This document shows, one piece after another, positions 1 to 64,000 of a stretch of 64,000 nucleotides of DNA. Position 1 is the stretch's first letter. The number at the start of each line of letters is the position of its first letter. Location of the stretch: contig NZ_JAIMID010000002.1 of NCBI RefSeq assembly GCF_019966535.1, forward strand, positions 434,001 through 498,000, in the 5' to 3' direction. A model generated the notes under the pieces. That model was not told where the DNA came from. It was given only the letters and a program-made list of their open reading frames with translations, and made no database searches. This stretch comes from Mesobacterium pallidum. Its GTDB lineage: Bacteria; Pseudomonadota; Alphaproteobacteria; Rhodobacterales; Rhodobacteraceae. The position numbers were made by a program, and so were the translations under genes.

Positions 1-917
<917 letters not shown>

Positions 918-942
918 GCGCGCCTTCCACGCGATCGGACCA

Positions 943-972
943 GGGGCGCCTTCGGGCGCCCCTTCTTCGTTT
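943..972 (+). terminator. Rho-independent terminator of acnA
   Basis: An 8-bp perfect stem GGGGCGCC/GGCGCCCC is closed by a TTCG tetraloop (951-954) and followed by TTCTTCGTTT. It lies 26 bases after the acnA stop codon. Confidence 0.85.
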
Positions 973-1159
973 GCCCGTCACGCGTGACGCTTTTGCCGCG
1001 CCTGGCGGAAATGTGCGCCATGCCGGGCACGGCGCTTGCCCGACGTGGGGCGTTAATTAAAGTTGCCGTCAGGGAGCATCGCGCGCAGCCAAGGGGACAT
1101 GGCGGCGGGTGTGGGTCGATCGAACCTGAACATTGCAACCAGAATACGGGCACAGGAAC

Positions 1160-2047
1160 ATGGGCACATTTACCCGCCAGGGCGGCTTGGTCTACAACGG
1201 CACCAGCGGCACGGTCAGCTACCAGAACAGCTTTGTCGAAGAATCCACGGCCTCGGACGGCGACACGGACAATACGTGGGAAAGCGGCGACACCGACCTC
1301 TTCGAGAGCGGCGCCAGCTATTACGGCCAGATCACGCTGACCCTCACGGCCGGTGGCACGGTCGTCGCACCGGTCATCGTCACCGCGTCGCTGACGGTCA
1401 TCGAACTGCCATTGGGCACCTACCCCACCGACGTTGACATCCCCGGCACGGTCGACCTTGGCGCGCTGAGCACCGAACCGATGGTGGTCTGCTTTGCCGC
1501 CGGCACCCGCATCGCCACCCCGGCGGGCGAGGTCGCGGTCGAAACGCTCGCCATCGGCGACAGCGTGCTGACCGCGGACGGGCGTAACGTGCCGGTCAAG
1601 TGGATCGGCCGCCAGGCCGTCGACCCGCGCTTTGTTCCGGCCGCGCGGCTGCAGCTGATCCGCATCGCCAACGGGGCCCTGGGCCGCGGCTTGCCGCAGG
1701 GCGACCTGGTGGTTACCGCCGATCATGGCATGGTGCTGGAAGGCGTGATCTGCCACGCCGGCGCTCTGGTGAACGGGACCACGATCACCAAGGCCCCGGT
1801 GGCCGAGACCTACACGGTCTACCACGTCGAGACCGAGGCGCACGAGATCATCCTCGCCAATGGCGCGGCCTCGGAGACCTTTATCGACAACGTCGCCCGC
1901 AGCGCCTTCGACAATTACGCCGAGTTCGTCGCGCTCTATGGCGACGACCCGGCGCCGATGGTCGAACTGCCCCTGCCCCGCGCCCATGTGGCCCGGCAGG
2001 TGCCGCCGGCGCTGCGGGCCCGTCTGGCGCCCGTCGCCGCCGCCTGA
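1160..2047 (+). CDS. Hint-domain protein 1 of a five-gene tandem array
   Basis: This 295-residue protein has a variable N-terminal domain (1-110) and a C-terminal Hint (Hedgehog/intein-type, Hint_2-like) domain. Visible Hint features are the splice/cleavage-type Cys111 in 'VVCFAAGTRIATP', the 'GEVAVETLAIGD' strand, the block-B type T-x-x-H in 'VVTADHGMVLEG', and the closing 'HEIILANGAASETFIDN'. A conserved tail 'PLPRAHVARQVPPALRARL' follows. No signal peptide or membrane segment is seen. I chose ATG 1160, which has AGGA four bases upstream, over an in-frame TTG at 1133. By family analogy Cys111 could undergo an N-S acyl shift and release the N-domain; this is inferred. The 242 bases upstream include TTAATTAA at 1053-1060. 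Confidence 0.88.
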   Translation: MGTFTRQGGLVYNGTSGTVSYQNSFVEESTASDGDTDNTWESGDTDLFESGASYYGQITLTLTAGGTVVAPVIVTASLTVIELPLGTYPTDVDIPGTVDLGALSTEPMVVCFAAGTRIATPAGEVAVETLAIGDSVLTADGRNVPVKWIGRQAVDPRFVPAARLQLIRIANGALGRGLPQGDLVVTADHGMVLEGVICHAGALVNGTTITKAPVAETYTVYHVETEAHEIILANGAASETFIDNVARSAFDNYAEFVALYGDDPAPMVELPLPRAHVARQVPPALRARLAPVAAA

Positions 2048-2225
2048 TCCACACCGGCTGCCTGCGCCGAGACCGCGCGCGGGCAGCCATTGTTGCCGCA
2101 AGGCAGACTTTTCGCTATCCTCCTCGGGCGGCCCCTGACCCGCCCCTTGGCCGCCGTTTCGTTTTCGGCGGGCCGTGGCATCGTCTCTGCCGACCCGCCA
2201 CGCGCGGACATGGCGGGGGAACATC

Positions 2226-3110
2226 ATGCCGACGACCGAGACTTACACGCATTTCTATTTCAAGACGCTTTCCGGCACGACCTACGAGAGCGTTGCGCCC
2301 ACGATGAATACCCTGACCGACGGCTCGGATGCGGATGGCCTGAACGGCCAGACCCTGCCCGGTCAGCCGATTCTGTGGTCGATCACGCAAAGCGGCGGCA
2401 CACCGACCCGCTACTGGGGCCAGACCGACAATGGCGATCCGATCATTTACGTCGATTACGGCGGCGGCAACGCCTTCCTCTACATCCCCTCCAACACCCA
2501 CGGGCTGGTCGGCACGACCTTCACCCCGGATTACACGGCCATCTACGTCTATTGTTTCGCCCAGGGCACGCGGATCGCCACGCCGCACGGCGAGCGCCCG
2601 GTCGAAAGCCTGGCCATCGGGGACCTGGTGACCGACATCGACGGGGCGTCCGTGCCGGTGCGCTGGCTGGGGCGGCAAAGCCTTGCCTTGCCGTTCTGGC
2701 GCGGCAAGGACCGGTCGCTGATCGAGATCGCGGCCGGCGCGCTTGGCCCGGACATGCCGCACAGCCCGCTGCGCGTGACCGCCGATCACGGGATCCTCAT
2801 CGATGGCGTGATCTGCCATGCCGCGGCCCTGGTGAACCGCGACACGATCCGCAAGGTGCCCGCCGATCCCGGCTGCACCGTCTACCACGTGGAAACCGAG
2901 CGGCAGCAGATCATCCTCGCCAACGGCGCCCCGGCCGAGACCTTCATCGACAACGTCGCGCGACGGGGCTTTGACAATTACGCCGAGTTCGCCGCGCTTT
3001 ACGGCGACGATCCGGCGCCGATGGCCGAGTTGCCGCTGCCCCGCGCCCAGGTCGCGCGGCAGGTGCCGCCCGCGCTGCGCCGCCGCCTCGCCCGGCGCGG
3101 CGCCGCCTGA
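2226..3110 (+). CDS. Hint-domain protein 2 of the tandem array
   Basis: This 294-residue paralogue of the preceding gene has an N-terminal domain of 1-109, with 'YWGQTDNGDPIIYVDYGG' and 'AFLYIPSN'. The Hint domain starts at Cys110 ('YVYCFAQGTRIATPHGE') and carries T-A-D-H in 'LRVTADHGILIDGVICHAA'. It ends in 'AETFIDNVARRGFDNYAEF' plus the shared tail 'PLPRAQVARQVPPALRRRL'. The start ATG 2226 has GGGGGA about 7 bases upstream. The gap to the previous gene is 178 bases and contains a small CCGCCG/CGGCGG inverted repeat at 2151-2171, so it may have its own promoter. The Hint modules of genes 1-3 are clearly more alike than their N-domains. Function is unknown; self-cleavage is inferred from the intact Cys and TxxH. 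Confidence 0.88.
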   Translation: MPTTETYTHFYFKTLSGTTYESVAPTMNTLTDGSDADGLNGQTLPGQPILWSITQSGGTPTRYWGQTDNGDPIIYVDYGGGNAFLYIPSNTHGLVGTTFTPDYTAIYVYCFAQGTRIATPHGERPVESLAIGDLVTDIDGASVPVRWLGRQSLALPFWRGKDRSLIEIAAGALGPDMPHSPLRVTADHGILIDGVICHAAALVNRDTIRKVPADPGCTVYHVETERQQIILANGAPAETFIDNVARRGFDNYAEFAALYGDDPAPMAELPLPRAQVARQVPPALRRRLARRGAA

Positions 3111-3184
3111 GGCCCGGGCACGGCAGGCGCGTGGCTGCCCACCCGGGCATGCCGCGCCGTTGATCCCGAGGGAGGACGCAGAAC

Positions 3185-4054
3185 TTGGCAACATTTGACT
3201 TCAACGCCCGCACCTTCTTTGACACAAGTACGGGGGCCTGGTCGGGTCGCAGCTTCGGCGCCTCCTTCCCGGTGACCGACGGCGAGTCGGACGCGGTCTT
3301 CGACCTGGGCGACACCCTGACCTTCGGCGCGAACACCGGCACCTACATCGGCACGATGACCTATCTTGGCACGGCCTACCCGGTCCTGCAATCGGCGAGC
3401 ACCGTGACCATCCTGGGCCTCACGGCCACCGCCGCGCAATTGCCTGACACCGACAGTTTCACTGTCGTGGCCGAGGATTACGCCCCCTGCTTCCTGGCCG
3501 GCACGCGGATCGATACGCCGGACGGCCCCCGCAGGATCGAGACGCTGGCGCCGGGCGACAGGGTGCTTACCGCCGAGGGCCGCGCCGTGGCGCTGCGATG
3601 GGTCGGTCGCCGCGCCGTGTCGACCCGCTTCGGGCTGGCCACCCGGCTGCTGCCGGTCCAGCTGGCCGCCGGCGCGCTGGGCGAAGGCGTGCCGCGCCGG
3701 GACCTGCGGGTCACCGCAGATCACGGGATCATCATCGACGGCGTCATCTGCCACGCCGCCGCGCTGGTCAACGGCCGCACGATTACCCGGGTGCCGCCCG
3801 CGCAGTTCGGGGACAGGTACACGGTCTACCACCTTGAGACCGAGGTGCAGGAGGTGATCCTGGCCGAGGGTTGCCCGGCCGAGACCTTTGTCGACAACAT
3901 GGGCCGGCAGGCCTTTGACAACCACGCAGAACACGCCGCGCGCTTCGGCCCGGATCCCGCCCCTGTGCAGGACCTGCCCCTGCCCCGGGCCCAGACCGCG
4001 CGGCAGCTGCCGGCGTCGATCCGCGCCCGCCTTGCGGCCTCTTCAGCCGCCTGA
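3185..4054 (+). CDS. Hint-domain protein 3 of the tandem array
   Basis: This 289-residue protein begins at TTG 3185, supported by a strong GGGAGGA about 9 bases upstream; no better ATG exists. The N-domain (1-101) reads 'GDTLTFGANTGTYIGTMTY', a beta-rich pattern that loosely recalls gene 1. The Hint domain begins at Cys102 ('APCFLAGTRIDTPDG'), with T-A-D-H in 'RVTADHGIIIDGVICHAA' and closing 'AETFVDNMGRQAFDNHAEH'. The tail is 'PLPRAQTARQLPASIRARL'. It lies 74 bases after gene 2 on the same strand and may be co-transcribed. No signal peptide is visible. Function is unknown. Confidence 0.87.
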   Translation: MATFDFNARTFFDTSTGAWSGRSFGASFPVTDGESDAVFDLGDTLTFGANTGTYIGTMTYLGTAYPVLQSASTVTILGLTATAAQLPDTDSFTVVAEDYAPCFLAGTRIDTPDGPRRIETLAPGDRVLTAEGRAVALRWVGRRAVSTRFGLATRLLPVQLAAGALGEGVPRRDLRVTADHGIIIDGVICHAAALVNGRTITRVPPAQFGDRYTVYHLETEVQEVILAEGCPAETFVDNMGRQAFDNHAEHAARFGPDPAPVQDLPLPRAQTARQLPASIRARLAASSAA

Positions 4055-4384
4055 GCGGACCGAATCCAGCACGGAGCCTAGACTCTTTCCAGGCAGTCAC
4101 CCCCTCGGTCGCTGCCCTTTTTTCGCGCGTTCCGCCACCTGATTTTCCCGCGTCAGATGTATCTGTTCGGAAAGGAGAAACCTTCGTTTCTGAAACGGTA
4201 GTTGTTAACCGTTTGTTAACTAAATTCCGCGCATCACGGGGCAAGAACGCTTGCGCTCCGAACGGTGTGATACCTCACCTCCGATCCCTCGCAGCGCGGC
4301 GAAACGCGGGTGCCGAGAAAGATGCGTCCGCAGCGGTGTTTACAAGGATCCGGCGGCGGGGCCGCGGGTCTTCGGGGGAAGATC
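4055..4384 (+). other. AT-richer intergenic region before Hint gene 4
   Basis: This 330-base stretch without a gene is clearly richer in A/T than its surroundings around 4140-4230. It holds a perfect CtrA-type site (4205-4220) and a small hairpin AGAAAC-CTTC-GTTTCT (4176-4191). That hairpin overlaps a second one, GTTTC-T-GAAAC (4186-4196), so the two would be mutually exclusive. It probably contains the promoter of the fourth Hint gene. Confidence 0.55.
4205..4220 (+). promoter_or_regulatory. Candidate CtrA-binding site
   Basis: The sequence TTAA-CCGTTTG-TTAAC is an exact match to the full CtrA recognition pattern TTAA-N7-TTAAC known from alphaproteobacteria. It lies 164 bases upstream of the start of Hint gene 4, inside the AT-richer intergenic region. 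The two halves are also part of a direct repeat TTGTTAAC (4202-4209 and 4213-4220). CtrA control is an inference from the motif alone. Confidence 0.55.
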
Positions 4385-5290
4385 ATGGCAAACGTCACTT
4401 TCAACAGCCTTCTGCGTTTTTCAGGTGCAACGTTCGGCTCAAACACAATGAGTTGGTCCGGCAGTCCCACAAACATCAATGCGACCGTTACGGTAGTGGA
4501 TGGAAACCCGCAGGGGGTAATGAACACTAGCGATTACATGACCGTGGTGGACGCCCCGTATCATGGCTACACAGTCGAAATTGATGGCATCGACTTTGCA
4601 ATCTTTTTCAAGAGCGGCTTTGCGTACATTCCCTATTCCACCACCTATCCTTTGCAGCCCTCGGATTTCCCTGGCACATCGATTTCGGTTACTGCCGAGG
4701 CACAAGCCAGCGTCGCCAACTGCTTCATGGCCGACACGATGATCGCCACCCCCCGGGGCGAGGTCGCCGTGCAGGACCTGCAGCCGGGCGACGAGATCAC
4801 CCTGACCGATGGCAGCGCCGCCCCGGTCCGCTGGGTCGCCCGGCAGGCGCTGATGCCCGTCTTCGGCCTGCCCGAGCGCAACCGCATCGTCGAGGTCGCC
4901 CCCGGCGCGCTGGGGGACGGGGTGCCGCACAGCACCCTGCGCCTGACCTCGGATCACGCGCTGCTGCTCGATGGCGTGCTCGTCCATGCCGGGGCCCTGA
5001 TCAACGGCGACACGATCCGCATGCTGCCCGACCACGAATTGCCCGAGCGCTTCACCGTCTACCATGTCGAGACCGAGAGCCACGCCGTGCTGCTGTCGAA
5101 CGGTGCGCCCTCCGAGACCTTCATCGACAACGTGCCGCGCAGCGCCTTCGACAACCACGACGAATACCTCGCGATGTACGGAAAAGACCAACCGCTGACC
5201 GAGGCCGACTATCCCCGCGCCATGAGCGCGCGCCAGGTGCCGATGGCCCTGCGCGCCCGGTTGAACCGGGACATCCGCGCCTCGGCCTGA
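4385..5290 (+). CDS. Hint-domain protein 4 of the tandem array
   Basis: This 301-residue protein starts at ATG 4385, with GGGGGA just upstream. The N-domain (1-112) is aromatic- and Asn-rich ('YHGYTVEIDGIDFAIFF', 'FAYIPYSTTYPL'). It is encoded by visibly more A/T-rich DNA than the Hint half, as if the two halves had different histories. The Hint domain starts at Cys113 ('VANCFMADTMIATPRGE') and has T-S-D-H in 'LRLTSDHALLLDGVLVHAG'. It closes 'SETFIDNVPRSAFDNHDEY', with tail 'YPRAMSARQVPMALRARL'. Together with gene 5 it forms a second subfamily (TMIATP, HALLLDGVLVHAG) distinct from genes 1-3 (TRIATP, HGxxxxGVICHA). A CtrA-type site lies upstream. Function is unknown. Confidence 0.88.
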   Translation: MANVTFNSLLRFSGATFGSNTMSWSGSPTNINATVTVVDGNPQGVMNTSDYMTVVDAPYHGYTVEIDGIDFAIFFKSGFAYIPYSTTYPLQPSDFPGTSISVTAEAQASVANCFMADTMIATPRGEVAVQDLQPGDEITLTDGSAAPVRWVARQALMPVFGLPERNRIVEVAPGALGDGVPHSTLRLTSDHALLLDGVLVHAGALINGDTIRMLPDHELPERFTVYHVETESHAVLLSNGAPSETFIDNVPRSAFDNHDEYLAMYGKDQPLTEADYPRAMSARQVPMALRARLNRDIRASA

Positions 5291-5634
5291 TCCGGCGTTT
5301 CGGTCCCTCTTTCCTCTGACGACGTCCTGCCACCAGGCATGGCAGGTTGCGTAACGTCATCCATGTCGCGCCATCCGAGCATAGGTGGGCAGGACCACGC
5401 TCCTGCATTCTCAACCCTTTGAGATTTCGAATGTATCCTGGTCAGGTCGCGACAAGCTGCCACGCTGCAATGCAGAAAAATGTGCGCATCGCACGTATTG
5501 AAATCGATTTAGGCGCCCTCTAGCCAAGGTCTGCGAAGCGCATCTCGCCACAGGCTGCGGAGCCGCCCATGTTGGACGGGCCCGCAGCGACGCAGTGCCG
5601 GCCGCGCGGGTCTTGAGTTAACGAGGACAGATCA
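5291..5634 (+). other. Intergenic region between Hint genes 4 and 5
   Basis: This 344-base stretch has no convincing gene on either strand. The stretch 5400-5515 is A/T-richer than the flanks and is a plausible promoter region for gene 5. No clear terminator hairpin or operator was recognised. A lone TTAAC half-site occurs at 5617. Confidence 0.4.
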
Positions 5635-6543
5635 ATGGCGAAAACCGACATGCACCGCGCCCTCCATTTCCGGGGCGGCAGAAGAATGGACGGCACGTTC
5701 AGCGACCAGGGCCACGCCCAGTCCGGCGGCACCCAGACCGTCCACGCCAAGGACGACGATGTCGCCGTCAGCCCGGGCGACACCCAAGACGGCAGCACCG
5801 CCTGCCCGGGCATCACGATCGACGTGAACGGCATCGCCGATGCGCTCGTCACCGACGGGTCGGGCGGTTCCCACATCCCCCATTCAAGCAGCGACCACCC
5901 GCTTTCCGCCGCCGATGTCCCGGACGCGGCCCGGGACTCCCTCCAGTCCGTCCCCGTGCCCCATGACGAGACCGCCGAGGTCGCGACCTGCTTTGCCGCC
6001 GGCACGATGATCGCCACGCCCGCAGGCGAAGTCGCGGTCGAGGCGCTGGCGATCGGCGACCTGGTCACGCTCGAGGATGGCCGCGACGTGCCCGTCCGCT
6101 GGTTGGCCATCCAGACGCTGAAGCCGATCCTGTGCCTGCCCGAGCGCAACCGCATTGTCGAGATCGCACCTGGCGCATTGGGGGACGGGCTGCCGCACAG
6201 CACGCTGCGCCTGACCGCCGGCCACGCGCTGCTGCTGGACGGCGTCCTGGTCCATGCCGGGGCGCTGGTCGGGGCCACGGGCATCCGCGTGATGCGCGAC
6301 GACGAACTGGGTCAGGGTTTCACCACCTACCATGTCGAGACCGAGACGCAGGAGATTCTGCTGGCCAATGGCGCGGCCTCGGAAAGCTTCGTCACCAATG
6401 TCTCGCGCCGCGCTTTCGAAAATTTCGCCGAGTATACCGCGCTTTACGGGCCCGAGACCGACATCGCCCCGGCGCCCTATCCCCGCGCCACGGGCATGCG
6501 GCAGGTCAGCGCCCGTCTCGGGGCGCAGACCGAAGCGGCCTGA
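5635..6543 (+). CDS. Hint-domain protein 5 of the tandem array, with polar N-domain
   Basis: This 302-residue protein starts at ATG 5635, with GAGGA upstream. The N-domain (1-118) aligns with that of gene 4 ('GITIDVNGI' to 'GYTVEIDGI'; 'HIPHSSSDHPL' to 'YIPYSTTYPL'). Nearly all aromatic and bulky residues are replaced by His, Ser, Asp and Gly, and there is an extra Cys57. The Hint part is normal: Cys119 in 'VATCFAAGTMIATPAGE', T-A-G-H in 'LRLTAGHALLLDGVLVHAG', closing 'SESFVTNVSRRAFENFAEY'. The shared tail is shorter and altered ('YPRATGMRQVSARL'). It ends 7 bases before the convergent GST gene. The N-domain may be disordered or decaying. Function is unknown. Confidence 0.85.
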   Translation: MAKTDMHRALHFRGGRRMDGTFSDQGHAQSGGTQTVHAKDDDVAVSPGDTQDGSTACPGITIDVNGIADALVTDGSGGSHIPHSSSDHPLSAADVPDAARDSLQSVPVPHDETAEVATCFAAGTMIATPAGEVAVEALAIGDLVTLEDGRDVPVRWLAIQTLKPILCLPERNRIVEIAPGALGDGLPHSTLRLTAGHALLLDGVLVHAGALVGATGIRVMRDDELGQGFTTYHVETETQEILLANGAASESFVTNVSRRAFENFAEYTALYGPETDIAPAPYPRATGMRQVSARLGAQTEAA

Positions 6544-6555
6544 GCAAGGCTCAGG
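6539..6555. terminator. Small palindrome at convergent gene ends
   Basis: The arms CCTGAGC/GCTCAGG with loop AAG span the stop codon of Hint gene 5 and the stop codon of the convergent GST gene. There is no clear T-run, so it is only a weak terminator candidate. Confidence 0.3.
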
Positions 6556-7156
6556 CCGGGGGCGGGCCGTCCTGCGTCGCCGCCCAGGCCAGGCTTGGGT
6601 GCGCGCCGCTGCGGGCCGCCCAGTCCAGGGTTGCGGGGCCAAGGGGCAGCATGTCCTTGAACAGTTGGAACGGGGCCGAAACCAGCAGGTCCACGGCCGA
6701 GTAGTCCTCGCCCAGAAGCCAGGGGCCCTTGGCCAGGCGGCTTTCGATCACCTCCAGCATCTCGGGCACGCCGCGAAAAGTGGTCTGCACCGCCGGGTTG
6801 TCGGCCACGCCCGCCACCTGCGCCACCAGCACCGGCTCGACCACGTTGCCGTACCAGGCCATCAGCGACAGGTAGTCGCCCCGCCCCGGCTGGCCGACCT
6901 GGCGGCCCAGCGGGCTTTGGAAGAAGTCCGTCAGGTAGACGAGGATCGCGTTGGTCTCGCGGATCAGCTCTCCGTCGTGCACCAGCACGGGCACCTTGCC
7001 CTCGGGGTGCGGGTTGGCCGGGTCGCGCTGGCCCGAGCCGTCGCGGCGCGGGATGTCGACGATCTGCAGGCTGACGCGGTCCAGCGCGTCCATCGCGTGC
7101 AGCAGCGCCAGTACGGTGGTCGAACGGCTGCGGGGGGCGTGGTAGAAGGTCAGCAT
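6551..7156 (-). CDS. Glutathione S-transferase family protein
   Basis: This 201-residue cytosolic protein has GST architecture. A thioredoxin-like N-domain (about 1-80) begins 'MLTFYHAPRSRSTTVLALLH' and carries 'GKVPVLVHDGELIRETNAIL', which has the cis-Pro and the glutathione-contacting E-T/S region. An all-helical C-domain contains the typical 'PWLLGEDYSAVDLLVSAPF'. Start ATG 7156 has AGGAG upstream; longer starts to 7219 are possible but lack this. Substrate is unknown. It lies upstream of nothing obviously related: the ccm genes are on the same strand but end 104 bases away. Confidence 0.9.
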   Translation of the reverse strand: MLTFYHAPRSRSTTVLALLHAMDALDRVSLQIVDIPRRDGSGQRDPANPHPEGKVPVLVHDGELIRETNAILVYLTDFFQSPLGRQVGQPGRGDYLSLMAWYGNVVEPVLVAQVAGVADNPAVQTTFRGVPEMLEVIESRLAKGPWLLGEDYSAVDLLVSAPFQLFKDMLPLGPATLDWAARSGAHPSLAWAATQDGPPPA

Positions 7157-7260
7157 GGCAATGGCTCCTGGGCGCTTTGAAATCGCGGCCAACATGTCCG
7201 CGGGCGCCATGCCCGGCAAGCCCCGGCTGACAGGCTGCTGTCAGCAGCCGCCACCAGCGG

Positions 7261-7809
7261 TCAGCTGCCGGCCGCCGCCAGGGCCTCTTGCAGGGCGGGC
7301 AGGAAGCGCTGTTCGTAGTCGGAGCCCACCAGCGGGCCGGCGAACTTGAACAGCACCGTGCCGTCACCGTCGATGATGAAGGTCTCGGGCGGCGCGGTCA
7401 CGCCCCATTCGATGGCAAATCGCCCGCGCGGGTCGAAGCCCAGCGCGCCGAAGGGGTTCTCGTAATCGGCAAGGTATTTCTGCGCCTGCGCCAGCTCGTC
7501 CTTGAAGTTCACGCCGTAGACGGGCAGGCCCTGCGCGTCGAGATCCAGCAGCGTCGGATGCTCGGCCCGGCAGGGCGGGCACCACGAGGCCCAGAAGTTC
7601 ACGATTGACACCTCTCCGCCCGCTAGCGTCTCGGCGGTCAGCAGGGTTTCGCCCGGCAGGGTCTCGTCCGGCAGCACCGGCGCCACCTGGCCGATGAAGG
7701 TCGAGGGCAGCCCCTGCGGATCCTCGCGGTACATGCCGAAAAAGAATAGCCCGGCCAGCCCGGCAAACAGCGCGGGCGGCAGGATCATCAGCGGGTTAAG
7801 TCTTGCCAT
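7261..7809 (-). CDS. ccmG: Cytochrome c maturation thiol:disulfide oxidoreductase CcmG/DsbE
   Basis: This 182-residue periplasmic thioredoxin is anchored by an N-terminal membrane segment (about 7-26, 'LMILPPALFAGLAGLFFFGM'). The active site 'FWASWCPPCRAEHP' has the CcmG-type W-C-P-P-C, followed by 'VYGVNFKD' and the cis-Pro region 'GVTAPPETFIID'. It keeps apocytochrome c or CcmH cysteines reduced for haem ligation. It is the last gene of ccmABCDG; its ATG overlaps the ccmD stop by 14 bases. Confidence 0.95.
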   Translation of the reverse strand: MARLNPLMILPPALFAGLAGLFFFGMYREDPQGLPSTFIGQVAPVLPDETLPGETLLTAETLAGGEVSIVNFWASWCPPCRAEHPTLLDLDAQGLPVYGVNFKDELAQAQKYLADYENPFGALGFDPRGRFAIEWGVTAPPETFIIDGDGTVLFKFAGPLVGSDYEQRFLPALQEALAAAGS

Positions 7810-7954
7810 TGCGGCGTGCCTCGATGTCTTCCAGTTCGGCCTTGACCTTGGCGGCGCGGCGGATCGACCACCAGACCAGCGCGATCAAAAGTACGAGAGA
7901 GGCGGCATAGGCCGACAGGACCGTATCCGCGTATTTTCCAAGGTCGGGCATCAT
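7796..7954 (-). CDS. ccmD: Haem exporter protein CcmD (small membrane protein)
   Basis: This 52-residue protein begins MMPDLGKYADTVLSAYAAS, has one hydrophobic segment ('LVLLIALVWW') and a basic tail ('SIRRAAKVKAELEDIEARR'). This is the CcmD pattern: CcmD helps release holo-CcmE from the CcmABC complex in the inner membrane. The first of two adjacent ATGs overlaps the ccmC stop (ATGATG around TGA), and the 3' end overlaps ccmG. Size, topology and position between ccmC and ccmG make the call safe despite low sequence information. The start could equally be 7951. Confidence 0.88.
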   Translation of the reverse strand: MMPDLGKYADTVLSAYAASLVLLIALVWWSIRRAAKVKAELEDIEARRNGKT

Positions 7955-8679
7955 GCGGCGCGCTCCCGTGCGAGGATGGCCTTGATCCGGCGCGCGCGGA
8001 TTTCCGTGCGGGTGCGCAGCAGCACCAGCGCCAGGAACAGCAGGACGAACCCGGCCATGCAGACCAGCAGCGGGTACCAGAAGACATCGGCTACGTTTTC
8101 CTCGGCATCCATGGACAGGGACGCGCCCTGGTGCAGGCCCTGGTTCCAGAAGAGGACCGCGTAGCGGCTGAGCACGGCAAAGACCGAGCCGACGAGGCAG
8201 AGGATCGAGGTGAGGTCAGCCGCCGTGTCCGGGTTCTCGATCGCGTCCCACAGGGCCATGTAACCCAGGTAGAACAGGAACAGAATCAGGAAGGACGTGA
8301 GCCGCGGGTCCCAGGCCCACCAGGTGCCCCACATCGGCTGGCCCCAGATCGCCCCGGTCACCAGCGCGATGACGGTCATGACCATGCCCACCGGTGCGGC
8401 GGCCTTGGCGGCCAGCGCGCTGACATGGTGCCGCCGCACGATCCAGATCAGCGAGGCGACCAGCATCATCAGCCAGGAGTTGATCGCCATCAGCGCCGCG
8501 GGCACGTGCAGGTAGATGATCTTGACCGTGGCCCCCTGGCGGTAATCCTCGGGCGTGAAGAAGAAGCCCCAGACCAGCCCGATCACGAGGCACGCGAGGG
8601 CCAGCCCGGAAACCCAGGGCAGCACCTTGCCCGACAGGGCCAGGAACTTCTTCGGATTGGCATATTCCCAAAGCGACAT
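7951..8679 (-). CDS. ccmC: Haem ABC exporter permease/haem-handling protein CcmC
   Basis: This 242-residue polytopic inner-membrane protein starts 'MSLWEYANPKKFLALSGK', as CcmC does. The conserved tryptophan-rich periplasmic motif reads 'WGQPMWGTWWAWDPRLTS', which binds haem in CcmC/CcmF proteins. Histidines occur in 'IYLHVPAA' and 'GLHQGASL'. CcmC loads haem onto CcmE. Start ATG 8679 follows GGGGAG; an in-frame upstream ATG lacks this. It overlaps ccmD at the 3' end. Confidence 0.96.
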   Translation of the reverse strand: MSLWEYANPKKFLALSGKVLPWVSGLALACLVIGLVWGFFFTPEDYRQGATVKIIYLHVPAALMAINSWLMMLVASLIWIVRRHHVSALAAKAAAPVGMVMTVIALVTGAIWGQPMWGTWWAWDPRLTSFLILFLFYLGYMALWDAIENPDTAADLTSILCLVGSVFAVLSRYAVLFWNQGLHQGASLSMDAEENVADVFWYPLLVCMAGFVLLFLALVLLRTRTEIRARRIKAILARERAA

Positions 8680-8721
8680 GAGTTCTCCCCTACCCTTTCG
8701 CCGGCCTCTCATCAATTCAAC

Positions 8722-9378
8722 TTAGCGCAGGTTCATCCGTAGTACCGCAGCCGAGGCAAAGGGCAAAAGCGCGATAGTGCCGCAGGTGATCCCGGCGAGC
8801 ATCAGAAGCGGCGTCATCGGGTCGAGCCCGGCGGCCCCGCGCCGCGCCACCTCGGCGCCGAAGATCAGCGTGGGCACGTAAAGCGGCAGGACCAGCAGCG
8901 ACAGCAGCAGCCCGCCGCGCTTGAGGCCGACCGTGAGCGCGGCGCCGAAGGTGCCCAGCACCGACAGCGCCGGCGTGCCCAGCGCCAATGACAGCGTCAG
9001 CCAGGGATAGCCCGGGCCCGGCAGGTTCAGGAGCACGCCCAGCACCGGCGCGGCCAGCACCAGCGGCAGCCCGGTGGTGACCCAATGCGCCAGCGCCTTG
9101 ATGGTCACCACCCCTTCAAGCGGCAGCGGCGAGGTCGCCATGAGGTCGAGCGATCCGTCCTCCCAGTCCAGCGCGAGGATGCGGTCGAGCGACAAGAGAC
9201 AGGCGAGCAAGGCCCCGAGCCAAAGCACGCCTGGCGCGATGGCCGTCAGCAGCGGCGTTTCCGGGCCGACGCCAAAGGGCACCAGCACCACGACGATCAG
9301 GAAGAACGCAAGGCCCAGGCCGAAACCGCCCCCGGCCCGCACGGCCAGCGCAAGGTCACGGCGCAGCAGGGCGATCAC
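8722..9378 (-). CDS. ccmB: Haem ABC exporter permease CcmB
   Basis: This 218-residue protein has about six membrane segments and matches CcmB ('[15 protein letters not shown]', '[19 protein letters not shown]', '[18 protein letters not shown]'). It is the permease partner of CcmA in cytochrome c maturation. The start is GTG 9378, which overlaps the ccmA stop as GTGA, so translation is probably coupled. Confidence 0.95.
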
Positions 9379-9992
9379 AGGAAGGCCTCTTCGAACCCGC
9401 CGGGAATGTCGCGATGCACCGCCTTGTGCGACGTCACGTCCAGCACCCGCGCCTCAAGGCCGAGGTCGATATGGGTCGCGATCAGCGCCGCGCCTCCGCC
9501 CGCGAGATGGGCCCGCACCGCGGCGGCGAAAAGCTGGACCGAGGCGGTATCGAGCGACACGGTCGGTTCGTCCAGCACCCAGAGCGGCCGGCCGGTGACC
9601 AGCAGCCGCGCAAGCCCCAGCCGCCGCTTCTGCCCGGCGCTGAGCGTGCCGGCCTGGCGGTCGGCAAGGCTGCGGAGGTTGAACCGGTCCAGCGCCGCCT
9701 CGATGCTGGACTGGCCAAAGACGCTGGCCCAGAACGACAGGTTCTCGGTGACCGTCAGCATGGATTTCAGCCCGTCGGCATGAGCGGCATAGGCGACAGA
9801 CTCCTCGGCCACCTCGAGCGTGCCCGACAGCGCCGGCTGCAACCCCGCAACCGTGCGCAAGAGCGTCGTCTTGCCGGCCCCGTTCGGCCCGCGCAGGATC
9901 AGCGCCTCTCCGGCCCCGAGCGCAAAGCTGAGCCCTTCGAGGACGGGCACGCCGCCGCGCGCGATGGCAAGATCGGATGCTTTGACCAACAT
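9375..9992 (-). CDS. ccmA: Haem ABC exporter ATP-binding protein CcmA
   Basis: This 205-residue ABC ATPase has Walker A '[18 protein letters not shown]', signature '[15 protein letters not shown]', Walker B '[12 protein letters not shown]' and switch His 'IATHIDLG'. It powers the CcmABC complex that frees haem-loaded CcmE. I chose ATG 9992 because GAGG lies 6 bases upstream; the in-frame ATG 9998 would abut the ribosome site. It is the first gene of ccmABCDG; the ccmEFH partners are not in the window. Confidence 0.95.
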
Positions 9993-10303
9993 GGTCATCC
10001 TCGTAGCCCATCCCCCTGCCCCCGAAAAGAGACAAACCCGCGCGGCCCGGCCCCGGGTCAAGGCCGCGCGCCGCGCGCCGGCGCAGCCGGGCGAAGCGCC
10101 TTGACGCGGGGACGGGCCGCATCACGCCGGACGAGGCGCGTCTCTGGCAGACCTGCCCCTGAACCGCGTCTCAGCAAAACGCGAAACCCCCGCCACCGGA
10201 ACCGGCCGCGGGGATCTGCGTCGCCTCTCGGCTCGTTGATTAGAAGCCTGCGGTAGCAGACAATTGGATCGACCCGGCGCCGATGCGGCGCCGGGCCATC
10301 AGG
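9993..10303 (-). other. Intergenic region between ccmA and the TRAP genes
   Basis: This 311-base GC-rich stretch has no supported gene. It must hold the ccm promoter (minus strand, not recognised) and the end of the TRAP transcript. Besides the hairpin at 10273-10295 it contains an imperfect pairing of CCCCCGC with GCGGGGA near 10190-10216. Confidence 0.35.
10273..10295 (-). terminator. Hairpin downstream of dctM
   Basis: A perfect 10-bp stem CCCGGCGCCG/CGGCGCCGGG with loop ATG lies 9 bases past the dctM stop codon. No long T-run follows on the minus strand, so termination may be inefficient. Confidence 0.5.
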
Positions 10304-11743
10304 TCATTGCGCGTCGCAATAGGCCTGTTCCAGCTGGTTCGTCGCCGAGCCCGCGCAGTTGATCTGCGGCCCCATGACGTTGTCGGGGATCGTCGTCGAC
10401 AGGCCGGGGATGTAGGTCACCATGATGAGGAAGACGAAGAGCACGGCCAGGAAGGGCAGCGCCGCCTTGACCACCCGCATCATCGGCATCCCCGCCACGC
10501 CCGAGGTGACGAACAGGTTCAGGCCGACCGGCGGGGTGATCATGCCGATTTCCATGTTCACGACCATGATGATGCCCAGGTGGATCGGGTCGATCCCCAG
10601 CTGCAGCGCGATCGGGAAGACCAGCGGCGCGACGATGACGATCAGGCCCGATGGCTCCATGAACTGGCCGCCGATCAGCAGGATCACGTTGACGATCACC
10701 AGGAACATGATCGGCCCGAAGCCCGCCGACAGCATGGCGCTGGCGATCTGCTGCGGGATCTGCTCGTCCGTCAGGACATGCTTGAGGATCAGCGCGTTGG
10801 CGATGATGAACATCAGCGTGACCGTCAGCTTGCCCGCCTCGAACAGCGTGTCGCGGGTGTCCTTGTGAAAGAACGCCGTGACCAGCGCGATGGGCTTGTC
10901 GAGCAGGGTCAGGTTCCGCTCGCCCTCGGGGCGCGCCAGAGGCCCCATGTCGCGGTAGACGAAGACCGCGACGATGAAGGCATAGACCGAGGCCACGGCC
11001 GCCGCTTCGGTGGGCGTGAAGGCCGCCGGGAAGACGCCGGGCACGCCGTAGATTCCGACCATGATGATGACGATCAGCATCAGGCCCCAGAAGGCGTCGG
11101 AAAAGCTGGCCATGACCTCGCCCCAGCCCTTCCATTCGCCCTTGGGCATGCCCTTGAGCCGCGCCATGATGTAGATCGTGATCATCAGCATGAGGCCGGC
11201 CATGAGGCCCGGAATGATGCCCGCCAGGAACATCCGGCCCACGCTGACATCGGTGGCCGAGGCATAGACCACCATCACGATCGACGGCGGGATCAGGATG
11301 CCCAGGGTGCCCGCGTTGGCGATGACGCCCGCCGCGAATTCCTTGGTATAGCCCGCCTGCCGCATCGCCGCGATGACGATGGAGCCGATGGCGACCACGG
11401 TGGCCGGAGAAGACCCCGACAGCGCGGCGAAGAGCATGCAGGCGAAGACGCCCGAGATGGCGAGGCCGCCGCGCAGGTGGCCGACGCAGGCGATGGAAAA
11501 GCGGATGATCCGTTTCGCCACCCCGCCCGTCGACATGAAGGACGACGCGAGGATGAAGAAGGGGATCGCCAGCAGGGTGTAATGCCCCGCCATCGCCTGG
11601 AAGAAGGTCTGCGCGATGGAGGCAAGCGAGGTGTCACCCAGCGCCAGCAGGAACAGGATCGAGCTGAGGCCAAGGCTGACCGCGATCGGCACGCCCAGCA
11701 GCATCAACCCGATCACCATGAGGAAAAGGACTGCAACGGCCAT
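10304..11743 (-). CDS. dctM: TRAP transporter large permease DctM
   Basis: This 479-residue inner-membrane protein has 11 to 13 hydrophobic segments and the DctM landmarks 'AIPFFILASSFMSTGG', 'SGSSPATVVAIGSI', 'GTLGILIPPSIVMVVYA' and 'MEIGMITPPVGLNLFV'. It forms the transport channel of a Na+-driven TRAP carrier together with dctQ, which ends 3 bases upstream, and dctP. The adjacent dctBD system and DctP type point to C4-dicarboxylates. The C-terminal tail after the last membrane segment is unusually long and holds two cysteines ('QINCAGSATNQLEQAYCDAQ'). Confidence 0.96.
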   Translation of the reverse strand: MAVAVLFLMVIGLMLLGVPIAVSLGLSSILFLLALGDTSLASIAQTFFQAMAGHYTLLAIPFFILASSFMSTGGVAKRIIRFSIACVGHLRGGLAISGVFACMLFAALSGSSPATVVAIGSIVIAAMRQAGYTKEFAAGVIANAGTLGILIPPSIVMVVYASATDVSVGRMFLAGIIPGLMAGLMLMITIYIMARLKGMPKGEWKGWGEVMASFSDAFWGLMLIVIIMVGIYGVPGVFPAAFTPTEAAAVASVYAFIVAVFVYRDMGPLARPEGERNLTLLDKPIALVTAFFHKDTRDTLFEAGKLTVTLMFIIANALILKHVLTDEQIPQQIASAMLSAGFGPIMFLVIVNVILLIGGQFMEPSGLIVIVAPLVFPIALQLGIDPIHLGIIMVVNMEIGMITPPVGLNLFVTSGVAGMPMMRVVKAALPFLAVLFVFLIMVTYIPGLSTTIPDNVMGPQINCAGSATNQLEQAYCDAQ

Positions 11744-11746
11744 GAC

Positions 11747-12436
11747 TTAGTCCTCGTAATTCATGTGGCGCACGTCGGCGACGGCGTCTTCGGCTTCGTG
11801 GCTGACGATCAGGCTTTCGCCCTCGCCCTTCCAGATCCGCACGGTGGCCTGGATGAAGCGGAACAGCAGCAGCCCCATGCCGAAGGGCAGGATCACGTAG
11901 GGGATGAAGCGGGGCAGCTTCTCGTAATGCTCGCCCTCGTTCATGATCGGCTCGATCCAGCGCAGCCATTCGGGGAACGGGATGTCGATGGTCTCGTACC
12001 AGCCGCGATACGAGGTGCGGCCCATCTCTTCGAGCCCCGTCGGGAACCAACGCCCGGTGGTCTGCGGCAGGTTGGCGAAGTTGGCCCAGTAATCCCAGGC
12101 GCCCTTGAACAGCAGGAAGGCGTAGATGATGCAGATCACCCCCACGGTGATCGCCAGCCCGCGCCGGACGGCCGGGCCAAAGAGGTTGATGATCGCGTCC
12201 ACGCCAAGGTGGGCCGTGGTCTTGACCGCGTAGGAAATGCCGAACAGCACCAGCCAGGCGAACAGGAAGGTCGTCGCCTCCAGCCCCCAGATGAGCCCGG
12301 TGCTGAAGCCGTAGCGCAGCACCACGTTGGTGAAGGTGATCAGCGTCATCGCGCCGAGGATCAGCGCGATGGCGGTCTCCTCGATCTCGTTCACGACGCG
12401 TCCCAGCGTCGTCCTGGGTTCGTAATGGGCCGACAT
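11747..12436 (-). CDS. dctQ: TRAP transporter small permease DctQ
   Basis: This 229-residue protein has four hydrophobic segments and the DctQ-type 'NVVLRYGFSTGLIWGLE' and 'TAHLGVDAIINLF'. The loop between segments three and four is extended (about 120-165, ending 'EWLRWIEPIMNEGEHYEKL'), longer than in minimal DctQ proteins. Start ATG 12436 follows AAGGAG. It lies between dctP and dctM in the same operon. Confidence 0.93.
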   Translation of the reverse strand: MSAHYEPRTTLGRVVNEIEETAIALILGAMTLITFTNVVLRYGFSTGLIWGLEATTFLFAWLVLFGISYAVKTTAHLGVDAIINLFGPAVRRGLAITVGVICIIYAFLLFKGAWDYWANFANLPQTTGRWFPTGLEEMGRTSYRGWYETIDIPFPEWLRWIEPIMNEGEHYEKLPRFIPYVILPFGMGLLLFRFIQATVRIWKGEGESLIVSHEAEDAVADVRHMNYED

Positions 12437-12468
12437 GCCCCCGCTCCTTCCGATCCCGGTTATAGAAA

Positions 12469-12499
12469 GCCCGGCCCCACCTTGCGGGAGGGGCCGGGC
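12469..12499 (-). terminator. Intra-operon hairpin between dctP and dctQ (attenuator)
   Basis: The 10-bp arms GCCCGGCCCC/GGGGCCGGGC enclose an 11-base loop and are followed on the minus strand by TTTCTAT. Placed just after dctP, it probably lets most transcripts end there, giving more binding protein than permease. Confidence 0.6.
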
Positions 12500-12523
12500 C
12501 GAAAAGTCAGGCCGTGGCCTGGA

Positions 12524-13525
12524 TCAGTACATCGCGTTGATCGACTGCGCCGCGTCGATGTTGTCCTGGCCGACTTCCTCGGCGAACTGCTGCCACACCG
12601 GCTTCAGGGCATCTACCCAGGCCTGGCGCTGCTCGGTCGTCAGCTCGCGGATTTCGCCGCCGGCGTCCAGGATGGCCTGGCGGGCCTGCGCGTCGACTTC
12701 GCCTACGGCGGCGTTCCGCTCGGTGGTGACTTCGTTCAGGATGGTGGCCAGCTGGTCGCGCACCGGCGCATCCAGGCTTTCCCACCAGTCGATGTTGGTC
12801 ACGACCAGGTAGTCGAGAACGCCGTGGTTGGTCTCGGTCGTGCCGTCCTGCACTTCAAAGAACTTCTGGCCGTAGATGTTCGACCAGGTGTTCTCCTGCC
12901 CGTCGACCACGCCGGTCTGCAGCGCGCCGTAGACTTCCGAGAAGGCCATCGGCTGCGGCGAGGCGCCCAGCGCTTCCATGTTGGCCTTCAGCACTTCGGA
13001 GGGCTGCACGCGGAAGTTCAGGCCCTTTGCATCGTCCGGCGAGATCAGCGGCTTGTTGGCCGAGATCTGCGTCATGCCGTTGTGCCAGAACTCGAGGCCC
13101 AGCAGGCCGCGGCGCACCATGGATTCCTTCATCGCCGTGCCGGTCTCGGAGGCCTGGAAGGCATCGACCGCCTCGATGTTCTTGAACATGAAGGGCAGGT
13201 CGTAGATGCGGAACACCTTGGTGAACTGCTCGAATTTCGACAGCGAGGGCGCGGCCAGCTGCACGTCGCCCTGCAGCATCGCTTCCAGCACCTGGTCGTC
13301 GTTGTAGAGGGTCGAGTTCGGGTAGACCTCCATGCAGGCCACGCCGTTCATCTCTTCGTTCACGCGTTCCTGCAGCAGGGTCGCGGCGATGCCCTTGGGG
13401 TGACGGTCGGTGTTGGTCACGTGGCTGAACTTGATGACGATCTCGCCATCGTCGCAGGCGGCGACAGCGGTGTTCGCGGTGACGGCCAGGGCCATTGCCA
13501 TGGCGGCAGAGGTCAGGAATTTCAT
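12524..13525 (-). CDS. dctP: TRAP transporter periplasmic C4-dicarboxylate-binding protein DctP
   Basis: This 333-residue protein has a cleavable signal peptide (1-22, 'LTSAAMAMALAVTANTAVA'). It is a typical DctP: 'IKFSHVTNTDRHPKG', 'LPFMFKNIEAVDAF', then 'GLNFRVQPSEVLKANMEALG' with the substrate-binding Arg, 'YGALQTGVVDGQENTWSNI', and 'TNHGVLDYLVVTN'. It captures C4-dicarboxylates such as malate, succinate or fumarate in the periplasm. Start ATG 13525 follows GGGAGG. The 272-base upstream region carries paired palindromes expected for DctD. The expression level is likely set by DctBD and the attenuator after the gene. Confidence 0.95.
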   Translation of the reverse strand: MKFLTSAAMAMALAVTANTAVAACDDGEIVIKFSHVTNTDRHPKGIAATLLQERVNEEMNGVACMEVYPNSTLYNDDQVLEAMLQGDVQLAAPSLSKFEQFTKVFRIYDLPFMFKNIEAVDAFQASETGTAMKESMVRRGLLGLEFWHNGMTQISANKPLISPDDAKGLNFRVQPSEVLKANMEALGASPQPMAFSEVYGALQTGVVDGQENTWSNIYGQKFFEVQDGTTETNHGVLDYLVVTNIDWWESLDAPVRDQLATILNEVTTERNAAVGEVDAQARQAILDAGGEIRELTTEQRQAWVDALKPVWQQFAEEVGQDNIDAAQSINAMY

Positions 13526-13715
13526 GGGTCATCCTCCCGTTGGATCTGTTTCGGCCGGCCAGGTTCCTCCGACCGGCGACGGGTTAGTCCTACCAAGGCG
13601 CGAGGGGCGCTCAACACGGGCGCGTGACCGGGCCGAGATGAGAGCGCTAAAGACTGGTTTGCCAATAGTTTACGTGTCCATGCTCAAAGCGCATGGCGGC
13701 AATGCACATGCAGCA

Positions 13716-13765
13716 TGTGCGAAATCCCGCACAGCGCGCGACGGCCTTGTGCGGAAATCCGCACA
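13716..13765 (-). promoter_or_regulatory. Tandem palindromic activator sites for dctPQM (probable DctD sites)
   Basis: Two inverted repeats, TGTGCGAAATCCCGCACA (13716-13733) and TGTGCGGAAATCCGCACA (13748-13765), have centres 32 bases apart, about three helical turns. They sit 190-240 bases upstream of dctP. From memory, rhizobial DctD upstream activator sites have this TGTGCG...CGCACA form. A further palindrome GCACATGC-A-GCATGTGC (13704-13720) overlaps the proximal site. I found no sigma-54 -24/-12 element between the sites and dctP. Confidence 0.65.
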
Positions 13766-13797
13766 ACATCCGCGAATCAGCGACAGGGCCGATTCGC

Positions 13798-15042
13798 TCA
13801 GGCGCCGTCGCGGCGGTAGGTCTCGGGCTTGATGCCGTATTTGGACAGCTTGTCGTAGAAGGTCTTGCGCGGCAGTTTCAGCGCCTGCGCCGCCTCGCTC
13901 GCGCGGCCATTGGCCCGGCCCAGCGCCGCCACGAGGATCGACCGTTCGACCTGCGCCATCTGCTCGGTCAGGCCAAGGTCGCGGGCGCGGGTGATCTCTT
14001 CGGGCATCCCCAGAACGAACCGCATGGCGGCGGACATGAGCGAGCGTGCATTGCCAGGCCAGTCCTGCGCCATCAGTGCCGCGATCAGGTCGGGCGTGAT
14101 CTCGGGCGGGCGCAGGCCAGCCTGCTCGCTGGCCTGCGCGACGTACTTGCGAAACAGGATCGGGATGTCCTCGGGCCGTTCGGCCAGCGACGGGATGCGG
14201 ATCGCGACCGTTGAGAGGCGGTAGTAGAGCTCGGGGTAGAAACGGTCGTCCGTCAGGCCCGCGCTCAGGTCGCCCGCCGCGCCGCCGATCACCCGCGCCT
14301 CGTTCGCGCCGTCGAGGTGGTCGACCAGCGCCAGCTGGCTGTCGCGCGGCATCGCCGCCACCTCGTCGATGTAAAGCGTGCCGCCCCGCGCCTCGCCCAG
14401 CGCGGCGGCGAGATCCGTGCGCGACAGCCCCGCCCCGGCCCGCTTGACGAAGGCGCGTTTCGCGAGGGCCGACGACAAGTGCACCACTTCGGCCACCTTG
14501 GAAATCCCCGTGCCCGGCGCGCCGGTCACCAGCACCGGCTCGGCCAGCCGGGCGGCGGCGCGGACCCGGTCGCGCAGCTCTTCGCTGAGGCTGGAATGGC
14601 CAAAGATCATCCGCGCGGCGGCATCGCCGGTCTCGGCCTCGGCCTTGAGACGGCGGTTTTCCAGCACCATGGCGCGGGTGCGCAGGGCGCGTTCGATGAC
14701 GGCCGTCAACTCCTCGGGCGCGCAGGGTTTTTCAAGGAAGCCAAAGGCGCCCTGCCCCATGGCGCGCACGGCCATGGGGATGTCGCCTTCGCCGGTCAGC
14801 AGGATCACCGGCAGGTCGCTGTCGATCCCTTGCGCATGGGCCAGCAGGTGGAACCCGTCGCGACCCGGCATGCGGATGTCCGACAGGACCACGCCGGCGA
14901 AATCGGGGGCGATGTGGTCCTTGGCCTCGATGAAGCTCGACACCGGCAGCGGGTCGAAATCGGCCAGCTCGAGCGTCTGGGCAAGCGCCTCGCGCACGGG
15001 GCGGTCGTCGTCGACGACAAGCACGCGGATCGGATCGCTCAT
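13798..15042 (-). CDS. dctD: DctD-type response regulator with degenerate AAA+ domain
   Basis: This 414-residue protein has a receiver domain (1-120) with acidic Asp11/Asp12, phospho-acceptor Asp55 ('LSDIRMPG') and Lys105. A NtrC-family AAA+ domain (about 145-350) and a Fis-type HTH ('ASEAAQALKLPRKTFYDKL') follow. The AAA+ part is degenerate: the Walker A position reads 'GAPGTGIS' with Ile180 in place of the catalytic Lys. The GAFTGA loop that contacts sigma-54 is missing, although Walker B 'GTLYIDEV' and 'PELYYRLSTVAIRIPSL' remain. It therefore probably activates in a sigma-54-independent way, as NtrC does in Rhodobacter capsulatus (known precedent). It overlaps dctB by ATGA. Confidence 0.92.
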   Translation of the reverse strand: MSDPIRVLVVDDDRPVREALAQTLELADFDPLPVSSFIEAKDHIAPDFAGVVLSDIRMPGRDGFHLLAHAQGIDSDLPVILLTGEGDIPMAVRAMGQGAFGFLEKPCAPEELTAVIERALRTRAMVLENRRLKAEAETGDAAARMIFGHSSLSEELRDRVRAAARLAEPVLVTGAPGTGISKVAEVVHLSSALAKRAFVKRAGAGLSRTDLAAALGEARGGTLYIDEVAAMPRDSQLALVDHLDGANEARVIGGAAGDLSAGLTDDRFYPELYYRLSTVAIRIPSLAERPEDIPILFRKYVAQASEQAGLRPPEITPDLIAALMAQDWPGNARSLMSAAMRFVLGMPEEITRARDLGLTEQMAQVERSILVAALGRANGRASEAAQALKLPRKTFYDKLSKYGIKPETYRRDGA

Positions 15043-16775
15043 GCCGCCTGCGCCTCGTCCTGCCACGGGGTCAGCTCCACGGTAAAGCGCGCCCCGCCCG
15101 TGGCGAGGTTTTCGCCCCGGATGTCGCCGCCAAAGCTTTGAACCAACCCGTAAGAGATCGACAGCCCCAGCCCCAGCCCCTCGGCCGCGCCGACCTTCTT
15201 GGTGGTGTAGAATGGCTCGAACAGGCGCGCGGGGTCCTCGATCCCCGGGCCCGTGTCGCTGATCGCGAGGCGCACCCGGTCGCCCGCATCGAGCGTGACG
15301 CCCAGCCGCCGATCCTCGCGTCCGGTCATGGCATCGGCGGCATTGGTGATGAGGTTGACGACCACCTGCCCCAGACGCACCTCGCCGCCGCGCACCCAGA
15401 CCGGACCGTCCGGCAGGTCGCAGGTCACGGCGATGCCGTCACGGTCGAGCCGGGCGGCGACCAGTTCCAGCGCGCTGTTCAGCACGGCGACCATGTCGAC
15501 GCGGCCCATCGGTTCGCTCTCGTTGCGGGCAAAGGCGCGCAGGTTGCGGATGATCCGCGCCATGCGGTCGGCAAGGTCGGAAATCCGGCCCAGGTTCTCG
15601 CCCGCCCGCTCGGGCTTGTCGCGACCCAGGAAAGCCGCGCCGTTCACCGCATATTGCCGGATCGCCATCAGCGGTTGGTTCAGCTCGTGGCTGATGCCCG
15701 CGCTCATCCGGCCAAGGGCGGAAAGCTTGGCGGCCTGCACCAGCTCCTCCTGCGCGCGCCGCAGCCGCGCCTCGGCCTCGAGCCGCTCGGCCACCTCGTG
15801 GCGCAGGCTGGTGTTGGCGGCGCTCAGCGCCTCGGTCCGGGCGGCGACGCGGGCTTCGAGCACGGCGTTCGCCTCGGCCAGGGTGCGGCGCCGCTCGGTC
15901 GCCAGCACCAGAAGTGCGCCGAAGAACAGCAGGATCGCGCCCGCGACGCTGGCCTGCAGCATCGCGATGCGCCGTGCCGGGGCCAGGTCGACCAGCGCTT
16001 CGCCCTGCATGCCGATGACCGGCAGGTCCTGCACCAGGTGCAGCGCGCGGGTCGGCAGGTAGGGGCCAAGGTCCAGCCGCCAGGTCTCGTAGCCCGCGAC
16101 GTCGTGCGCGGCCACCGCCGGATCGGCGACCGAGGGCGCGGGCGCCCCGTCGATCCCCGGCCGCCGCCGCAGCTCGGGCCGGTTCGAGATGAAGACCTGC
16201 CCGCCAGCATCGGCGAAATAGACGGCCGGCTGCGGGATGCGCCAGTTGAACTCCACCGTTTCCAGATCGGCGATGACGATCAGCGCGCCCTGCACGTGGC
16301 CATCCGCCGCGTAGCTGGGCGCGGCGTAGTAGAAGACCCGCTGCCGCTCCGGCCCGGCGCGGCCATGGCCACTGCCCAGTGCCCCGTCCATCGCCCGTCC
16401 GAAAGCCTCGATCTGCCCCAGCCCTCCGGGCACCGCGGGCGAACTTTGCGCCAGCACCGTGCCGTCCGGGGCGACGAAGGCCAGCCCCAGCGCCGAAGTC
16501 TTGTCCGAGACCGAGATCAGCAGGTCCGTCGCCTGCACCGCGCCGCCCTCACCGCGCGCCAGCTGCCCCAGTACCGGATGGCCCGCGATCAGCACCGCCG
16601 CCTCCTGGTAGCGCCGCAGTTGCGCGATCAGCCGGTCCGAGGCGAGCGCGAGGTCGGCCTGGCCCCGCTGCGCCACCTGCCCCACGGCCTGCACGTAGCC
16701 CAGCCGCCAGACGCCGATTCCAACGGCCAGGACGAGGGCAAGCATGGCGGTTATGATGGCCGAACGCGAGGACAT
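15039..16775 (-). CDS. dctB: DctB-type sensor histidine kinase
   Basis: This 578-residue membrane kinase has a first membrane segment (8-28), a periplasmic dCache-like sensor (about 30-270), and a second segment ('VAGAILLFFGALLVLA'). A coiled coil, a H-box with His in 'GRMSAGISHELNQPLMAIRQ', and the ATPase lobe ('NLITNAADAM', 'ISDTGPGI', 'GLGLGLSISYGLVQSFGG') follow. It senses external C4-dicarboxylates and phosphorylates DctD. ATG 16775 is preferred over TTG 16784; the ribosome site is weak (GGGTAG). It forms a dctB-dctD operon reading towards dctPQM. Confidence 0.93.
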   Translation of the reverse strand: MSSRSAIITAMLALVLAVGIGVWRLGYVQAVGQVAQRGQADLALASDRLIAQLRRYQEAAVLIAGHPVLGQLARGEGGAVQATDLLISVSDKTSALGLAFVAPDGTVLAQSSPAVPGGLGQIEAFGRAMDGALGSGHGRAGPERQRVFYYAAPSYAADGHVQGALIVIADLETVEFNWRIPQPAVYFADAGGQVFISNRPELRRRPGIDGAPAPSVADPAVAAHDVAGYETWRLDLGPYLPTRALHLVQDLPVIGMQGEALVDLAPARRIAMLQASVAGAILLFFGALLVLATERRRTLAEANAVLEARVAARTEALSAANTSLRHEVAERLEAEARLRRAQEELVQAAKLSALGRMSAGISHELNQPLMAIRQYAVNGAAFLGRDKPERAGENLGRISDLADRMARIIRNLRAFARNESEPMGRVDMVAVLNSALELVAARLDRDGIAVTCDLPDGPVWVRGGEVRLGQVVVNLITNAADAMTGREDRRLGVTLDAGDRVRLAISDTGPGIEDPARLFEPFYTTKKVGAAEGLGLGLSISYGLVQSFGGDIRGENLATGGARFTVELTPWQDEAQAA

Positions 16776-16832
16776 GCGTTGCAATCTACCCTGTGCTCAC
16801 GTCATGTGACCAGACCCGGAAAGAGCGATGCC

Positions 16833-18017
16833 ATGACCGACCTGACCCAATCCCCGACCGATCCCGATTTCGTCCAGAAACCCTACCCGTTCTACGCCGC
16901 CGCCCGCGCGCGCGGGGACATCCATGTCTGGACCAACTACGGCAAGCCCTGCGCCTTCAGCCATGCCGCCGTCTCGGCGCTGCTGAAGGACCGTCGCTTC
17001 GGCCGCGAGGTCCCGGCCGAGATGGCGCAGCCTGCGCCTGCGCACCTGCTGCCCTTCGACGCGCTGGAACGCACCTCGATGCTCTCGCTCGAGCCGCCCA
17101 GCCACACCCGCCTGCGCGGGCTGGTGCTGCGCGCTTTCACCTCGCGCCGGATCGCGGCCATGGCGCCCGAGATCACGCAGATGTCGCAGGCGCTGGTCGA
17201 AACCTTCCCCGCGGGCGAATTCGACCTGATCCCCGCCTATTGCAACCGCATCCCGGTGCTGGTGATCTGCCGCCTGCTCGGCGTGCCCGAGGACATGGCC
17301 GACCAGCTTCTGGCCTGGTCGAACGCCATGGTCGCCATGTACCAGGCCCGCCGCGACCGCGCCGTCGAGGATGCGGCCGCCACGGCCTCGACCGAGTTCA
17401 CCGCCTTCATGCAGGGCTACGTGGACGAACGCCGCGCGCGCCCCGCCGACGACCTGATCACCCAGCTGATCCAGGCCGAGGAAGCGGGCGAGAAACTCTC
17501 GACCGCTGAACTGATCGGCACCTGCATCCTGCTGCTGAACGCCGGGCACGAGGCGACGGTGCACACCATGGGCAACGCGGTGAAACTCTTCCTCGAACGC
17601 GGGCTGCCGGCGCAGGCCCTTTCCCCCGACCACATCGAGACCACGGTCGAGGAAGTCCTGCGCTACGACCCGCCTCTCCACATGTTCTCGCGCTACGCCT
17701 ACGAGGATGTCGAGGCTTTCGGCCACAGCTTCAAGCGCGGCGACGAGGTCGGGCTGTTGCTCGCCTCGGCCAACCGTGACCCTTCCGTCTGGGAAGACCC
17801 CGAGACCTTCGATCCGACCCGCCCGATCAAGACCAACACCTCGCTGGGCGCCGGGCTGCATTTCTGCGTCGGCGCCCCGCTCGCCCGGCTCGAACTGCAG
17901 ATCGCCCTGCCCATCCTCTTCGCCCGCCACCCGGGCCTCAGGCTGACCGAGCCGCCGCGCTACGCCAATGTCTACCATTTCCACGGGCTGGAGCGCCTGA
18001 TGGTCAGGACCGGATGA
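16833..18017 (+). CDS. Cytochrome P450
   Basis: This 394-residue soluble class I-type P450 has the I-helix oxygen-activation motif 'LLNAGHEATVHTMGN', the E-x-x-R in 'TTVEEVLRYDPPLHMF' and the haem-ligand loop 'GAGLHFCVGAPLARLE' with Cys345. The family's usual AGHET is AGHEA here. Start ATG 16833 has GGAAAGAG upstream. It is divergent from dctB (57 bases) and has no redox partner next to it; a ferredoxin reductase (fpr) lies 4 kb downstream. The substrate cannot be told from the sequence. Confidence 0.93.
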   Translation: MTDLTQSPTDPDFVQKPYPFYAAARARGDIHVWTNYGKPCAFSHAAVSALLKDRRFGREVPAEMAQPAPAHLLPFDALERTSMLSLEPPSHTRLRGLVLRAFTSRRIAAMAPEITQMSQALVETFPAGEFDLIPAYCNRIPVLVICRLLGVPEDMADQLLAWSNAMVAMYQARRDRAVEDAAATASTEFTAFMQGYVDERRARPADDLITQLIQAEEAGEKLSTAELIGTCILLLNAGHEATVHTMGNAVKLFLERGLPAQALSPDHIETTVEEVLRYDPPLHMFSRYAYEDVEAFGHSFKRGDEVGLLLASANRDPSVWEDPETFDPTRPIKTNTSLGAGLHFCVGAPLARLELQIALPILFARHPGLRLTEPPRYANVYHFHGLERLMVRTG

Positions 18018-18030
18018 AAGAGACTATGCC

Positions 18031-18136
18031 TCCGGCGGGAGTTTATTGGCACAATGAAGCAGGGGATCCGATCCGTTCTTCATCTTGCCGATAAACTCCG
18101 GGGGTGAGGCCGCAGGCCGAGGGGGCTGGCCCCCTC
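18031..18136. repeat. Intergenic inverted repeats between P450 and lrp
   Basis: GGAGTTTATTGGC (18038-18050) pairs with GCCGATAAACTCC (18087-18099) at 12 of 13 positions. A second palindrome GAGGGGGC-TG-GCCCCCTC covers 18119-18136. The flanking 'CCTCCGGCGGGAG' resembles a short intergenic repeat I remember as common at gene ends in Rhodobacterales. It probably works as a two-way terminator for the convergent genes. Confidence 0.45.
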
Positions 18137-18144
18137 CTGACGGG

Positions 18145-18606
18145 TCACAAGGGCAGCGCTGTCGTCGACTTGATCTCCTCCATCGACAGAAGCGCGGTGA
18201 CATTGTGCACCCGCACCTCGGATATCAGCGCCTGGTAGAAGGCGTCGTAGGCGCGGGCGTTCCTGACCCGCACCTTGAGGATGTAGTCGATGTCGCCCGC
18301 CAGCCGGTGCGCCTCCTGCACCTCGGGGCGCGATTGCAGCGCGGCAAGGAACCGGGCCTGCCACTCGGCCTCGTGCTCGGAGGTGCGGATGAGGACGAAG
18401 AAGCAGGCCTCGAACCCCAGCGCCTCCGCATCCAGCACCACGGTCTGCTGGCCGATCACCCCGGCCTCGCGCATCTTGCGGATGCGATTCCACACCGGGG
18501 TCTTCGAAGACCCCACTTCGCGCGCGATTTCGTCCAGCGAGCGGCTGGCATCCGCCTGCAGGGCCGCAAGGATCTTCCTGTCGGTGTCGTCTATGCGGAT
18601 CGTCAT
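18145..18606 (-). CDS. Lrp/AsnC family transcriptional regulator
   Basis: This 153-residue regulator has an N-terminal winged HTH (about 1-60, 'DDTDRKILAALQADASRSLD', 'GSSKTPVWNRIRKMREAGVI') and a C-terminal RAM/ligand domain ('EVQEAHRLAGDIDYILKVRV', 'VHNVTALLSMEEIKSTTALP'). Start ATG 18606 has GGGAGAAGG upstream. It is divergent from the DUF2849-cysIH operon, with 145 bases between, and in that place probably regulates it and itself. The 'T-A-L-P' ending is typical of this Rhodobacterales Lrp subgroup. The ligand is unknown, though a sulfur amino acid is plausible. Confidence 0.92.
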   Translation of the reverse strand: MTIRIDDTDRKILAALQADASRSLDEIAREVGSSKTPVWNRIRKMREAGVIGQQTVVLDAEALGFEACFFVLIRTSEHEAEWQARFLAALQSRPEVQEAHRLAGDIDYILKVRVRNARAYDAFYQALISEVRVHNVTALLSMEEIKSTTALPL

Positions 18607-18708
18607 TCGCCTTCTCCCTGCCGATGCGGAATTCCTGTCCCGCCTCGCCCGCAGGGAAGAACAGAAGTCCTTATTTGTCCAGCCCCATGGCCAGAAACAG
18701 GGACGAAA

Positions 18709-18720
18709 TTCTATATAGAA
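18709..18720. promoter_or_regulatory. Palindrome TTCTATATAGAA between lrp and cys operon
   Basis: This perfect 12-base A/T-rich palindrome lies 32 bases before the DUF2849 start, within the divergent promoter region, and contains TATATA. It could be an Lrp operator, a -10 element, or both. Confidence 0.4.
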
Positions 18721-18751
18721 CCTCAAGAAACCCCATGCAGGAGTCCCCGCC

Positions 18752-19057
18752 ATGACGGCCTTTACCCCCAAGGTCATCACCGCCAACGCCCTGATCGAAG
18801 GCGACGTGGTGTATCTCGCCGCCGACGACACCTGGGTCCGTGACCTGTGCGCCGCCGAGGTGCTGACCGACGAGGCCGTGGCCCAGCTGCGTCTGCTCGA
18901 CGCCGAGCGGCGCCCGGGCGAGGCGGTTGGCGTCTACCTCGCCGACGTGAAGGTCGGCGCGCATGGCCCCGAGCCTGTGCATTTCCGCGAGGATTTCCGC
19001 CGCACCGGCCCCTCGAACTACGCCCACGGCAAACAGGAGGCCCGCGCAGATGTATAA
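18752..19057 (+). CDS. DUF2849 domain protein of the sulfite-reduction operon
   Basis: This 101-residue cytosolic protein starts 'MTAFTPKVITANALIEGDVV' and contains 'AVGVYLADVKVGAHGPEPVHFREDFRR'-like DUF2849 features (positions about 56-85). It has no membrane segment. In alphaproteobacteria this family sits directly before cysI. Here its last codons overlap the cysI start by 8 bases, suggesting translational coupling. Its biochemical role is not known; an accessory role in assimilatory sulfite reduction is inferred from context. The ribosome site AGGAG precedes the ATG. Confidence 0.88.
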   Translation: MTAFTPKVITANALIEGDVVYLAADDTWVRDLCAAEVLTDEAVAQLRLLDAERRPGEAVGVYLADVKVGAHGPEPVHFREDFRRTGPSNYAHGKQEARADV

Positions 19058-20723
19058 CTATTCCGATTTCGACGCCGCCTTCGTCGCCGAGCGCAACCGC
19101 CAGTTCCGTGCCCAGGTCGAGCGTCGCGTCTCGGGCGCGCTGACCGAGGACGAGTTCAAGCCGCTGCGCCTGATGAACGGTCTCTACCTGCAACTGCATG
19201 CCTACATGCTGCGGGTCGCGATCCCCTATGGCACGCTGAACGCTGGCCAGATGCGCCAGCTGGCCCATATCGCGGACAAGTGGGACAAGGGCTATGGCCA
19301 TTTCACCACGCGGCAGAACATCCAGTACAACTGGCCCAAGCTGCCCGACGTGCCCGATATCTTGGACGCGCTGGGCGCGGTGCAGATGCATGCCATCCAG
19401 ACCTCCGGCAACACCATCCGCAACGTGACCGCCGATCATTTCGCCGGTGCCGCGGCCGATGAGCTGGAAGACCCCCGCCCCTATGCCGAGTTGATCCGCC
19501 AGTGGTCCACCGACCACCCGGAGTTCCAGTTCCTGCCGCGCAAGTTCAAGGTCGCCGTCAGCGGCAGCCCGAACGACCGCGCGGTCGTCAAGGCGCATGA
19601 CATCGGCCTGCGCATGGTGGAACGCGGCGGCGAAGTCGGGTTCGAGGTCATCGTGGGCGGCGGCCTTGGCCGCACGCCGATGATCGGCAAGGTCATCCGC
19701 GACTTCCTGCCCAAGGCGGACCTGCTGCCCTATCTCGAGGCGATCGTCAGCGTCTACAACCTGCTGGGCCGGCGCGACAACAAGTACAAGGCGCGGATCA
19801 AGATCACCGTCCACGAGAACGGGCTGGAGAACATCCAGGCCCTGGTCGAGGAGCGGTTTGCCCAGATCCGCCCGACCTTCGGCGGCGCCGACCAGGCGCT
19901 GCTGGCCGAGATCAAGGCACATTTCCCGCGCCCCGCGCTCGGCGCCCGGGACACCACTGCCTATGATGCCGCGCGTGCGGCCGATCCGGTGTTCCGCAGC
20001 TGGTCCGACACCAACCTGTCGGATCACTTCCACGCCGATCACGCCATCGTAACGGTCAGCCTTAAGGCCCATGGCCAGACGCCGGGCGATGCGACCTCCG
20101 ACCAGATGCGCGCCCTCGCGGACCTGGCGGATCGCTATTCCCTGGGCGAGCTGCGCATCAGCCACGAGCAGAACGTGATCCTGCCGCATGTGGCCAAGGC
20201 CGACCTGCCCGCACTGCATGCCGCGTTGCGCGACCATGCTCTGGCCACGGCCAACGTCGGGCTCGCCTCGGACATCATCGCCTGCCCCGGCATGGATTAC
20301 TGCGCCCTCGCCACTGCCCGCTCGATCCCGATCGCGCAGGACATCGCGACCCGCATCGACGCGCTCAAGATCGAGCACGAAGTCGGCGCGCTGAAGATCA
20401 AGATCTCGGGCTGCATCAACGCCTGCGGACACCACCACGTGGGCCATATCGGCATCCTTGGCCTCGACCGCGCGGGCGTCGAGAACTACCAGATCACCCT
20501 GGGTGGCGACGCGACCGAGAACGCGGCCATCGGCCAGCGCACCGGTCCGGGCTTCCCGGCCGAGGAAATCGTGCCTGCCATCGAGCGGCTGATCCTGGCC
20601 TATCTCGACCTGCGCACGGGCGAAGAGGAAACCTTTGCCCAGGCTTTCGACCGCCTGGGGATGGAGCCTTTCAAGGTCGCGCTTTACGGCGAGAGCGCCG
20701 GCAAGTCGAAACGGGCTGCGTGA
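19050..20723 (+). CDS. cysI: Assimilatory sulfite (nitrite/sulfite-family) reductase, haemoprotein
   Basis: This 557-residue sirohaem/4Fe-4S enzyme reduces sulfite to sulfide in the cytoplasm. The two ferredoxin-like halves are visible, as are the sirohaem-binding 'FTTRQNIQYNWPK' and 'SGNTIRNVTADHF'. The cluster ligands are Cys412 and Cys418 ('CPGMDYC') and Cys455 and Cys459 ('GCINACG'). The start ATG 19050 (MYNYSDFDAAF) lies inside the end of the DUF2849 gene. The following cysH, DUF934 and nearby fpr suggest a ferredoxin-linked pathway rather than a CysJ flavoprotein partner, which is absent. Confidence 0.94.
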   Translation: MYNYSDFDAAFVAERNRQFRAQVERRVSGALTEDEFKPLRLMNGLYLQLHAYMLRVAIPYGTLNAGQMRQLAHIADKWDKGYGHFTTRQNIQYNWPKLPDVPDILDALGAVQMHAIQTSGNTIRNVTADHFAGAAADELEDPRPYAELIRQWSTDHPEFQFLPRKFKVAVSGSPNDRAVVKAHDIGLRMVERGGEVGFEVIVGGGLGRTPMIGKVIRDFLPKADLLPYLEAIVSVYNLLGRRDNKYKARIKITVHENGLENIQALVEERFAQIRPTFGGADQALLAEIKAHFPRPALGARDTTAYDAARAADPVFRSWSDTNLSDHFHADHAIVTVSLKAHGQTPGDATSDQMRALADLADRYSLGELRISHEQNVILPHVAKADLPALHAALRDHALATANVGLASDIIACPGMDYCALATARSIPIAQDIATRIDALKIEHEVGALKIKISGCINACGHHHVGHIGILGLDRAGVENYQITLGGDATENAAIGQRTGPGFPAEEIVPAIERLILAYLDLRTGEEETFAQAFDRLGMEPFKVALYGESAGKSKRAA

Positions 20724-20727
20724 TCTG

Positions 20728-21504
20728 ATGACCGCGCAACCCGCCCCCCAGATCCAGCCCGACCCACGGGCCGAAGAACATGCGCGCCAGGCGGCGCGCG
20801 TGGCCGAGCTGAACGCGAGGTTCCGGCACCACGGGGCGACCTCGGTGCTGAAGGTGGCCCTGCGCGACAAGGCCTTTGGCGAGATCGCAATGGTCTCGTC
20901 CTTCGGCGCGGAATCGGTGGCGCTGCTGCATCTCGTATCGACGGTCGATCCCGGCACGCCGGTGCTCTTCATCGACACCGAGCTGCTGTTCCCCGAGACG
21001 CTGGAGTACCAGCAGACCGTGGCCGAGCGGCTCGAGTTGACGGACGTGCGCACCATCAAGGCCGACCCCGCCCGGCTGGCCGAGCGGGACCCCTACGGCG
21101 CACTCAAGTTCAGCGACCAGGACCTGTGCTGCACCCTGCGCAAGACCGAACCGCTGGACAATGCCTTGGCGGATTTCGCCGGCTGGATCACCGGCCGCAA
21201 GCGGTTCCAGGGCGGCAAGCGGGCCCAGATGGAGTTCTTCGAGCTCGACCCCGATGGCCGGATCAAGGTCAACCCGCTGGCCCATTGGCGCCCCGGCGAC
21301 GTGGCCGAGTACATGGCGCAGAACAACCTGCCGCGCCATCCGCTGGTGGCCCAGGGCTATCCGTCCATCGGCTGCGCCCCCTGCACCAGCAAGGTGGCCG
21401 AAGGCGAAGACCCCCGGGCCGGACGCTGGCGCGGGCGCGACAAGACCGAATGCGGCATCCACCTCGTGGACGGCCGGATGATCAGAGAAGGAGACGCCAG
21501 ATGA
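20728..21504 (+). CDS. cysH: Adenylylsulfate (APS) reductase, assimilatory
   Basis: This 258-residue protein reduces adenylylsulfate to sulfite with thioredoxin. It has the P-loop-like 'VSSFGAESVALLHLVS' and 'LFIDTELLFPETLEY'. The Fe-S cysteines in 'QDLCCTLRKTEPL' and 'IGCAPCTSKV' mark the APS-type enzyme rather than the PAPS type. The catalytic 'ECGIHL' is near the C-terminus. The start is 4 bases after the cysI stop, and the last bases overlap the next start (ATGA). Confidence 0.94.
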   Translation: MTAQPAPQIQPDPRAEEHARQAARVAELNARFRHHGATSVLKVALRDKAFGEIAMVSSFGAESVALLHLVSTVDPGTPVLFIDTELLFPETLEYQQTVAERLELTDVRTIKADPARLAERDPYGALKFSDQDLCCTLRKTEPLDNALADFAGWITGRKRFQGGKRAQMEFFELDPDGRIKVNPLAHWRPGDVAEYMAQNNLPRHPLVAQGYPSIGCAPCTSKVAEGEDPRAGRWRGRDKTECGIHLVDGRMIREGDAR

Positions 21505-21914
21505 GCGTGATCGTGACCGACAAGGGCTTTGGCCCCGAGACCTGGACCGGCGCCTTCGACACCGCCGAGACCATCAGCGCCGAGACAGCCGCGCTCGACG
21601 TCGCCTCGGACCAGGATCCGCTGCCGCTGCTGGCGGCCGCGCCGCTCCTGGCGATGATCCGGGTGGATTTCCCCAGCTTTGCCGACGGGCGGGGGTTCAC
21701 CCTCGCACGACGGCTGCGTCTGGCCGGCTACAAGGGTCGCCTGCGGGCCCGGGGCCACGTGATCGCCGACCAATACGCCATGGCGCGCCGGTCGGGGTTC
21801 GACGAGGTCGAGATCAGCGAAGAGCTGGCCGCCCGTCAGCCCGAAGGCGACTGGGTGTTCCGCGCCGACTGGCAGGCCCACGACTACCAGTCGCGTCTGC
21901 GCGCCAGCGCCTGA
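21501..21914 (+). CDS. DUF934 domain protein of the sulfite-reduction operon
   Basis: This 137-residue cytosolic protein has the DUF934 core 'IRVDFPSFADGRGFTLARRL' and 'YKGRLRARGHVIADQYAMA'. It is found downstream of cysIH in many proteobacteria, and a role in sulfite reduction or electron delivery is presumed but not proven. It overlaps cysH by 4 bases (ATGA) and is the last gene of the operon, followed by a hairpin. Confidence 0.9.
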   Translation: MSVIVTDKGFGPETWTGAFDTAETISAETAALDVASDQDPLPLLAAAPLLAMIRVDFPSFADGRGFTLARRLRLAGYKGRLRARGHVIADQYAMARRSGFDEVEISEELAARQPEGDWVFRADWQAHDYQSRLRASA

Positions 21915-21931
21915 GCGCGGCAGCAGCGCCC

Positions 21932-21961
21932 CGCGTCGCCGTCCGGCGGCGCGGCGACGCG
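21932..21961 (+). terminator. Terminator of the cys operon
   Basis: A 10-bp stem CGCGTCGCCG/CGGCGACGCG with a 10-base loop lies 17 bases after the DUF934 stop codon. It is followed by CCCCCTTTC, so the T-run is weak. Confidence 0.55.
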
Positions 21962-22031
21962 CCCCCTTTCACCTGATCTGCATCATAGATAAATCAGAGG
22001 CATCGGTTGTAGCAGCCGGTGAACAGTGACC

Positions 22032-22886
22032 ATGACCGAGATGAGCCCCGTGACCGAGACGACAGCCAAGCCCGCCCCGAAAGCCAAGGCCCTGCCCGAC
22101 GCGCAGCGCGTGACCGAGGTCAGGCACTGGACGGACCGGCTGTTCTCGTTCCGCTGCACGCGGCCGGCCTCGATGCGCTTCCGCTCGGGCGAGTTCGTGA
22201 TGATCGGCCTGATGCAGACCGACGAAAAGACCGGCCGGGAAAAGCCGCTGCTGCGCGCCTATTCCATCGCCTCCCCGTCCTGGGACGAAGAGCTCGAGTT
22301 CTACTCGATCAAGGTGCAGGACGGCCCGCTGACCAGCCGGCTCCAGCATATCCAGGTGGGGGACGAGATCATCCTGCGCCCCAAGCCTGTCGGCACGCTG
22401 GTCCATGACGCGCTGCTGCCCGGCAAGCGGATCTGGTTCTTTGCCACCGGCACCGGTTTTGCGCCCTTTGCCTCCCTGCTGCGCGAGCCCCAGACCTACG
22501 AGGATTACGACGAGGTCATCATCACCCACACCTGCCGCGAGGCCGGCGAGCTGACCTATGGCCGTGAGCTGATCGAGGGGCTGAAGACCGACGAGTTGCT
22601 GGGCGAGGTGATCGGCGAGGGCTTCTGGAAGAAGATCAAGTACTACCCGACCACGACCCGCGAAGAGAGCGCCAAGATGGGCCGCATCACCGACCTGATG
22701 CGCTCGGGCGAGGCGTTCCGCGATCTGGGCACCGAGGCGCTGAACCCCGAGACCGACCGCGCCATGGTCTGCGGCAACCTCGCCTTCAACCTCGAGATCA
22801 AGGAGATGCTCGAAGGTTACGGGCTGGAAGAGGGCGCCAATTCGGACCCCAAGCATTACGTGGTGGAAAAGGCCTTCCTCGACTGA
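22032..22886 (+). CDS. fpr: Ferredoxin-NADP(+) reductase
   Basis: This 284-residue FAD enzyme of the bacterial Fpr type shuttles electrons between NADPH and ferredoxin or flavodoxin. FAD-binding 'LLRAYSIASPSWDEELEFYS' (R-x-Y-S), NADP-site 'FFATGTGFAPFASLLREP' and 'AMVCGNLAFNLEIKEML' are visible. The C-terminus ends 'HYVVEKAFLD', as in Rhodobacter Fpr. I chose ATG 22032 (MTEMSP); GTG 22026 two codons earlier is possible and has GGTGA nearer. The N-terminal 20 residues are a low-complexity extension. It could supply electrons to the CysI type sulfite reductase just upstream or to the P450; this is inferred. Confidence 0.95.
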   Translation: MTEMSPVTETTAKPAPKAKALPDAQRVTEVRHWTDRLFSFRCTRPASMRFRSGEFVMIGLMQTDEKTGREKPLLRAYSIASPSWDEELEFYSIKVQDGPLTSRLQHIQVGDEIILRPKPVGTLVHDALLPGKRIWFFATGTGFAPFASLLREPQTYEDYDEVIITHTCREAGELTYGRELIEGLKTDELLGEVIGEGFWKKIKYYPTTTREESAKMGRITDLMRSGEAFRDLGTEALNPETDRAMVCGNLAFNLEIKEMLEGYGLEEGANSDPKHYVVEKAFLD

Positions 22887-22910
22887 CGGCAGGCCCGCCC
22901 CCGAACGACG

Positions 22911-22938
22911 AAGGCCGCGCCCGGCAAGGCGCGGCCTT
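22911..22938. terminator. Strong terminator after fpr (two-way)
   Basis: An 11-bp perfect stem AAGGCCGCGCC/GGCGCGGCCTT with loop CGGCAA is followed by CTTTCGTTT. It lies between the convergent fpr and the Ala-rich protein gene. Confidence 0.85.
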
Positions 22939-22963
22939 CTTTCGTTTCAGCCGCCTGGAAGGC

Positions 22964-23797
22964 TCAGAGCCCCAGCGCCTCGCGCACGCGGGCCAGGGTA
23001 TCCTCGAGCAGTTCGGGATTGTCCTGCACCTGGCGCAGCGCGGTCTGCAGCAGCGTCTTCTCGGCCATGCCGAGGTCGGAGGCATCCAGCGCCTCGATGA
23101 CGCGGTCAAGATCAAAGCCTTCGACGGTCAGCGCCTCGGCCAGCGGGTCGGCGGCCCCGGCAGTTGCATCCGCGGACGCGTCGGCCCCGGCTTCCCCGGT
23201 CGTCGCGGCCTCGCTTTCGGCGCCAGCGGCGGCAGCTTCGGCGGTGGCCGCCTCTTCGACGGCCGCTTCGGCCGCCGCGATCTCGGCCTGCGCATCGGCG
23301 ATGTCCTCGGCCGTGGCATGATCCTCGCCCGCCGGCCGGGTCATGTCGCCGATCGCCTGCAGCGCCTCGCTCGTGGTCTCGGCCGCGTCGGCCGCAGCCT
23401 CCGAGACCGCCTCGCCGGTGGCCTCCACCGCCGCGCCGACCGCCTCGGCCACGCTGTCGCCCGCCTGCTCGGCCGCGGCCCCGGCATCGTCCACGGCCTC
23501 GGCGGCCTGATCCTCGGCCGAGGTCATCGCCTCGTCCGTCGCCTGGCCCAGGTCCTCCAGCGCCTCCTGAACGGCCGCGCCGGCCTCGGCCGCGCCTTCG
23601 GTCAGCTCTTCCATCGCGCCCTCGACGGCATCCGCCGCCTCATCCACGGCCGACACGGGCGCCGCGGGGGCAGCCTCGGTCACGGGCTCTTCGGCAACCG
23701 GTTCGACCGGCGCGGGCGCCTGCCCGTCGCGCAGCACCAGCGTCAGCCCGACGGCCACGACAACCGCTGCGCCCCCTGCAATCCATGCGTTCTTCAT
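22964..23797 (-). CDS. Ala/Glu-rich membrane-anchored periplasmic protein
   Basis: This 277-residue protein is not of a recognised enzyme family. It has one N-terminal membrane segment or uncleaved signal (4-22, 'AWIAGGAAVVVAVGLTLVL'), then a Pro-rich linker. A long acidic, Ala-rich low-complexity stretch (about 50-215) shows heptad-like AxxA/E spacing, suggesting helix or coiled coil. A more ordered C-terminal region (about 225-277, 'DPLAEALTVEGFDLDRVIEA', 'LLQTALRQVQDNPELLED') closes it. Start ATG 23797 is clear; a longer frame upstream has no support. It is divergent from infC. The Ala-rich codons create long shadow frames on the other strand. An envelope-spanning or structural role is possible but unproven. 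Confidence 0.8.
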   Translation of the reverse strand: MKNAWIAGGAAVVVAVGLTLVLRDGQAPAPVEPVAEEPVTEAAPAAPVSAVDEAADAVEGAMEELTEGAAEAGAAVQEALEDLGQATDEAMTSAEDQAAEAVDDAGAAAEQAGDSVAEAVGAAVEATGEAVSEAAADAAETTSEALQAIGDMTRPAGEDHATAEDIADAQAEIAAAEAAVEEAATAEAAAAGAESEAATTGEAGADASADATAGAADPLAEALTVEGFDLDRVIEALDASDLGMAEKTLLQTALRQVQDNPELLEDTLARVREALGL

Positions 23798-23924
23798 GTG
23801 AAACCTCGACTCGGTTCGCCGCGGGTCCGACGGCCGGCCCCGCCTTTGCGCCCTTTGATCCCGCCGCCCGGCCCACCGCAAGTCGAATCCCCGACGATCA
23901 AGCGGTTTCCAGCCGATTTGCCGC

Positions 23925-23953
23925 TTGAACAGAAGGCCCGCAAAGACTACCTT
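23925..23953 (+). promoter_or_regulatory. Candidate promoter of infC
   Basis: TTGAAC (23925-23930) and TACCTT (23948-23953) are separated by 17 bases. This would place the transcript start near 23960, with a leader of about 30 bases before the AUA start codon. Confidence 0.4.
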
Positions 23954-23991
23954 CTGCGCTCAAAATCCAAGGCTATAAAAGGAACGACACC

Positions 23992-24537
23992 ATAGCCCGC
24001 CGCCCCCATAACGCGCCCCCGACGCGCGAAACCGGCCCCCGCGTGAACGAGCGGATCAAGGCCACTGAAATCCGTCTGATCGGCCCGAACGGCGAGAACG
24101 TCGGCCTGATCGCCCCGGCCAAGGCGCTTGCCGCGGCCGAGCAGGTCGGGCTGGACCTGGTCGAGATTTCGCCCAACGCGAACCCGCCGGTCTGCAAGAT
24201 CATGGATTACGGCAAGTTCAAGTACGAACAGCAGAAGCGCGAATCCGAAGCGCGCAAGAAGCAGAAGATCATCGAGGTGAAGGAGGTGAAGTTCCGCCCC
24301 AACACCGACACCCATGATTACGAAGTGAAGATGCGCAACGTCTTCCGGTTCCTCGAAGGCGGCGACAAGGTCAAGGTGACCCTGCGGTTCCGCGGCCGCG
24401 AGATGGCGCACCAGAACCTTGGCCGCGAACTGCTGGAACGCGTCGCGGAGGACGTGAAGGAAATCGGCAAGATCGAGAACATGCCGAAGATGGAAGGCCG
24501 CCAGATGGTCATGATGATCGGCCCGGTCAGCAAGTGA
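23992..24537 (+). CDS. infC: Translation initiation factor IF-3, with AUA start codon
   Basis: This 181-residue protein binds the 30S subunit and checks start codons. The N-domain reads '[20 protein letters not shown]', the linker '[20 protein letters not shown]' and the C-domain '[20 protein letters not shown]'. The reading frame extends upstream of GTG 24043 through 17 codons ('[16 protein letters not shown]') that are conserved in Rhodobacterales IF-3. It begins at ATA 23992, 9 bases after AGGAA, and no ATG/GTG/TTG fits that length. Rare starts (AUU in Escherichia coli) serve infC autoregulation, because IF-3 rejects them. A terminator follows at 24579. Confidence 0.93.
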
Positions 24538-24578
24538 CCACCGGCCGGGATCGTTGACGCGACCGCCGACAATTCGAC

Positions 24579-24602
24579 GCCCCGCAGCCCGGCTTGCGGG
24601 GC
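24579..24602 (+). terminator. Terminator of infC
   Basis: An 8-bp stem GCCCCGCA/TGCGGGGC with an 8-base loop lies 41 bases after the infC stop and is followed by GTCTGCGTTT. Confidence 0.6.
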
Positions 24603-24634
24603 GTCTGCGTTTCACCGCAAGCGATCGCGCGCGG

Positions 24635-25228
24635 ATGTGGGAAGACCGGTACAAGGGCAGCGACTACCTTTACGGCAAAGCGCCAAGCCAGGTGCTGCGC
24701 ACACATGAGGACCTGCTGGTTGCCGGCGGGACCGCGCTGGCCGTGGCCGATGGCGAGGGGCGCAACTCGGTCTTCATGGCCGAGCGCGGCATGCAGGTGA
24801 CGGCGCTGGACTACGCGCCCTCGGCCATCGCCAAGGCGCGCAAACTGGCCGCAGAGCGCGGGGTGACGGTCGATTTCCGGACCTGCGACGTGCTGGCCGG
24901 GGACTGGCCGGGCACCTATGACCTGGTGGCCGGGATCTTCATCCAGTTCGTCGGCCCCGAGGGGCGGCGCAAGATCTTCGACCGAATCAAGGGCGCGACG
25001 GCGCCCGGCGGCACGGCCTTGCTGCACGGCTACACGCCCGACCAGGTCGGGCGCGGCACCGGCGGGCCGGGCCGGGTCGAGAACATGTATACCGAAACGA
25101 TCCTGCGCGCCGCCTTTGTCGGCTGGGAGGTGCGGGACTGCCGCGCCTACGAGGCCGATCTGGCCGCGGGCGCGGGCCAATCCGGGCGTTCTGCGCTGAT
25201 CGACTTCGTCGCTCGCAAACCCGCGTGA
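24635..25228 (+). CDS. Class I SAM-dependent methyltransferase (TehB-like)
   Basis: This 197-residue cytosolic protein has a Rossmann methyltransferase fold: motif I 'ALAVADGEGRNSVFMAERG' (with D-G-E-G-R in place of the usual GxGxG), motif II 'VTALDYAPSAIAKARKLA', post-motif 'VDFRTCDVLAG' and motif IV 'YDLVAGIFIQFVGPEGR'. The opening 'MWEDRYKGSDYLYGKAPSQV' resembles thiol/tellurite methyltransferases. I chose ATG 24635; a longer frame from 24554 would run through the infC terminator. The substrate is unknown. Confidence 0.88.
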   Translation: MWEDRYKGSDYLYGKAPSQVLRTHEDLLVAGGTALAVADGEGRNSVFMAERGMQVTALDYAPSAIAKARKLAAERGVTVDFRTCDVLAGDWPGTYDLVAGIFIQFVGPEGRRKIFDRIKGATAPGGTALLHGYTPDQVGRGTGGPGRVENMYTETILRAAFVGWEVRDCRAYEADLAAGAGQSGRSALIDFVARKPA

Positions 25229-25329
25229 CTCACGCATCTTAACTCCTCTGAAAGCCACGTGCGCATAAGGTGCTCCGGCCATTCGTCCCGCCGCACCGGC
25301 GGGCCGCAAGTACTGAGGAGTAAACCGCC

Positions 25330-25905
25330 ATGAAACGAACCCTTCCGTTCGTAGCCGCCGCACTGATGCTCGGCGCCACCACCCTGCAGGCAAACGAATT
25401 CGAACCGGCCATGCGCAGCTACCTCGAGACCGAGGTGCTGACCTGGGCCATGGACCCGGTGATCGTCGCGCGGATCAAGGAACAGAACACGGCACATGCG
25501 TCGCTTGACCAGGCCGCGATCGACGCGATGGATGCGCAATGGCGCAAGGAGGTCGGCGCAGCCGCGACCCCGACCATAGACCCGGTGGTGAACAACGCCG
25601 CCTCAGATTTCCTGCGCGACCATGTCGACGGGTCGGTCGGCATCATCTCCGAGATCTTCGTGATGGATGCACATGGGATGAACGCCGCCGCGTCGGGCAT
25701 CACCTCGGACTACTGGCAGGGCGACGAGGACAAGTTCCAGCAGACCTTCGGCGTCGGACCCGATGCCGTGCATTTCGGCGAGGTCGAGTTCGACGAATCG
25801 AGCCAGCGCTTCCAGGCCCAGCTGTCGATCACCATCCGCGATCCCGAGACCGGAGATGCCATCGGCGCCATGACCGTCGGCCTGAATGCCGAAGCGCTGA
25901 TGTAA
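25330..25905 (+). CDS. Secreted PDC/Cache-like sensor domain protein
   Basis: This 191-residue protein has a signal peptide (1-21, 'LPFVAAALMLGATTLQA') and one PDC/Cache-like domain. Features are 'ISEIFVMDAHGMNAAASGIT', 'SDYWQGDEDKFQQTF', and the closing 'RDPETGDAIGAMTVGLNAEA' typical of ligand-binding Cache modules in chemoreceptors and kinases. It has no membrane anchor or output domain. The chemoreceptor gene starts 24 bases downstream, so the two were probably made together. I infer that it is a soluble periplasmic ligand-binding partner for that receptor. ATG 25330 follows GAGGAG. Confidence 0.85.
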   Translation: MKRTLPFVAAALMLGATTLQANEFEPAMRSYLETEVLTWAMDPVIVARIKEQNTAHASLDQAAIDAMDAQWRKEVGAAATPTIDPVVNNAASDFLRDHVDGSVGIISEIFVMDAHGMNAAASGITSDYWQGDEDKFQQTFGVGPDAVHFGEVEFDESSQRFQAQLSITIRDPETGDAIGAMTVGLNAEALM

Positions 25906-25929
25906 GGACCCGAAGGACAGGAGCCGCTC

Positions 25930-27657
25930 ATGGCGCGACAGAACACCCGCCCCGCCACCCGTCGCACGGGCCTTGCCGCGTCGGTCTTCCTGAAGTGCAC
26001 GGCGCTCATGGCCGCGACCACCCTGATCGTCGCGCTGGTCATGATGGTCCAGGAGATGCGGCACACCCGGCAGATCGCGGTCGGCGGCATCCTGTCCCTC
26101 GCTGCCCAGTCAACGCGCACCGCGGCCGAGGACCTGGCCGCGCCGGTCGCCTTCAAGGCGGCCGATCGGGTCGAGGCGCTGATCGCCTCGACTCTCGAGG
26201 CGAATGCCAGCGTGACCGTCTCGGCGCTTGTGCTCGACGCCGGGGGGGTGGTGCTGACGAACTCCGGCGGCAGCGTCTCTCAGGCAGTCCAGGACGCCGG
26301 GCGGGCGGCTCTGGCGCAGGCGGCCTCCGTGACCAGCCCGGACGGGATGATCATGGCCGAGCCGATCCTGAAGGGTGAGAACGTCCTTGGCAGTGTCGTG
26401 ATCGAATGGACGGCCGACCGCGTCATGGCCGACATCTCGCGCCAGAGCACGCAGCAATTGCTGACCACCCTGGCGATCTTTGCGGTGTTGACCACCCTAT
26501 CGACCCTGCTGCTGCGCGTCATGCTCAGCAAGCCGCTGCAAGGCGTGTCGGAGGCGATCGCCGCCGCATCCGAGGGGACCTATGACCTGAACGTGCCGAC
26601 CTCGGCCCGGTCGGACGAGATCGGCGACATCTCGCGCAACCTGGAGACGCTGCTGGCCAAGCTGCAGGCCGCTCGCGCGGCCGAGCGCGAGACAGAGAAG
26701 TCGCACGAGGAACAGAACCACGTGGTGCAGACGCTCAGTGTCGGGTTGACGGCAATGGCCTATGGCAACCTCGCCTGCCGCATCGACACGCCCTTTCCGC
26801 CGACCTACGAGGCGATCCGCAGCGACTTCAACCTGGCCGTGGACAACATGCTCGACGTGATCCGCGACGTGCAGGTCTCGGCCGGGACGATCCTGTCGGG
26901 GGCGCAGGACCTCAGCCAGTCCTCGGACGACCTGTCGCGCCGGACGGAAGCGCAATCAGCCACGCTGGAGGAGACCGCCGCCGCGCTGGAAGAGCTCTCG
27001 ACCAACGTCGCCTCGACTTCGAACGGGGCTACCGAGGTCGCGACCCAGGTCGATGACGCCCGCAACGCGGCCCACACCAGCAGCGCGGTGGTGCGCAGCG
27101 CCGTCGAGGCGATGATCGAGATCGGCAAGAGTTCGAACCAGGTCAAGGACATCATCAGCCTGATCGACGACATCGCCTTCCAGACCAACCTGCTGGCGCT
27201 GAACGCGGGCGTGGAGGCGGCGCGCGCCGGGGACGCGGGCAAGGGCTTTGCCGTGGTCGCCAGCGAGGTGCGCGCGCTGGCGCAGCGCAGCTCGGACGCG
27301 GCGCGGCAGATCGGCCAGCTGATCGCCGGATCCTCGCGCCAGGTCGAGGAAGGCGTGGTGCTGGCCGGCAAGGCCGGCGACACCTTCCAGTCGATCAGCG
27401 ACCGGATCACCGAGATCGCGAACCTCGTCAGCGGAATCGCCATCAGCGCGCGAGAGCAATCCTCGGGCCTGACCGAGATCAACTCGGGCATGGGCGAGCT
27501 GGACCAGGTGACCCAGAGCAATGCCCACATGGCCGAACAGACGGCCAATTCGACCCACAACCTGACCTCCGAGGCGAAGCAGCTGATGGAGCTGGTGTCG
27601 CGCTTCCAGCTCGACGGGGCGCAGGATCGGGCCCGGCACAGCTCCCGCGCGGCCTGA
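25930..27657 (+). CDS. Methyl-accepting chemotaxis protein
   Basis: This 575-residue membrane chemoreceptor has a first membrane segment (about 18-40), a periplasmic region of only about 130 residues and a second segment ('LLTTLAIFAVLTTLSTLLLR'). HAMP ('SKPLQGVSEAIAAASEGTYD') and a second HAMP-like helix pair (about 260-300) follow, then the signalling domain. The hairpin tip 'IDDIAFQTNLLALNAGVEAA' that binds CheW/CheA is intact. No C-terminal CheR-docking pentapeptide is seen. The small periplasmic part and the separate secreted PDC protein just upstream suggest indirect sensing. A terminator follows at 27705. Confidence 0.95.
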   Translation: MARQNTRPATRRTGLAASVFLKCTALMAATTLIVALVMMVQEMRHTRQIAVGGILSLAAQSTRTAAEDLAAPVAFKAADRVEALIASTLEANASVTVSALVLDAGGVVLTNSGGSVSQAVQDAGRAALAQAASVTSPDGMIMAEPILKGENVLGSVVIEWTADRVMADISRQSTQQLLTTLAIFAVLTTLSTLLLRVMLSKPLQGVSEAIAAASEGTYDLNVPTSARSDEIGDISRNLETLLAKLQAARAAERETEKSHEEQNHVVQTLSVGLTAMAYGNLACRIDTPFPPTYEAIRSDFNLAVDNMLDVIRDVQVSAGTILSGAQDLSQSSDDLSRRTEAQSATLEETAAALEELSTNVASTSNGATEVATQVDDARNAAHTSSAVVRSAVEAMIEIGKSSNQVKDIISLIDDIAFQTNLLALNAGVEAARAGDAGKGFAVVASEVRALAQRSSDAARQIGQLIAGSSRQVEEGVVLAGKAGDTFQSISDRITEIANLVSGIAISAREQSSGLTEINSGMGELDQVTQSNAHMAEQTANSTHNLTSEAKQLMELVSRFQLDGAQDRARHSSRAA

Positions 27658-27704
27658 GCCGGCAAGGGGCGGCGCGGCCCCCCTGCCCACCGCCTGAAAC
27701 CAAA

Positions 27705-27732
27705 ACACCCGCGCCGGGACCGGCGCGGGTGT
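27705..27732. terminator. Terminator between convergent chemoreceptor and fcs genes
   Basis: A 13-bp perfect inverted repeat ACACCCGCGCCGG/CCGGCGCGGGTGT with a two-base centre is followed by CTCCTGTC. It can serve both strands. Confidence 0.65.
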
Positions 27733-27753
27733 CTCCTGTCATCGGCAGATGGT

Positions 27754-29595
27754 TCAGGCGGTCTGCGGCGCGTCCGAGACGATCACCGCGGGATCGTCGG
27801 TATACAGCACTTCGGTCAGTGCCGCGCGGTGGCGCAGCACGGCGCGCTGGTTGACCGAGCCCTTGTCCGTCACCTCGCCCTTGTCGAGGTCGAGCGGATC
27901 GACCAGGAACATCGCCCGTGGCACCCGCAGCGAGGACCCGGTCGCCTTGGCATTGTAGGCCGCCAGCCGCTCGGCCACCTTGCCGCGGATCTCGGGATGG
28001 GCAATCAGCTCGGCGTCGGACATCTCGGCCCCGCCCGCGACCGCCGCCTCGAGCGCGGGACGGAACGGCACCAGCAGCGCGGCCAGTTCGTCATGCCCCT
28101 CGCCCACCACGACCACGTCGCGCGCCAGCCCGCCCAGCGCATTGGTCAGCGTCGCGCGCAGCGCGCCCACGGCGACCCAGGTGCCGGTCCCCAGCTTGAA
28201 GTTCTCGGCCACCCGCCCGTCAAAGAAGAACCCCTTGGACGGGTCCTCCGGATCGGCAAAGCGCAGCGCATCGCCCAGGCAGTAGAACCCGTCCTTGTCG
28301 AACGCCTCCTCGCTCAGCGCCTTGTTGCGCCAGTAGCCCGGAGTGACCGACGGGCCCTTGACCCGCGCCTCCCACTTGCCCTCGTTCGGGACCAGCTTCA
28401 GCTGCAGCTCTTTCGCCGGCACGCCAACGTTGCCCGGCCCGGCCGCCGGATCGGTGTTGAACAGCGCAAAGGGCGCGGTTTCCGTGGCGCCAAGGCCGGT
28501 CGCCAGGATCACCCGCTGCCCTGTGGTCTTGATCGACATCTCCTCGAGCTCGTCCCAGGTGTGCTGCGCCATCGCCGCCCCGGCATAGTACATCAGCTTG
28601 AGATCCCTGAAGAAGGCCTGGGCCAGCTCCGCATCGTCACGCATCGCCTCGAGCAGCATCTCGTAGCCCGCCGGCACGTTCCAGTACCAGTTGGTGTTGA
28701 TCTCGCGCAGGTTGCGGATCGTCTCGGCCATGCCGTCCCGGGTGGGCCGCCCGCCGTCGATGTAGAAGGTTCCGCCGTTGTAGACCGCCGCGTTGAACAC
28801 CAGGTTGCCGGCCGCCACGTGGTTCCAGGGCGCCCAATCGAGGATGATCGGCGGCTCGTCCCGCAGGTAGTCATAGCAATCGGTCATCATCTCCATGTTC
28901 GCACAAAGCATGAGGTGCGTCTGGATGACCGCCTTGGGCGAGCCCGTGGTCCCCGAGGTAAAGAGAAACTTGGCCACGCTTTTCGGGGCGACCGCGGTGC
29001 GCACGGCTTCGACCCGGTCCGAGGCCTCGGTGGCCAGCATGTCCTGCCAGCTGATGTGCAGCCCCGCGCCCGACTTGCCCAGCCGCGGCAGGTCCGGGAA
29101 GACCGCCTCGACCGCTGCGGCGTAGTCGTCCATGTTCTCGGCAAAGACGGCGCCCGGCGTGATCTGGTCACGCACCGATTTCAGCTTTTCGAAATCCTTG
29201 GAGACCAGCGAATAGGCCGGTGCGATGGCGGCCGAGGGGATGCCGACGAACTGCGCGGCCAGCGCCATCATGCCATGGGCGACCGAGTTGCCGGACAGGA
29301 TCACCAGCGGCCGCTCGACCGAGAGCTTGAGGTCCAGCAGCACCTGGCCGATGGCGTACATCTTGAGGTAAAGCTCGCCATAGGTGACGCCGGCCCAGGC
29401 CCCCGTGGCGTCCCGCTCGGCCATCCACAGCCGCTTGGCATCGTAATCGGCCCAGAACCGGACCCGGTCGGCGATCCGCGCCGGGTAGGTCAGCAGCTCG
29501 CCCTCCTGCCAGACGATGATCGAGCCGTCGCTGCGCTTTTCCCATTTCACATCCGGCTGCCAAAGCCGGACCGGACGGATCGGTGCGTCGGTCAT
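27754..29595 (-). CDS. fcs: Feruloyl-CoA synthase (AMP-forming acyl-CoA synthetase)
   Basis: This 613-residue cytosolic ANL-family ligase activates hydroxycinnamates such as ferulate or p-coumarate with CoA and ATP. The AMP-binding loop is 'FLFTSGTTGSPKAVIQTHLM' (210-227), the second motif 'ILATGLGATETAPFALFNTD', and the hinge region is 'FYCLGDALRFADPEDPSKG'. Length and the 'GKSGAGLHISWQDML' region match feruloyl-CoA synthases rather than acetyl-CoA or medium-chain ligases. Start ATG 29595 follows GGGAGG. It is divergent from a crotonase-MarR-amidohydrolase-TRAP operon, which supports an aromatic acid role. Confidence 0.88.
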   Translation of the reverse strand: MTDAPIRPVRLWQPDVKWEKRSDGSIIVWQEGELLTYPARIADRVRFWADYDAKRLWMAERDATGAWAGVTYGELYLKMYAIGQVLLDLKLSVERPLVILSGNSVAHGMMALAAQFVGIPSAAIAPAYSLVSKDFEKLKSVRDQITPGAVFAENMDDYAAAVEAVFPDLPRLGKSGAGLHISWQDMLATEASDRVEAVRTAVAPKSVAKFLFTSGTTGSPKAVIQTHLMLCANMEMMTDCYDYLRDEPPIILDWAPWNHVAAGNLVFNAAVYNGGTFYIDGGRPTRDGMAETIRNLREINTNWYWNVPAGYEMLLEAMRDDAELAQAFFRDLKLMYYAGAAMAQHTWDELEEMSIKTTGQRVILATGLGATETAPFALFNTDPAAGPGNVGVPAKELQLKLVPNEGKWEARVKGPSVTPGYWRNKALSEEAFDKDGFYCLGDALRFADPEDPSKGFFFDGRVAENFKLGTGTWVAVGALRATLTNALGGLARDVVVVGEGHDELAALLVPFRPALEAAVAGGAEMSDAELIAHPEIRGKVAERLAAYNAKATGSSLRVPRAMFLVDPLDLDKGEVTDKGSVNQRAVLRHRAALTEVLYTDDPAVIVSDAPQTA

Positions 29596-29628
29596 GTCGT
29601 GCCTCCCACTCGACAAAATAGTTTACGC

Positions 29629-29641
29629 GGAAATGTTTTCC
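29629..29641. promoter_or_regulatory. Palindrome in the fcs/crotonase divergent promoter
   Basis: The palindrome GGAAA-TGT-TTTCC lies in the A/T-richer middle of the 100-base divergent region between fcs and the crotonase gene. It is a candidate operator for the MarR regulator encoded two genes on. Confidence 0.35.
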
Positions 29642-29695
29642 ACGGATAATGTTTGGCAGGCGACCCCGAGTCGCACAAGGGAGGAAAATCACCGA

Positions 29696-30472
29696 ATGGA
29701 GTACCTGACGCAGGAATTGCGCGGCGATGTTGCCGTGATCGGTCTGAATCGTCCCGAGAAGAGGAATGCCATTTCCGACCGGTTTGTGGAAGAGCTTGCG
29801 ACCGCGATCCGCTGGGCCGAGGACACTGCCAAGGCCGGCGTCATCTACGGGCACGGCCCTCATTTCTGCGCCGGGCTGGACCTGGCCGAGCATGTCAAGA
29901 AGACCCCGTTCGAAGGCGTGCACGGCTCGCGCCGCTGGCACGAGGTCTTTGGGTGGATCCAGAAGGGCAAGCTGCCCTGGTTCGCCGCGCTGCATGGTGC
30001 GGTGGTCGGCGGCGGTCTGGAGCTGGCCTCCTCTGTCCACGTCCGGGTCGCTGACTCCACGGCGTTTTTTGGCCTGCCCGAGGGGCAGCGCGGCATCTTC
30101 GTCGGCGGCGGCGCCTCGGTGCGCAGCGCCCGCCTGATGGGCGTGGCGCGGATGCAGGACATGATGCTGACCGGCCGCACCGTCGATGCGGACACGGCCG
30201 AGCGCTGGAACCTCGTGCAATACGTGGTCCCCGAGGGCGAAGCGGTCGAAAAGGCCGTGGCCCTGGCCGCACAGGCCGCGACCAATGCCGAGATCTCGAA
30301 CTACGCGATCATCAACGCCCTGCCCCGGATCAACGACATGGCCACCGACGACGGCCTCTTCGTCGAAAGCTTCGTCTCAAGTTTCACCGCCACCAGCCCC
30401 GAAGCCGAGGCGCGCCTGAACGCATTCCTCAGCAAGAAGGCCGGCAAGGTCGCGCGGCCGGGCGAAAGCTGA
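29696..30472 (+). CDS. Crotonase-family enoyl-CoA hydratase/lyase
   Basis: This 258-residue cytosolic crotonase has oxyanion-hole segments 'GHGPHFCAGLDLAEH' and 'ALHGAVVGGGLELASS', followed by 'GLPEGQRGIFVGGGASVRSA'. In this setting it likely hydrates (and may cleave) the cinnamoyl-CoA ester made by the divergent fcs. The sequence does not show the residue pattern I know from classic feruloyl-CoA hydratase-lyase (Ech/HCHL), so beta-oxidation-type chemistry is equally possible. Start ATG 29696 follows GGGAGG. Its stop overlaps the MarR start (TGATG). Confidence 0.85.
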   Translation: MEYLTQELRGDVAVIGLNRPEKRNAISDRFVEELATAIRWAEDTAKAGVIYGHGPHFCAGLDLAEHVKKTPFEGVHGSRRWHEVFGWIQKGKLPWFAALHGAVVGGGLELASSVHVRVADSTAFFGLPEGQRGIFVGGGASVRSARLMGVARMQDMMLTGRTVDADTAERWNLVQYVVPEGEAVEKAVALAAQAATNAEISNYAIINALPRINDMATDDGLFVESFVSSFTATSPEAEARLNAFLSKKAGKVARPGES

Positions 30473-30954
30473 TGAACCAGGTCGCGCGGACGACCACGGC
30501 CGAGGCCGAGATCGAGCTGGGCTCGCTTTCGGGGTCGCTGGGGTTCCTGCTGCGCCTCGCGCAGGTCCGGGTGTTCGATGCGTTCTTCGAGGACCTCGCC
30601 GGCGAAGGAATCAAGCCGGGCGAATTCACCCTGCTCTGGGTGCTGTCGCTGAACGGCTCGCTGGCGCAGGGGAGCCTCGCCCGCGTGCTGTCGATCAAGC
30701 CCGCGCATATGACCAAGCTGGTCAGCCGGCTGGTCAAGGCGGGTCTCGTGCAGCGGGCCCCGTCGCGCGAAGACCGCCGCGTGGTGGACCTGTCCCTGAC
30801 ACCCGAGGGGACGGATTTCGTGGCCCGCCACAAGCCGGCCTTCATGGCCTTTCACACCCGCGAACGGGACCTGCTGTCCCCCGAGGATTTCGACGCCCTG
30901 ACCGGCCTGTTGCGCCGCTTTACCGGGCTGGAAAAGGAAGACACATGCCGCTGA
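30472..30954 (+). CDS. MarR family regulator of the hydroxycinnamate operon
   Basis: This 160-residue winged-helix regulator has core 'FTLLWVLSLNGSLAQGSLAR', recognition helix region 'KPAHMTKLVSRLVKAGLVQR' and wing 'PSREDRRVVDLSLTPEG'. Its position inside the fcs/crotonase locus parallels CouR-type MarR repressors that respond to hydroxycinnamoyl-CoA (known from Rhodopseudomonas). The ligand here is inferred. It overlaps the crotonase stop by one base and the amidohydrolase start by 10 bases. Confidence 0.9.
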   Translation: MNQVARTTTAEAEIELGSLSGSLGFLLRLAQVRVFDAFFEDLAGEGIKPGEFTLLWVLSLNGSLAQGSLARVLSIKPAHMTKLVSRLVKAGLVQRAPSREDRRVVDLSLTPEGTDFVARHKPAFMAFHTRERDLLSPEDFDALTGLLRRFTGLEKEDTCR

Positions 30955-31826
30955 ATCTCGACGACCTGATTGCCATCGACGTCCACACCCACGCCGAAGA
31001 ACCCTGCTGCACCCATCGCGACGATGGCTACAACGAGTTCCAGGCCGGGATGGCCCGGTATTTCAAGAACCCGGCCGGGGCCGAGGGGATGCTGCCCACG
31101 GTGCAGGAAACGGCGCAGTATTTCCGCGAGCGCAGGATCGGCGCGGTGATCTTCCCCGTCGACGCCGAGCGCGAGACGGGCTTTCGCCGCTATTCCAATG
31201 AGGAAGTCGCGACCATCTGCGCCGAGAATGACGACATCCTGATCCCCTTTGCCAGCATCGACCCGTGGAAAGGCAAGATGGCCGCCCGCGAGGCGCGGCG
31301 CCTGATCAAGGATTTCGGCGTGCGTGGCTTCAAGTTCCACCCGACCTTCCAGGGCTTCTGGCCCAATGACCGCATGGCCTATCCGTTCTACGAGGTGCTC
31401 GAGGAAGAGGGCGTCGTCGCCCTGTTCCACACCGGCCAGACCGGCGTGGGCAGCGGCATGCGCGGCGGAATGGGGATGCGGTTGAAATATTCCAACCCCA
31501 TGGCCATCGACGACGTGGCCGTCGATTTCCCCGATCTCAAGATCATCATGGCGCACCCCGCCTTCCCCTGGCAGGAGGAAGCACTGGCGGTCGCCCAGCA
31601 CAAGCCCAACGTCTACATCGACCTCAGCGGCTGGTCGCCCAAGTATTTTCCCGAAATCCTGATCCGTTATTCCAACACGATGCTGCGACACAAGATGCTG
31701 TTCGGCAGCGACTGGCCGGCGATCACGCCGGACCGCTGGCTCAAGGATTTCGAGGCTGCACCGTTCCGGGATGAGGTTCGCCCGCTCATCCTGAAAGAAA
31801 ACGCAAAGAGGTTGCTGAACCTCTGA
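30945..31826 (+). CDS. Amidohydrolase-family metal-dependent hydrolase or decarboxylase
   Basis: This 293-residue TIM-barrel protein of the amidohydrolase-2 type has metal-ligand H-x-H in 'IAIDVHTHAEE', His in 'GFKFHPTFQGF', 'ALFHTGQTG' and 'IIMAHPAFPW', and Asp in 'LFGSDWPAITPDRW'. Relatives include ACMS decarboxylase and hydratases of aromatic ring-cleavage pathways. In this operon it may act on a side-chain or ring-cleavage product of a hydroxycinnamate. The exact reaction cannot be read from the sequence. Confidence 0.85.
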   Translation: MPLNLDDLIAIDVHTHAEEPCCTHRDDGYNEFQAGMARYFKNPAGAEGMLPTVQETAQYFRERRIGAVIFPVDAERETGFRRYSNEEVATICAENDDILIPFASIDPWKGKMAAREARRLIKDFGVRGFKFHPTFQGFWPNDRMAYPFYEVLEEEGVVALFHTGQTGVGSGMRGGMGMRLKYSNPMAIDDVAVDFPDLKIIMAHPAFPWQEEALAVAQHKPNVYIDLSGWSPKYFPEILIRYSNTMLRHKMLFGSDWPAITPDRWLKDFEAAPFRDEVRPLILKENAKRLLNL

Positions 31827-31851
31827 AGGGCGCATCATGGGAGGACATGAG

Positions 31852-32940
31852 ATGAAGAAAGCTCTGAAACTGACCGGGCTGGCCCTTGCGGCCGGGATGG
31901 CCTGGACCGCGGCCCAGGCCGAGAACCTGATGCTGGCCCCTGCCGCACCGGGCCCGCACCCGGCACATTACATGTACGAAAAATTCGCCGGTTTCCTGTC
32001 CGAGGAAACGGACGGCGCCTTCACCGGCACCATCATCGGGCCGGAAGTTGTGTCGCTGCCGCAGATGAAGGACGCGCTGCAGACCGGCCTGGCGCAGGTC
32101 GGCAACTCGCTGCCGCTGTACTTTGCCGCCGATTTCCCGCTGACCGGCAAGGCCGGGGACCTCGCGCTGCTGGGCCGCAGCTCGCACGCGATGGGCTGGG
32201 CGATGACCGAGTTCGGCGTCACCTGCGCGCCCTGCCAGGACGAGTACAAGAAGTTCGGCGCCGTGTTCATGGGCTCGGGCTCTTCGGACGTCTACGTGCT
32301 GCTGACCACCAAGCCGATCCGCACCCTCGATGACCTCAAGGGGATGCGCCTGCGGTCGGGCGGTGCGCCCTACTCGCGCTGGGCCGAGCATTTCGGCGCG
32401 ACCCCGGTGAACCTGCCGGTGGGCGACACCTTCGAGGCGATGAGCCAGGGCACCATCGACGGCACCATGGCGTCGATCGTCGACATGCTGTCCTATCGCC
32501 TCGTGGACGTGGCCAAGTACGTGACCAACGTGCCGCTCGGCACCTATCACGTCACCAGCAACTTCACGATCTCGGCCGACGTCTGGAAGGGCCTTTCGGC
32601 CGACCAGCGAATGAAGCTGGCCCGCGCCGCCAACCGCGGCAACCCGCAGCTGACCGACCGCTGGGGCTTCCAGCTGCCCGCCGCCGCGCGTGAAGCCGTC
32701 GCTGGCACCGACATCGAGGTGATCGAGCCCGCCGAGGACTTCCTGGCCGCCTCGAACGCCTTCGCCGAAGAGGACGCCGCCGCCCGCGCCGCCGAAAGCG
32801 CGGAATCGGCCCAGTTCGCCGAGCTGGTCGAAAAGTGGACCGCCATCGTGGACGAGATCGGCAACGACCCCGAAGCCCTGGCCGCCCGCGCCTGGGACGA
32901 GATCTGGGCGAAGGTCGATTTCGAAACCTACGGGATGTGA
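31852..32940 (+). CDS. TRAP transporter periplasmic binding protein (aromatic acid type inferred)
   Basis: This 362-residue DctP-superfamily protein has a signal peptide (1-22, 'LTGLALAAGMAWTAAQA'). TRAP binding-protein features are 'LDDLKGMRLRSGGAPYSRWA', with the ligand-binding Arg, and 'DTFEAMSQGTIDGTMASIVD'. It is distant from the other DctP in this window and carries a C-A-P-C pair ('VTCAPCQDEYKKFG') that could form a disulfide. Context suggests uptake of hydroxycinnamates or related aromatics. Start ATG 31852 has GGGAGG upstream. Confidence 0.9.
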   Translation: MKKALKLTGLALAAGMAWTAAQAENLMLAPAAPGPHPAHYMYEKFAGFLSEETDGAFTGTIIGPEVVSLPQMKDALQTGLAQVGNSLPLYFAADFPLTGKAGDLALLGRSSHAMGWAMTEFGVTCAPCQDEYKKFGAVFMGSGSSDVYVLLTTKPIRTLDDLKGMRLRSGGAPYSRWAEHFGATPVNLPVGDTFEAMSQGTIDGTMASIVDMLSYRLVDVAKYVTNVPLGTYHVTSNFTISADVWKGLSADQRMKLARAANRGNPQLTDRWGFQLPAAAREAVAGTDIEVIEPAEDFLAASNAFAEEDAAARAAESAESAQFAELVEKWTAIVDEIGNDPEALAARAWDEIWAKVDFETYGM

Positions 32941-32954
32941 TCCTCTTGTGTCGG

Positions 32955-32977
32955 CCCGCCCCCTGCGCGGGGGCGGG
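32955..32977 (+). terminator. Intra-operon hairpin between TRAP binding protein and small permease
   Basis: The 9-bp arms CCCGCCCCC/GGGGGCGGG with loop TGCGC lie 14 bases after the binding-protein stop codon and are followed by TCGTCCTT. It is probably an attenuator that raises binding protein over permease. Confidence 0.6.
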
Positions 32978-33002
32978 TCGTCCTTCATCAAGAAAGACCG
33001 AC

Positions 33003-33521
33003 ATGGCACGCCTCGTCACATTCGCCGCCCAAGTGGCCAAGGTCATGGGCTATCTCAGCGCGCTCGCCGTCGTGGCGATGATGCTGCACATCTGCCTCGA
33101 CGTGGTCCTGCGCAACGCGTTCCGGGTGTCTCTCGACACCGTGCCCGAGATCGTTGCCCGCTACTACATGACCGCCCTGGCCTTTCTGCCACTGGCCTGG
33201 CTCGAGATCCGCCGCGACATGATTTCCGTCGAGCTGCTCGATTTCGCCCTGACCCCCGGCACCCGCCGCGTGTCGGATTTCCTGGTGATGGTCGTGGCCA
33301 CGGTGGTCTATGCCCTGCTGGCCTGGACCAACTGGGGCAAGGCCCTGGCCGAGACCCGGACCGGCACGCTGGTCGAGATCGCCACCTACAAGATGCCGGT
33401 CTGGCATTCGTTCTATTTCCCGGCCGTGGGCTTTACCCTGGCGGCGCTGATCTGCGCCCTGCTGTCCATCGGCCGCCTGCACCCCTATATCGGCACCCCG
33501 CTTGAAGAGGCCGCGAAATGA
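33003..33521 (+). CDS. TRAP transporter small permease (DctQ type)
   Basis: This 172-residue protein has four membrane segments and DctQ-type 'MMLHICLDVVLRNAFRVSLD' and 'LAWLEIRRDMISVELLDF'. It forms the membrane complex with the large permease, whose start it overlaps (ATGA at 33518). Confidence 0.93.
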   Translation: MARLVTFAAQVAKVMGYLSALAVVAMMLHICLDVVLRNAFRVSLDTVPEIVARYYMTALAFLPLAWLEIRRDMISVELLDFALTPGTRRVSDFLVMVVATVVYALLAWTNWGKALAETRTGTLVEIATYKMPVWHSFYFPAVGFTLAALICALLSIGRLHPYIGTPLEEAAK

Positions 33522-34816
33522 GCGTCGAAATCGGTCTTTGGGGCGTCGCCGCGCTGGGAGTGCTTCTGTTGCTGCGCCTGCCGGTGGCACTGGCGCTGAT
33601 CATCGTGTCCTTCTCGGGGATCTGGGCGATGATCGGGTTGCGTCCGGCCATGGGCATCCTGACCAACACCCCCTATTCCTTTGTCGCCAGCTGGACCATG
33701 AGCGCGGTGCCCATGTTCCTGCTGATGGGCTTCGTCGCCTTCCACACCGGCCTCACGGCCGGGCTGTTCGAGGCGGCCAAGGTCTTCCTCGCCCGGCTGC
33801 CCGGGGGGCTCGCGATCTCGTCGATCTTCGCCTGCTCGGCCTTTGCCAGCGTCTCGGGCTCGTCGGTCGCGACCGCCGCCGCCATGGGCCGCATCGCCAT
33901 CCCCGAGATGGTGCAGGCCGGCTACCGTCCGTCGATCGCCGCCGGCTCGATCGCCGCGGGCGGCACCATCGGCGCGCTGATCCCGCCGTCGATCCTGATG
34001 ATCATCTACGGCATCATCGCCGAAACCTCGGTCACGCAGGTCTTTGTCGGCGGGCTGACCATCGGCATCCTGACCGCCATCTCCTACGCCGTGGTCGTGT
34101 TGGCGATCAGCTACGCCCGCCCCGACGTGATCCCGCCCCGCGCCCCCGTCGCCCCCGGCGAAGGTGCCCGCGTCTTCGTCCAGCTGCTGCCCATCGGCGC
34201 GCTGGTCCTGCTGGTCTTCGGCGGGCTCTTCTCGGGGCTCTTCACCGCGACCGAGGCGGGCGCGGTCGGCGCGCTGGGCACCGTTATCATCGCCGCCGTC
34301 ACCGGCCGGCTGACCCGCACCGCGATTTCGCGTTCGCTGATCGAAACGGTGACGACCACCGGCTCGTTGCTGATCATCGGCATCGGCGCGACCATGTTCA
34401 CCCGCTTCCTCGGCCTTTCGGGCGTGCAGAATTTCATCGCTCTGGCCGTGGCCGGGGCCGACCTCAGCTATCTCAGCCTGATGCTGGTCATCGTGGTGAT
34501 CTACCTGATCCTCGGCACCTTCATGGAGCCCTTCGGCGCCATGCTGGTGACCCTGCCGGTCTTCCTGCCGGTGCTCGAGGCGCAGGACATCTCGCTCGTG
34601 TGGTTCGGCGTGCTGGTGGTCAAGCTGCTCGAGATCGGGATGATCACGCCGCCCGTGGGGCTGAACGTCTTCGTCATCCGGAACGTCGCCTCGGACTACG
34701 TGACGACGACGCAGGTCTTCAAGGGCGTGATCCCCTTCCTCGTGGCCGATATCGTCGTGGTGGCACTTGCCATCGGCTTTCCCGCGCTGGTGCTGTTCCT
34801 GCCCGGGCTCATGTGA
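33518..34816 (+). CDS. TRAP transporter large permease (DctM type)
   Basis: This 432-residue inner-membrane protein has DctM landmarks 'AVPMFLLMGFVAFHTGL', 'SVSGSSVATAAAMGRIAIP', 'GTIGALIPPSILMIIYG' and 'LLEIGMITPPVGLNVFVIRN'. It is the channel subunit of the second TRAP system of the window, of the usual length. It is followed 68 bases on by an HpaR-type regulator. Confidence 0.96.
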   Translation: MSVEIGLWGVAALGVLLLLRLPVALALIIVSFSGIWAMIGLRPAMGILTNTPYSFVASWTMSAVPMFLLMGFVAFHTGLTAGLFEAAKVFLARLPGGLAISSIFACSAFASVSGSSVATAAAMGRIAIPEMVQAGYRPSIAAGSIAAGGTIGALIPPSILMIIYGIIAETSVTQVFVGGLTIGILTAISYAVVVLAISYARPDVIPPRAPVAPGEGARVFVQLLPIGALVLLVFGGLFSGLFTATEAGAVGALGTVIIAAVTGRLTRTAISRSLIETVTTTGSLLIIGIGATMFTRFLGLSGVQNFIALAVAGADLSYLSLMLVIVVIYLILGTFMEPFGAMLVTLPVFLPVLEAQDISLVWFGVLVVKLLEIGMITPPVGLNVFVIRNVASDYVTTTQVFKGVIPFLVADIVVVALAIGFPALVLFLPGLM

Positions 34817-34884
34817 CGTTTTCCTTGTAAACCGACCCGTTCTGCCGCAAGGGGAACGGATCGGAGGAACGGGAACAGAGGCGC

Positions 34885-35343
34885 ATGGCAGACCACCGGG
34901 ACGGGTTCGAGCTGGCGGATACGCAGCGCACACTGGCCATCGCGCTCTTGCGCGCGCGCGAGACGGTGATGGAACGGTTCCGCCCCATGCTGGGCAGCGT
35001 CGGCGTGACCGAGCAGCAATGGCGCGTGTTGCGCGTGCTGCAGGAGACGGGCGAGACCGACGCCAGCCAGCTGGCCGCCCACGCCTGCATCCTGCCTCCG
35101 TCGCTGACGCGGATGCTCAAGACGCTCGAGACGCGCGGGTTCCTGACCGTGCGACGCGACCCGGACGACGGGCGGCGCCAGCTGATCTGCCTGACGCCCG
35201 AGGGCACCGATTTCCTGCACCAGGTCGCCCCGCAAAGCGCCGAGATCTACGCCCGCATCGAGGCCGCCATCGGCCCCGACCGGGTGCAGGCGCTGCTGGA
35301 TGAGCTCGACCACCTGGTGCAGGCCCTCGGCCCCCGCGACTAG
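34885..35343 (+). CDS. hpaR: HpaR-type MarR family regulator
   Basis: This 152-residue protein contains 'RTLAIALLRARETVMERFRP' and 'GVTEQQWRVLRVLQETGETD', as in HpaR, the repressor of homoprotocatechuate degradation. The winged helix 'PPSLTRMLKTLETRGFLTVR' and 'DPDDGRRQLICLTPEG' follow. It is the second MarR gene in the aromatic locus. Its target may be the TRAP genes or a distant aromatic pathway, since no hpa enzyme is in the window. Its TAG stop overlaps the stop of the convergent gene by three bases within CTAG. Confidence 0.85.
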   Translation: MADHRDGFELADTQRTLAIALLRARETVMERFRPMLGSVGVTEQQWRVLRVLQETGETDASQLAAHACILPPSLTRMLKTLETRGFLTVRRDPDDGRRQLICLTPEGTDFLHQVAPQSAEIYARIEAAIGPDRVQALLDELDHLVQALGPRD

Positions 35344-36683
35344 CGGTTGCGCGGCGTGCCCCGCACGTTGCGGAAGAAGGTCTTGAGCTTGTCGCTTTTC
35401 GGCGTGTCCTGGAAGGTCTCCTCGTAGGCCTGGTCCAGCAGCGACGGGTAGCCCAGCGTCTTGCGCGCCAGGATCTCGAAGAAACTCGCCACCCGCAGCC
35501 GCCGTTCGATGTCGATGGCCGCACCCGCCTCGCAGGTCGCCTTGCCCTCGGTGCCGAAGGCGGCGGCGAGGCTCTCGAAAGCGCTGGGCGTCAGCACGGC
35601 AAGCGCCCGTGCCTGCCATTTCGACACCCGCGAACAGACCGCCACGTCCTGCATGGCCTTGCCGAAGATGGCATAGCGATCCTCGGTATAGGTCTCGACC
35701 CCGCCGTCGAATTCGCAGCCGGGGATGGCATCGGCCTGCTCGCGGATGATCTCGCGATCGCCGAGGTAGTAGTGGAACTGCTTGCTGCAGAAATCCCGCG
35801 CGGCCGCGTCGTGGCTGTCGTAGATGCGCACCGGCCGGATGTCGGGCAGCTGCGCCAGGTTGGCCGGGGCGGTGGGCTCGGGTGCCTCCTCGGTGGCCTC
35901 GTCCTTGCCAGCCGCGACCCTGGCCGCCGCCGCCGTCTCGGCAACCACCTTGTCGAGGGCCGCTTGCAGTTCCTCGTAGGGGTCGCCTTCCTGCGCGCAG
36001 ACGACGGTTCCGCGCTGGGTGGCCACCAGCACGCTCTTGTAGGCCGGCAATTCCTGCGCTTCGATCAGCGCGGACAGGCCGTAGGATTGCGCGGTGGTCT
36101 GCCCGACCATGCCGATCAGCCCCCGGGTGCCGCAGGCCGATTGCGGCGGCCCGAAATCCCGCGGGGTGATGTAGGAGATCCCGGTCAGGTAGATCGGCGC
36201 CGACACCACGAGGTCGACGCGGCGCTCGTTAGTGATCGTGGCCGGATCGCAGAGGATGTCGAATTCGGCCCCGAGACCGGTAAAGCGGATGTCCCCGCCC
36301 GCGGCCCGCCCGTTCCGTCGCGCCTCGTCGATGTCGAAGACGCCGATGTCGTCGATGCCAAGCTCGGGGTCGGCGGATACCATCTCGGTCAGCACGGCAT
36401 CGCAGATCTTGATCACGTAGCCGGTGTAGCGGTCGCGCCCCAGGGGCCCGAGCGCGGCATGGGTGGCCACGTCTATCATCCGCTCGGACCGGTAGGAGAA
36501 GGGCCGCGAATGACTGCGCACGCCGACGCAAAGCTTCTTGCCCTGCGCGCGGCAGCTGTCCTGCCCGGCAGCGTCGAGCGTGGCCCGCGCCGCATCGCCG
36601 CCCGCCCCGGGCCCGTCGGCCGCGCCCCCCGGCGTCGCAAGGGCCAGGGCCAGGATCAGCGCAAACGGGCCTGGACGCATCAT
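35340..36683 (-). CDS. Secreted binding-protein-like protein at the end of the export operon
   Basis: This 447-residue protein has a signal peptide (1-22, 'RPGPFALILALALATPGGAA') and amino-acid-type solute-binding (SBP_bac_3-like) features: 'LCVGVRSHSRPFSYRSERMI', 'GYVIKICDAVLTEM', 'RRVDLVVSAPIYLTGISYIT' and 'YLGDREIIREQADAIPGCEF'. The Cys-rich N-terminus, an insertion around 240-270 ('ATEEAPEPTAPAN') and a long C-terminal helical part (about 360-447) are unusual for transport proteins. The start overlaps the stop of the membrane-protein gene (ATGATGA). With no ABC permease nearby it may be a sensor or accessory of that membrane protein; this is inferred. Confidence 0.75.
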   Translation of the reverse strand: MMRPGPFALILALALATPGGAADGPGAGGDAARATLDAAGQDSCRAQGKKLCVGVRSHSRPFSYRSERMIDVATHAALGPLGRDRYTGYVIKICDAVLTEMVSADPELGIDDIGVFDIDEARRNGRAAGGDIRFTGLGAEFDILCDPATITNERRVDLVVSAPIYLTGISYITPRDFGPPQSACGTRGLIGMVGQTTAQSYGLSALIEAQELPAYKSVLVATQRGTVVCAQEGDPYEELQAALDKVVAETAAAARVAAGKDEATEEAPEPTAPANLAQLPDIRPVRIYDSHDAAARDFCSKQFHYYLGDREIIREQADAIPGCEFDGGVETYTEDRYAIFGKAMQDVAVCSRVSKWQARALAVLTPSAFESLAAAFGTEGKATCEAGAAIDIERRLRVASFFEILARKTLGYPSLLDQAYEETFQDTPKSDKLKTFFRNVRGTPRNR

Positions 36684-38952
36684 TCTCCCGCGACCTCCTG
36701 CGAGCCGCGGGTCATCCGGCCGCCGGTCTCGCGCATCCATTGCATGCCGCGCTTCAGCCGCCCCGGCGCAGGATCCGCGTCGAACACCTCCTCGGGGGTC
36801 TCGGACCCCTCGAGGAACAGGCCGAAGAAGAACAGGAACCAGATCACGACGGCGCTTTCCGACACGACCTCGCGGGTGAAGCGGTCGAAGAACTCGCCTT
36901 CGACCAGGTAATAGGGCCCCTGGCCAAAGGTCATGCGGATCAGGAAGGCGGCCAGCAAGACGAAGATCGCGATGCAGGTGAAGGCCGCGAACATGGTGCG
37001 CCGGGCGCTCCAGTTGTCGTGCTGGTCCATCATCGCGATGGCACCGAAGCACAGGACGAAGCCGCTCAGCATCATCGACATCAGGTAGGGGCCGTTGCCG
37101 CGCACGAAAAAGATGATCTCGGCCTTGCTGACGGTCAGCCCGCTGGCGATCCAGAGGTTGACGAAATCCACCAGCCCCAGCCCCACGAACAGCAAGGCGA
37201 CGGCAGGATCGAGATGGCAAAGAAGCGGATGAAGGGAAAGCGCTTGAAATCCCACGGCTTCCAGGAATTGGCATCCTTGCGCATTTCCCACATCAGCAGC
37301 GCGGCCGAGACCGCCATGAAGACCGCGACGCCCCATTTCAGCACCGTCCACAGCGCCGATTTCGCGTAGATCCCGAGCCGCGCGTTGATCATCGCCTTCT
37401 TGGCGTCGCGGACGATTCCGGCGCAGATCGTGGCGGCGTCGCCGCCCGCCGGCAGGGCCGCGCAGGTCCGGACGGTCGCGGGCCGAGGCGCCAGCAGGGT
37501 AAAGGCCGAGGGCCGTTCGCTGACGGCGACGAGCCCCCTGGACTGGTCGTAGCCCAGCGCCACGGCGACCCGTTCGCCGGTTCCGGAATCGGTCGCCCAG
37601 CCCGCCCGGCATTCAAGCGGCACCGCGCCCGCGTCCTGCACCCAGAAGGCAGTGCAGATGGTCACCCAGTCCGCCTGTTGCGCGGCGGCCCGCGCGGATT
37701 CCGTGGTCGCGCCGGCCGCGTGCCGGTCGACCCGCGTCTCGATCTGCGGGTCCAGCCCGGCCGTGTTGGCCGAGCTGGGCAGGCGCCAATCGCACAGCAT
37801 GTAGGCGCCGAGGCTCAGGAGGAACCCGCAGAGCATCGCGAGGAAGACCGACATGGCAAAGGAATTGTGCTCGGCGTTGTATTCGCGCTGGATATGGTCC
37901 TGCAGCACGCCGTAGGGGTCGTCGCTGCGGGTCTCCTTGATCGAGCGGTTGTTGCGGATGTAATGCACCGCGAACAGGGCCGAGGCGCTGTTCTTGAGCA
38001 GAAGCGCGCGCTGCTGGAAATCCGACATCGCGCCTTCGAACTCGTCCACGCTGTCGAAATCGCCGGGCTCGCGCAGCCCCTTGAGCCGGGCGCGCAGCTT
38101 GTCCCTCTCGGCCTCGAAGGTCTGGACCAGGGTGTCCACCTTGGCCAGGGTCTGGGCGGGAAAGTACAGCTGGCTGACCGCGCCGCTCACCGAAGGCGCC
38201 AGGAAATCGACCGCGTAAAGCGCGTCGCGGGCCTGGTTCATGTCGATCCGGTCCTCGATCCGGGCATGGATCGCCGGGTCCCAGCCGGCCTCGACCTGGG
38301 TGAACTCGCTCAGCAGCGGGGTCGGCACGTTGCACTTGATCTTGTCGGGCTGCGCGGGGATGCGGGCGGCGGCGCGCCCCTTGCGGCGCTTGCGCAGCTT
38401 CTCGCGTTCGACCCGTGCCTCTTCGGCTTCTTGCAGGAAGGTCTGCCAGCGGATGCCCGACAGGTCGTGGATCACCCGGAAGATGCCATGCGGGATGCCG
38501 GCCAGCCGCTGCGCGAGGCCGCGCAGGGTTTCCTCGACCGGGCGCATGGCGTTGATCGAGAACAGCGAGATCAGGAAGGCCGAGATGAAGATCGGCTTGC
38601 CATAGCCCAGCTCGGACAGGTTGAACGGGTCGGTGACCGGGTTCAGCACCCCGCCCGTCGCGCCCACCTGGCCGCGCGCGAACTCGGCCCTCGTGACCAG
38701 CTCGAGCAGCTCGGCCCAGCTGAGCAGCACCGCGTAGGCGAGGATGTAAAGCAGCGAGTACAGCAGGTATCCCGCGATCCATTCCCGGCCCGAGCACAGA
38801 TCGGACACGCGCGCATCACGCAGGATCGGAAAGACGGCAAAGGGGTCGTTCTGGCCGACCCGCGAAAAGTTGCGGTTGGCTTCGACCAGCAGGGTGCAGG
38901 CGCCGAGGATGACAACGCCAACGTAGATCCACTGGTCCACGTTCCCGTTCAT
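36680..38952 (-). pseudogene. Large polytopic membrane protein, split by a frameshift near 37210
   Basis: Reading from ATG 38952, 580 residues are open until 'KRFPFIRFFAIS'. There the frame runs into an out-of-frame tail that stops at 37135, while the next frame continues without a break as 'DPAVALLFVGLGLVDFVNLW' to the stop at 36680. One missing base around 37205-37225 explains both halves, giving a protein of about 757 residues. It has about nine membrane segments and a central cytoplasmic or periplasmic helical region (about 160-340, with a basic stretch 'REKLRKRRKGRAAARIP'). Family not recognised. It is coupled to the binding-protein-like gene downstream. There is no homopolymer at the site, so this may be a real mutation or an assembly error. 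Confidence 0.75.
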
Positions 38953-38973
38953 GTCAGGGGCGACGCGGTGGCG

Positions 38974-39096
38974 TCAGACGCATTCTTGAACGGACGGGTT
39001 GCAGGGCCCTGCCTCGACCTCGTCCGGTGCCGAAATGGCAAAGCCGAAGGCCAGGGCGAGAGCAGCCGCAGCGGCTATCATCAATCTTGCGGGCAT
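38974..39096 (-). CDS. Small secreted peptide with two cysteines (40 residues)
   Basis: The ATG at 39096 opens a 40-codon frame. It encodes a signal peptide ('RLMIAAAAALALAFGFAIS') ending in a likely signal-peptidase site 'DEVEA', then a mature part of only about 11 residues, 'GPCNPSVQECV', with Cys3 and Cys10 able to form a small disulfide loop. A good promoter-like pair lies just upstream (39131-39159), separate from the rest of the operon, while the ribosome site is weak (GGA). It is followed 21 bases on by the membrane-protein gene. No known family; a secreted peptide factor or component of the export locus is a guess. Confidence 0.6.
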   Translation of the reverse strand: MPARLMIAAAAALALAFGFAISAPDEVEAGPCNPSVQECV

Positions 39097-39130
39097 GATT
39101 CGACATCCAATGGCTTGAAAAACATTCGCA

Positions 39131-39159
39131 ATGGTATCATGAAACCGCTTTTGGAACAA
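39131..39159 (-). promoter_or_regulatory. Candidate promoter before the small peptide gene
   Basis: On the minus strand, TTGTTC (39159-39154) and TACCAT (39136-39131) are spaced by 17 bases. They lie 35 bases before the peptide start, in a 152-base gap that is A/T-richer than its surroundings. Confidence 0.45.
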
Positions 39160-39248
39160 CTTTTGAGGGAATGCCCCACGACAGCCGCACAACCCCGCGT
39201 AAACGTTGGCTTTCCCGACGCCACCCCCGCGCGTAGCCTCCGCGGTTC

Positions 39249-40040
39249 CTACCCCTGTTCGAACCCCAAAAGGCAGCGCGTGCCGGCGGTAAAGGCGCCG
39301 TCGGCATTGTCGATCCGCACCCGCAACCCGAAGCTGCGCGAGGCGGCGTCGATCACCGGGTCCACGGCCGTGACCTCGCCCGCACGCGACGTGTCGCGGT
39401 CGGCATCCACGACCGTGACGGCGTCGCCCCGCGCGACCTCTCCGTAGGCGGCAGCGGGCAGCAGCGCCTCGGCGTACAGCGTGGAGACGTTGACGATTTC
39501 CAGCATCGGCTCGTCGGCGGCCGCGTATTCGCCCGGGTCCACATGGCGCGCGAGGACGCGGCCCGACACCGGTGCCACGATGGTGCGCAGGGCCAGCGCG
39601 GCCTCGGCGGCCTCGACTTCGATGCGCGAGGCGAACTGCGCATCCTCGGCTTCGGCCAGCTGGGCGCGGGCGACTTCCGTTTCGGCCAGCACTTCGTTCA
39701 GCTGGTTCTGCGAGGCCACGCCGCGGTCCGACAGCGATTGCAGCTGCGCCAGCCGCCGCTCGGCATCGGCCAGCTGCGCCTGCCGGGCGAGGATCGCGGC
39801 CATGCTTTCCGATCGGTGGCGAGCGGCGGCCAGCTGCGCCTCCTGCACCCGGCTCTCGATGCGGCCCAGCACTTGCCCGGCCTCGACCCGGTCGCCGCGG
39901 TCGACGCTCATCTCTTCGAGCAGCCCCGCCACGGGCGGCGCGATCTCGAGCTCGTCGGCAGGGCGCAGGATGCAGCTGATCGCCTCCTGCCCAGCCACCG
40001 GCGATGCAGCCAACAGGGCCAAGAACGCAAACCGTTTCAT
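39249..40040 (-). CDS. HlyD/RND-type periplasmic adaptor protein
   Basis: This 263-residue protein has a signal peptide (1-17). The usual membrane-fusion order is visible: a first lipoyl half ('DELEIAPPVAGLLEEMSVDR'), a coiled-coil hairpin (about 60-145), and a second lipoyl half ('TIVAPVSGRVLARHVDPGEY'), followed by a short beta-barrel. It is shorter than most adaptors and lacks the C-terminal membrane-proximal domain. It overlaps the SecA-like gene by ATGA. It is probably the periplasmic link of the export machinery encoded here; no inner-membrane transporter of the RND or ABC type accompanies it. Confidence 0.88.
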   Translation of the reverse strand: MKRFAFLALLAASPVAGQEAISCILRPADELEIAPPVAGLLEEMSVDRGDRVEAGQVLGRIESRVQEAQLAAARHRSESMAAILARQAQLADAERRLAQLQSLSDRGVASQNQLNEVLAETEVARAQLAEAEDAQFASRIEVEAAEAALALRTIVAPVSGRVLARHVDPGEYAAADEPMLEIVNVSTLYAEALLPAAAYGEVARGDAVTVVDADRDTSRAGEVTAVDPVIDAASRSFGLRVRIDNADGAFTAGTRCLLGFEQG

Positions 40041-41950
40041 TCCAGCCCCCCGGCAAATGCCATCATGTCGTCCAAGCCATCCTCCATCCGGTTCAGATCG
40101 GCGCGCTGGCGGGCATGGACCGCCTCGACCCGCGCTTGTGCGCGGTCGAAATCCCGCACCGTCGGGCGCGCCGGCGGGTCCTGCCCCAGGATCGGATCCT
40201 CGGCCGAGAGCAGGTATTCGTAAAGCCCCGGATCGCCCTGTCGCGCGCAGCGGCCGATCAGCTGGCGGTCGATCCGCCCCGCCTCGTGCCGTTCAGTCAA
40301 CAGGACGGTCAGCCCCCCGGCCGCGCGGGCGGCCTCATCCAGCCGGATGTCCGCCCCCCGCCCCGCCATGTTGGTCGCCACCGTGATCGTGCCCGCGATG
40401 CCCGCGCCGGCGATGATCTCGGCCTCTTCGGCGTCCTGCCGGGCCGAGAGGACCCGGTGCGGCAGGCCATGGGCGGTCAGCGCCGCACTGGCCTCCTCCG
40501 CCGCCTCGACGGTGCGGGTGCCGATCAGCACGGGGCGAGCCTCGGCCCGGTGCTCGGCGGCCAGTTCGGCCACGCGGACCCACTTGGCCGCGAGGTCCGG
40601 CAGGATCTCCACCCGCCCCTGGCGGCGCTGGCTGGGGCGGTGTGTCGGCACGGGCATGACCGTCAGGTCATAGGTCGCCCGCAGCTCGCGCGCGGTTTCG
40701 GCCAGCGTGCCCGACAGGCCCGAGAGCCGCAGGTAACGGCGAAAGAACCGCTGGAAGGTCAACCGGCCCAGCGTCGCGCGTTCCTCTCCCGGGGGCAGCC
40801 CCTCCTTGACCTCGACCATCTGGTGCAGCCCCTCGGACCAAGTGCGGTCGGGCATGACGCGGCCGGTGTTCTCGTCCACGATCTCGACCTTGCCCTCGCG
40901 CAAGATGTAATGCACGTCGCGCGTCAGGATGTGCAGCGCGTAAAGCGCACGTTCCGCCAGCTCGCGCGCGCGACGGCGGCCGGACCAGACGCCGCCCAGG
41001 TCTTCGGAGGTGCCGGCGACCACCGCCTCGCCCTCCTCGGTCAGCGACACGGGCCGGTCGCTGCCGGGGGCGAGCGTGTAGTCGGTGCCTTCGCCCAGCA
41101 GCCGCGCCAGCCAGACCGCCTGCTTCGCCACCGTCGCCATCTCTGCATTGCCCGAGGGGGCCGAGATCACCAGCGGCGTGCGCGCCTCGTCGATCATCAC
41201 GCTGTCGGCCTCGTCCACGATGGCGGACCAGAGCCCGCGCATGATCGGCGCCTCGCCCCGGCCCCATTGCGCGTCCAGCTTCAGCCCCAGGGTCGAGGCA
41301 TCGCCATGGGCGATCCGGTCCTTGAGGTGGTCAAAGGCGATTTCCTTGGACGAGGCATAGACGATGTCGCAGGCGTAGATCTCGCGCCGGTCGGGCGGGG
41401 TCGCGTCGGGGTCGATCCCGCCGCAGGTGAGGCCCAGCCAGTCGAACAGCGCGCGCCCTTCCTCGAGGTCGCGCAGCGCGAGGTAATCGTTGGCGGTGAT
41501 GACGTGGACGGGCCAGCCCTCGGCCGCCTGAAGCGCGGCAGCCATAATCGTCACCAGTGTCTTGCCCTCGCCGGTCGCCATCTCGACGCCGGTGCGGTTC
41601 GACAAGGCGGTGGCGGCGACCAGCTGGACCGGGTGCGGAAAAAGGCCGGTGGCGCGGCGGGTGACCTCGCGCAGGGCGGCGAGGCGTTTGGGCGGATCGC
41701 CCGCGCCGCGACGGGCGGCAGAGGACAGCGCCAGCCATTCCGATTTCAGCGCGGCGTCGTCCAGCCCGGCGCATGGCGCGGCATGCCGCTCGGCCCCGCG
41801 CGCCTGCGTCCAGGCGTCCCGCGCGCGCAGTTTCGTGGCGACTGGGGCCAGGGCACCGCGCGCAAATTGGCCCAGGTCGAACCCGTCACGTTTCGGCGCA
41901 GCGGTCCGGATGTGATCCGGGAACGGCGGCAGGGCGCGTTGCAGGCTCAT
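40037..41950 (-). CDS. Short SecA-like ATPase (accessory export motor)
   Basis: This 637-residue protein, against about 900 in housekeeping SecA, keeps the DEAD motor: Walker A 'MATGEGKTLVT' (124-134), 'VDEADSVMIDEARTPLVIS' (245-263), 'GLHQMVEVKEGL', 'ATNMAGRGADIRL' and the arginine-finger motif 'GRCARQGDPG'. After the motor only about 60 residues remain, so the helical scaffold, two-helix finger, wing domain and zinc tail that push preproteins through SecYEG are largely gone. 'LSGLSGTLAETARELRATYD' replaces the usual TGMTGTA. It lies between an M50/HlyD fusion and a HlyD adaptor, overlapping both, so it probably drives or regulates this special export route. Confidence 0.9.
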   Translation of the reverse strand: MSLQRALPPFPDHIRTAAPKRDGFDLGQFARGALAPVATKLRARDAWTQARGAERHAAPCAGLDDAALKSEWLALSSAARRGAGDPPKRLAALREVTRRATGLFPHPVQLVAATALSNRTGVEMATGEGKTLVTIMAAALQAAEGWPVHVITANDYLALRDLEEGRALFDWLGLTCGGIDPDATPPDRREIYACDIVYASSKEIAFDHLKDRIAHGDASTLGLKLDAQWGRGEAPIMRGLWSAIVDEADSVMIDEARTPLVISAPSGNAEMATVAKQAVWLARLLGEGTDYTLAPGSDRPVSLTEEGEAVVAGTSEDLGGVWSGRRRARELAERALYALHILTRDVHYILREGKVEIVDENTGRVMPDRTWSEGLHQMVEVKEGLPPGEERATLGRLTFQRFFRRYLRLSGLSGTLAETARELRATYDLTVMPVPTHRPSQRRQGRVEILPDLAAKWVRVAELAAEHRAEARPVLIGTRTVEAAEEASAALTAHGLPHRVLSARQDAEEAEIIAGAGIAGTITVATNMAGRGADIRLDEAARAAGGLTVLLTERHEAGRIDRQLIGRCARQGDPGLYEYLLSAEDPILGQDPPARPTVRDFDRAQARVEAVHARQRADLNRMEDGLDDMMAFAGGLE

Positions 41951-44118
41951 AGCGCGAGCCGCGACAGGAAGGTCTGGCGGATCGCCCGCCAGATGCGCGG
42001 CGCCAGCGGCGTGAGGCCATGGTCGAAGCGGACCCAGACCAGCTGGCCCACTGCCACGTCGGAAAAGGCGAGGTCGGTGGTGATCTCGGCCAGGTGGAAG
42101 GGCTGCGCGGTGCGGCGGGCATTCTCGTCCGAGGGGTCCATGACCAGGGGCCCGCCAGCGGCCTGCGAGAGGCCCGGGTGGTCCAGCTGCCGCGTCGCCT
42201 CGGGCGCCAGAGCGGTGAGCGTTGCAGGCAGCGCGTCGAAGCCCCGGCCGGGGATCAGCAGGGTAACGGCGGCAGGCGCGGCGCTGACAAGGTCGATGCG
42301 GGAGGCAGGCACGGCCGCCCGCAGGTCGACCCGCGCGGCATCGGGCAGAAGGAAGCCCAGCTCGGCCCCTTCCGACAGGCCCCGGCCGGGCACGAAGATC
42401 TCGGGCCGGGCAAGGAAGCGGCCGGGCGCATCCGCCGCGACGGCAAGGCGAGCAAGGTCGGCCTGCAGCTCGGCCTGCTCCTCGGCCAGGTAGCCGATCT
42501 CGGCCCGGGTCCGTGCGGCCTGGTCGCCGGTGGCGGCGTCCGCCTCGAACCGGGCGAGCCGCGCGTTCGCGGTCTCCAGCCGTGCTTCGACCACGGCCAG
42601 CTGGTTTTCAGCCAGCGGCGCGCCGAGGCGGGCGAGAACCGCGCCGCCATCCACATGCGCGCCCGAGGGGACGGCACGCGTTGTGATCAGCGCCTGCACC
42701 GGCGCCGCGATTCGGGCAGAGTCAGGCGCGACCACGGTAGCCGGCGCGACGGTGCCATGGGGCAGCGGCACCAGTGTCAGCAGCGCGGCCGGGATGCCGA
42801 CCAACAGCAGGGTTACGCCCCAGGCCTTGCGCCGGTTGGTCGTCAGCCGCGGGTTGGTGACCAGGTGCCAGACCCCTTGCGCGATGGGCAGCACGATGGT
42901 CGAGGTCACCGACCAGGTCGCCAGCGCCAGCCCGACGACGCGGTAAGTCTGCGCCACAAACAGTGCGATCGAGAGGGTGAGGAAGATCCGGTAAGCATAG
43001 GAAAGCGGATGATAAAGCGCGAACCACCAGGTCTCGGACCGGGTGCGGGCGGGATTCTCCCAGCTGTCCATGCCGTAGAGCTTGGCGTGCAGCAGCCAGC
43101 CCCACCATTTCTGGCTGCGCCCGGCCAGGTTCTGCACGCCGATGAGGTCCGACAGCATGAAATAGGCGTCGAAACGGAGCAGCGGATTGCCGTTGAAGAG
43201 GAAGGTCGAGACCCCCGCGATCAGCAGCGTGTTGAAGGCGATGGCCGTCGCCGCACCCGTCTCGGCGTTCAGCCAGACGAACATGGCGAGCGTGGCCAGC
43301 AGCGCCTCGGCCATCATGCCGGCGCCGCCCACCACCAGCCGCGCCCGGCGCGAGCGGAAGGCGGCGGCCTCGGACGCGTCGACGTAGGGCGCGGGCAGGA
43401 AGACCAGGAACATGATGCCGAATTCGCGCACCTGCCCGCCCCAATGGCGCACGGCCCAGCCGTGGGCCATCTCGTGCAGGGCCTTGGCGAAGGGGAAGAC
43501 CAGCGCCGCCACCAGCAGGTTGTCGGCCGCCAGCGCGCGGTCGATGATCGCGCCGCTCAAGGTGTCCCAATGGGTCACGGCCTGCACGGCAAGCCATGTG
43601 ACGGCCATCAGCCAGAGCAGCAGGCCGACCCAGGAAAACAGCGGCCGCACAAAGGGATAGGTGGCGTTTATGATGCGGACGGGATCGAATAGCGGCACCC
43701 GGATGAAGAGCGGGGATTTCAGCTTTTGCACGATCTTCTGGCGCTGCATCCGCCGGGCGCGGTGGCCGAATTCGGCCAGGCTGGGCGCGGTGCCGGCGTT
43801 CAGCGCATCGGCCTGGTGCAGCTGGCCCAGCAGCCGGATCGTTTCGTCCTGCCCCGGCGCGCCGTCGCCGAAGCGGTCGAGCACCCGGCGCCAGATCGCA
43901 TCCAGCGTCTGCCGCCCGTCAAAGGCGCCGATGATCGCGTAACTCGCCGCATCCAGGCGAAAAAAGCGGTTGGTCTCGGGGGCCGACAGGATGTGCCAGA
44001 CCTCGCCCTGTTCCACCCGCCGCGTCACACGAACGCCGGGGCGCAGGCGCGGCGCGATGCCCTCGACCTTGTACCAATAGGGCGAAAAGAGCGGCGCGTC
44101 CTGGGTGGGCGCGCTCAT
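41947..44118 (-). CDS. PqqD-like / M50 site-2 protease / HlyD-like fusion protein
   Basis: This 723-residue membrane protein has three parts. A PqqD-like winged domain (about 20-105, 'FFRLDAASYAIIGAFDGRQT') can bind peptides. An intramembrane metalloprotease follows, with H215-E-M-A-H219 in 'KALHEMAHGWAVRHWGG' and the third ligand in 'FNGNPLLRFDAYFMLSD' (Asp317), amid six or more membrane segments. The C-terminal part (about 460-723) has lipoyl/coiled-coil features of HlyD ('RIAAPVQALITTRAVPSGAH', 'RLETANARLARFEAD'). Protease ligands are intact, so cleavage of a membrane-embedded or exported segment is possible. It overlaps both neighbours by ATGA. Confidence 0.9.
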   Translation of the reverse strand: MSAPTQDAPLFSPYWYKVEGIAPRLRPGVRVTRRVEQGEVWHILSAPETNRFFRLDAASYAIIGAFDGRQTLDAIWRRVLDRFGDGAPGQDETIRLLGQLHQADALNAGTAPSLAEFGHRARRMQRQKIVQKLKSPLFIRVPLFDPVRIINATYPFVRPLFSWVGLLLWLMAVTWLAVQAVTHWDTLSGAIIDRALAADNLLVAALVFPFAKALHEMAHGWAVRHWGGQVREFGIMFLVFLPAPYVDASEAAAFRSRRARLVVGGAGMMAEALLATLAMFVWLNAETGAATAIAFNTLLIAGVSTFLFNGNPLLRFDAYFMLSDLIGVQNLAGRSQKWWGWLLHAKLYGMDSWENPARTRSETWWFALYHPLSYAYRIFLTLSIALFVAQTYRVVGLALATWSVTSTIVLPIAQGVWHLVTNPRLTTNRRKAWGVTLLLVGIPAALLTLVPLPHGTVAPATVVAPDSARIAAPVQALITTRAVPSGAHVDGGAVLARLGAPLAENQLAVVEARLETANARLARFEADAATGDQAARTRAEIGYLAEEQAELQADLARLAVAADAPGRFLARPEIFVPGRGLSEGAELGFLLPDAARVDLRAAVPASRIDLVSAAPAAVTLLIPGRGFDALPATLTALAPEATRQLDHPGLSQAAGGPLVMDPSDENARRTAQPFHLAEITTDLAFSDVAVGQLVWVRFDHGLTPLAPRIWRAIRQTFLSRLAL

Positions 44119-45935
44119 GGCCAGAGGCTCCAGAGCTTGAGGCGCAGGCTTTCGGCATAGGGTTTGGCCCAGGTCAGCACCCAGAGGTCGCGGCCGGTGA
44201 CGACCTTGGCGACGCCCTCCATCCCGAGGCCGAGGTCGGGGGGCACCTCGCCCGTCAGCTCGGCGTTGACGCGGAAGGTGTTTTCGCCATCCCGCGCCTC
44301 GGTCAGCGGGGTCACCTGCGTGACCTCGAAGGGCAGCGCGCGGTCCGGCATGGCCGAGAGGCGCAGCGTGCCCGCCTGCCCCACGGCGACGCGGTCGATG
44401 GCGGCGTCGGGCACGTGCAGCGTCAGGCTGCGCCGTTCCAGCGGGGCCAGCACCATCAGCTCGGCCCCGCGCGCGACGGGGGCGCCGACCTTGCCCTCGG
44501 TCTGGTCCAGCGTGACCGTGCCGTCGAAGGGCGCGCGCATCCGCCCCGCCTCGAGCTGGGCATTGACCAGCGCGAGCTGGGCGTCGATTTCGGCGATCTC
44601 GGCGGTCAGGACCGACAGGGCGGCGCGGTCGTTCTGGGCCACGGCCGCGTCGCGCTCGATCTCCTTCTGGCGGCGGGTCGCCTCCTGCCGCAGGCGGTCG
44701 AGCTGCAGCTCCTGTTCGTCGAGGCGGGCGAGTTCCTGCCCCTGCACCACCCGGTCGCCCACGCGCACGAGGCGTTCGTCGAGGAAGCCGTCGAAGGGGG
44801 CCGAGATGACGACGCGGCCGTCCGAGGTGATCTCGGCATCCGCCGTCACGCGCGCGGGCGCTGTGACGGTGGCCCCGGCGATCACCAGCCCGATCAGCAC
44901 CAGCGCGGCCAGCTTCCAGCCCAGCGCCTTGGGGCCAAGGACCTGGCCAAGCGCATGGGCGATGCCCTCGAAAGCCCGGGTGATCCAGAAGCGATCGTCG
45001 CGGCGCTTGACCTCAAGCAGGGGCGCCAGCGCGTCGCCGGCGATGTCGAGCGCGGCAAGGTGGCGGGCGGCGGCGTCCGGGTCGGCGAATTCGGCCAGGA
45101 TCACGCCCCAGGGGTCCTGGATGTCGCCGATGGGTAGCGCCGCGACCGAGCCGCTGCCGCTGGCCCGGGCCAGCGCCTCGGACTGGCGGCGCGACAGGGC
45201 GGCGGCATCGTCGCCCGCGGGCCAGGTGACGGCGTCGCGCTGGTCCAGCGCCTCGTCGGCGGCGGCGGTCAGCAGGTCGAGCGCGCGGGAGCGGCCGGCG
45301 GTGTCGGCCACATGGCTCATCGCCTCGATCTTCGCCCCCCGCCGCCTTGCGCGGGCGATGGCGACACGATCGGCGCCGAAGGCCAGCGCCAGCTCGGTCG
45401 CGGCGGTGCGGGCGGCGTCCTTGTAGCCGCGTGTTTCCAGCGCCCGGGCCAGCAGGCGCAGGGCGCGGATCGGGCCGTCATCGCGAGTCGCCTGGGGTGC
45501 CACGGGCAGGTCGCGCAGGGACTGGCGGTGCAGATGCGCCTCGACCCCCGCCGCGCCCCACTGCAGGCGGGTCAGCGCGCGGGTGCCGGCCTCGGGCGTC
45601 TCGGCCGGGATCTCGGCCGCTGCAACAGCGAGGGTGCCGCCCGCGTTGATCGCCATGGCGACGGCCACGCGCCCCGGCCCGGCCTGGCGCAGGGCGGGCT
45701 TGCCATGTTCGGCCACGGCGCCCACGGCGGCGCGCACCGGCTCGGACGGGTCCCAGTCCGACGGCGCACGGCCCTGAGGGCGCAGAACCCCGTCGGGTTC
45801 GCGCACGAGCAGGAGGACCGAGGCGCCCTCTCCCAACTCGCGGGCCTGGCCCGCCGTCCAGCCCATGGCAAAGAGCACATGGGCAGACAGCGGCGCGGCC
45901 GGTTCAGACGTCGAGTTTGCCGAAAAGCTGTTCAT
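44115..45935 (-). CDS. GAF-like domain fused to HlyD-type adaptor
   Basis: This 606-residue protein has a cytoplasmic N-terminal half (1-330) with a GAF-like region ('FGADRVAIARARRRGAKIEA', 'GSVAALPIGDIQDPWGVILA'). One membrane segment ('GWKLAALVLIGLVIAGATVT') is followed by a periplasmic HlyD half: a lipoyl half 'RVVISAPFDGFLDERLVRVG', a coiled coil (about 425-480), a second lipoyl half 'RMRAPFDGTVTLDQTEGKVG', and a beta-barrel. A cytosolic sensor-like domain directly on a membrane-fusion protein is unusual. The start overlaps the DUF3467 gene by 32 bases; the end overlaps the M50 gene. Confidence 0.87.
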   Translation of the reverse strand: MNSFSANSTSEPAAPLSAHVLFAMGWTAGQARELGEGASVLLLVREPDGVLRPQGRAPSDWDPSEPVRAAVGAVAEHGKPALRQAGPGRVAVAMAINAGGTLAVAAAEIPAETPEAGTRALTRLQWGAAGVEAHLHRQSLRDLPVAPQATRDDGPIRALRLLARALETRGYKDAARTAATELALAFGADRVAIARARRRGAKIEAMSHVADTAGRSRALDLLTAAADEALDQRDAVTWPAGDDAAALSRRQSEALARASGSGSVAALPIGDIQDPWGVILAEFADPDAAARHLAALDIAGDALAPLLEVKRRDDRFWITRAFEGIAHALGQVLGPKALGWKLAALVLIGLVIAGATVTAPARVTADAEITSDGRVVISAPFDGFLDERLVRVGDRVVQGQELARLDEQELQLDRLRQEATRRQKEIERDAAVAQNDRAALSVLTAEIAEIDAQLALVNAQLEAGRMRAPFDGTVTLDQTEGKVGAPVARGAELMVLAPLERRSLTLHVPDAAIDRVAVGQAGTLRLSAMPDRALPFEVTQVTPLTEARDGENTFRVNAELTGEVPPDLGLGMEGVAKVVTGRDLWVLTWAKPYAESLRLKLWSLWP

Positions 45936-46260
45936 ATTCCTTGACGCGCCGATCGAGCAGGAGGGACAGGCGCTTGGCCGCGTAGGGCGAGAGCACGATG
46001 CGGTCCGAAAGGCGCACGACCAGCTCTTCCTGGCCGGTGGCGTTCCAGGTCTGGTTGGTGCCGAAGAGCAGCGTCATTTCCTCGCGCGTGGCCAGCACGT
46101 TGACCACGTTGGCAAAGGACGAGCCCATGTCGCTGTCGTCCCAGCGCACGCGCGGGACGGCGGTCCCCAAGGGGGGCATCTGCGGCGCGCTGGTCTCGGC
46201 CTTGGCCTCGGCCGCGTCGTCCTTGGGCGTGGCCTTGGCCTTGTCCTTGGTCTCGGTCAT
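45904..46260 (-). CDS. DUF3467 domain protein
   Basis: This 118-residue cytosolic protein has a charged low-complexity N-terminus (1-35) and a DUF3467-type domain ('VRWDDSDMGSSFANVVNVLA', 'FGTNQTWNATGQEELVVRLS', 'IVLSPYAAKRLSLLLD', 'YEQLFGKLDV'). DUF3467 is of unknown function. It is the first gene after the giant protein, 67 bases on, with AGGA before the ATG, and its 3' end overlaps the GAF/HlyD gene. That position suggests a chaperone or regulator role for the export system, which is a guess. Confidence 0.85.
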   Translation of the reverse strand: MTETKDKAKATPKDDAAEAKAETSAPQMPPLGTAVPRVRWDDSDMGSSFANVVNVLATREEMTLLFGTNQTWNATGQEELVVRLSDRIVLSPYAAKRLSLLLDRRVKEYEQLFGKLDV

Positions 46261-46327
46261 CTCAATATCCTGACATAATAATCGGTTAGGTGTCACGCGT
46301 TCCGGCAGAGCCGAGGCCGAAGCGGCC

Positions 46328-49300
46328 TCAGCTCCAGTCGATCGCCGCCTGAGGGTGCGCCAGCAGCATCTGATCCGCAAGCCCCGTCTCGTCGCCCGCG
46401 CCGGTATCTATCGACAGCACGGTTTCCTCGAGCGCGAAGGTGCCGCCGGCCAGGATGGCCCCCCGCGCGCCGTAGATGCGCAGCGTGACGTCGCCCTCGG
46501 CCAGGTCCAGCGCCTTGGCCAGGAAGGCCATGCGCCGGCCCGTGGGGATGAAGGCCTCGCCCTCTTCCAGCACGCCCGAGGCGGACTCGATCGTGTAGAG
46601 GAAGGACACAGGCTCGGTCGCGGCACGGTCAAGCCGCACCACGAATTCGGCCCGGTCCCAGCCGCCGGGGGCAGTGCCAAAGCCCGACCGCTCGACCGAC
46701 AGCGTGGGCTGCCAGATGCGGATCGGCTCGGACAGCACCAGCGGGCTGGTCGTCGCCTCGCCCGGAGCGCCCCAGTCGACGGTTTGCGACGGGGCTGCGG
46801 GCGCGGCGGTCACGTTGACCGTCACCGACAGCAGCGTCTCGTAGCCGCCCTGGTCGATGGCCGCCACCTCGAAGACCCGCACCCCGGTGCTTGCGCCCGC
46901 AGGCACGGACCAGTCGACCCGGCCCGTCGGAGAGACGGTCAGCAGGCCCGGCCCGGACCGTTTTTCGAACGTCAGCGCGCCGCCGTCCGGGTCCTCGGCC
47001 CGCCAGCCGAGGAACAGGGTGAGCGTCTCGCCTGCCGTCACGTTCTGCGCCGGCGGCGTGTTGGTCCAGACCGGGGCCCGGTTCACCACGTCGATCAGCA
47101 GCGGGGTGCTGGTGGTCGCGCCGTGTTCGTCCGTCACGTTCAGCGTCCAGCTGATCGTCTCGGTCGGCTTGCCGTACCAGGGCGACCAGGTGATTTCCCC
47201 GGTCGCGGCGTCGATGGACGCCTGGCCCGGCGCCCCGTCGAGGCCGTATGTCACGGCGTCGCCCTCGACATCGTTGACATGGGCCGAGGCGTCGAAGGTC
47301 AGCAGGCCGCCCGCGAAGACCTGCGGCGTGGGCAGGCCGTTCACCCGCGGCGCGAGGTTGACGTCGATGGTAAAGGACGTCTCGGTCTCGGTCCCCGCCG
47401 CGTCGATGGCCGCCACGGTGAAGGTCTTGAGGCCCGTGGACACCCAGACCGGCAGGTCCCAGGTGAAGAGGCCCGTCGCGCCGTCCAGCGCGCCCGTGCC
47501 GGGGCCGCCGCGCAGCTCGTAGGCCAGCACGCCGCCCTCGGGGTCACTGGCAAAGGCGGTGAGGTCGATGGTGACCACGTCGCCTTCGTTCGCATCGCGC
47601 GGCGGGATGGCGGCCCATTCGGGCGCGCTGTTGGTCACGTCGATGCGCAGCGTTTCCAGCGTCTCGGCGCCCAGTGCGTCGATGGCGGCGATCACCACCT
47701 CGACCGGGCCGGTCGGCTGGCTCAGCGGCACGGTCCAGTCGAACCGGCCGCCGGCATTGACGCTGGCCCCGGCGGGACCCGAGCGCATCTCGAAGGTCAC
47801 GTCCGTGCCCTCGGGATCGGTCACGCGCCAGCCCAGGAACAGGCGGATGGCATCGCCCGCATCGGCCGCCTGGTTCGGGATCGGATCGGTCCAGACTGGT
47901 GCCGCGTTGGTCACCTCGAGCGTGATGGTCTGCACCGTCTCGAGGCCTGCGGCGTCGATGGCGGCCACGTCGAAGGTGACCGGGCCCGACGGCTGATCCA
48001 GCGGCACATCCCAGCTGAGACGCCCCTTGGCGTTCAGCGTGGCGCCCGCCGGGCCATCGCGCAAGGCAAGACTGATGTTGCCGCCATCCGGGTCCTCGAC
48101 CCGCCACTTGAGGAAGATGCGGAAGTTGTCGCCCGCATCCGCCGTCTGAACGGGCGGCGTGTTGGTCCAGACCGGCGCCCGGTTGATGACCTCGATATCG
48201 AGGTCCGAGCTGGCCTGCACGCCGTGTTCATCCGTCGCGGTCAGTGTCCAGGTGACGATCTCGCTGGGCTTGCCCAGGCGCGGGGTCCAGCTGATGACAC
48301 CCGTCGTGGCGTCGATCGAGGCGCTGCCGGGCGCGCCGACCAGGCCGTAGGTGACCGCGTCCCCCTCGACATCGTTGACGAAGGCCGAGGCGTCGAAGCT
48401 GAGCGCACCGCCCGCAAAGACCTGCGGCACCGGCAGCTCCCATATCTTGGGCGCGAGGTTGATGTCGATGGTAAAGGAGTTCTCGGTCTCGTTCCCGGCC
48501 GCGTCGATGGCCGCCACGGTGAAGGTCTTGATCCCGGTGGACACCCAGACCGGCAGGTCCCAGGTAAAGAGGCCGGTGGCCCCGTCCAGCGCGCCCGTGC
48601 CCGGTCCGCCGCGCAGTTCGTAGGCCAGCACGCCGCCTTCGGGGTCGCTGGCAAAGGCGGTGAGGTCAAGCGTGACCGTCTCGCCTTCGTTCGCGTCCAT
48701 CGGAGGGATCACCAGCCAGTCGGGCGCGGCATTGGTTACCACCACGTCGAAGCTTGCCGTCGTCTCGACCCCGGCGGCATCGATGGCCGCCACGGTAAAG
48801 CTGACCGGCCCGGAGAGCGTGTCGCCCGGGATCGACCAGTCCAGCCGTCCGCCGGCATCGACCGTGGCCCCGGCCGGGCCGCTGCGCAGCTCGAACGTCA
48901 GATCCGTGCCCTCGGGGTCGGTCGCCCGCCAGGCCAGGAACATGCGGAAATCCTCGCCCGCATTGGCCGGCTGGTCGGGAACCGCATCCCAGACCGGCGC
49001 CGCGTTCGCGACATTGACCGTAACCGTCAGCTCGGATGCGTTGCCCGCCGCGTCGATGGCGGCAAGGGTGATGTCGACCGCGCCGTTCGGCATGCTCGCC
49101 GGAACGGCCCAGTCGATCCGGCCGCCTTCGTTCACAGTGACACCCGCCGGGCCGTCGACCAGCGCGAAGGTCAGCGCGCCGCCCTCGGGGTCTTCGGCGC
49201 GGAACGCCGTGAAGAGGCGGAAGTCGCTGCCGGCATCCACCGATTGCACCGGCGGTGCATTGACCCAGACGGGTGCGGCGTTGGTGACGTCAAGCGCGGC

Positions 49301-52300
49301 CGATTGCAGCGTCTCGTTGCCCGCGGCATCGATCGCCGCGATCTCGAGCTGGACAAGCCCGTCCGGCTGGTCCAGCGGCACGGCCCAGGTCAGCTCTCCG
49401 GCCGGGGTCAGGGTGGCACCCGCCGGGCCGCTGCGCAGCTCGAACGTGATGGCGCCGCCCTCGGGGTCCTCGACGCGCCAGCCGAAGGCCATCGAGAAGG
49501 TCGTGCCCGCCGTCGCCTGCCGCACCGGCGGCGTGTTGGTCCAGACCGGTGCCGCGTTGGTCACATCGATGCGCACGATCCGGGTGTTGGCATTGCCAAC
49601 GTTGTCCATGGCCTCGACCGTGAACTCGTAGCGGTCGGTGGCGGCATCCAGCGGCGGCGTCCAGGTGAACTGGCCGGTGACCGGGTCGATGGCCGCGCCC
49701 GCCGGGCCGCTGATCAGCGTGTAGCCCAGCGCGCCGCCCTCGGGGTCGAAGACATAGGCCGCGACATCCACGACCGCCTCTTGTCCGGCGTCGGTGGCGA
49801 CCGGGGTGATGTAGGTCCAGCTCGGGTTGCGGTTGGTCACGTCGATGCGCAGGGTCCGCTCGTGGTCGAGCCCCTCGTCATCCACGACCGCCACGTCGAA
49901 CACGACGCGGTCGGTCGGCTGGTCCACGGGCGCGGTCCAGCTGAAGAGGCCCGTCACCGGATCCAGCGTCGCGCCGGCCGGACCGCCGCGCAGCTCATAG
50001 GTCAGCGGATCGCCGTTGGCATCGCTCGAGATCGCGGCAAGGTCGATCTGGAAGGTCTCGCCCGCGAACATGTCCTGCACCGGGATGAAGGACATGACCG
50101 GCGCGATGTTCCCCTCGGTCACGTTCAGCGTCACGATGGCCGTGGAGGAGGTGAGCGCATTGCCGGTCGAGCCCGCCGGATCGCCGGTGTCGGTCACGTT
50201 GAATTCGAAGGTCACCTGGCCCGAGAAGGTCGCAGGGGCGAGGTATTCGAACACCAGGTCGCTGATGCGGGTCAGCGTGCCGGTGGCCGGCGGGGTCGTG
50301 ATCTCGGCCCGCAGGTTGGCGGCCGGGGTCTCGAGGTCGGTGCCCGAGAGCACCAGCGTGGTGGTCACGCCGCCGGTCACCTCGACCGTCTGGGCGGTCG
50401 CGGTGGGGGCGTCGTTCACCGGGATCACGCTGATCGACACGGTGGCCGAGGCGGTACCCAGCTTGCCGTCGTCGACCACGAAGCCGAAGGTATCTCCTTG
50501 CGTCGAATCCGCGTCGGGGCGGTAGGTGACCGTGCCGGCGACGGGGTCGAAATTCTCGAGCGTGCCGTGCTGCGGCGCGCTGGTGATCGTGTAGACCAGG
50601 TCGTCCCCGTCCACGTCGCTGGCGGTCAGGGCGATCAGGACGCTGCCGTCCTCTGTCACGTTTGTGACCACCGGGGTGGCCACCGGCGCGGTGTTCGACG
50701 ACCGGTCGACCTCGAAGATATGGACGTAATCGCCGCCCTCGGTGCCGTTGTCGTCGCCGTCCAGCCGGTTGCCGGCGGTGTCGTAGATCGCCAGCGTGCC
50801 CGACAGGGTCAGGCGCCACATACCATCGGCCAGCGGGGCGTCGAAGCCCAGCACCAGGTCGGTTTCGGGGAAGGAATAGGACGGAGTCACCGCCACGACC
50901 ACGTCGTCGCCGGTGTCGAAGATGCCGTCCACCCCGGCGCCGCGCAGCTCGTAGTTGGCAGGGCTCCGGGCCGAGACCAGTTCCAGCGCCTCGCTCGTCT
51001 CGATCGAGATCGAGGTGAAGGCAAGGTCGGTCGTGCCGCCGGGCGCCGGCAGCGCGGGGATCGACACCACCGTCGGCGGGGTCACGTCGCCCGAGTCGCC
51101 CTGGAATTCCAGCGCGCCGATGTCGAAGTAGTTCAGCCCCGGCGCGCGCGCCCAGTCGCGGGTCGCGCCATCGGTCGGGATCGCCCCGTTCAGGTTCGAA
51201 TAGACGAAGGTCTCGCCATTGCCGGCCGACAGACCGACGCGGGCGCGGCTGTCATTGTTGCCGGCGCCGTATTCGAATTCGACCGTTCCGTCGTCATGCA
51301 GGATCACGGCAAAGTTAAGCTGCTCGGTGGTCGGCAACCCTTCGGTCGTGCCCGCCCAGCGGAACTTGACCCAGCTGTCATCGACGGCCTGGCTGCGGAA
51401 CACCCCGTCGGTGCCGCTCGTGTAGGTCCGCATCTCGGTCCAGAAGGGCGCGATGATCGGCCGGGACAGGAAGTTTTCCTCGGTGTTGGGGTAGTTCGGG
51501 CTTTGCGTGCCGAATTGCAGGTAGCCGTCGCTGACCACGCGGACCGAGGTGTATTCCTGGCCCTGGTAGTAGAAGCTGAACGGCAGCGCCTCGTCGCGGT
51601 AGCTGTTGGTCGTGCGCAGGCCGATCTCGGCCCCGTCATAGGCAAAGCTGCCGGTGCCGGGTGTTTCGATGAAAAGCTCGAACCCGTCGCCGGTGTTGGC
51701 GGTGGTCGGGTCGTCCGACCGCACGCGGCCGAAGAAATCGTGCAGCAACGCGCCGTAGGCCGTGCCGCTGTCGATCGCCAGGCTTCCCGCGTCGAGGTTG
51801 AAGTTGTCGTCGGCCCCGCCGCCCAGCGCGCTGTCGAGCCCGCCCAGCACGTTGTCGGCCCCGTCGATGTCGAGGAAGACCGGATCGCCCTCGACGCTGC
51901 CCAGCCCCTCGCCCGAGGCGGCGCGCCAGGCCGCGAGGTCGGTCTGCACGATGGCGCCCCAGGTGCCCACATCGGCCACGCCGGTGCCGCGGAAGAACAG
52001 GTTGTAATCCGAATTGACCGTGCCGCCGGTGCCGGTGACGCGGATCACGCTGCCCTGGTCCGATTGCAGGATGTTGTTGCGCAGGAACACGTTGGGCGTC
52101 GAGGCCGTGATGTCCAGCGCCGTGCCCACCGACTGGTAGATCGTGTTGCCGATGATGCGGGTGTAGCCGTTGCCCTGGTGCAGCACGCCGACGTTGGTGT
52201 TGTCGTAGATGACGTTCTGGCGCAGCGTGTGGGCGGTGTAGGTGCCGCTGTCCATCTGCACGCCGGTCGCGTTGGAATAGACCTTGTTACGCAGGAAGGT

Positions 52301-55300
52301 CGCGCTGCCCGAGCTCGATCCCGACAGGCCCAGCGTGTTGCCGAAGACGCGGTTGCCCTCGACCAGCGCATAGCTCGACCGGATGCCTGTCGCGCCGCCG
52401 TAGACGATGTTGTTCACCGCGGTGCCGTTATAGACCTCGATGTTGACGTCGCTGTTGCCGAAGACGGTGCTGTCCTCGATGCGCGAATTGGCTTCGCTGA
52501 GGTAGACGCCGTCGCCGCTGTTGTCGCGGATGATCGCGTCGCGAACCGTCACCTCGCCGCGGACGCTGACCGCCGCCGAAGTGCTGGTGCTGCCATAGGC
52601 CTCGAAGCCCTCGTAGACCGACCCCGGCCCCGCCGAATCGTTGTCGTCGACATAGAGCGCATAGTCGTTGTCGTAGAAGACGCCGCCGGTCATCTGCACC
52701 CGCTCGGCCGTGATGTAGGCGGCGTAGCTGGTCGAGTTGAGGCCGGTCTGGCTGATGTCGAGATCGATGAACGTGAGGTCCGTGTTGCCGGTCAGCGCCC
52801 GGAGGCCCTCGCCCTGGGTGCCGACGATGGTCACCGCGTCGAGCGTGATGAATTCGCTGCCCGCGCCCGTGTCCATGTGCACGCCGCGATAGCCGCCGGT
52901 CAGCGTCAGGTCCGAGATGGTGACGTGGTCGGCGCCGGTGAACTCGATGCCGTCCGCGCCGTTTGCGGTGCTGTTGCGGGTCAGCGTGGTCAGGCCCGCG
53001 CCCGCGCCGATGATCTCGACCGGGTTGCCCTCGGCGCCGCTGTCCTCGATCCCGAGGAAGATGTCCTGGGCGATGACGTAATTGCCGCTGTCGATCCAGA
53101 TGCGGTCGCCCGCCTCGAGGTCGTAGGCGCGCACCAGCGCGCCAAGGTCGGCCATCGGCGCATCGGCCGACTTGCCCGAATTGGCGTTGTCGCCCACCGC
53201 GGTGGTATAGACATCGCCGGTCAAGTCGTCGTCGTTGATGTAGAAATCCCGCCCGCCGTTGACGATGCGGAAGCCGTTGTCGGACACGTCCGTCAGCCCG
53301 CCGCCAACCTGGGTGACGCGCAGCAGCGCGGTCTCGCCCACCGTTTCCGGCGAGGCGGTCCAGTCGACATAGCCAAAGCCCGCGCGGTTGACCGTCACGG
53401 CCCCGGCGATCGGCGTCCAGCTGGCGCCGTTGTTGGTCGACAGCTCGAGGTCGAACTGCGGCGAGGCGGCCCCGCCCGGGTTCGCCCGGTAGAGCTCGAT
53501 CGCGCCCAGCTGCGGAGAGCCGAAATTGCCGTCGTCGCGGATCAGCTCGACCGTCATCACGCCGTCCACGGCGGTCACGCCCGACAGATCGATGGCGGTG
53601 CCGAAATAGGTCTGCCCCGCCAGGGTGCGGAACGATTGGTTCGTCGCAACCTCGACCCCGTTCACCAGCACCGAGAAGCTGTCCACCGTGTTCGACGCGG
53701 ACATGCCGTGCAGCCGCAGCCTGTAGGTGCCATCCGCGACCGGCAGGTCGTAGCGCAGCGTGTTGGAGTTGATCTGCCGCGTCAGGGCAAAGACGCCATC
53801 CGGGATCTCGGCATAGGCGCCGCCGGTCATGTAGGTATAGGTGTTGTACTCGGTCCCGCCCGAGACATAGGTCGCGGGCGAGCGGAACTCGACCCCGTCC
53901 TCGGCCAGCACGGTGCCCGAGGTGGCGCGCATGGCCAGCACAAGCTCTTGCGCCATCAGGTCGCCGGCGTGGAAGCCAAGGCGGTAGGTCTCGCCCTCCT
54001 CGAGCTTTTCGCCGCCGTTGGGCGACAGCACCTGCAGCACCGCGCCGCCCGATTCCGTCGCCTCGCCCGTGTTGCCATAGGCGCCGATATTGGCCCGGCC
54101 GCCGTTCTGGCCCGGCTCGCGCGCGAAGAGCGATCCCGGATCGCCCGCATCCACCCCCGCGGCCGCCGCGAGGAGGTGGAAGTCGAGCCCGGCGGCATCG
54201 ACGAACTGCGCCGCCGCCTCGAAGGAATGTTCGTCGCGGCCGGTCTGGTAATGCACCGTCTCGGCATCGGCATAGCCGACCCCGGCCCAGGTCAGGGCCA
54301 CGGCGCTGCCGCTGAGGTCGTACTGGTTGTAATCCGACCGGTAGCCGAACTGCGCGGCATTCCCGACCTGGACTGCCGTGCCCGCGGGCATCTGCACCAG
54401 GTTGTTGCGCACATGTGCATTGGTGGCGCCACCGGTCAGGTGGATGCCGATCTCGCCCAGGCCGCCCATCACGATCGTGTTGTTCTCGATCATGTGGCCG
54501 TTGCCTTCGCCGACGTAGATCCCGGTGCGGATCGCATCGCCGAAGATGACGTTGTTCTGAACGAAGACGGCATTGCTGTAATAGGGCGTCAGGCGGATGC
54601 CGAACTCGGACCCCGAGATGCGGTTGCGCTCGATCACGCCGTAGGGCTGCGTGCCGAAGCCGATGCCGGCATAGGTGTTGTCGACTGCGACGTTGTCGCG
54701 GATGCGCGCGTTGTAGCTGGCCTGGATGCCGGTGTTGTTGCCGCTGACAAAGCTGTTCTCGAGCACGCCGAAGGACGACCGGATGCCGACGCCGGTGTTG
54801 TCCATCGAGGTGATGTTGCTGCCGTAGACCGAGTTGAGGTCGATCGCGATGGTCGAGGTCGATCCCTGCGTGCCGGTGACGGTCACGTTGCGCACCTCGC
54901 CCGAATAGGAGGTGAGCGCGGTAAAGCGGCTGTCGGCCACGGTTAGCCCGTCGACCAGGGCGCTGGCCGCCTCGGACCCGATGTAAAGCCCGTAGCCGCT
55001 GGCATCGATGCTGCCGCCCAGCACCTGGACACGGTCGCCGCGCAGGTTGACGGCATAGCCGCTGGCCTCGGACCCGTTGGTCACCGCCATGTCGGTGACG
55101 ATGCCGTCATGGCTGCTGTTGTCGTACAGGATCGCCTCGTAGTCGAAATCGGTCGCGGTGATGCGCGTCAGCTCGACGAAATCCGAGTTGAGCACCCGGA
55201 TGCCGCGGTCGCCGTTGGTGATCGAAAGATCGCTCATGCGGATGTAATCGGCACCCGAGATGACGAAGACATCCGCGTCGGACACGCGGCTGTCACGGTC

Positions 55301-58300
55301 GAACAGGGCCACAGCACCCGGCGTGGTCGGGCCGATGATGTCGAGGTATTGCGACGCGTCGCCCGCATCCTCGGCCCCGATGACGATGTCGCGGGTCATC
55401 AGGTAGGTGCCGGCGTCGATGAAGATCCGGTCGCCCGGCTCGAGGTCGTAGGCGTCAAGCAGGTTGGCCAGCGACGCCATGGGCGCATCTGCCGATTTTC
55501 CGGTATTGGCGTCGTTGCCCACCGCGGTGGTGTACTGGTCGCCCACCAGACTGCCGTCGTTGATAAAGAAGTCCCGTCCGTTGTTGCCGATCTGGATCGG
55601 GCCGGTCGCCTCGCCCAGGGCGCCGCCCTGCTCGGCCACCACGCGCAGGCGTGTCGCGGTATCGGCAAAGCCCGCGTCGGGCGTCCAGTCGAACTGGGCC
55701 ATGCCGTAGCGGTCAAGCGCGATGCCCGAGCCCACGGTGGTCCAGGTCGTGCCGCCATCGGACGAGGCCTGCAGCGCCACGGTCGGCGCGGCCACGCCGC
55801 CCGCCACCGGGCGCATGATCTCGAGACCCGCGTAATAGACCGTCGAGATCGAGGTCTCGCTGAGGGTCAGCGTCAGCCCCTCGCCGCCCGCCACGGTGAC
55901 GGTCACGTCGAAGGCCGCCGCGCGGTTGCTGCCGCCGGTCGCGCCCGCCGGGGTCGCGTCGGTCAGAACCTCGACCCCGTTGGCAAAGACCGAGAAGGTG
56001 TCGTTCACCGGGTTGGACTGGCTGGAATAGGCGTGCAGGCGGATCGTGTAGGTGCCGTCGGCCAGCTCGGGGAAGTAGAGGTTGATGTTGTCCCCGTACA
56101 AGTAGGTGCCGTAGATCGCGTCCGGCCCCGCGTCGGGGTTGGTCTGGTCGATGCCCGACGAGGTCCGTGTGCCGGTGCTGGCCCCGTTCCACGGGGTCTC
56201 GACCGCGCCGTTCCAGACGCCCTTGCCGGGCTCGTAGACAGGGACGGCCTGGGAAATGTAGCCCAGGTTGATGAGCTGAACCGGCGCCGCGTCGCCCAGG
56301 CCGTCGGTGCGGATCTGGACGGTGGTGGGTTCGCCCACCTCGATCTTGTTGAACTGGTTCGGGCCGTAGACCTGCATGACCTGCGCGGCCGAGCCCGCCG
56401 CCTGGTCGGTGCCGCCCCAGGCGCCGATATTGGCGCGCCCGCCCGAGGACGCGCCTTCGCCGATCCAGGGCCGGAACAGCGAGGCACCGTCAAGCGCCGG
56501 GCTGCCCGCGCCGATGGTGAAATCGTCATCGGCCGAGCGGTCGCCCGCGATCTCTTCGAAGCGGACGGCATCGGCCAGCAGCGGCCGGCCGTCCAGCGCG
56601 GTCGCGGTCACGGTCAGCGTGTCGGTCGAGATGGTCGCGTAACCGACCAGGCGCCACGGCACCGTTTCGCCGTCGATGATGGCACCGGGATCGTAGCGCT
56701 GGTCCTTGTGCGACGTGATCACGTCAAGCCCGTCGTCGGTCACGGTGTAGCGCGCGGTGAAGCTGGCGCTCGAGACCTCGTCCCAGGTCGCCCAGATGCG
56801 GTAGGTCGCGCCGGCGGTCAGGCCGGTCGCCGTCCAGGTCGCGCTGCCGCCCGGATCCACCGTCACCTGCGAGCCGCCGCGGCCCCGGGCCGCGTCGAGC
56901 GTCGTGGTGCCGGTCGTGGCAAAGCCTGCGTCGGTGTTGTCGACCACCTGGGACGACAGGATCGTCTCGCCGTCGAAGCCCAGGATGTCGTCCGCCCCGT
57001 CGGGGTCGGCAAAGCCCGGATCGCCCACGCGCGAGCTGGCGTCGCGGCCGGTGGCATAGAACCAGGCCGTCAGGTCTTCGGTATCAAGCCCGCCCCAGTT
57101 CGCCAGCCCGGCCCCGGTGGTCAGGTGGAAGAGGTTGTAATCGCTCTGGAACCCGGCCTGCGAGCCTTCGTCCACCACGAAGGCGGTGGCATCCGCCCCG
57201 TCCATCGCGAAGATGTTCGAATTGATGTCGACCGCGCCCACGGTCGAGGTCTGGATCGCCACGCCGTCCAGCAGGAAGGTGTTGTTGGCGATGGTCAGGT
57301 AGTTGTCGCCGTTGATCTGGATCCCCACCGGCGCGTCGCCGTAGATCAGGTTGTTGTAGACCCGCGCGCCGCCCGAAGAGCTGAGGTTCAGCGTCACGTT
57401 CCGCGTCGTGTTGTCGAAGATCCGGCTGTCCGCCAGTATGGTGTTCTGCCAGTTGCCGCCCAGTTCGACCCCGGTGCCGTTGTTGTAGATCGTGGCGCCC
57501 ATGACATGGGCGCCGTAGACTGCTTCGATTCCCATCAGGTTGTGATGGAAGGTGCCGCCGATCGCGCGCGAGCCGGTATAGAGGTAGACCCCCTCGTTCG
57601 AGTAGTGGTTGTAGACGTCCACGTCGGTGACGACCGAGTAATTGGACGCGTAGATCCCGCGCGTGGAATTCTCGTAGACGATCGAGTCGGTGATCGTGCC
57701 GGAATCCATGTAGATGCCGCTCTGGTTGGTGAAGTAGCGGCCGCCCTCGATGCTGTTGTTGCCGTTTTCGACCTGCACGCCGTAGGAGGTGTTGCGCTCG
57801 AAGATGCCGCCGCGGACGATGGTGTTGTCGCCGCGCACCCGGATGCCGTCGGACGCCAGCATGGCATGGATGTCCTCGAACAGGTGGTCGTGGCTGCCGT
57901 TGTCGGCCTCGATCCCGGAATAAAGCGGATCGATGATGTCGAGATCGCGCAGGATGACGTCCTGCGAGGTGCCGCTGAGGTAGATCGAGTGGTAGCCCGA
58001 CCGGACTTCGAGGTTCTCGACCTGGATGAAATCGCCGGTGATCTCGAAGCCGAAGGCGCCGCCCGAGGTCGAGCCCCGGTCGAACGAGGCAATGGCCCCG
58101 GCCATGTCGGGCCCGCGGATGATCAGCCGTTCGCCCGCGCCGGTGCCGCTGCCGGAATCGCTGTCGTCGATGACGATGTTTGCGGTCAGCGCATAGTCGC
58201 CGGTGTCGACATAGATGATGTCGCCCGCGCCCAGGTCATAGGTCTCAAGCACGAGGCGCACGGAATCCATCGGCGTCGCGGCCGAGAGGCCATCGTTGGC

Positions 58301-61300
58301 CGAATTGCCCGCCGCCGTGGTGTACTGGTCGCCCACGGTACTGGAATCGTTGACGTAATAGGCGGTGATCGGCAGCACGATGCCGAACGGGTCGCTCACG
58401 TCCTCGAGCGCCGGCGTGTCGGTCGACCGCACACGGATCGTGTAACTGTCGACCGCCTGCCCGGCCGGAACCGACCAGGTGAAGCTGCCGTCGTTCGCCT
58501 CGCCCACGGCGAGATCGACGAAGGCGCCACCGTTCTGTGACACGGCGATGTCGACATTGCCGGCGAAACCGGCCGCGCGCCAGGTGATCTCGACGTCGTC
58601 GCCGCGCTGGATCGTGTCGCCCAGGACCGGGCTGGTGACCAGCACGTATTGCGCCGGGCTTTCCGACGCCTGGTCGGTGCCGCCATAGGCGCCGAGGTTG
58701 CGGAAGCCGCCGTTCTCGACCGGCTCGGCGCCCACGAGCGCCACCGGGTCGGCCCGGTCGATGCCCGGCGATTGCGCCGCGCCCGCCGTCCGCAGCGAGG
58801 CCAGCCAGACCGGCAACCCGGTCACCGCGTCGCGCACCGGCGCGAGGTCGGCGGTCATTTCCTGGCTGTAAAGGCTTTGCAGGTGGAAATTGTCGTCCCG
58901 CCCGTCAAGGCTGCCCGCGCCGTTGTAGCCCAGCACCCCGTCCGCGCCGAAGATGTCGACGAAGAGCGGATCGCCTGTCAGGCTCTCGCTGTCGCCGAAG
59001 CTGGCCGCGCGCCAGGCGGCAAGCGTGTCGCGGGTGACCCCCTGCCAGCGGCCCACATCCGCGTTGTTGGTGACGTGGAACAGGTTGAAATCGCTGTCGA
59101 ACCCGACCTGCGCGCTTGGGTGCACCTCGATCCCGACAGTGCCGAGCCCGTCGGCCACCACGATGTTGTCGCGGAAGGTGGCGTTGACGCCCGACTGCTC
59201 GATCTCGACGGCGACGCCGCCGTCGTTCTGCAGCACCGTGTTCGACCGCACGGTCGAGCCGCCCGAGACGTTGACCCTGAGGCCGATGCCGGCATTGTCG
59301 TAGATCAGGTTGTTCAGCACGTCGAGCGCGATGCTGCTTTCCACGAAGACGCCGTTGACGTTGCCGTAAACCACGTTGCCGATGACATCCGCGTCACGCG
59401 CCGCGTAGATCCCGTAGCCGCGGTTGTCGTAGACGCGGTTGCCCACGATCTGGCCGTTGTTCGAGTAGGCGTAGATGCCGCGATAGCTGCCCGAGACCAC
59501 GTTGGCATAGGCATCGGCGCCGTAATAAAGCTCGATCGCGTAGCTGGTGTTCAGCGTGCCGATGTTGTGGAAGCTCGAGCCTTCGACCGACACGTTGTAG
59601 GCGGCGTAGATCCCGCGCCGCTGGATGTTCGTCATCTCGAGCCCGAGCGCCAGGCTCAGGTCGCTGTCGCCGATGGTGAACATCGTGCTGCCGACCGAGT
59701 TGGTGACGCTGGCGCCATATTCGGCATTGGTGACGCTGGAATTGGTCATCACGCCGTCGCCGACATTGTTCAGCACGAAGCCGTAATCGCCGATGCCGTC
59801 CATGGTGACGTTGTCGATCAGCGCGATGCGGCCGTCGATGTTGATGCCGTCGCCGCCGATGCCCGTCAGCGTGGCGGTGTCGATCTCGCTGACCGCGCCG
59901 CGCAGGTAGACGCCGTCGCCGCCGATGTCGGTCAGCACCAGGTTGTTCAGCACGCCGTTCGGCAGGCCTTCGGTGATCCGCAGGCCCTCTTGCAGCGCGT
60001 TGGTGACGCTCAGCCCGTCGACGGTCAGGTCCGTCGAGCCGGAATGCACCCAGAGCCCGCGGTCGACATCCTGGATCGAGATGTTCTCGATCGAGATGAA
60101 GTCGGCATCGTAAAGCTCGATCCCGTGCATGCCGCTTTGCTGGCCCAGGACCGGGCGCAGCAGGGTCGTGCCGACGGTCGAGCCGCGCAGGGTAAAACCT
60201 TCGTCGAGGCCGAGGCCGAAGTCATGGGTGCCCGAGACGATGAAGGGCGCGAGCAGCGGGTAATCGCCCGTGTCCACATGCAGGATCGACCCGGCGCCCA
60301 GGTCATAGGCGCGCAGCAGGTTGATGGGCGAGGCCTTGGGCGCGCTGGCCAGCTTGCCTGTGTTGCGGTTGTCGCCCACGGCGCCGGGGGTAAAGGTGTC
60401 GCCCGCGTTGCTGGCGTCGTCGACCCAATAGGTCGTGCCGTCCTCGGGCACGGTAAAGGCCTCTTCGGCCCGGTCGTAGACCTTGGGCTGGTCGGCCAGC
60501 GCGATCTGGATGCGCAGCCCGTAGGTGCCGAAATCGATGCCCGAGGTTTCGGGGATCCAGATGTATTCGCCATCGTTCGGCGTGGTCGCCGCGATGGTGG
60601 TCAGGAAGGCCGGGCCATCGGCCGTGTCCTGCCACAGCTCGATCCGCACGGGCGATCCGGCAGTGTCGCCGAAGCTTTCCCAGGTGATCGCCAGCGGTTC
60701 GGCCTTTTCCCAGTCGGTGTAAAGCGTGGGCCAGGTCAGTTGCAGGCGCGGCAAATCCTCGGTGCCGGCGCCGAGACGCGCGGTTTCCGGCACCGCGCCC
60801 GCGTCGAGCCCGTGGCGCGACGAGGTCATGAAGGCAAAGGCCGCATCCAGCCGTGCTTGGTTAACGCCCGTGCCGTCCCGCGCCGCCTCGAAGCGGAAGG
60901 TGACCTGGCGCACGCCGGCCGGGATTTCCACCCGGTCGGCCAGCCGTTCCCAGCGATCCGCCGGGTTGGTGCTGTCGATCCGCTGGACCGACCCGATCTG
61001 CACGCCGCCCGCGTCGCGGAAGGTTAGCAGGATCGCACCTGCATCCGCAAAGGGCCCAAGCCCGTCCGACCGCATGCGCCCGCCAAAGACGAGGTCCACG
61101 AGGCCCGCGTCGATCTCGGCCGCGCTGAATTCGCTCAGGTCCAGTGTCACGGTCTGCTCGGCAAAGCCCAGCGCGCTCGAGCCGGGCGTGAACTGGCCGC
61201 CGCCCTGGAAGCCGTCCGTCGGGGTCTGGGTGCCGGTCGCGTTGACCGTCCAGCCGGTGAGGCCCGTTTCGAACCCGGCGTTGACCAGCAGGTTCGGGAC

Positions 61301-64000
61301 AAACCCGTCGCGGTCGGCCAGCAGGGCCGGGTCGCCCGCCTCGGCCCCGGGGCTCGAGATGCGCTGCCCGCGCAGCGTGGTCATCAGCGACAGGTCGCCC
61401 GCGCCACGGTCGGCAAAGACCGGCTGCGCGCCCAAGGGGTTGATGACCGTCGTGCCCGTCGAATGCAGATCGTAAAGCGCAAGGTCCATCTGCCAGTCGA
61501 GGATGTCGTCGTACCCCTTGGTCCAATAGACCAGGTCGGCGCCACCTTCGGCATGCAGCACGTTGTAATCGCTGAAGAACCCGGCTTGCGACGAATCCTC
61601 CACGTAGATCCCGGTGCCGCTTTCGACCGAGATGACCGAGGACAGGATCTCGACCTCGGAGGTGCCGTTGCGCAGCCGGATGCCGTCGCCCTGCGGCGCG
61701 TCGATGGTGACCGCCTCGATCTGCACCTCGACCTTGCCAGAGACGTCGATGGCGGCCACGGAAGTCCGCTGGAAGACCGAGCGCAGGATCTCGACCCCGC
61801 CGTTGGCTTGCACGCCGATCCCGCTGTCGAACACGCTGAGGTGCATGATGCGGCTGAAGATGCCGCTGACCCCGGTGCCGCTGCTGCGGACATGCACGCC
61901 GTCCGACAGGTCCGCGCCGGTGACAAGGCCCGAGCCGCTGACCGCGATGTTGGGGCTTTCCACGTCGGTGTTCACAAGCCGCGCGTTCGACAGCTGCACC
62001 CCGACCGAAGCGCCATAGACGCTGTTGCGCCCTGTGGCGCCAAAGGCATCCGCCTCGGCCATGACGGTCGAGGTGACGCCGGTCGCGCCGCTGATCGTGT
62101 TGCCATAGATCACCGCTGCCGCGTCGTAATAGAGGCCGATGGACGACCCCGCGATGCGGTTGCCGGTGATCGCGCCGGTCACAGCGGCCTGGATCGACAG
62201 GGCGGTCGTGCCGCCAAAATGGTTGCCCTCGATCCAGCCGTCGAGCGCCGCGTCGATCTGGGTCCCGCCCAGCAGCTCGCTTCCGCGCAGGGTCAGGCCG
62301 CTCTCGCCGCCTAGCGTGGTGGCGCCGGTGACGGTGACGCGGGTGATGGCGGTGCCGGTATTGCCGCTCAGGTCGAGCCCGCCCAGCTCCAGGTCGCGCA
62401 GGACAAGATCGCTGACGCCCGAGGCGGTAACGTCGTTGGCCGCAAAGCCCGACAGGGTGACGCCATTGGCGGTCACGGTGACCGTGCCGGCGATCTCGGT
62501 GCCCTGCCCGGCCGCGATCAGCGTGACGCCCGCGGTGCCGATGGTCAGGTTGCCCGCATGGCTGCCCTCGGACAACACCACGACCGTTCCGGCCGAGGCG
62601 GTGTTGATCGCCAGCTGCGCCGCCGAGACGGACCCGACGGTGACGATGGCGCCCGGCATCTGCCCCGAAAAGGTCACGAGGCCGCGATGCAGCACGCCTT
62701 CCCCGGCCGACTGGCCGGTGCTGAAGCCGACATAGGGCGTGCCGGAATTGCTCAGCGACAGGTCGAGGTCGGTCACGAGGTCGGTCTGCGGCAGGCTTTC
62801 GGGGTTCAGTATGCCGCCGGGGATCAGGCTGATCCAGCTGCTGCTCTGAAGCACGCGGTGCTGCAGTTCGACCGAGCTGCCGGCGCCCTCGGTGCGGATG
62901 GTCTGCCAGACCAGGTGCGCGGCGCCGTTCTTGGCCGCGATCTGCGGCGTGGCGGCGATGGCGTCGGGCGCCTGGCCGGTAACGGTCTGGGCGGTAAAGC
63001 CGACGCCGGTGTAACGGCTCACGCCGATGGTGTCGGGCACGCCGTCTTCGCCGTTGTCCTCGGTGTAGGCAACCAGGATGTCGCCGTTCAGCCAGGCGAC
63101 GCTTGCCGAATGGGCCGGTGCGTTCAGCACCAGGCCCCGGTTCGACCAGCTGCCGCCAAGGTCGGTGACAAGACGCACCTGGGCGTCATTGCCCAGGCCC
63201 GTCGAGTAGACCAGCGCCAGGTCGCCCGAGCTGTCCACGGCCACGTCGAAGCTGGCCACGCCACCGGGATTCGCGGCCGAAACCGGCCCCGCCGACCAGC
63301 TGCCGGTGAAGACCTGCGACAGCACGCCCGCGCTGGTCGAATAGACCACCAGCGGGTCGTTCGCCCCGTCCACCACGACCTGCAGGTCGCGCACGGCACC
63401 GGCGGTGCCCAGCGTCACGCCGCTGCCCAGCGCATCCCAGCCCGTGCCGTTCCATTCGCGTGCGACCAGCCTGTCGTTGCCGCCCACCGTCTCGATCCAG
63501 GCCAGCACCGGCCGGCCGTTGTTGTTGATGGCCATCGACAGGTTCGACAGCGTGGCATTGCCCGCCACGGCCAGGCCGGCGCCGGTGACCGAGCCGTCCA
63601 TTTCCACCCATGTGTCCCCGAGGAGACGCGCAAGACGGACTCCGCCCCCGTCCCGCGGGTCGAGCCAAGCGGCAAAGCGCCGCCCGTCATTGGCCTGCGC
63701 CGTGGCGGTGCTGCTGTCGGCCAGCGCATTGGCGCCGGTCAGCTCCAGCCCCGGAAGGCCCGACAGGGTCGACCAGCCGCCGCCCTCGACCACGCGGCCT
63801 GGCAGGGCCTGGGCCACGGGGGCCTCCGGCACCTCGGGCGTCAGCACCGGGTCGGCGCTGCCGGCGCCAAGGCCCGCGCCGTCACCGTTGCCGCCGTAAT
63901 CCACCACGTCGCCCGCGCCGGGGCCCGCGATGATGTCGTCATCCCCGGCCTCGCCGAAGATCAGGTCGTTGCCGGCCCCGCCGAAGAGCTGGTCGTCGCC
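46328..64000 (-). CDS. Giant modular extracellular protein, N-terminus outside window
   Basis: This open frame of 5,890 residues runs off the right edge and ends at TGA 46328. Read from the N-terminal side it has RTX-type nonapeptides (63908-64000, 'GDDQLFGGAGNDLIFGEAGD') and a beta-propeller-like stretch (about 62650-63800). Four large parallel beta-helix units follow, each opening with 'Y-I-N-D...GDQYTTAVGN...N-x-GKSADAPM', with malectin-like ('YRLRLHGMSAS', 'YTIRLHAYSSQ') and golvesin-like domains between. A nidogen-like part (about 51100-51700), two cadherin-like repeats and about twelve Ig-like repeats (46800-50115) come next, then a short unique C-terminus ending 'AAIDWS'. No transmembrane segment is visible. 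It is probably a surface or secreted adhesin/matrix protein exported by the genes that follow in the same direction. Confidence 0.93.
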   Translation of the reverse strand, partial: GDDQLFGGAGNDLIFGEAGDDDIIAGPGAGDVVDYGGNGDGAGLGAGSADPVLTPEVPEAPVAQALPGRVVEGGGWSTLSGLPGLELTGANALADSSTATAQANDGRRFAAWLDPRDGGGVRLARLLGDTWVEMDGSVTGAGLAVAGNATLSNLSMAINNNGRPVLAWIETVGGNDRLVAREWNGTGWDALGSGVTLGTAGAVRDLQVVVDGANDPLVVYSTSAGVLSQVFTGSWSAGPVSAANPGGVASFDVAVDSSGDLALVYSTGLGNDAQVRLVTDLGGSWSNRGLVLNAPAHSASVAWLNGDILVAYTEDNGEDGVPDTIGVSRYTGVGFTAQTVTGQAPDAIAATPQIAAKNGAAHLVWQTIRTEGAGSSVELQHRVLQSSSWISLIPGGILNPESLPQTDLVTDLDLSLSNSGTPYVGFSTGQSAGEGVLHRGLVTFSGQMPGAIVTVGSVSAAQLAINTASAGTVVVLSEGSHAGNLTIGTAGVTLIAAGQGTEIAGTVTVTANGVTLSGFAANDVTASGVSDLVLRDLELGGLDLSGNTGTAITRVTVTGATTLGGESGLTLRGSELLGGTQIDAALDGWIEGNHFGGTTALSIQAAVTGAITGNRIAGSSIGLYYDAAAVIYGNTISGATGVTSTVMAEADAFGATGRNSVYGASVGVQLSNARLVNTDVESPNIAVSGSGLVTGADLSDGVHVRSSGTGVSGIFSRIMHLSVFDSGIGVQANGGVEILRSVFQRTSVAAIDVSGKVEVQIEAVTIDAPQGDGIRLRNGTSEVEILSSVISVESGTGIYVEDSSQAGFFSDYNVLHAEGGADLVYWTKGYDDILDWQMDLALYDLHSTGTTVINPLGAQPVFADRGAGDLSLMTTLRGQRISSPGAEAGDPALLADRDGFVPNLLVNAGFETGLTGWTVNATGTQTPTDGFQGGGQFTPGSSALGFAEQTVTLDLSEFSAAEIDAGLVDLVFGGRMRSDGLGPFADAGAILLTFRDAGGVQIGSVQRIDSTNPADRWERLADRVEIPAGVRQVTFRFEAARDGTGVNQARLDAAFAFMTSSRHGLDAGAVPETARLGAGTEDLPRLQLTWPTLYTDWEKAEPLAITWESFGDTAGSPVRIELWQDTADGPAFLTTIAATTPNDGEYIWIPETSGIDFGTYGLRIQIALADQPKVYDRAEEAFTVPEDGTTYWVDDASNAGDTFTPGAVGDNRNTGKLASAPKASPINLLRAYDLGAGSILHVDTGDYPLLAPFIVSGTHDFGLGLDEGFTLRGSTVGTTLLRPVLGQQSGMHGIELYDADFISIENISIQDVDRGLWVHSGSTDLTVDGLSVTNALQEGLRITEGLPNGVLNNLVLTDIGGDGVYLRGAVSEIDTATLTGIGGDGINIDGRIALIDNVTMDGIGDYGFVLNNVGDGVMTNSSVTNAEYGASVTNSVGSTMFTIGDSDLSLALGLEMTNIQRRGIYAAYNVSVEGSSFHNIGTLNTSYAIELYYGADAYANVVSGSYRGIYAYSNNGQIVGNRVYDNRGYGIYAARDADVIGNVVYGNVNGVFVESSIALDVLNNLIYDNAGIGLRVNVSGGSTVRSNTVLQNDGGVAVEIEQSGVNATFRDNIVVADGLGTVGIEVHPSAQVGFDSDFNLFHVTNNADVGRWQGVTRDTLAAWRAASFGDSESLTGDPLFVDIFGADGVLGYNGAGSLDGRDDNFHLQSLYSQEMTADLAPVRDAVTGLPVWLASLRTAGAAQSPGIDRADPVALVGAEPVENGGFRNLGAYGGTDQASESPAQYVLVTSPVLGDTIQRGDDVEITWRAAGFAGNVDIAVSQNGGAFVDLAVGEANDGSFTWSVPAGQAVDSYTIRVRSTDTPALEDVSDPFGIVLPITAYYVNDSSTVGDQYTTAAGNSANDGLSAATPMDSVRLVLETYDLGAGDIIYVDTGDYALTANIVIDDSDSGSGTGAGERLIIRGPDMAGAIASFDRGSTSGGAFGFEITGDFIQVENLEVRSGYHSIYLSGTSQDVILRDLDIIDPLYSGIEADNGSHDHLFEDIHAMLASDGIRVRGDNTIVRGGIFERNTSYGVQVENGNNSIEGGRYFTNQSGIYMDSGTITDSIVYENSTRGIYASNYSVVTDVDVYNHYSNEGVYLYTGSRAIGGTFHHNLMGIEAVYGAHVMGATIYNNGTGVELGGNWQNTILADSRIFDNTTRNVTLNLSSSGGARVYNNLIYGDAPVGIQINGDNYLTIANNTFLLDGVAIQTSTVGAVDINSNIFAMDGADATAFVVDEGSQAGFQSDYNLFHLTTGAGLANWGGLDTEDLTAWFYATGRDASSRVGDPGFADPDGADDILGFDGETILSSQVVDNTDAGFATTGTTTLDAARGRGGSQVTVDPGGSATWTATGLTAGATYRIWATWDEVSSASFTARYTVTDDGLDVITSHKDQRYDPGAIIDGETVPWRLVGYATISTDTLTVTATALDGRPLLADAVRFEEIAGDRSADDDFTIGAGSPALDGASLFRPWIGEGASSGGRANIGAWGGTDQAAGSAAQVMQVYGPNQFNKIEVGEPTTVQIRTDGLGDAAPVQLINLGYISQAVPVYEPGKGVWNGAVETPWNGASTGTRTSSGIDQTNPDAGPDAIYGTYLYGDNINLYFPELADGTYTIRLHAYSSQSNPVNDTFSVFANGVEVLTDATPAGATGGSNRAAAFDVTVTVAGGEGLTLTLSETSISTVYYAGLEIMRPVAGGVAAPTVALQASSDGGTTWTTVGSGIALDRYGMAQFDWTPDAGFADTATRLRVVAEQGGALGEATGPIQIGNNGRDFFINDGSLVGDQYTTAVGNDANTGKSADAPMASLANLLDAYDLEPGDRIFIDAGTYLMTRDIVIGAEDAGDASQYLDIIGPTTPGAVALFDRDSRVSDADVFVISGADYIRMSDLSITNGDRGIRVLNSDFVELTRITATDFDYEAILYDNSSHDGIVTDMAVTNGSEASGYAVNLRGDRVQVLGGSIDASGYGLYIGSEAASALVDGLTVADSRFTALTSYSGEVRNVTVTGTQGSTSTIAIDLNSVYGSNITSMDNTGVGIRSSFGVLENSFVSGNNTGIQASYNARIRDNVAVDNTYAGIGFGTQPYGVIERNRISGSEFGIRLTPYYSNAVFVQNNVIFGDAIRTGIYVGEGNGHMIENNTIVMGGLGEIGIHLTGGATNAHVRNNLVQMPAGTAVQVGNAAQFGYRSDYNQYDLSGSAVALTWAGVGYADAETVHYQTGRDEHSFEAAAQFVDAAGLDFHLLAAAAGVDAGDPGSLFAREPGQNGGRANIGAYGNTGEATESGGAVLQVLSPNGGEKLEEGETYRLGFHAGDLMAQELVLAMRATSGTVLAEDGVEFRSPATYVSGGTEYNTYTYMTGGAYAEIPDGVFALTRQINSNTLRYDLPVADGTYRLRLHGMSASNTVDSFSVLVNGVEVATNQSFRTLAGQTYFGTAIDLSGVTAVDGVMTVELIRDDGNFGSPQLGAIELYRANPGGAASPQFDLELSTNNGASWTPIAGAVTVNRAGFGYVDWTASPETVGETALLRVTQVGGGLTDVSDNGFRIVNGGRDFYINDDDLTGDVYTTAVGDNANSGKSADAPMADLGALVRAYDLEAGDRIWIDSGNYVIAQDIFLGIEDSGAEGNPVEIIGAGAGLTTLTRNSTANGADGIEFTGADHVTISDLTLTGGYRGVHMDTGAGSEFITLDAVTIVGTQGEGLRALTGNTDLTFIDLDISQTGLNSTSYAAYITAERVQMTGGVFYDNDYALYVDDNDSAGPGSVYEGFEAYGSTSTSAAVSVRGEVTVRDAIIRDNSGDGVYLSEANSRIEDSTVFGNSDVNIEVYNGTAVNNIVYGGATGIRSSYALVEGNRVFGNTLGLSGSSSGSATFLRNKVYSNATGVQMDSGTYTAHTLRQNVIYDNTNVGVLHQGNGYTRIIGNTIYQSVGTALDITASTPNVFLRNNILQSDQGSVIRVTGTGGTVNSDYNLFFRGTGVADVGTWGAIVQTDLAAWRAASGEGLGSVEGDPVFLDIDGADNVLGGLDSALGGGADDNFNLDAGSLAIDSGTAYGALLHDFFGRVRSDDPTTANTGDGFELFIETPGTGSFAYDGAEIGLRTTNSYRDEALPFSFYYQGQEYTSVRVVSDGYLQFGTQSPNYPNTEENFLSRPIIAPFWTEMRTYTSGTDGVFRSQAVDDSWVKFRWAGTTEGLPTTEQLNFAVILHDDGTVEFEYGAGNNDSRARVGLSAGNGETFVYSNLNGAIPTDGATRDWARAPGLNYFDIGALEFQGDSGDVTPPTVVSIPALPAPGGTTDLAFTSISIETSEALELVSARSPANYELRGAGVDGIFDTGDDVVVAVTPSYSFPETDLVLGFDAPLADGMWRLTLSGTLAIYDTAGNRLDGDDNGTEGGDYVHIFEVDRSSNTAPVATPVVTNVTEDGSVLIALTASDVDGDDLVYTITSAPQHGTLENFDPVAGTVTYRPDADSTQGDTFGFVVDDGKLGTASATVSISVIPVNDAPTATAQTVEVTGGVTTTLVLSGTDLETPAANLRAEITTPPATGTLTRISDLVFEYLAPATFSGQVTFEFNVTDTGDPAGSTGNALTSSTAIVTLNVTEGNIAPVMSFIPVQDMFAGETFQIDLAAISSDANGDPLTYELRGGPAGATLDPVTGLFSWTAPVDQPTDRVVFDVAVVDDEGLDHERTLRIDVTNRNPSWTYITPVATDAGQEAVVDVAAYVFDPEGGALGYTLISGPAGAAIDPVTGQFTWTPPLDAATDRYEFTVEAMDNVGNANTRIVRIDVTNAAPVWTNTPPVRQATAGTTFSMAFGWRVEDPEGGAITFELRSGPAGATLTPAGELTWAVPLDQPDGLVQLEIAAIDAAGNETLQSAALDVTNAAPVWVNAPPVQSVDAGSDFRLFTAFRAEDPEGGALTFALVDGPAGVTVNEGGRIDWAVPASMPNGAVDITLAAIDAAGNASELTVTVNVANAAPVWDAVPDQPANAGEDFRMFLAWRATDPEGTDLTFELRSGPAGATVDAGGRLDWSIPGDTLSGPVSFTVAAIDAAGVETTASFDVVVTNAAPDWLVIPPMDANEGETVTLDLTAFASDPEGGVLAYELRGGPGTGALDGATGLFTWDLPVWVSTGIKTFTVAAIDAAGNETENSFTIDINLAPKIWELPVPQVFAGGALSFDASAFVNDVEGDAVTYGLVGAPGSASIDATTGVISWTPRLGKPSEIVTWTLTATDEHGVQASSDLDIEVINRAPVWTNTPPVQTADAGDNFRIFLKWRVEDPDGGNISLALRDGPAGATLNAKGRLSWDVPLDQPSGPVTFDVAAIDAAGLETVQTITLEVTNAAPVWTDPIPNQAADAGDAIRLFLGWRVTDPEGTDVTFEMRSGPAGASVNAGGRFDWTVPLSQPTGPVEVVIAAIDALGAETLETLRIDVTNSAPEWAAIPPRDANEGDVVTIDLTAFASDPEGGVLAYELRGGPGTGALDGATGLFTWDLPVWVSTGLKTFTVAAIDAAGTETETSFTIDVNLAPRVNGLPTPQVFAGGLLTFDASAHVNDVEGDAVTYGLDGAPGQASIDAATGEITWSPWYGKPTETISWTLNVTDEHGATTSTPLLIDVVNRAPVWTNTPPAQNVTAGETLTLFLGWRAEDPDGGALTFEKRSGPGLLTVSPTGRVDWSVPAGASTGVRVFEVAAIDQGGYETLLSVTVNVTAAPAAPSQTVDWGAPGEATTSPLVLSEPIRIWQPTLSVERSGFGTAPGGWDRAEFVVRLDRAATEPVSFLYTIESASGVLEEGEAFIPTGRRMAFLAKALDLAEGDVTLRIYGARGAILAGGTFALEETVLSIDTGAGDETGLADQMLLAHPQAAIDWS
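46800..50115 (-). repeat. Twelve tandem Ig-like repeats in the giant protein
   Basis: Repeat units of about 92 residues (275 bases) each open with a 'N-x-A-P-x-W' motif and carry 'DPEGG...F-E-L-R-S-G-P-A-G-A'. Openings lie near 50100, 49825, 49550, 49270, 49000, 48725, 48450, 48170, 47895, 47620, 47350 and 47070. They resemble dystroglycan/cadherin-type putative Ig domains of adhesins. Confidence 0.8.
47060..48740 (-). repeat. Recent duplication of a four-repeat block within the Ig array
   Basis: The stretch around 47340-47640 reappears at an offset of exactly 1101 bases (367 codons, four Ig units) around 48440-48740, nearly identical over long runs. Examples are 'FASDPEGGVLAYELRGGPGT' and 'GLFTWDLPVWVSTG' in both copies. 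This indicates unequal recombination inside the array. Confidence 0.7.
51700..62640 (-). repeat. Parallel beta-helix supermodules of the giant protein
   Basis: Four copies of a header occur near 60430 ('YWVDDASNAGDTFTPGAVGD'), 58360 ('YYVNDSSTVGDQYTTAAGN'), 55565 ('FFINDGSLVGDQYTTAVGN') and 53240 ('FYINDDDLTGDVYTTAVGD'). Each is followed by 'AYDL-x-x-GD-x-I-x-I-D-x-G-x-Y' and a long right-handed helix rich in Asn/Gly/Val turns. Three units close with 'N-[IL]-G-A-[YW]-G-x-T'. Spacing is 2.1-2.8 kb. The first helix (about 61400-62640) lacks a header. Confidence 0.75.
63908..64000 (-). repeat. RTX-type calcium-binding repeats at the window edge
   Basis: About three nonapeptide-like units (GGxGxDxIx pattern: 'FGGAGNDLIFGEAGDDDIIA') are in frame with the giant protein. 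They show that the protein continues to the right and belongs to the RTX-bearing extracellular class. Confidence 0.75.

Follow-up and report, generated by a model that had tools for sequence, protein, structure and literature searches.

Tandem Hint_2 genes of Mesobacterium pallidum join one probably autoprocessing module to apparently exchangeable N-terminal domains

What would a single protein module do for a row of quite different partners? The window, a stretch of 64,000 nt from the genome of Mesobacterium pallidum, raises this question at positions 1160–6543, where five forward-strand genes stand in tandem (Table 1), each encoding a divergent N-terminal domain (N-domain), a Hint domain and a conserved tail. 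In the reading that we prefer, with a probability of roughly 0.6, the array encodes cargo proteins carried on one shared autoprocessing module, the N-domain being released or attached to something, and the two halves of the genes evolve separately.

Table 1. Coordinates of the array genes, of the Hint motifs of gene 1 and of the neighbouring genes in the window
Feature	Position	Strand	Description
acnA, 3′ part	3–917	+	flanks the array on its left side; match to NCBIfam aconitase A (E 6e-134)
Gene 1	1160–2047	+	N-domain 1160–1489; Cys1 codon 1490–1492; Hint about 1490–1894; tail to 2044; stop 2045–2047
Gene 1, T186-A-D-H189	1715–1726	+	block B TxxH; His invariant in 174 members
Gene 1, H222-V-E224	1823–1831	+	block F; His and Glu both invariant in 174 members
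Gene 1, E239-T240	1874–1879	+	site of the intein His-Asn; model residues 111–240 aligned on intein 1–145
Gene 2	2226–3110	+	N-domain 2226–2552; Cys1 codon 2553–2555; Hint and tail to 3107
Gene 3	3185–4054	+	TTG start; N-domain 3185–3487; Cys1 codon 3488–3490; Hint and tail to 4051
Gene 4	4385–5290	+	N-domain of low synonymous GC 4385–4720; Cys1 codon 4721–4723; Hint and tail to 5287
Gene 5	5635–6543	+	N-domain 5635–5988; Cys1 codon 5989–5991; Hint and tail to 6540; TAGH, ESFVTN
dsbE, ccmC, ccmB, ccmA	7261–10,061	−	right neighbours; NCBIfam

The initial annotation had described five Hint proteins with N-domains of 101–118 residues, and the five frames were found where it placed them. All match the Pfam profile Hint_2 (PF13403), with E values of 1e-38, 5e-34, 4e-37, 3e-33 and 6e-31 for genes 1–5; the scores (108–133 bits, covering positions 1–145 of the 147 in the profile) compare with a curated cut-off of 28.4 bits. 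With such E values in all five proteins, the match is therefore no chance event. The start positions of two genes were corrected (ATG 2226 for gene 2 and TTG 3185 for gene 3). The N-domains before the Hint Cys have 110, 109, 101, 112 and 118 residues in genes 1–5. This Cys and the TxxH motif, said to be kept in all five, were read in each sequence; TxxH takes the form TADH in genes 1–3, TSDH in gene 4 and TAGH in gene 5, the last being the single occurrence among 174 relatives. The Hint domains end in ETFIDN, ETFVDN or, in gene 5, ESFVTN, strings that agree with the initial annotation, and a tail of ∼50 residues follows in each protein. Gene 5 is the most divergent of the five. A purine-rich stretch precedes the start codon in all five genes; in a scan of the array the count of promoter sites was not above that in shuffled sequences, and the number of terminators was close to the shuffled one.

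The host genome (5.98 Mb) encodes ∼20 Hint_2 proteins, some of them long RTX-type proteins ending in Hint_2 and others small. Seven of these, the five of the array and the products of two single genes elsewhere, form by profile score a distinct Hint_2 subfamily: its 174 distinct members score 200–350 bits against their own profile, and nearly all other Hint_2 proteins score below 130. The module is 185–198 residues long in nearly all of the 174. With the wider family the array proteins share scores far above the cut-off, a C-terminal Hint on proteins of secreted type and the ES/TF end; what sets them apart is a tail of their own, small N-domains of extreme diversity, arrangement in tandem arrays and a fixed locus.

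This locus is the junction between acnA and the convergent dsbE–ccmCBA genes. In ten genomes acnA lies directly 5′ of subfamily genes, which number 5 (in the window), 4, 1, 1, 1, 1, 1, 5, 7 and at least 13; dsbE/ccm genes were present on the far side in seven of the ten, within the stretch fetched. From one genome to another, the N-domains encoded there do not exceed 40% identity. We found acnA and ccmC convergent and within 20 kb of each other in 33 sampled genomes of Rhodobacteraceae; the gap is below 1.2 kb in 18 of them, little above what dsbE needs, compared with 7.0 kb in the window. One to at least 13 genes set against a tightly packed junction imply a fixed site at which the array expands or from which it has been deleted. 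In the window a gene on the opposite strand, which we take to be GST-like, lies between the array and dsbE; it had no NCBIfam match. Except at the acnA–ccm locus, a comparison of flanks found no partner gene widely common to array loci. Proteins that look like tail-collar or microcystin-dependent proteins recur in the flanks of Nioella, Phaeobacter and Roseicyclus only.

The two halves of the proteins differ sharply in conservation. Within genomes the median identity is 57–77% for modules and 17–28% for N-domains (11–21% for shuffled N-domains); the N-domains nevertheless have in common a faint pattern, D..GD followed by Y.G....G. Predicted alone from 105 sequences, the N-domain is modelled with high confidence as an all-beta structure of six strands (pLDDT 97, pTM 0.89). 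The idea that it is a known family under another name was dropped: no Pfam family matched more than one of the 105 N-domains, no PHROGs family matched more than three of the 105 full proteins, and the model had no match at E ≤ 0.001 in the PDB and a viral structure library (best second-look Z 3.4). A missing structure match for a predicted model is no proof of a new fold. In some members the segment before Cys1 (e.g. LDTSDYPF) resembles RTX C-termini by eye.

The module is also found on other cargo. It stands C-terminal to an M10/serralysin-type metalloprotease with RTX repeats, after an L-type-lectin-like domain (with a score below the curated cut-off), after a weak polymorphic-repeat match of beta-helix appearance and, in another protein, after RTX repeats. 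Protease, lectin-like, beta-helix-like and RTX fusion partners are of an extracellular kind. This range of partners, with the similar modules on unrelated N-domains, bears out the proposal of the initial annotation that the array is a set of swappable cargo domains on a common module.

Further evidence for exchange comes from synonymous sites. Between N. sediminis and Nioella MMSF_3534 we identified 14 N-domain orthologues (71–100% identical in the N-domain), and in 11 of these 14 close pairs dS was higher in the Hint domain than in the N-domain (medians 0.37 vs 0.16, p=0.005). Synonymous GC is lower in the N-domain than in the module in 146 of 171 members, and also more variable; control genes show a 5′ GC effect as well, but a smaller one, and the excess in the subfamily is significant (p=3e-4). 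In gene 4 the GC content of fourfold sites passes from 0.61 in the N-domain to 0.99 in the Hint domain, with a sharp change at the boundary (p 1e-9), a composition in keeping with the fusion of a foreign N-domain to a module already resident. Of 40 genes in arrays at the acnA locus, 31 have their nearest relative within their own array when judged by the module and 13 when judged by the N-domain (∼6.5 with shuffled labels). Judged by these sequence comparisons, modules and N-domains have unlinked synonymous histories, and swappable cargo is well supported as an evolutionary statement.

Could the N-domains instead be fast-evolving products of ordinary duplication, under a different constraint and with no exchange between copies? 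Within the close species pair the Hint domain has about half the dN/dS of the N-domain (0.11 vs 0.23), and in a more distant species pair the dS excess of the Hint domain is absent (4 of 8), as such an explanation would have it. Against it, orthologous N-domains are highly similar, with dS below that of their own Hint domain in most pairs, and synonymous composition differs between the two halves, with the sharp break in gene 4. N-domain dN/dS values of 0.23 and 0.13 indicate purifying selection and no current diversification. We regard simple divergence after duplication as very unlikely.

Turning to activity, the 174 members show no variation at Cys1, at the block-B His or at either the His or the Glu of the block-F motif YH.E. 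The Glu of ETF is kept in all 173 members with a letter at this position. The model of gene 1 (pLDDT 90, pTM 0.63) has a Hint fold at residues 108–243; with this pTM the relative placement of domains is less sure. Its Hint fold reaches Z 12 both with a BIL domain and with a class 3 intein, and matches a Hedgehog Hint (1at0, 6tyy) with Z about 11 as one of many similar fold matches. In the alignment of the model with the intein, residue 240 falls on the terminal Asn 145, so Glu-Thr replaces His-Asn; the intein His-Asn is absent, and Glu-Thr occupies these positions in nearly all members. The initial annotation had put ETF[IV]DN in the place of His-Asn: the intein end is indeed lost, but the exact replacement by fold alignment is ET, and the Asn of the DN that follows ETF is variable in the subfamily (DN or DY). 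Because Glu-Thr takes the His-Asn place, splicing by Asn cyclization is not expected, and on sequence and model splicing by the array Hint domains appears unlikely. N-terminal cleavage, of the kind performed by Hedgehog or B-type BIL domains, is probable, and the shared domain looks able to cut itself off.

With class 1 and class 3 inteins the array Hint domains share the fold, Cys1 and block B; they have neither a terminal His-Asn nor a C-terminal extein and are not splicing elements. Polymorphic toxins with PT-HINT (e.g. MafB-like) likewise combine Hint with variable partner domains in arrays. In those systems the variable toxin comes after Hint, whereas in the array the variable part stands in front of Hint, with nothing but the conserved tail behind. 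The Hog part of Hedgehog is similar in fold, Cys1 and TxxH, the absence of a splicing end, C-terminal position and the presence of a tail after Hint. It differs in that the array cargo is bacterial and the tail is unrelated as far as compared, and nothing in the array proteins points to a sterol or any other adduct. B-type BIL domains have no intein-like C-terminal motif, and their cleavage is uncoupled from splicing (PMC7765530; PMC4031507). The array Hint domains are like them in keeping motifs A, B and F, in losing the C-terminal intein motif and in being set in variable proteins of secreted type, as seen from the 17–28% N-domain identity and from the fusions to serralysin-type, lectin-like and RTX partners; for BIL domains, cleavage at the N-terminal side in the absence of splicing has been reported (PMC7765530; PMC4031507). 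This likeness is one of described motifs and predicted activity, and a difference is the conserved tail, which always follows the array Hint. Thus, the initial assignment to Hedgehog-type cleavage rather than splicing holds for the Hint fold, the retained Cys1 and block B and the lost splicing end, but not for Hedgehog specifically: B-type BIL domains fit as well or better, and the Hedgehog Hint is only one similar fold match.

The chemistry that we infer for the array proteins, with its product, export and purpose, would run as follows. Each protein would consist of an all-beta N-domain of ∼110 residues unlike its neighbours, the Hint domain and the short tail. Cys1, the block-B Thr and His and the block-F His would turn the peptide bond between N-domain and Cys into a thioester, a first step to which the conserved residues and the predicted fold point. 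With Glu-Thr in place of His-Asn, Asn cyclization and splicing would not follow; the thioester would be resolved by an external nucleophile, either water or an acceptor with an amine, thiol or hydroxyl group, as the missing splicing end suggests. In this way the N-domain would be set free or joined to some partner, the probable place being the cell surface or the exterior; we propose its export because proteins of extracellular type share the module. The module would be exchanged among paralogues, with each N-domain type under purifying selection. It appears to be a handle that can serve many cargoes, whether for release or for attachment.

Which outcome would follow cleavage can be weighed from the tail and the cargo. 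Hydrolytic removal is a plausible outcome, though at somewhat less than even odds: Hint and tail would be a handle needed for a time in folding or export, and the mature secreted protein would be the N-domain or a longer cargo. It agrees with the position of the module at the end of proteins of extracellular kind, including the M10/serralysin-type RTX protease, and no trace of a specific adduct was found; against it stands a comparison with RTX C-termini, which neither the tail ends nor the pre-Cys segments resemble. In that comparison, based on a small and imperfect set of 32 sequences and on loosely defined signals of RTX type, pre-Cys segments had a mean profile score of −6.3, their shuffles one of −7.8 and training ends, each left out in turn, one of +4.4. 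On these scores we gave up, for the whole family, the idea that cleavage exposes a type I secretion signal. Hedgehog-type transfer, in which the tail would recognize the adduct and offer one particular acceptor (lipid, sugar or amine) for covalent anchoring of the N-domains, seems to us unlikely. The Hint domain is C-terminal and has no splicing end, the Arg, Pro and Asn positions of the tail are nearly invariant in the subfamily, and the Hedgehog Hint is among the fold matches; but inteins and BIL domains match the fold equally well, no acceptor is indicated, and in the gene 1 model the tail has only two short predicted helices. Comparison of the tail across homologues, as the initial annotation advised, established its conservation within the subfamily and gave no alignment with tails of other Hint_2 proteins, the profile alignment ending at the ETFID motif; a tail common to the rest of Hint_2 was rejected on this ground. 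Its proposed equivalence to the Hedgehog adduct-recognition region thus keeps the conservation, while nothing found shows that role. Conserved in the subfamily but not alignable elsewhere, the tail has a possible, unproven role in adduct recognition.

The Hint domain might also not cleave at all and be a conserved structural or binding domain, in which folding would be what holds the residues invariant. Cys1 is missing from several further Hint_2 proteins encoded in the genome, whose frames are still intact, so cleavage is not required of every member of the wider family, and gene 5 departs at TAGH and ESFVTN; in the subfamily, though, Cys1, the block-B His and the block-F His are each present in 174 of 174 members, and we consider a non-cleaving Hint distinctly unlikely. 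Our preferred reading of cargo proteins on a shared autoprocessing module has a more specific and speculative form, to which we assign a small chance: a recombining array at a conserved locus whose self-cleaving Hint covalently delivers or attaches small extracellular domains, drawn from a large repertoire and with a beta fold unseen in the PDB, to one surface acceptor, the whole being a system for diversifying cargo.

Self-processing by Hint is understood for inteins and animal Hedgehog proteins, and self-processing Hint domains on proteins of secreted type are a known kind. In the literature searched, which included few subscription journals, we found almost nothing functional on PF13403, on BIL domains in Rhodobacter or on Hint domains in Roseobacter or exoproteomes; in the same literature we did not find the tandem, locus-bound, cargo-exchanging form. 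New here are the arrays at the acnA–ccm locus, the comparison of module and N-domain histories, the all-beta N-domain model and the module on serralysin-type, lectin-like and RTX proteins. For a large bacterial family with almost no functional literature, unlike inteins and animal Hedgehog, one conserved module with dozens of front domains in a single genome and at a locus fixed across genera offers a tractable set: many natural cargoes can be compared by one cleavage assay, which leaves the way open to a direct search for the fold of the N-domain and for any acceptor.

The subfamily has a patchy distribution: of 296 genomes of Rhodobacteraceae, 18 gave strong matches (E < 1e-50). Nioella ostreopsis has at least 42 members, its genome containing 62 Hint_2 matches overall, and stray members occur in Mesorhizobium, Ancylobacter, Chelatococcus and one Thiohalocapsa MAG. 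PF13403 as a whole was present in 16 of 19 genomes of Rhodobacteraceae and absent from all 12 genomes of the class that represent other families; in one study it was over-represented in fast-responding Rhodobacteraceae (PMC12487129).

In two Nioella species, the Hint module of the array's subfamily directly follows the M10_C/RTX end of an M10/serralysin-type metalloprotease (coordinates are in the table below). For many Nioella loci (e.g. L034, L035, L040 and L044), the contig starts or ends within a few kilobases of the Hint genes, as if the assemblies had been broken by the repeated module; Nioella copy numbers at such loci are minimum values. In Nioella, Phaeobacter and Roseicyclus, genes that resemble those of tail-collar/microcystin-dependent proteins are repeatedly found beside Hint genes.

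Within the array, the region 4100-4720, which spans an intergenic region and the N-domain of gene 4, is AT-richer (GC about 0.47-0.65) and stops close to the start of the gene 4 Hint domain; such a pattern of composition is as expected for a recombined segment. In gene 5 (5635-6543) several positions conserved in the subfamily are altered (TAGH, ESFVTN and RWLAIQ), and this gene may be in decay, or constraint on it may be relaxed. Five other Hint_2 proteins of the same genome (L012, L016, L017, L019 and L020) lack Cys1, the first Hint residue, despite intact open frames; therefore a part of the wider Hint_2 family is probably non-cleaving.

A giant open frame at the right end of the window probably encodes a repeat protein or an adhesin of very large size. 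Just past the window end, the genome search reported a 9602-aa open frame that contains RTX repeats.

Coordinates of genes with a Hint module, Hint gene neighbours and the giant open frame
Feature	Location	Strand	Remark
M10/serralysin-type metalloprotease with RTX repeats and subfamily Hint module	L029:2536-4824		Nioella species
M10/serralysin-type metalloprotease with RTX repeats and subfamily Hint module	L038:9563-11842		second Nioella species
Tail-collar/microcystin-dependent-like gene	L047, about 6763-7422; also L086		adjoins Hint genes
Giant open frame	window 46331-64000, extends past window end	−	5890 codons inside window

Follow-up and report, generated by a model that had tools for sequence, protein, structure and literature searches.

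A short SecA-like ATPase encoded with M50-HlyD genes in Mesobacterium pallidum as a probable subunit of an exporter for giant LEPR-XLL proteins

The window, that is, the whole stretch of 64,000 nucleotides of Mesobacterium pallidum DNA that was analysed, encodes a short SecA-like protein which keeps the ATPase motor of SecA and ends soon after it. We propose, with a probability of about 0.6, that this protein belongs to an exporter that spans the envelope, is dedicated to giant LEPR-XLL proteins and uses it in place of the ABC ATPase. The proposal is based on the domain content, a conserved operon, the pairing of this operon with LEPR-XLL genes and the lack of any ABC-transporter gene that recurs in the loci. 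Kamneva, Poudel and Ward (2015) first described a secondary SecA_DEAD family together with a locus related to the type I secretion system (T1SS); the ABC transporter was absent, SecA was proposed as the ATPase and the M50 protein as the pore, and the biological role was termed completely unknown (PMC4452313). Because family and locus were thus published in 2015, the short SecA of the window is a member of a described family. It carries SecA_DEAD and lacks SecA_SW, and is encoded with M50-HlyD, GAF-HlyD and HlyD proteins, separately from a housekeeping SecA. The loci studied here resemble the published one in these genes, sometimes with an OEP gene, and in the phyla concerned. Methylobacterium extorquens AM1 is one of the strains with the locus (PMC4452313). 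The 2015 paper names no substrate, giant protein, LEPR motif or motif-less members (PMC4452313), and the LEPR-XLL link, the motif-less members, the DUF3467 and SapC neighbours and the SecA-less relatives are added here.

The original prediction of a SecA-like reading frame ending soon after the motor motifs was confirmed by Pfam, phmmer and an AlphaFold2 model. The frame starts with ATG. Pfam matched SecA_DEAD at residues 45-424, SecA_PP_bind at 276-380 and P-loop_SecA at 443-539, there was no Pfam match for the SecA wing/scaffold domain in the 637 residues, and the phmmer alignment stopped at residue 548 of the B. subtilis SecA chain. As had been claimed, the motor motifs are kept: Walker A (GEGKT), DEAD, motif III, motif V and motif VI (QLIGRCARQGDPG) are all intact. 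The estimate of about 60 residues after the last motor motif agrees with the 62 counted. With the SecA1 equivalog model TIGR00963 the protein scored 459 bits, below the cut-off of 800, so it does not belong to SecA1 by this model; the best stretch of the match ended at model position 474 of 787. None of the SecA2 models was matched above its curated cut-off (TIGR04397, 403 bits against 1085; TIGR04221, 392 against 725; TIGR03714, 368 against 930; NF012136, 309 against 1100). The genome also encodes a separate normal SecA of 910 aa, and the short protein was therefore rejected as the housekeeping SecA. A second short SecA paralogue is present in the same genome.

The AlphaFold2 model (pLDDT 89, pTM 0.88) ends in a single helix, residues 598-631, which aligns to the start of the scaffold helix, and the single-chain prediction contains no intact two-helix finger or scaffold. 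The model superposed on residues ~14-614 of B. subtilis SecA in 6itc (Z 40.4, 579 residues), with low rmsd both to this structure (3.5 Å) and to 5eul (3.2 Å), two forms in which SecA is engaged with SecY and substrate. As predicted, the window protein has no wing, no two-helix finger and no zinc tail; of the scaffold, predicted to be missing or minimal, the first part of the helix persists. The description of the protein as lacking the translocation domains does not hold, because the preprotein cross-linking domain (PPXD) and the clamp loop are retained. The original prediction also overlooked the conserved family, its description in 2015 and the likely cargo encoded by the adjoining giant LEPR-XLL gene.

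The nearest analogue in extent is an artificial fragment, E. coli SecA-N68 (5k9t), cut at residue 610, which has constitutive ATPase activity, still binds SecYEG and signal peptides, and is unable to catalyse translocation (PMC5603524). The earlier expectation of a poor SecYEG motor by itself fits this fragment. The short SecA shares with SecA1 and SecA-N68 three domains, a similar end point and intact ATPase motifs. Unlike SecA-N68 it occurs naturally and continues past NBD2 as a helix stub, the first Arg of the LRGR motif is replaced in most of the family members shown in the alignment, and it belongs to another operon. Like SecA2, it is a second SecA beside the housekeeping one and is shortened in its C-terminal region, but the solved SecA2 structures retain the scaffold and two-helix finger, with a wing that may be shortened (PMC7503281), whereas the short SecA keeps just a stub of this region.

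A scan of GTDB genomes and relatives yielded about 50 homologues that share this layout and a short length of 600-700 aa. A median of 81 residues (range 59-95) follows motif VI in 51 short homologues, versus 321 in 25 full-length SecAs, and the C-terminal end is conserved among 38 aligned members. This conserved length disfavours truncation by sequencing error or decay of the gene. The Walker A and motif VI columns were nearly invariant in the 38 sequences, a set gathered partly by the Walker A pattern and so biased toward intact motifs; the ATPase motifs were also intact in most systems found through M50-HlyD. SecA_SW was matched in just 3 of the 38, not including the window protein. Of the three large domains, the PPXD showed the lowest conservation between short and full-length SecAs (27% versus 44-48% in the NBDs), compared with 41% versus 58-61% among the full-length SecAs, and the first Arg of LRGR was replaced in most short SecAs shown in the alignment. 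In the tree, a supported branch (SH-aLRT 98) has all full-length SecAs, including SecA2-like ones, to one side; this topology would fit the short form having arisen once, without proving it. Short homologues also occur in plasmid records of Rhizobium, Mesorhizobium, Ensifer and Rhodobacteraceae (H1-H12), some of them annotated as prepilin peptidase, apparently a mis-annotation.

The features are collected in Table 1. The connection of the short SecA with M50-HlyD and GAF-HlyD neighbours, part of the original prediction, is real and conserved across phyla. The window genes follow the order GAF-HlyD, M50-HlyD, SecA and HlyD, each overlapping the next by 4 nt. In the M50 protein, H215, E216 and H219 (HExxH) and D317 (second motif) are invariant in 29 homologues, and because of this it is likely an active protease; the C-terminal part of its model is a MacA/MexA-type adaptor by Foldseek. 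The GAF domain of the 606-aa protein lies just under the Pfam cut-off (22.2 versus 22.4 bits). DUF3467 proteins are a recurrent small partner of the operon, and the true start of the one in the window is probably the ATG near 46239. A SecB-like chaperone was considered for it and rejected (profile-profile alignment probability 0.1, with no convincing PDB match).

Table 1. Features of the short SecA locus in the window and motif-less SecA-like proteins of related loci
Feature	Position	Strand	Basis
HlyD/RND-type periplasmic adaptor, 263 aa, signal-peptide-like N-terminus	39249-40040	minus	profile matches
Short SecA, NBD1-PPXD-NBD2 and scaffold-helix stub, 637 aa	40037-41950	minus	ORF, Pfam, phmmer, AlphaFold2
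PqqD-like domain, polytopic M50 protease and HlyD periplasmic adaptor, 723 aa	41947-44118	minus	Pfam, alignment, model, Foldseek
GAF-like and HlyD membrane-fusion protein, 606 aa	44115-45935	minus	Pfam, alignment of 22 homologues
DUF3467 protein (listed ORF)	45904-46380	minus	Pfam, alignment
Giant LEPR-XLL gene, 3' part	46328-64000	minus	beta-helix and Ig/cadherin repeats in window
Pseudo-SecA (motif-less)	L168:8682-10484	plus	same operon position
Pseudo-SecA (motif-less)	L170:3946-5811	minus	same operon position
Pseudo-SecA (motif-less)	L201:6972	minus	same operon position
Pseudo-SecA (motif-less)	L202:9742	plus	same operon position
Pseudo-SecA (motif-less)	L212:3418	plus	same operon position; cut by contig end

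Among 45 loci with both a short SecA and M50-HlyD, GAF-HlyD was present in 42, a further HlyD in 33, DUF3467 in 12, SapC in 9 and OEP/TolC in 9; these counts are lower bounds because the stretches read differ in length. In the window's genome the OEP gene lies elsewhere. The operon is distributed over alpha-, beta-, gamma- and deltaproteobacteria, Planctomycetota and Verrucomicrobiota. An ABC-transporter signature was found by motif scan at 1 of 72 system loci only, and no ABC-transporter gene was recurrent in the loci, to which the scan was confined. It seems nearly certain that the operon is real and of exporter nature. SapC-family genes (PF07277) recur by the operon or the giant gene (L036, L039, L045, L047, L157, L160, L161, L204 and L205). 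Downstream in the window, the ORFs at 35340-38952 encode 605, 310 and 644 aa, and the product of 37135-38952 looks membrane-bound; as parts of the system these proteins were rejected, with no homologues in other loci and no Pfam match.

The giant gene adjoins the DUF3467 gene on the same strand and runs beyond the window to the equivalent of position 75058, as a single open frame of 9,602 codons (9,576 aa from the first likely ATG). RTX repeats and an N-terminal LEPR-XLL domain lie in the part outside. The latter matched NF012209, a model of a 24-position tag, with 24.8 bits over a cut-off of 17 (G000:C22:508831-508887), so the product is a LEPR-XLL protein. By a crude test that is no substitute for a signal-peptide predictor, the best 12-residue mean of hydrophobicity, LEPR N-termini mostly are without a strongly hydrophobic core: the mean was 1.0-1.8 for 12 of the 13 N-termini examined and 2.05 for the remaining one; the giant of the window gave 1.11, and the HlyD adaptor, which has a signal peptide, 2.17. 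Still larger single open frames starting near a LEPR-XLL domain were seen in other genomes, with 19,427 codons (G256:C115:54913-113194) and 15,434 codons (G209:C1:450126-496428).

Operon and LEPR-XLL genes are paired. Scores of the M50-HlyD profile across 259 Pseudomonadota genomes fell into two bands, ~540-1000 bits and ~300-415 bits, the latter for full-length matches. High-band M50-HlyD was present in 32 genomes, LEPR-XLL in 35 and both in 28 (Fisher P=8e-27, a value that, as in the two other samples below, ignores shared ancestry), which means LEPR in 28 of 32 high-band genomes versus 7 of the 227 others. Each of these 7 has the lower-band kind, so that all 35 LEPR genomes carry M50-HlyD of one band or the other. 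In a sample of 196 genomes of the order, M50-HlyD was found in 9, LEPR in 9 and both in 8 (P=2e-12). Among cross-phylum genomes reached via GTDB loci, 23 of 28 with a short SecA carried LEPR-XLL, versus 0 of 22 with full-length SecA matches only (P=1e-9; this control group is not lineage-matched). Physical adjacency does not depend on correction for ancestry: 30 of 48 LEPR genes are on the same contig as an M50-HlyD gene, 25 of them within 10 kb, and in one genome (G209) all four systems present are near a LEPR gene of their own. So we consider it quite probable that the giant LEPR-XLL protein is the cargo of the operon's exporter.

In classical type I secretion the cargo carries its signal at the C-terminus. 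The present system resembles HlyB/HlyD/TolC in its HlyD adaptors, a TolC-type channel and a very large cargo of RTX or Ig-like type. It differs in that a SecA-like ATPase and a polytopic M50 protein are encoded with HlyD and no ABC transporter is in the locus, and the tag of the proposed cargo is N-terminal. We speculate that the LEPR-XLL tag would be read by the PqqD-like domain of M50-HlyD, the PPXD of SecA, or both. The SecA clamp, made of PPXD, NBD2 and the scaffold-helix stub, would hold the chain, and ATP would drive its feeding into a conduit that combines the polytopic M50 protein with the HlyD adaptors and an outer-membrane channel of the TolC type; the tag, or a site near it, may be cut by the M50 protease. 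The short SecA would here stand in for the ABC ATPase of type I secretion. Remodelling of a substrate by the short SecA, as originally suggested, is possible.

Five operons encode, in the place of the short SecA, a SecA-like protein without Walker A, DEAD and later motifs (Table 1); very long branches make their placement in the tree uncertain. At one locus with high-band M50-HlyD (L169) the other operon genes and a LEPR giant are present without SecA, and five loci with low-band M50-HlyD near giant LEPR genes (L150-L154, of which L153 has the variant tag LEPRLMYDAA) have HlyD proteins, mostly OEP, and no SecA, possibly a SecA-less version of the system. ATP hydrolysis by the SecA subunit therefore cannot be a universal need, and given these relatives the role as motor of the exporter is one that we infer, with slightly better than even odds. 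A type-I-like machine free of ABC proteins, in which a finger-less SecA and an adaptor-bearing membrane protease export LEPR-XLL-tagged giants and the SecA of some lineages is an ATP-independent clamp, we would judge at even odds.

The same relatives, the five motif-less proteins still kept in the operon and the SecA-less sister systems, would suit a short SecA that is a receptor or clamp and no motor, binding the tag and passing the giant on, with energy from the proton-motive force, from the housekeeping SecA, which is present in the same genome, or from calcium-driven folding outside the cell of RTX repeats, which the proposed cargo has. We regard this as less likely, with perhaps one chance in four, since motifs intact in the window protein and most members, including the biased set of 38 and most systems found through M50-HlyD, argue for retained ATP use in most. 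Functionless decay of a paralogue, to which the loss of motifs in some members might point, is extremely improbable: some 50 family members of equal length occur across phyla with catalytic residues invariant, the gene overlaps its neighbours by 4 nt, and full-length SecAs stay on one side of the branch supported at 98.

The short SecA might also be an accessory, SecA2-like motor on SecYEG, for which a partner supplies finger and scaffold before the chain enters the HlyD/TolC conduit. The PPXD is kept, the model fits well to SecY-engaged SecA, and SecA-N68 binds SecYEG and signal peptides (PMC5603524). However, the translocating complex grips the chain in a clamp that PPXD and scaffold domain form, and the finger lies nearby (PMC6599042). 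Parts that contact SecY are absent here, namely the two-helix finger and the wing together with most of the scaffold (PMC6599042); the PPXD, which also contacts SecY, is the least conserved large domain, and SecA-N68 cannot translocate. We think this improbable, and prefer the short SecA as a subunit of the dedicated exporter.

No exporter named for LEPR-XLL (NF012209) proteins was found in the literature searched. These proteins rank with the largest bacterial ORFs, at up to 19,427 codons, and a likely LEPR-XLL cargo is new for a family whose role and substrate were left open in 2015. The pairing of LEPR-XLL with the short SecA offers a testable function for both. If it is true, a SecA core would be able to work in the absence of its finger and perhaps of SecYEG, a result relevant to the mechanism by which SecA moves chains, and the motif-less members would let the roles of clamp and motor be told apart.
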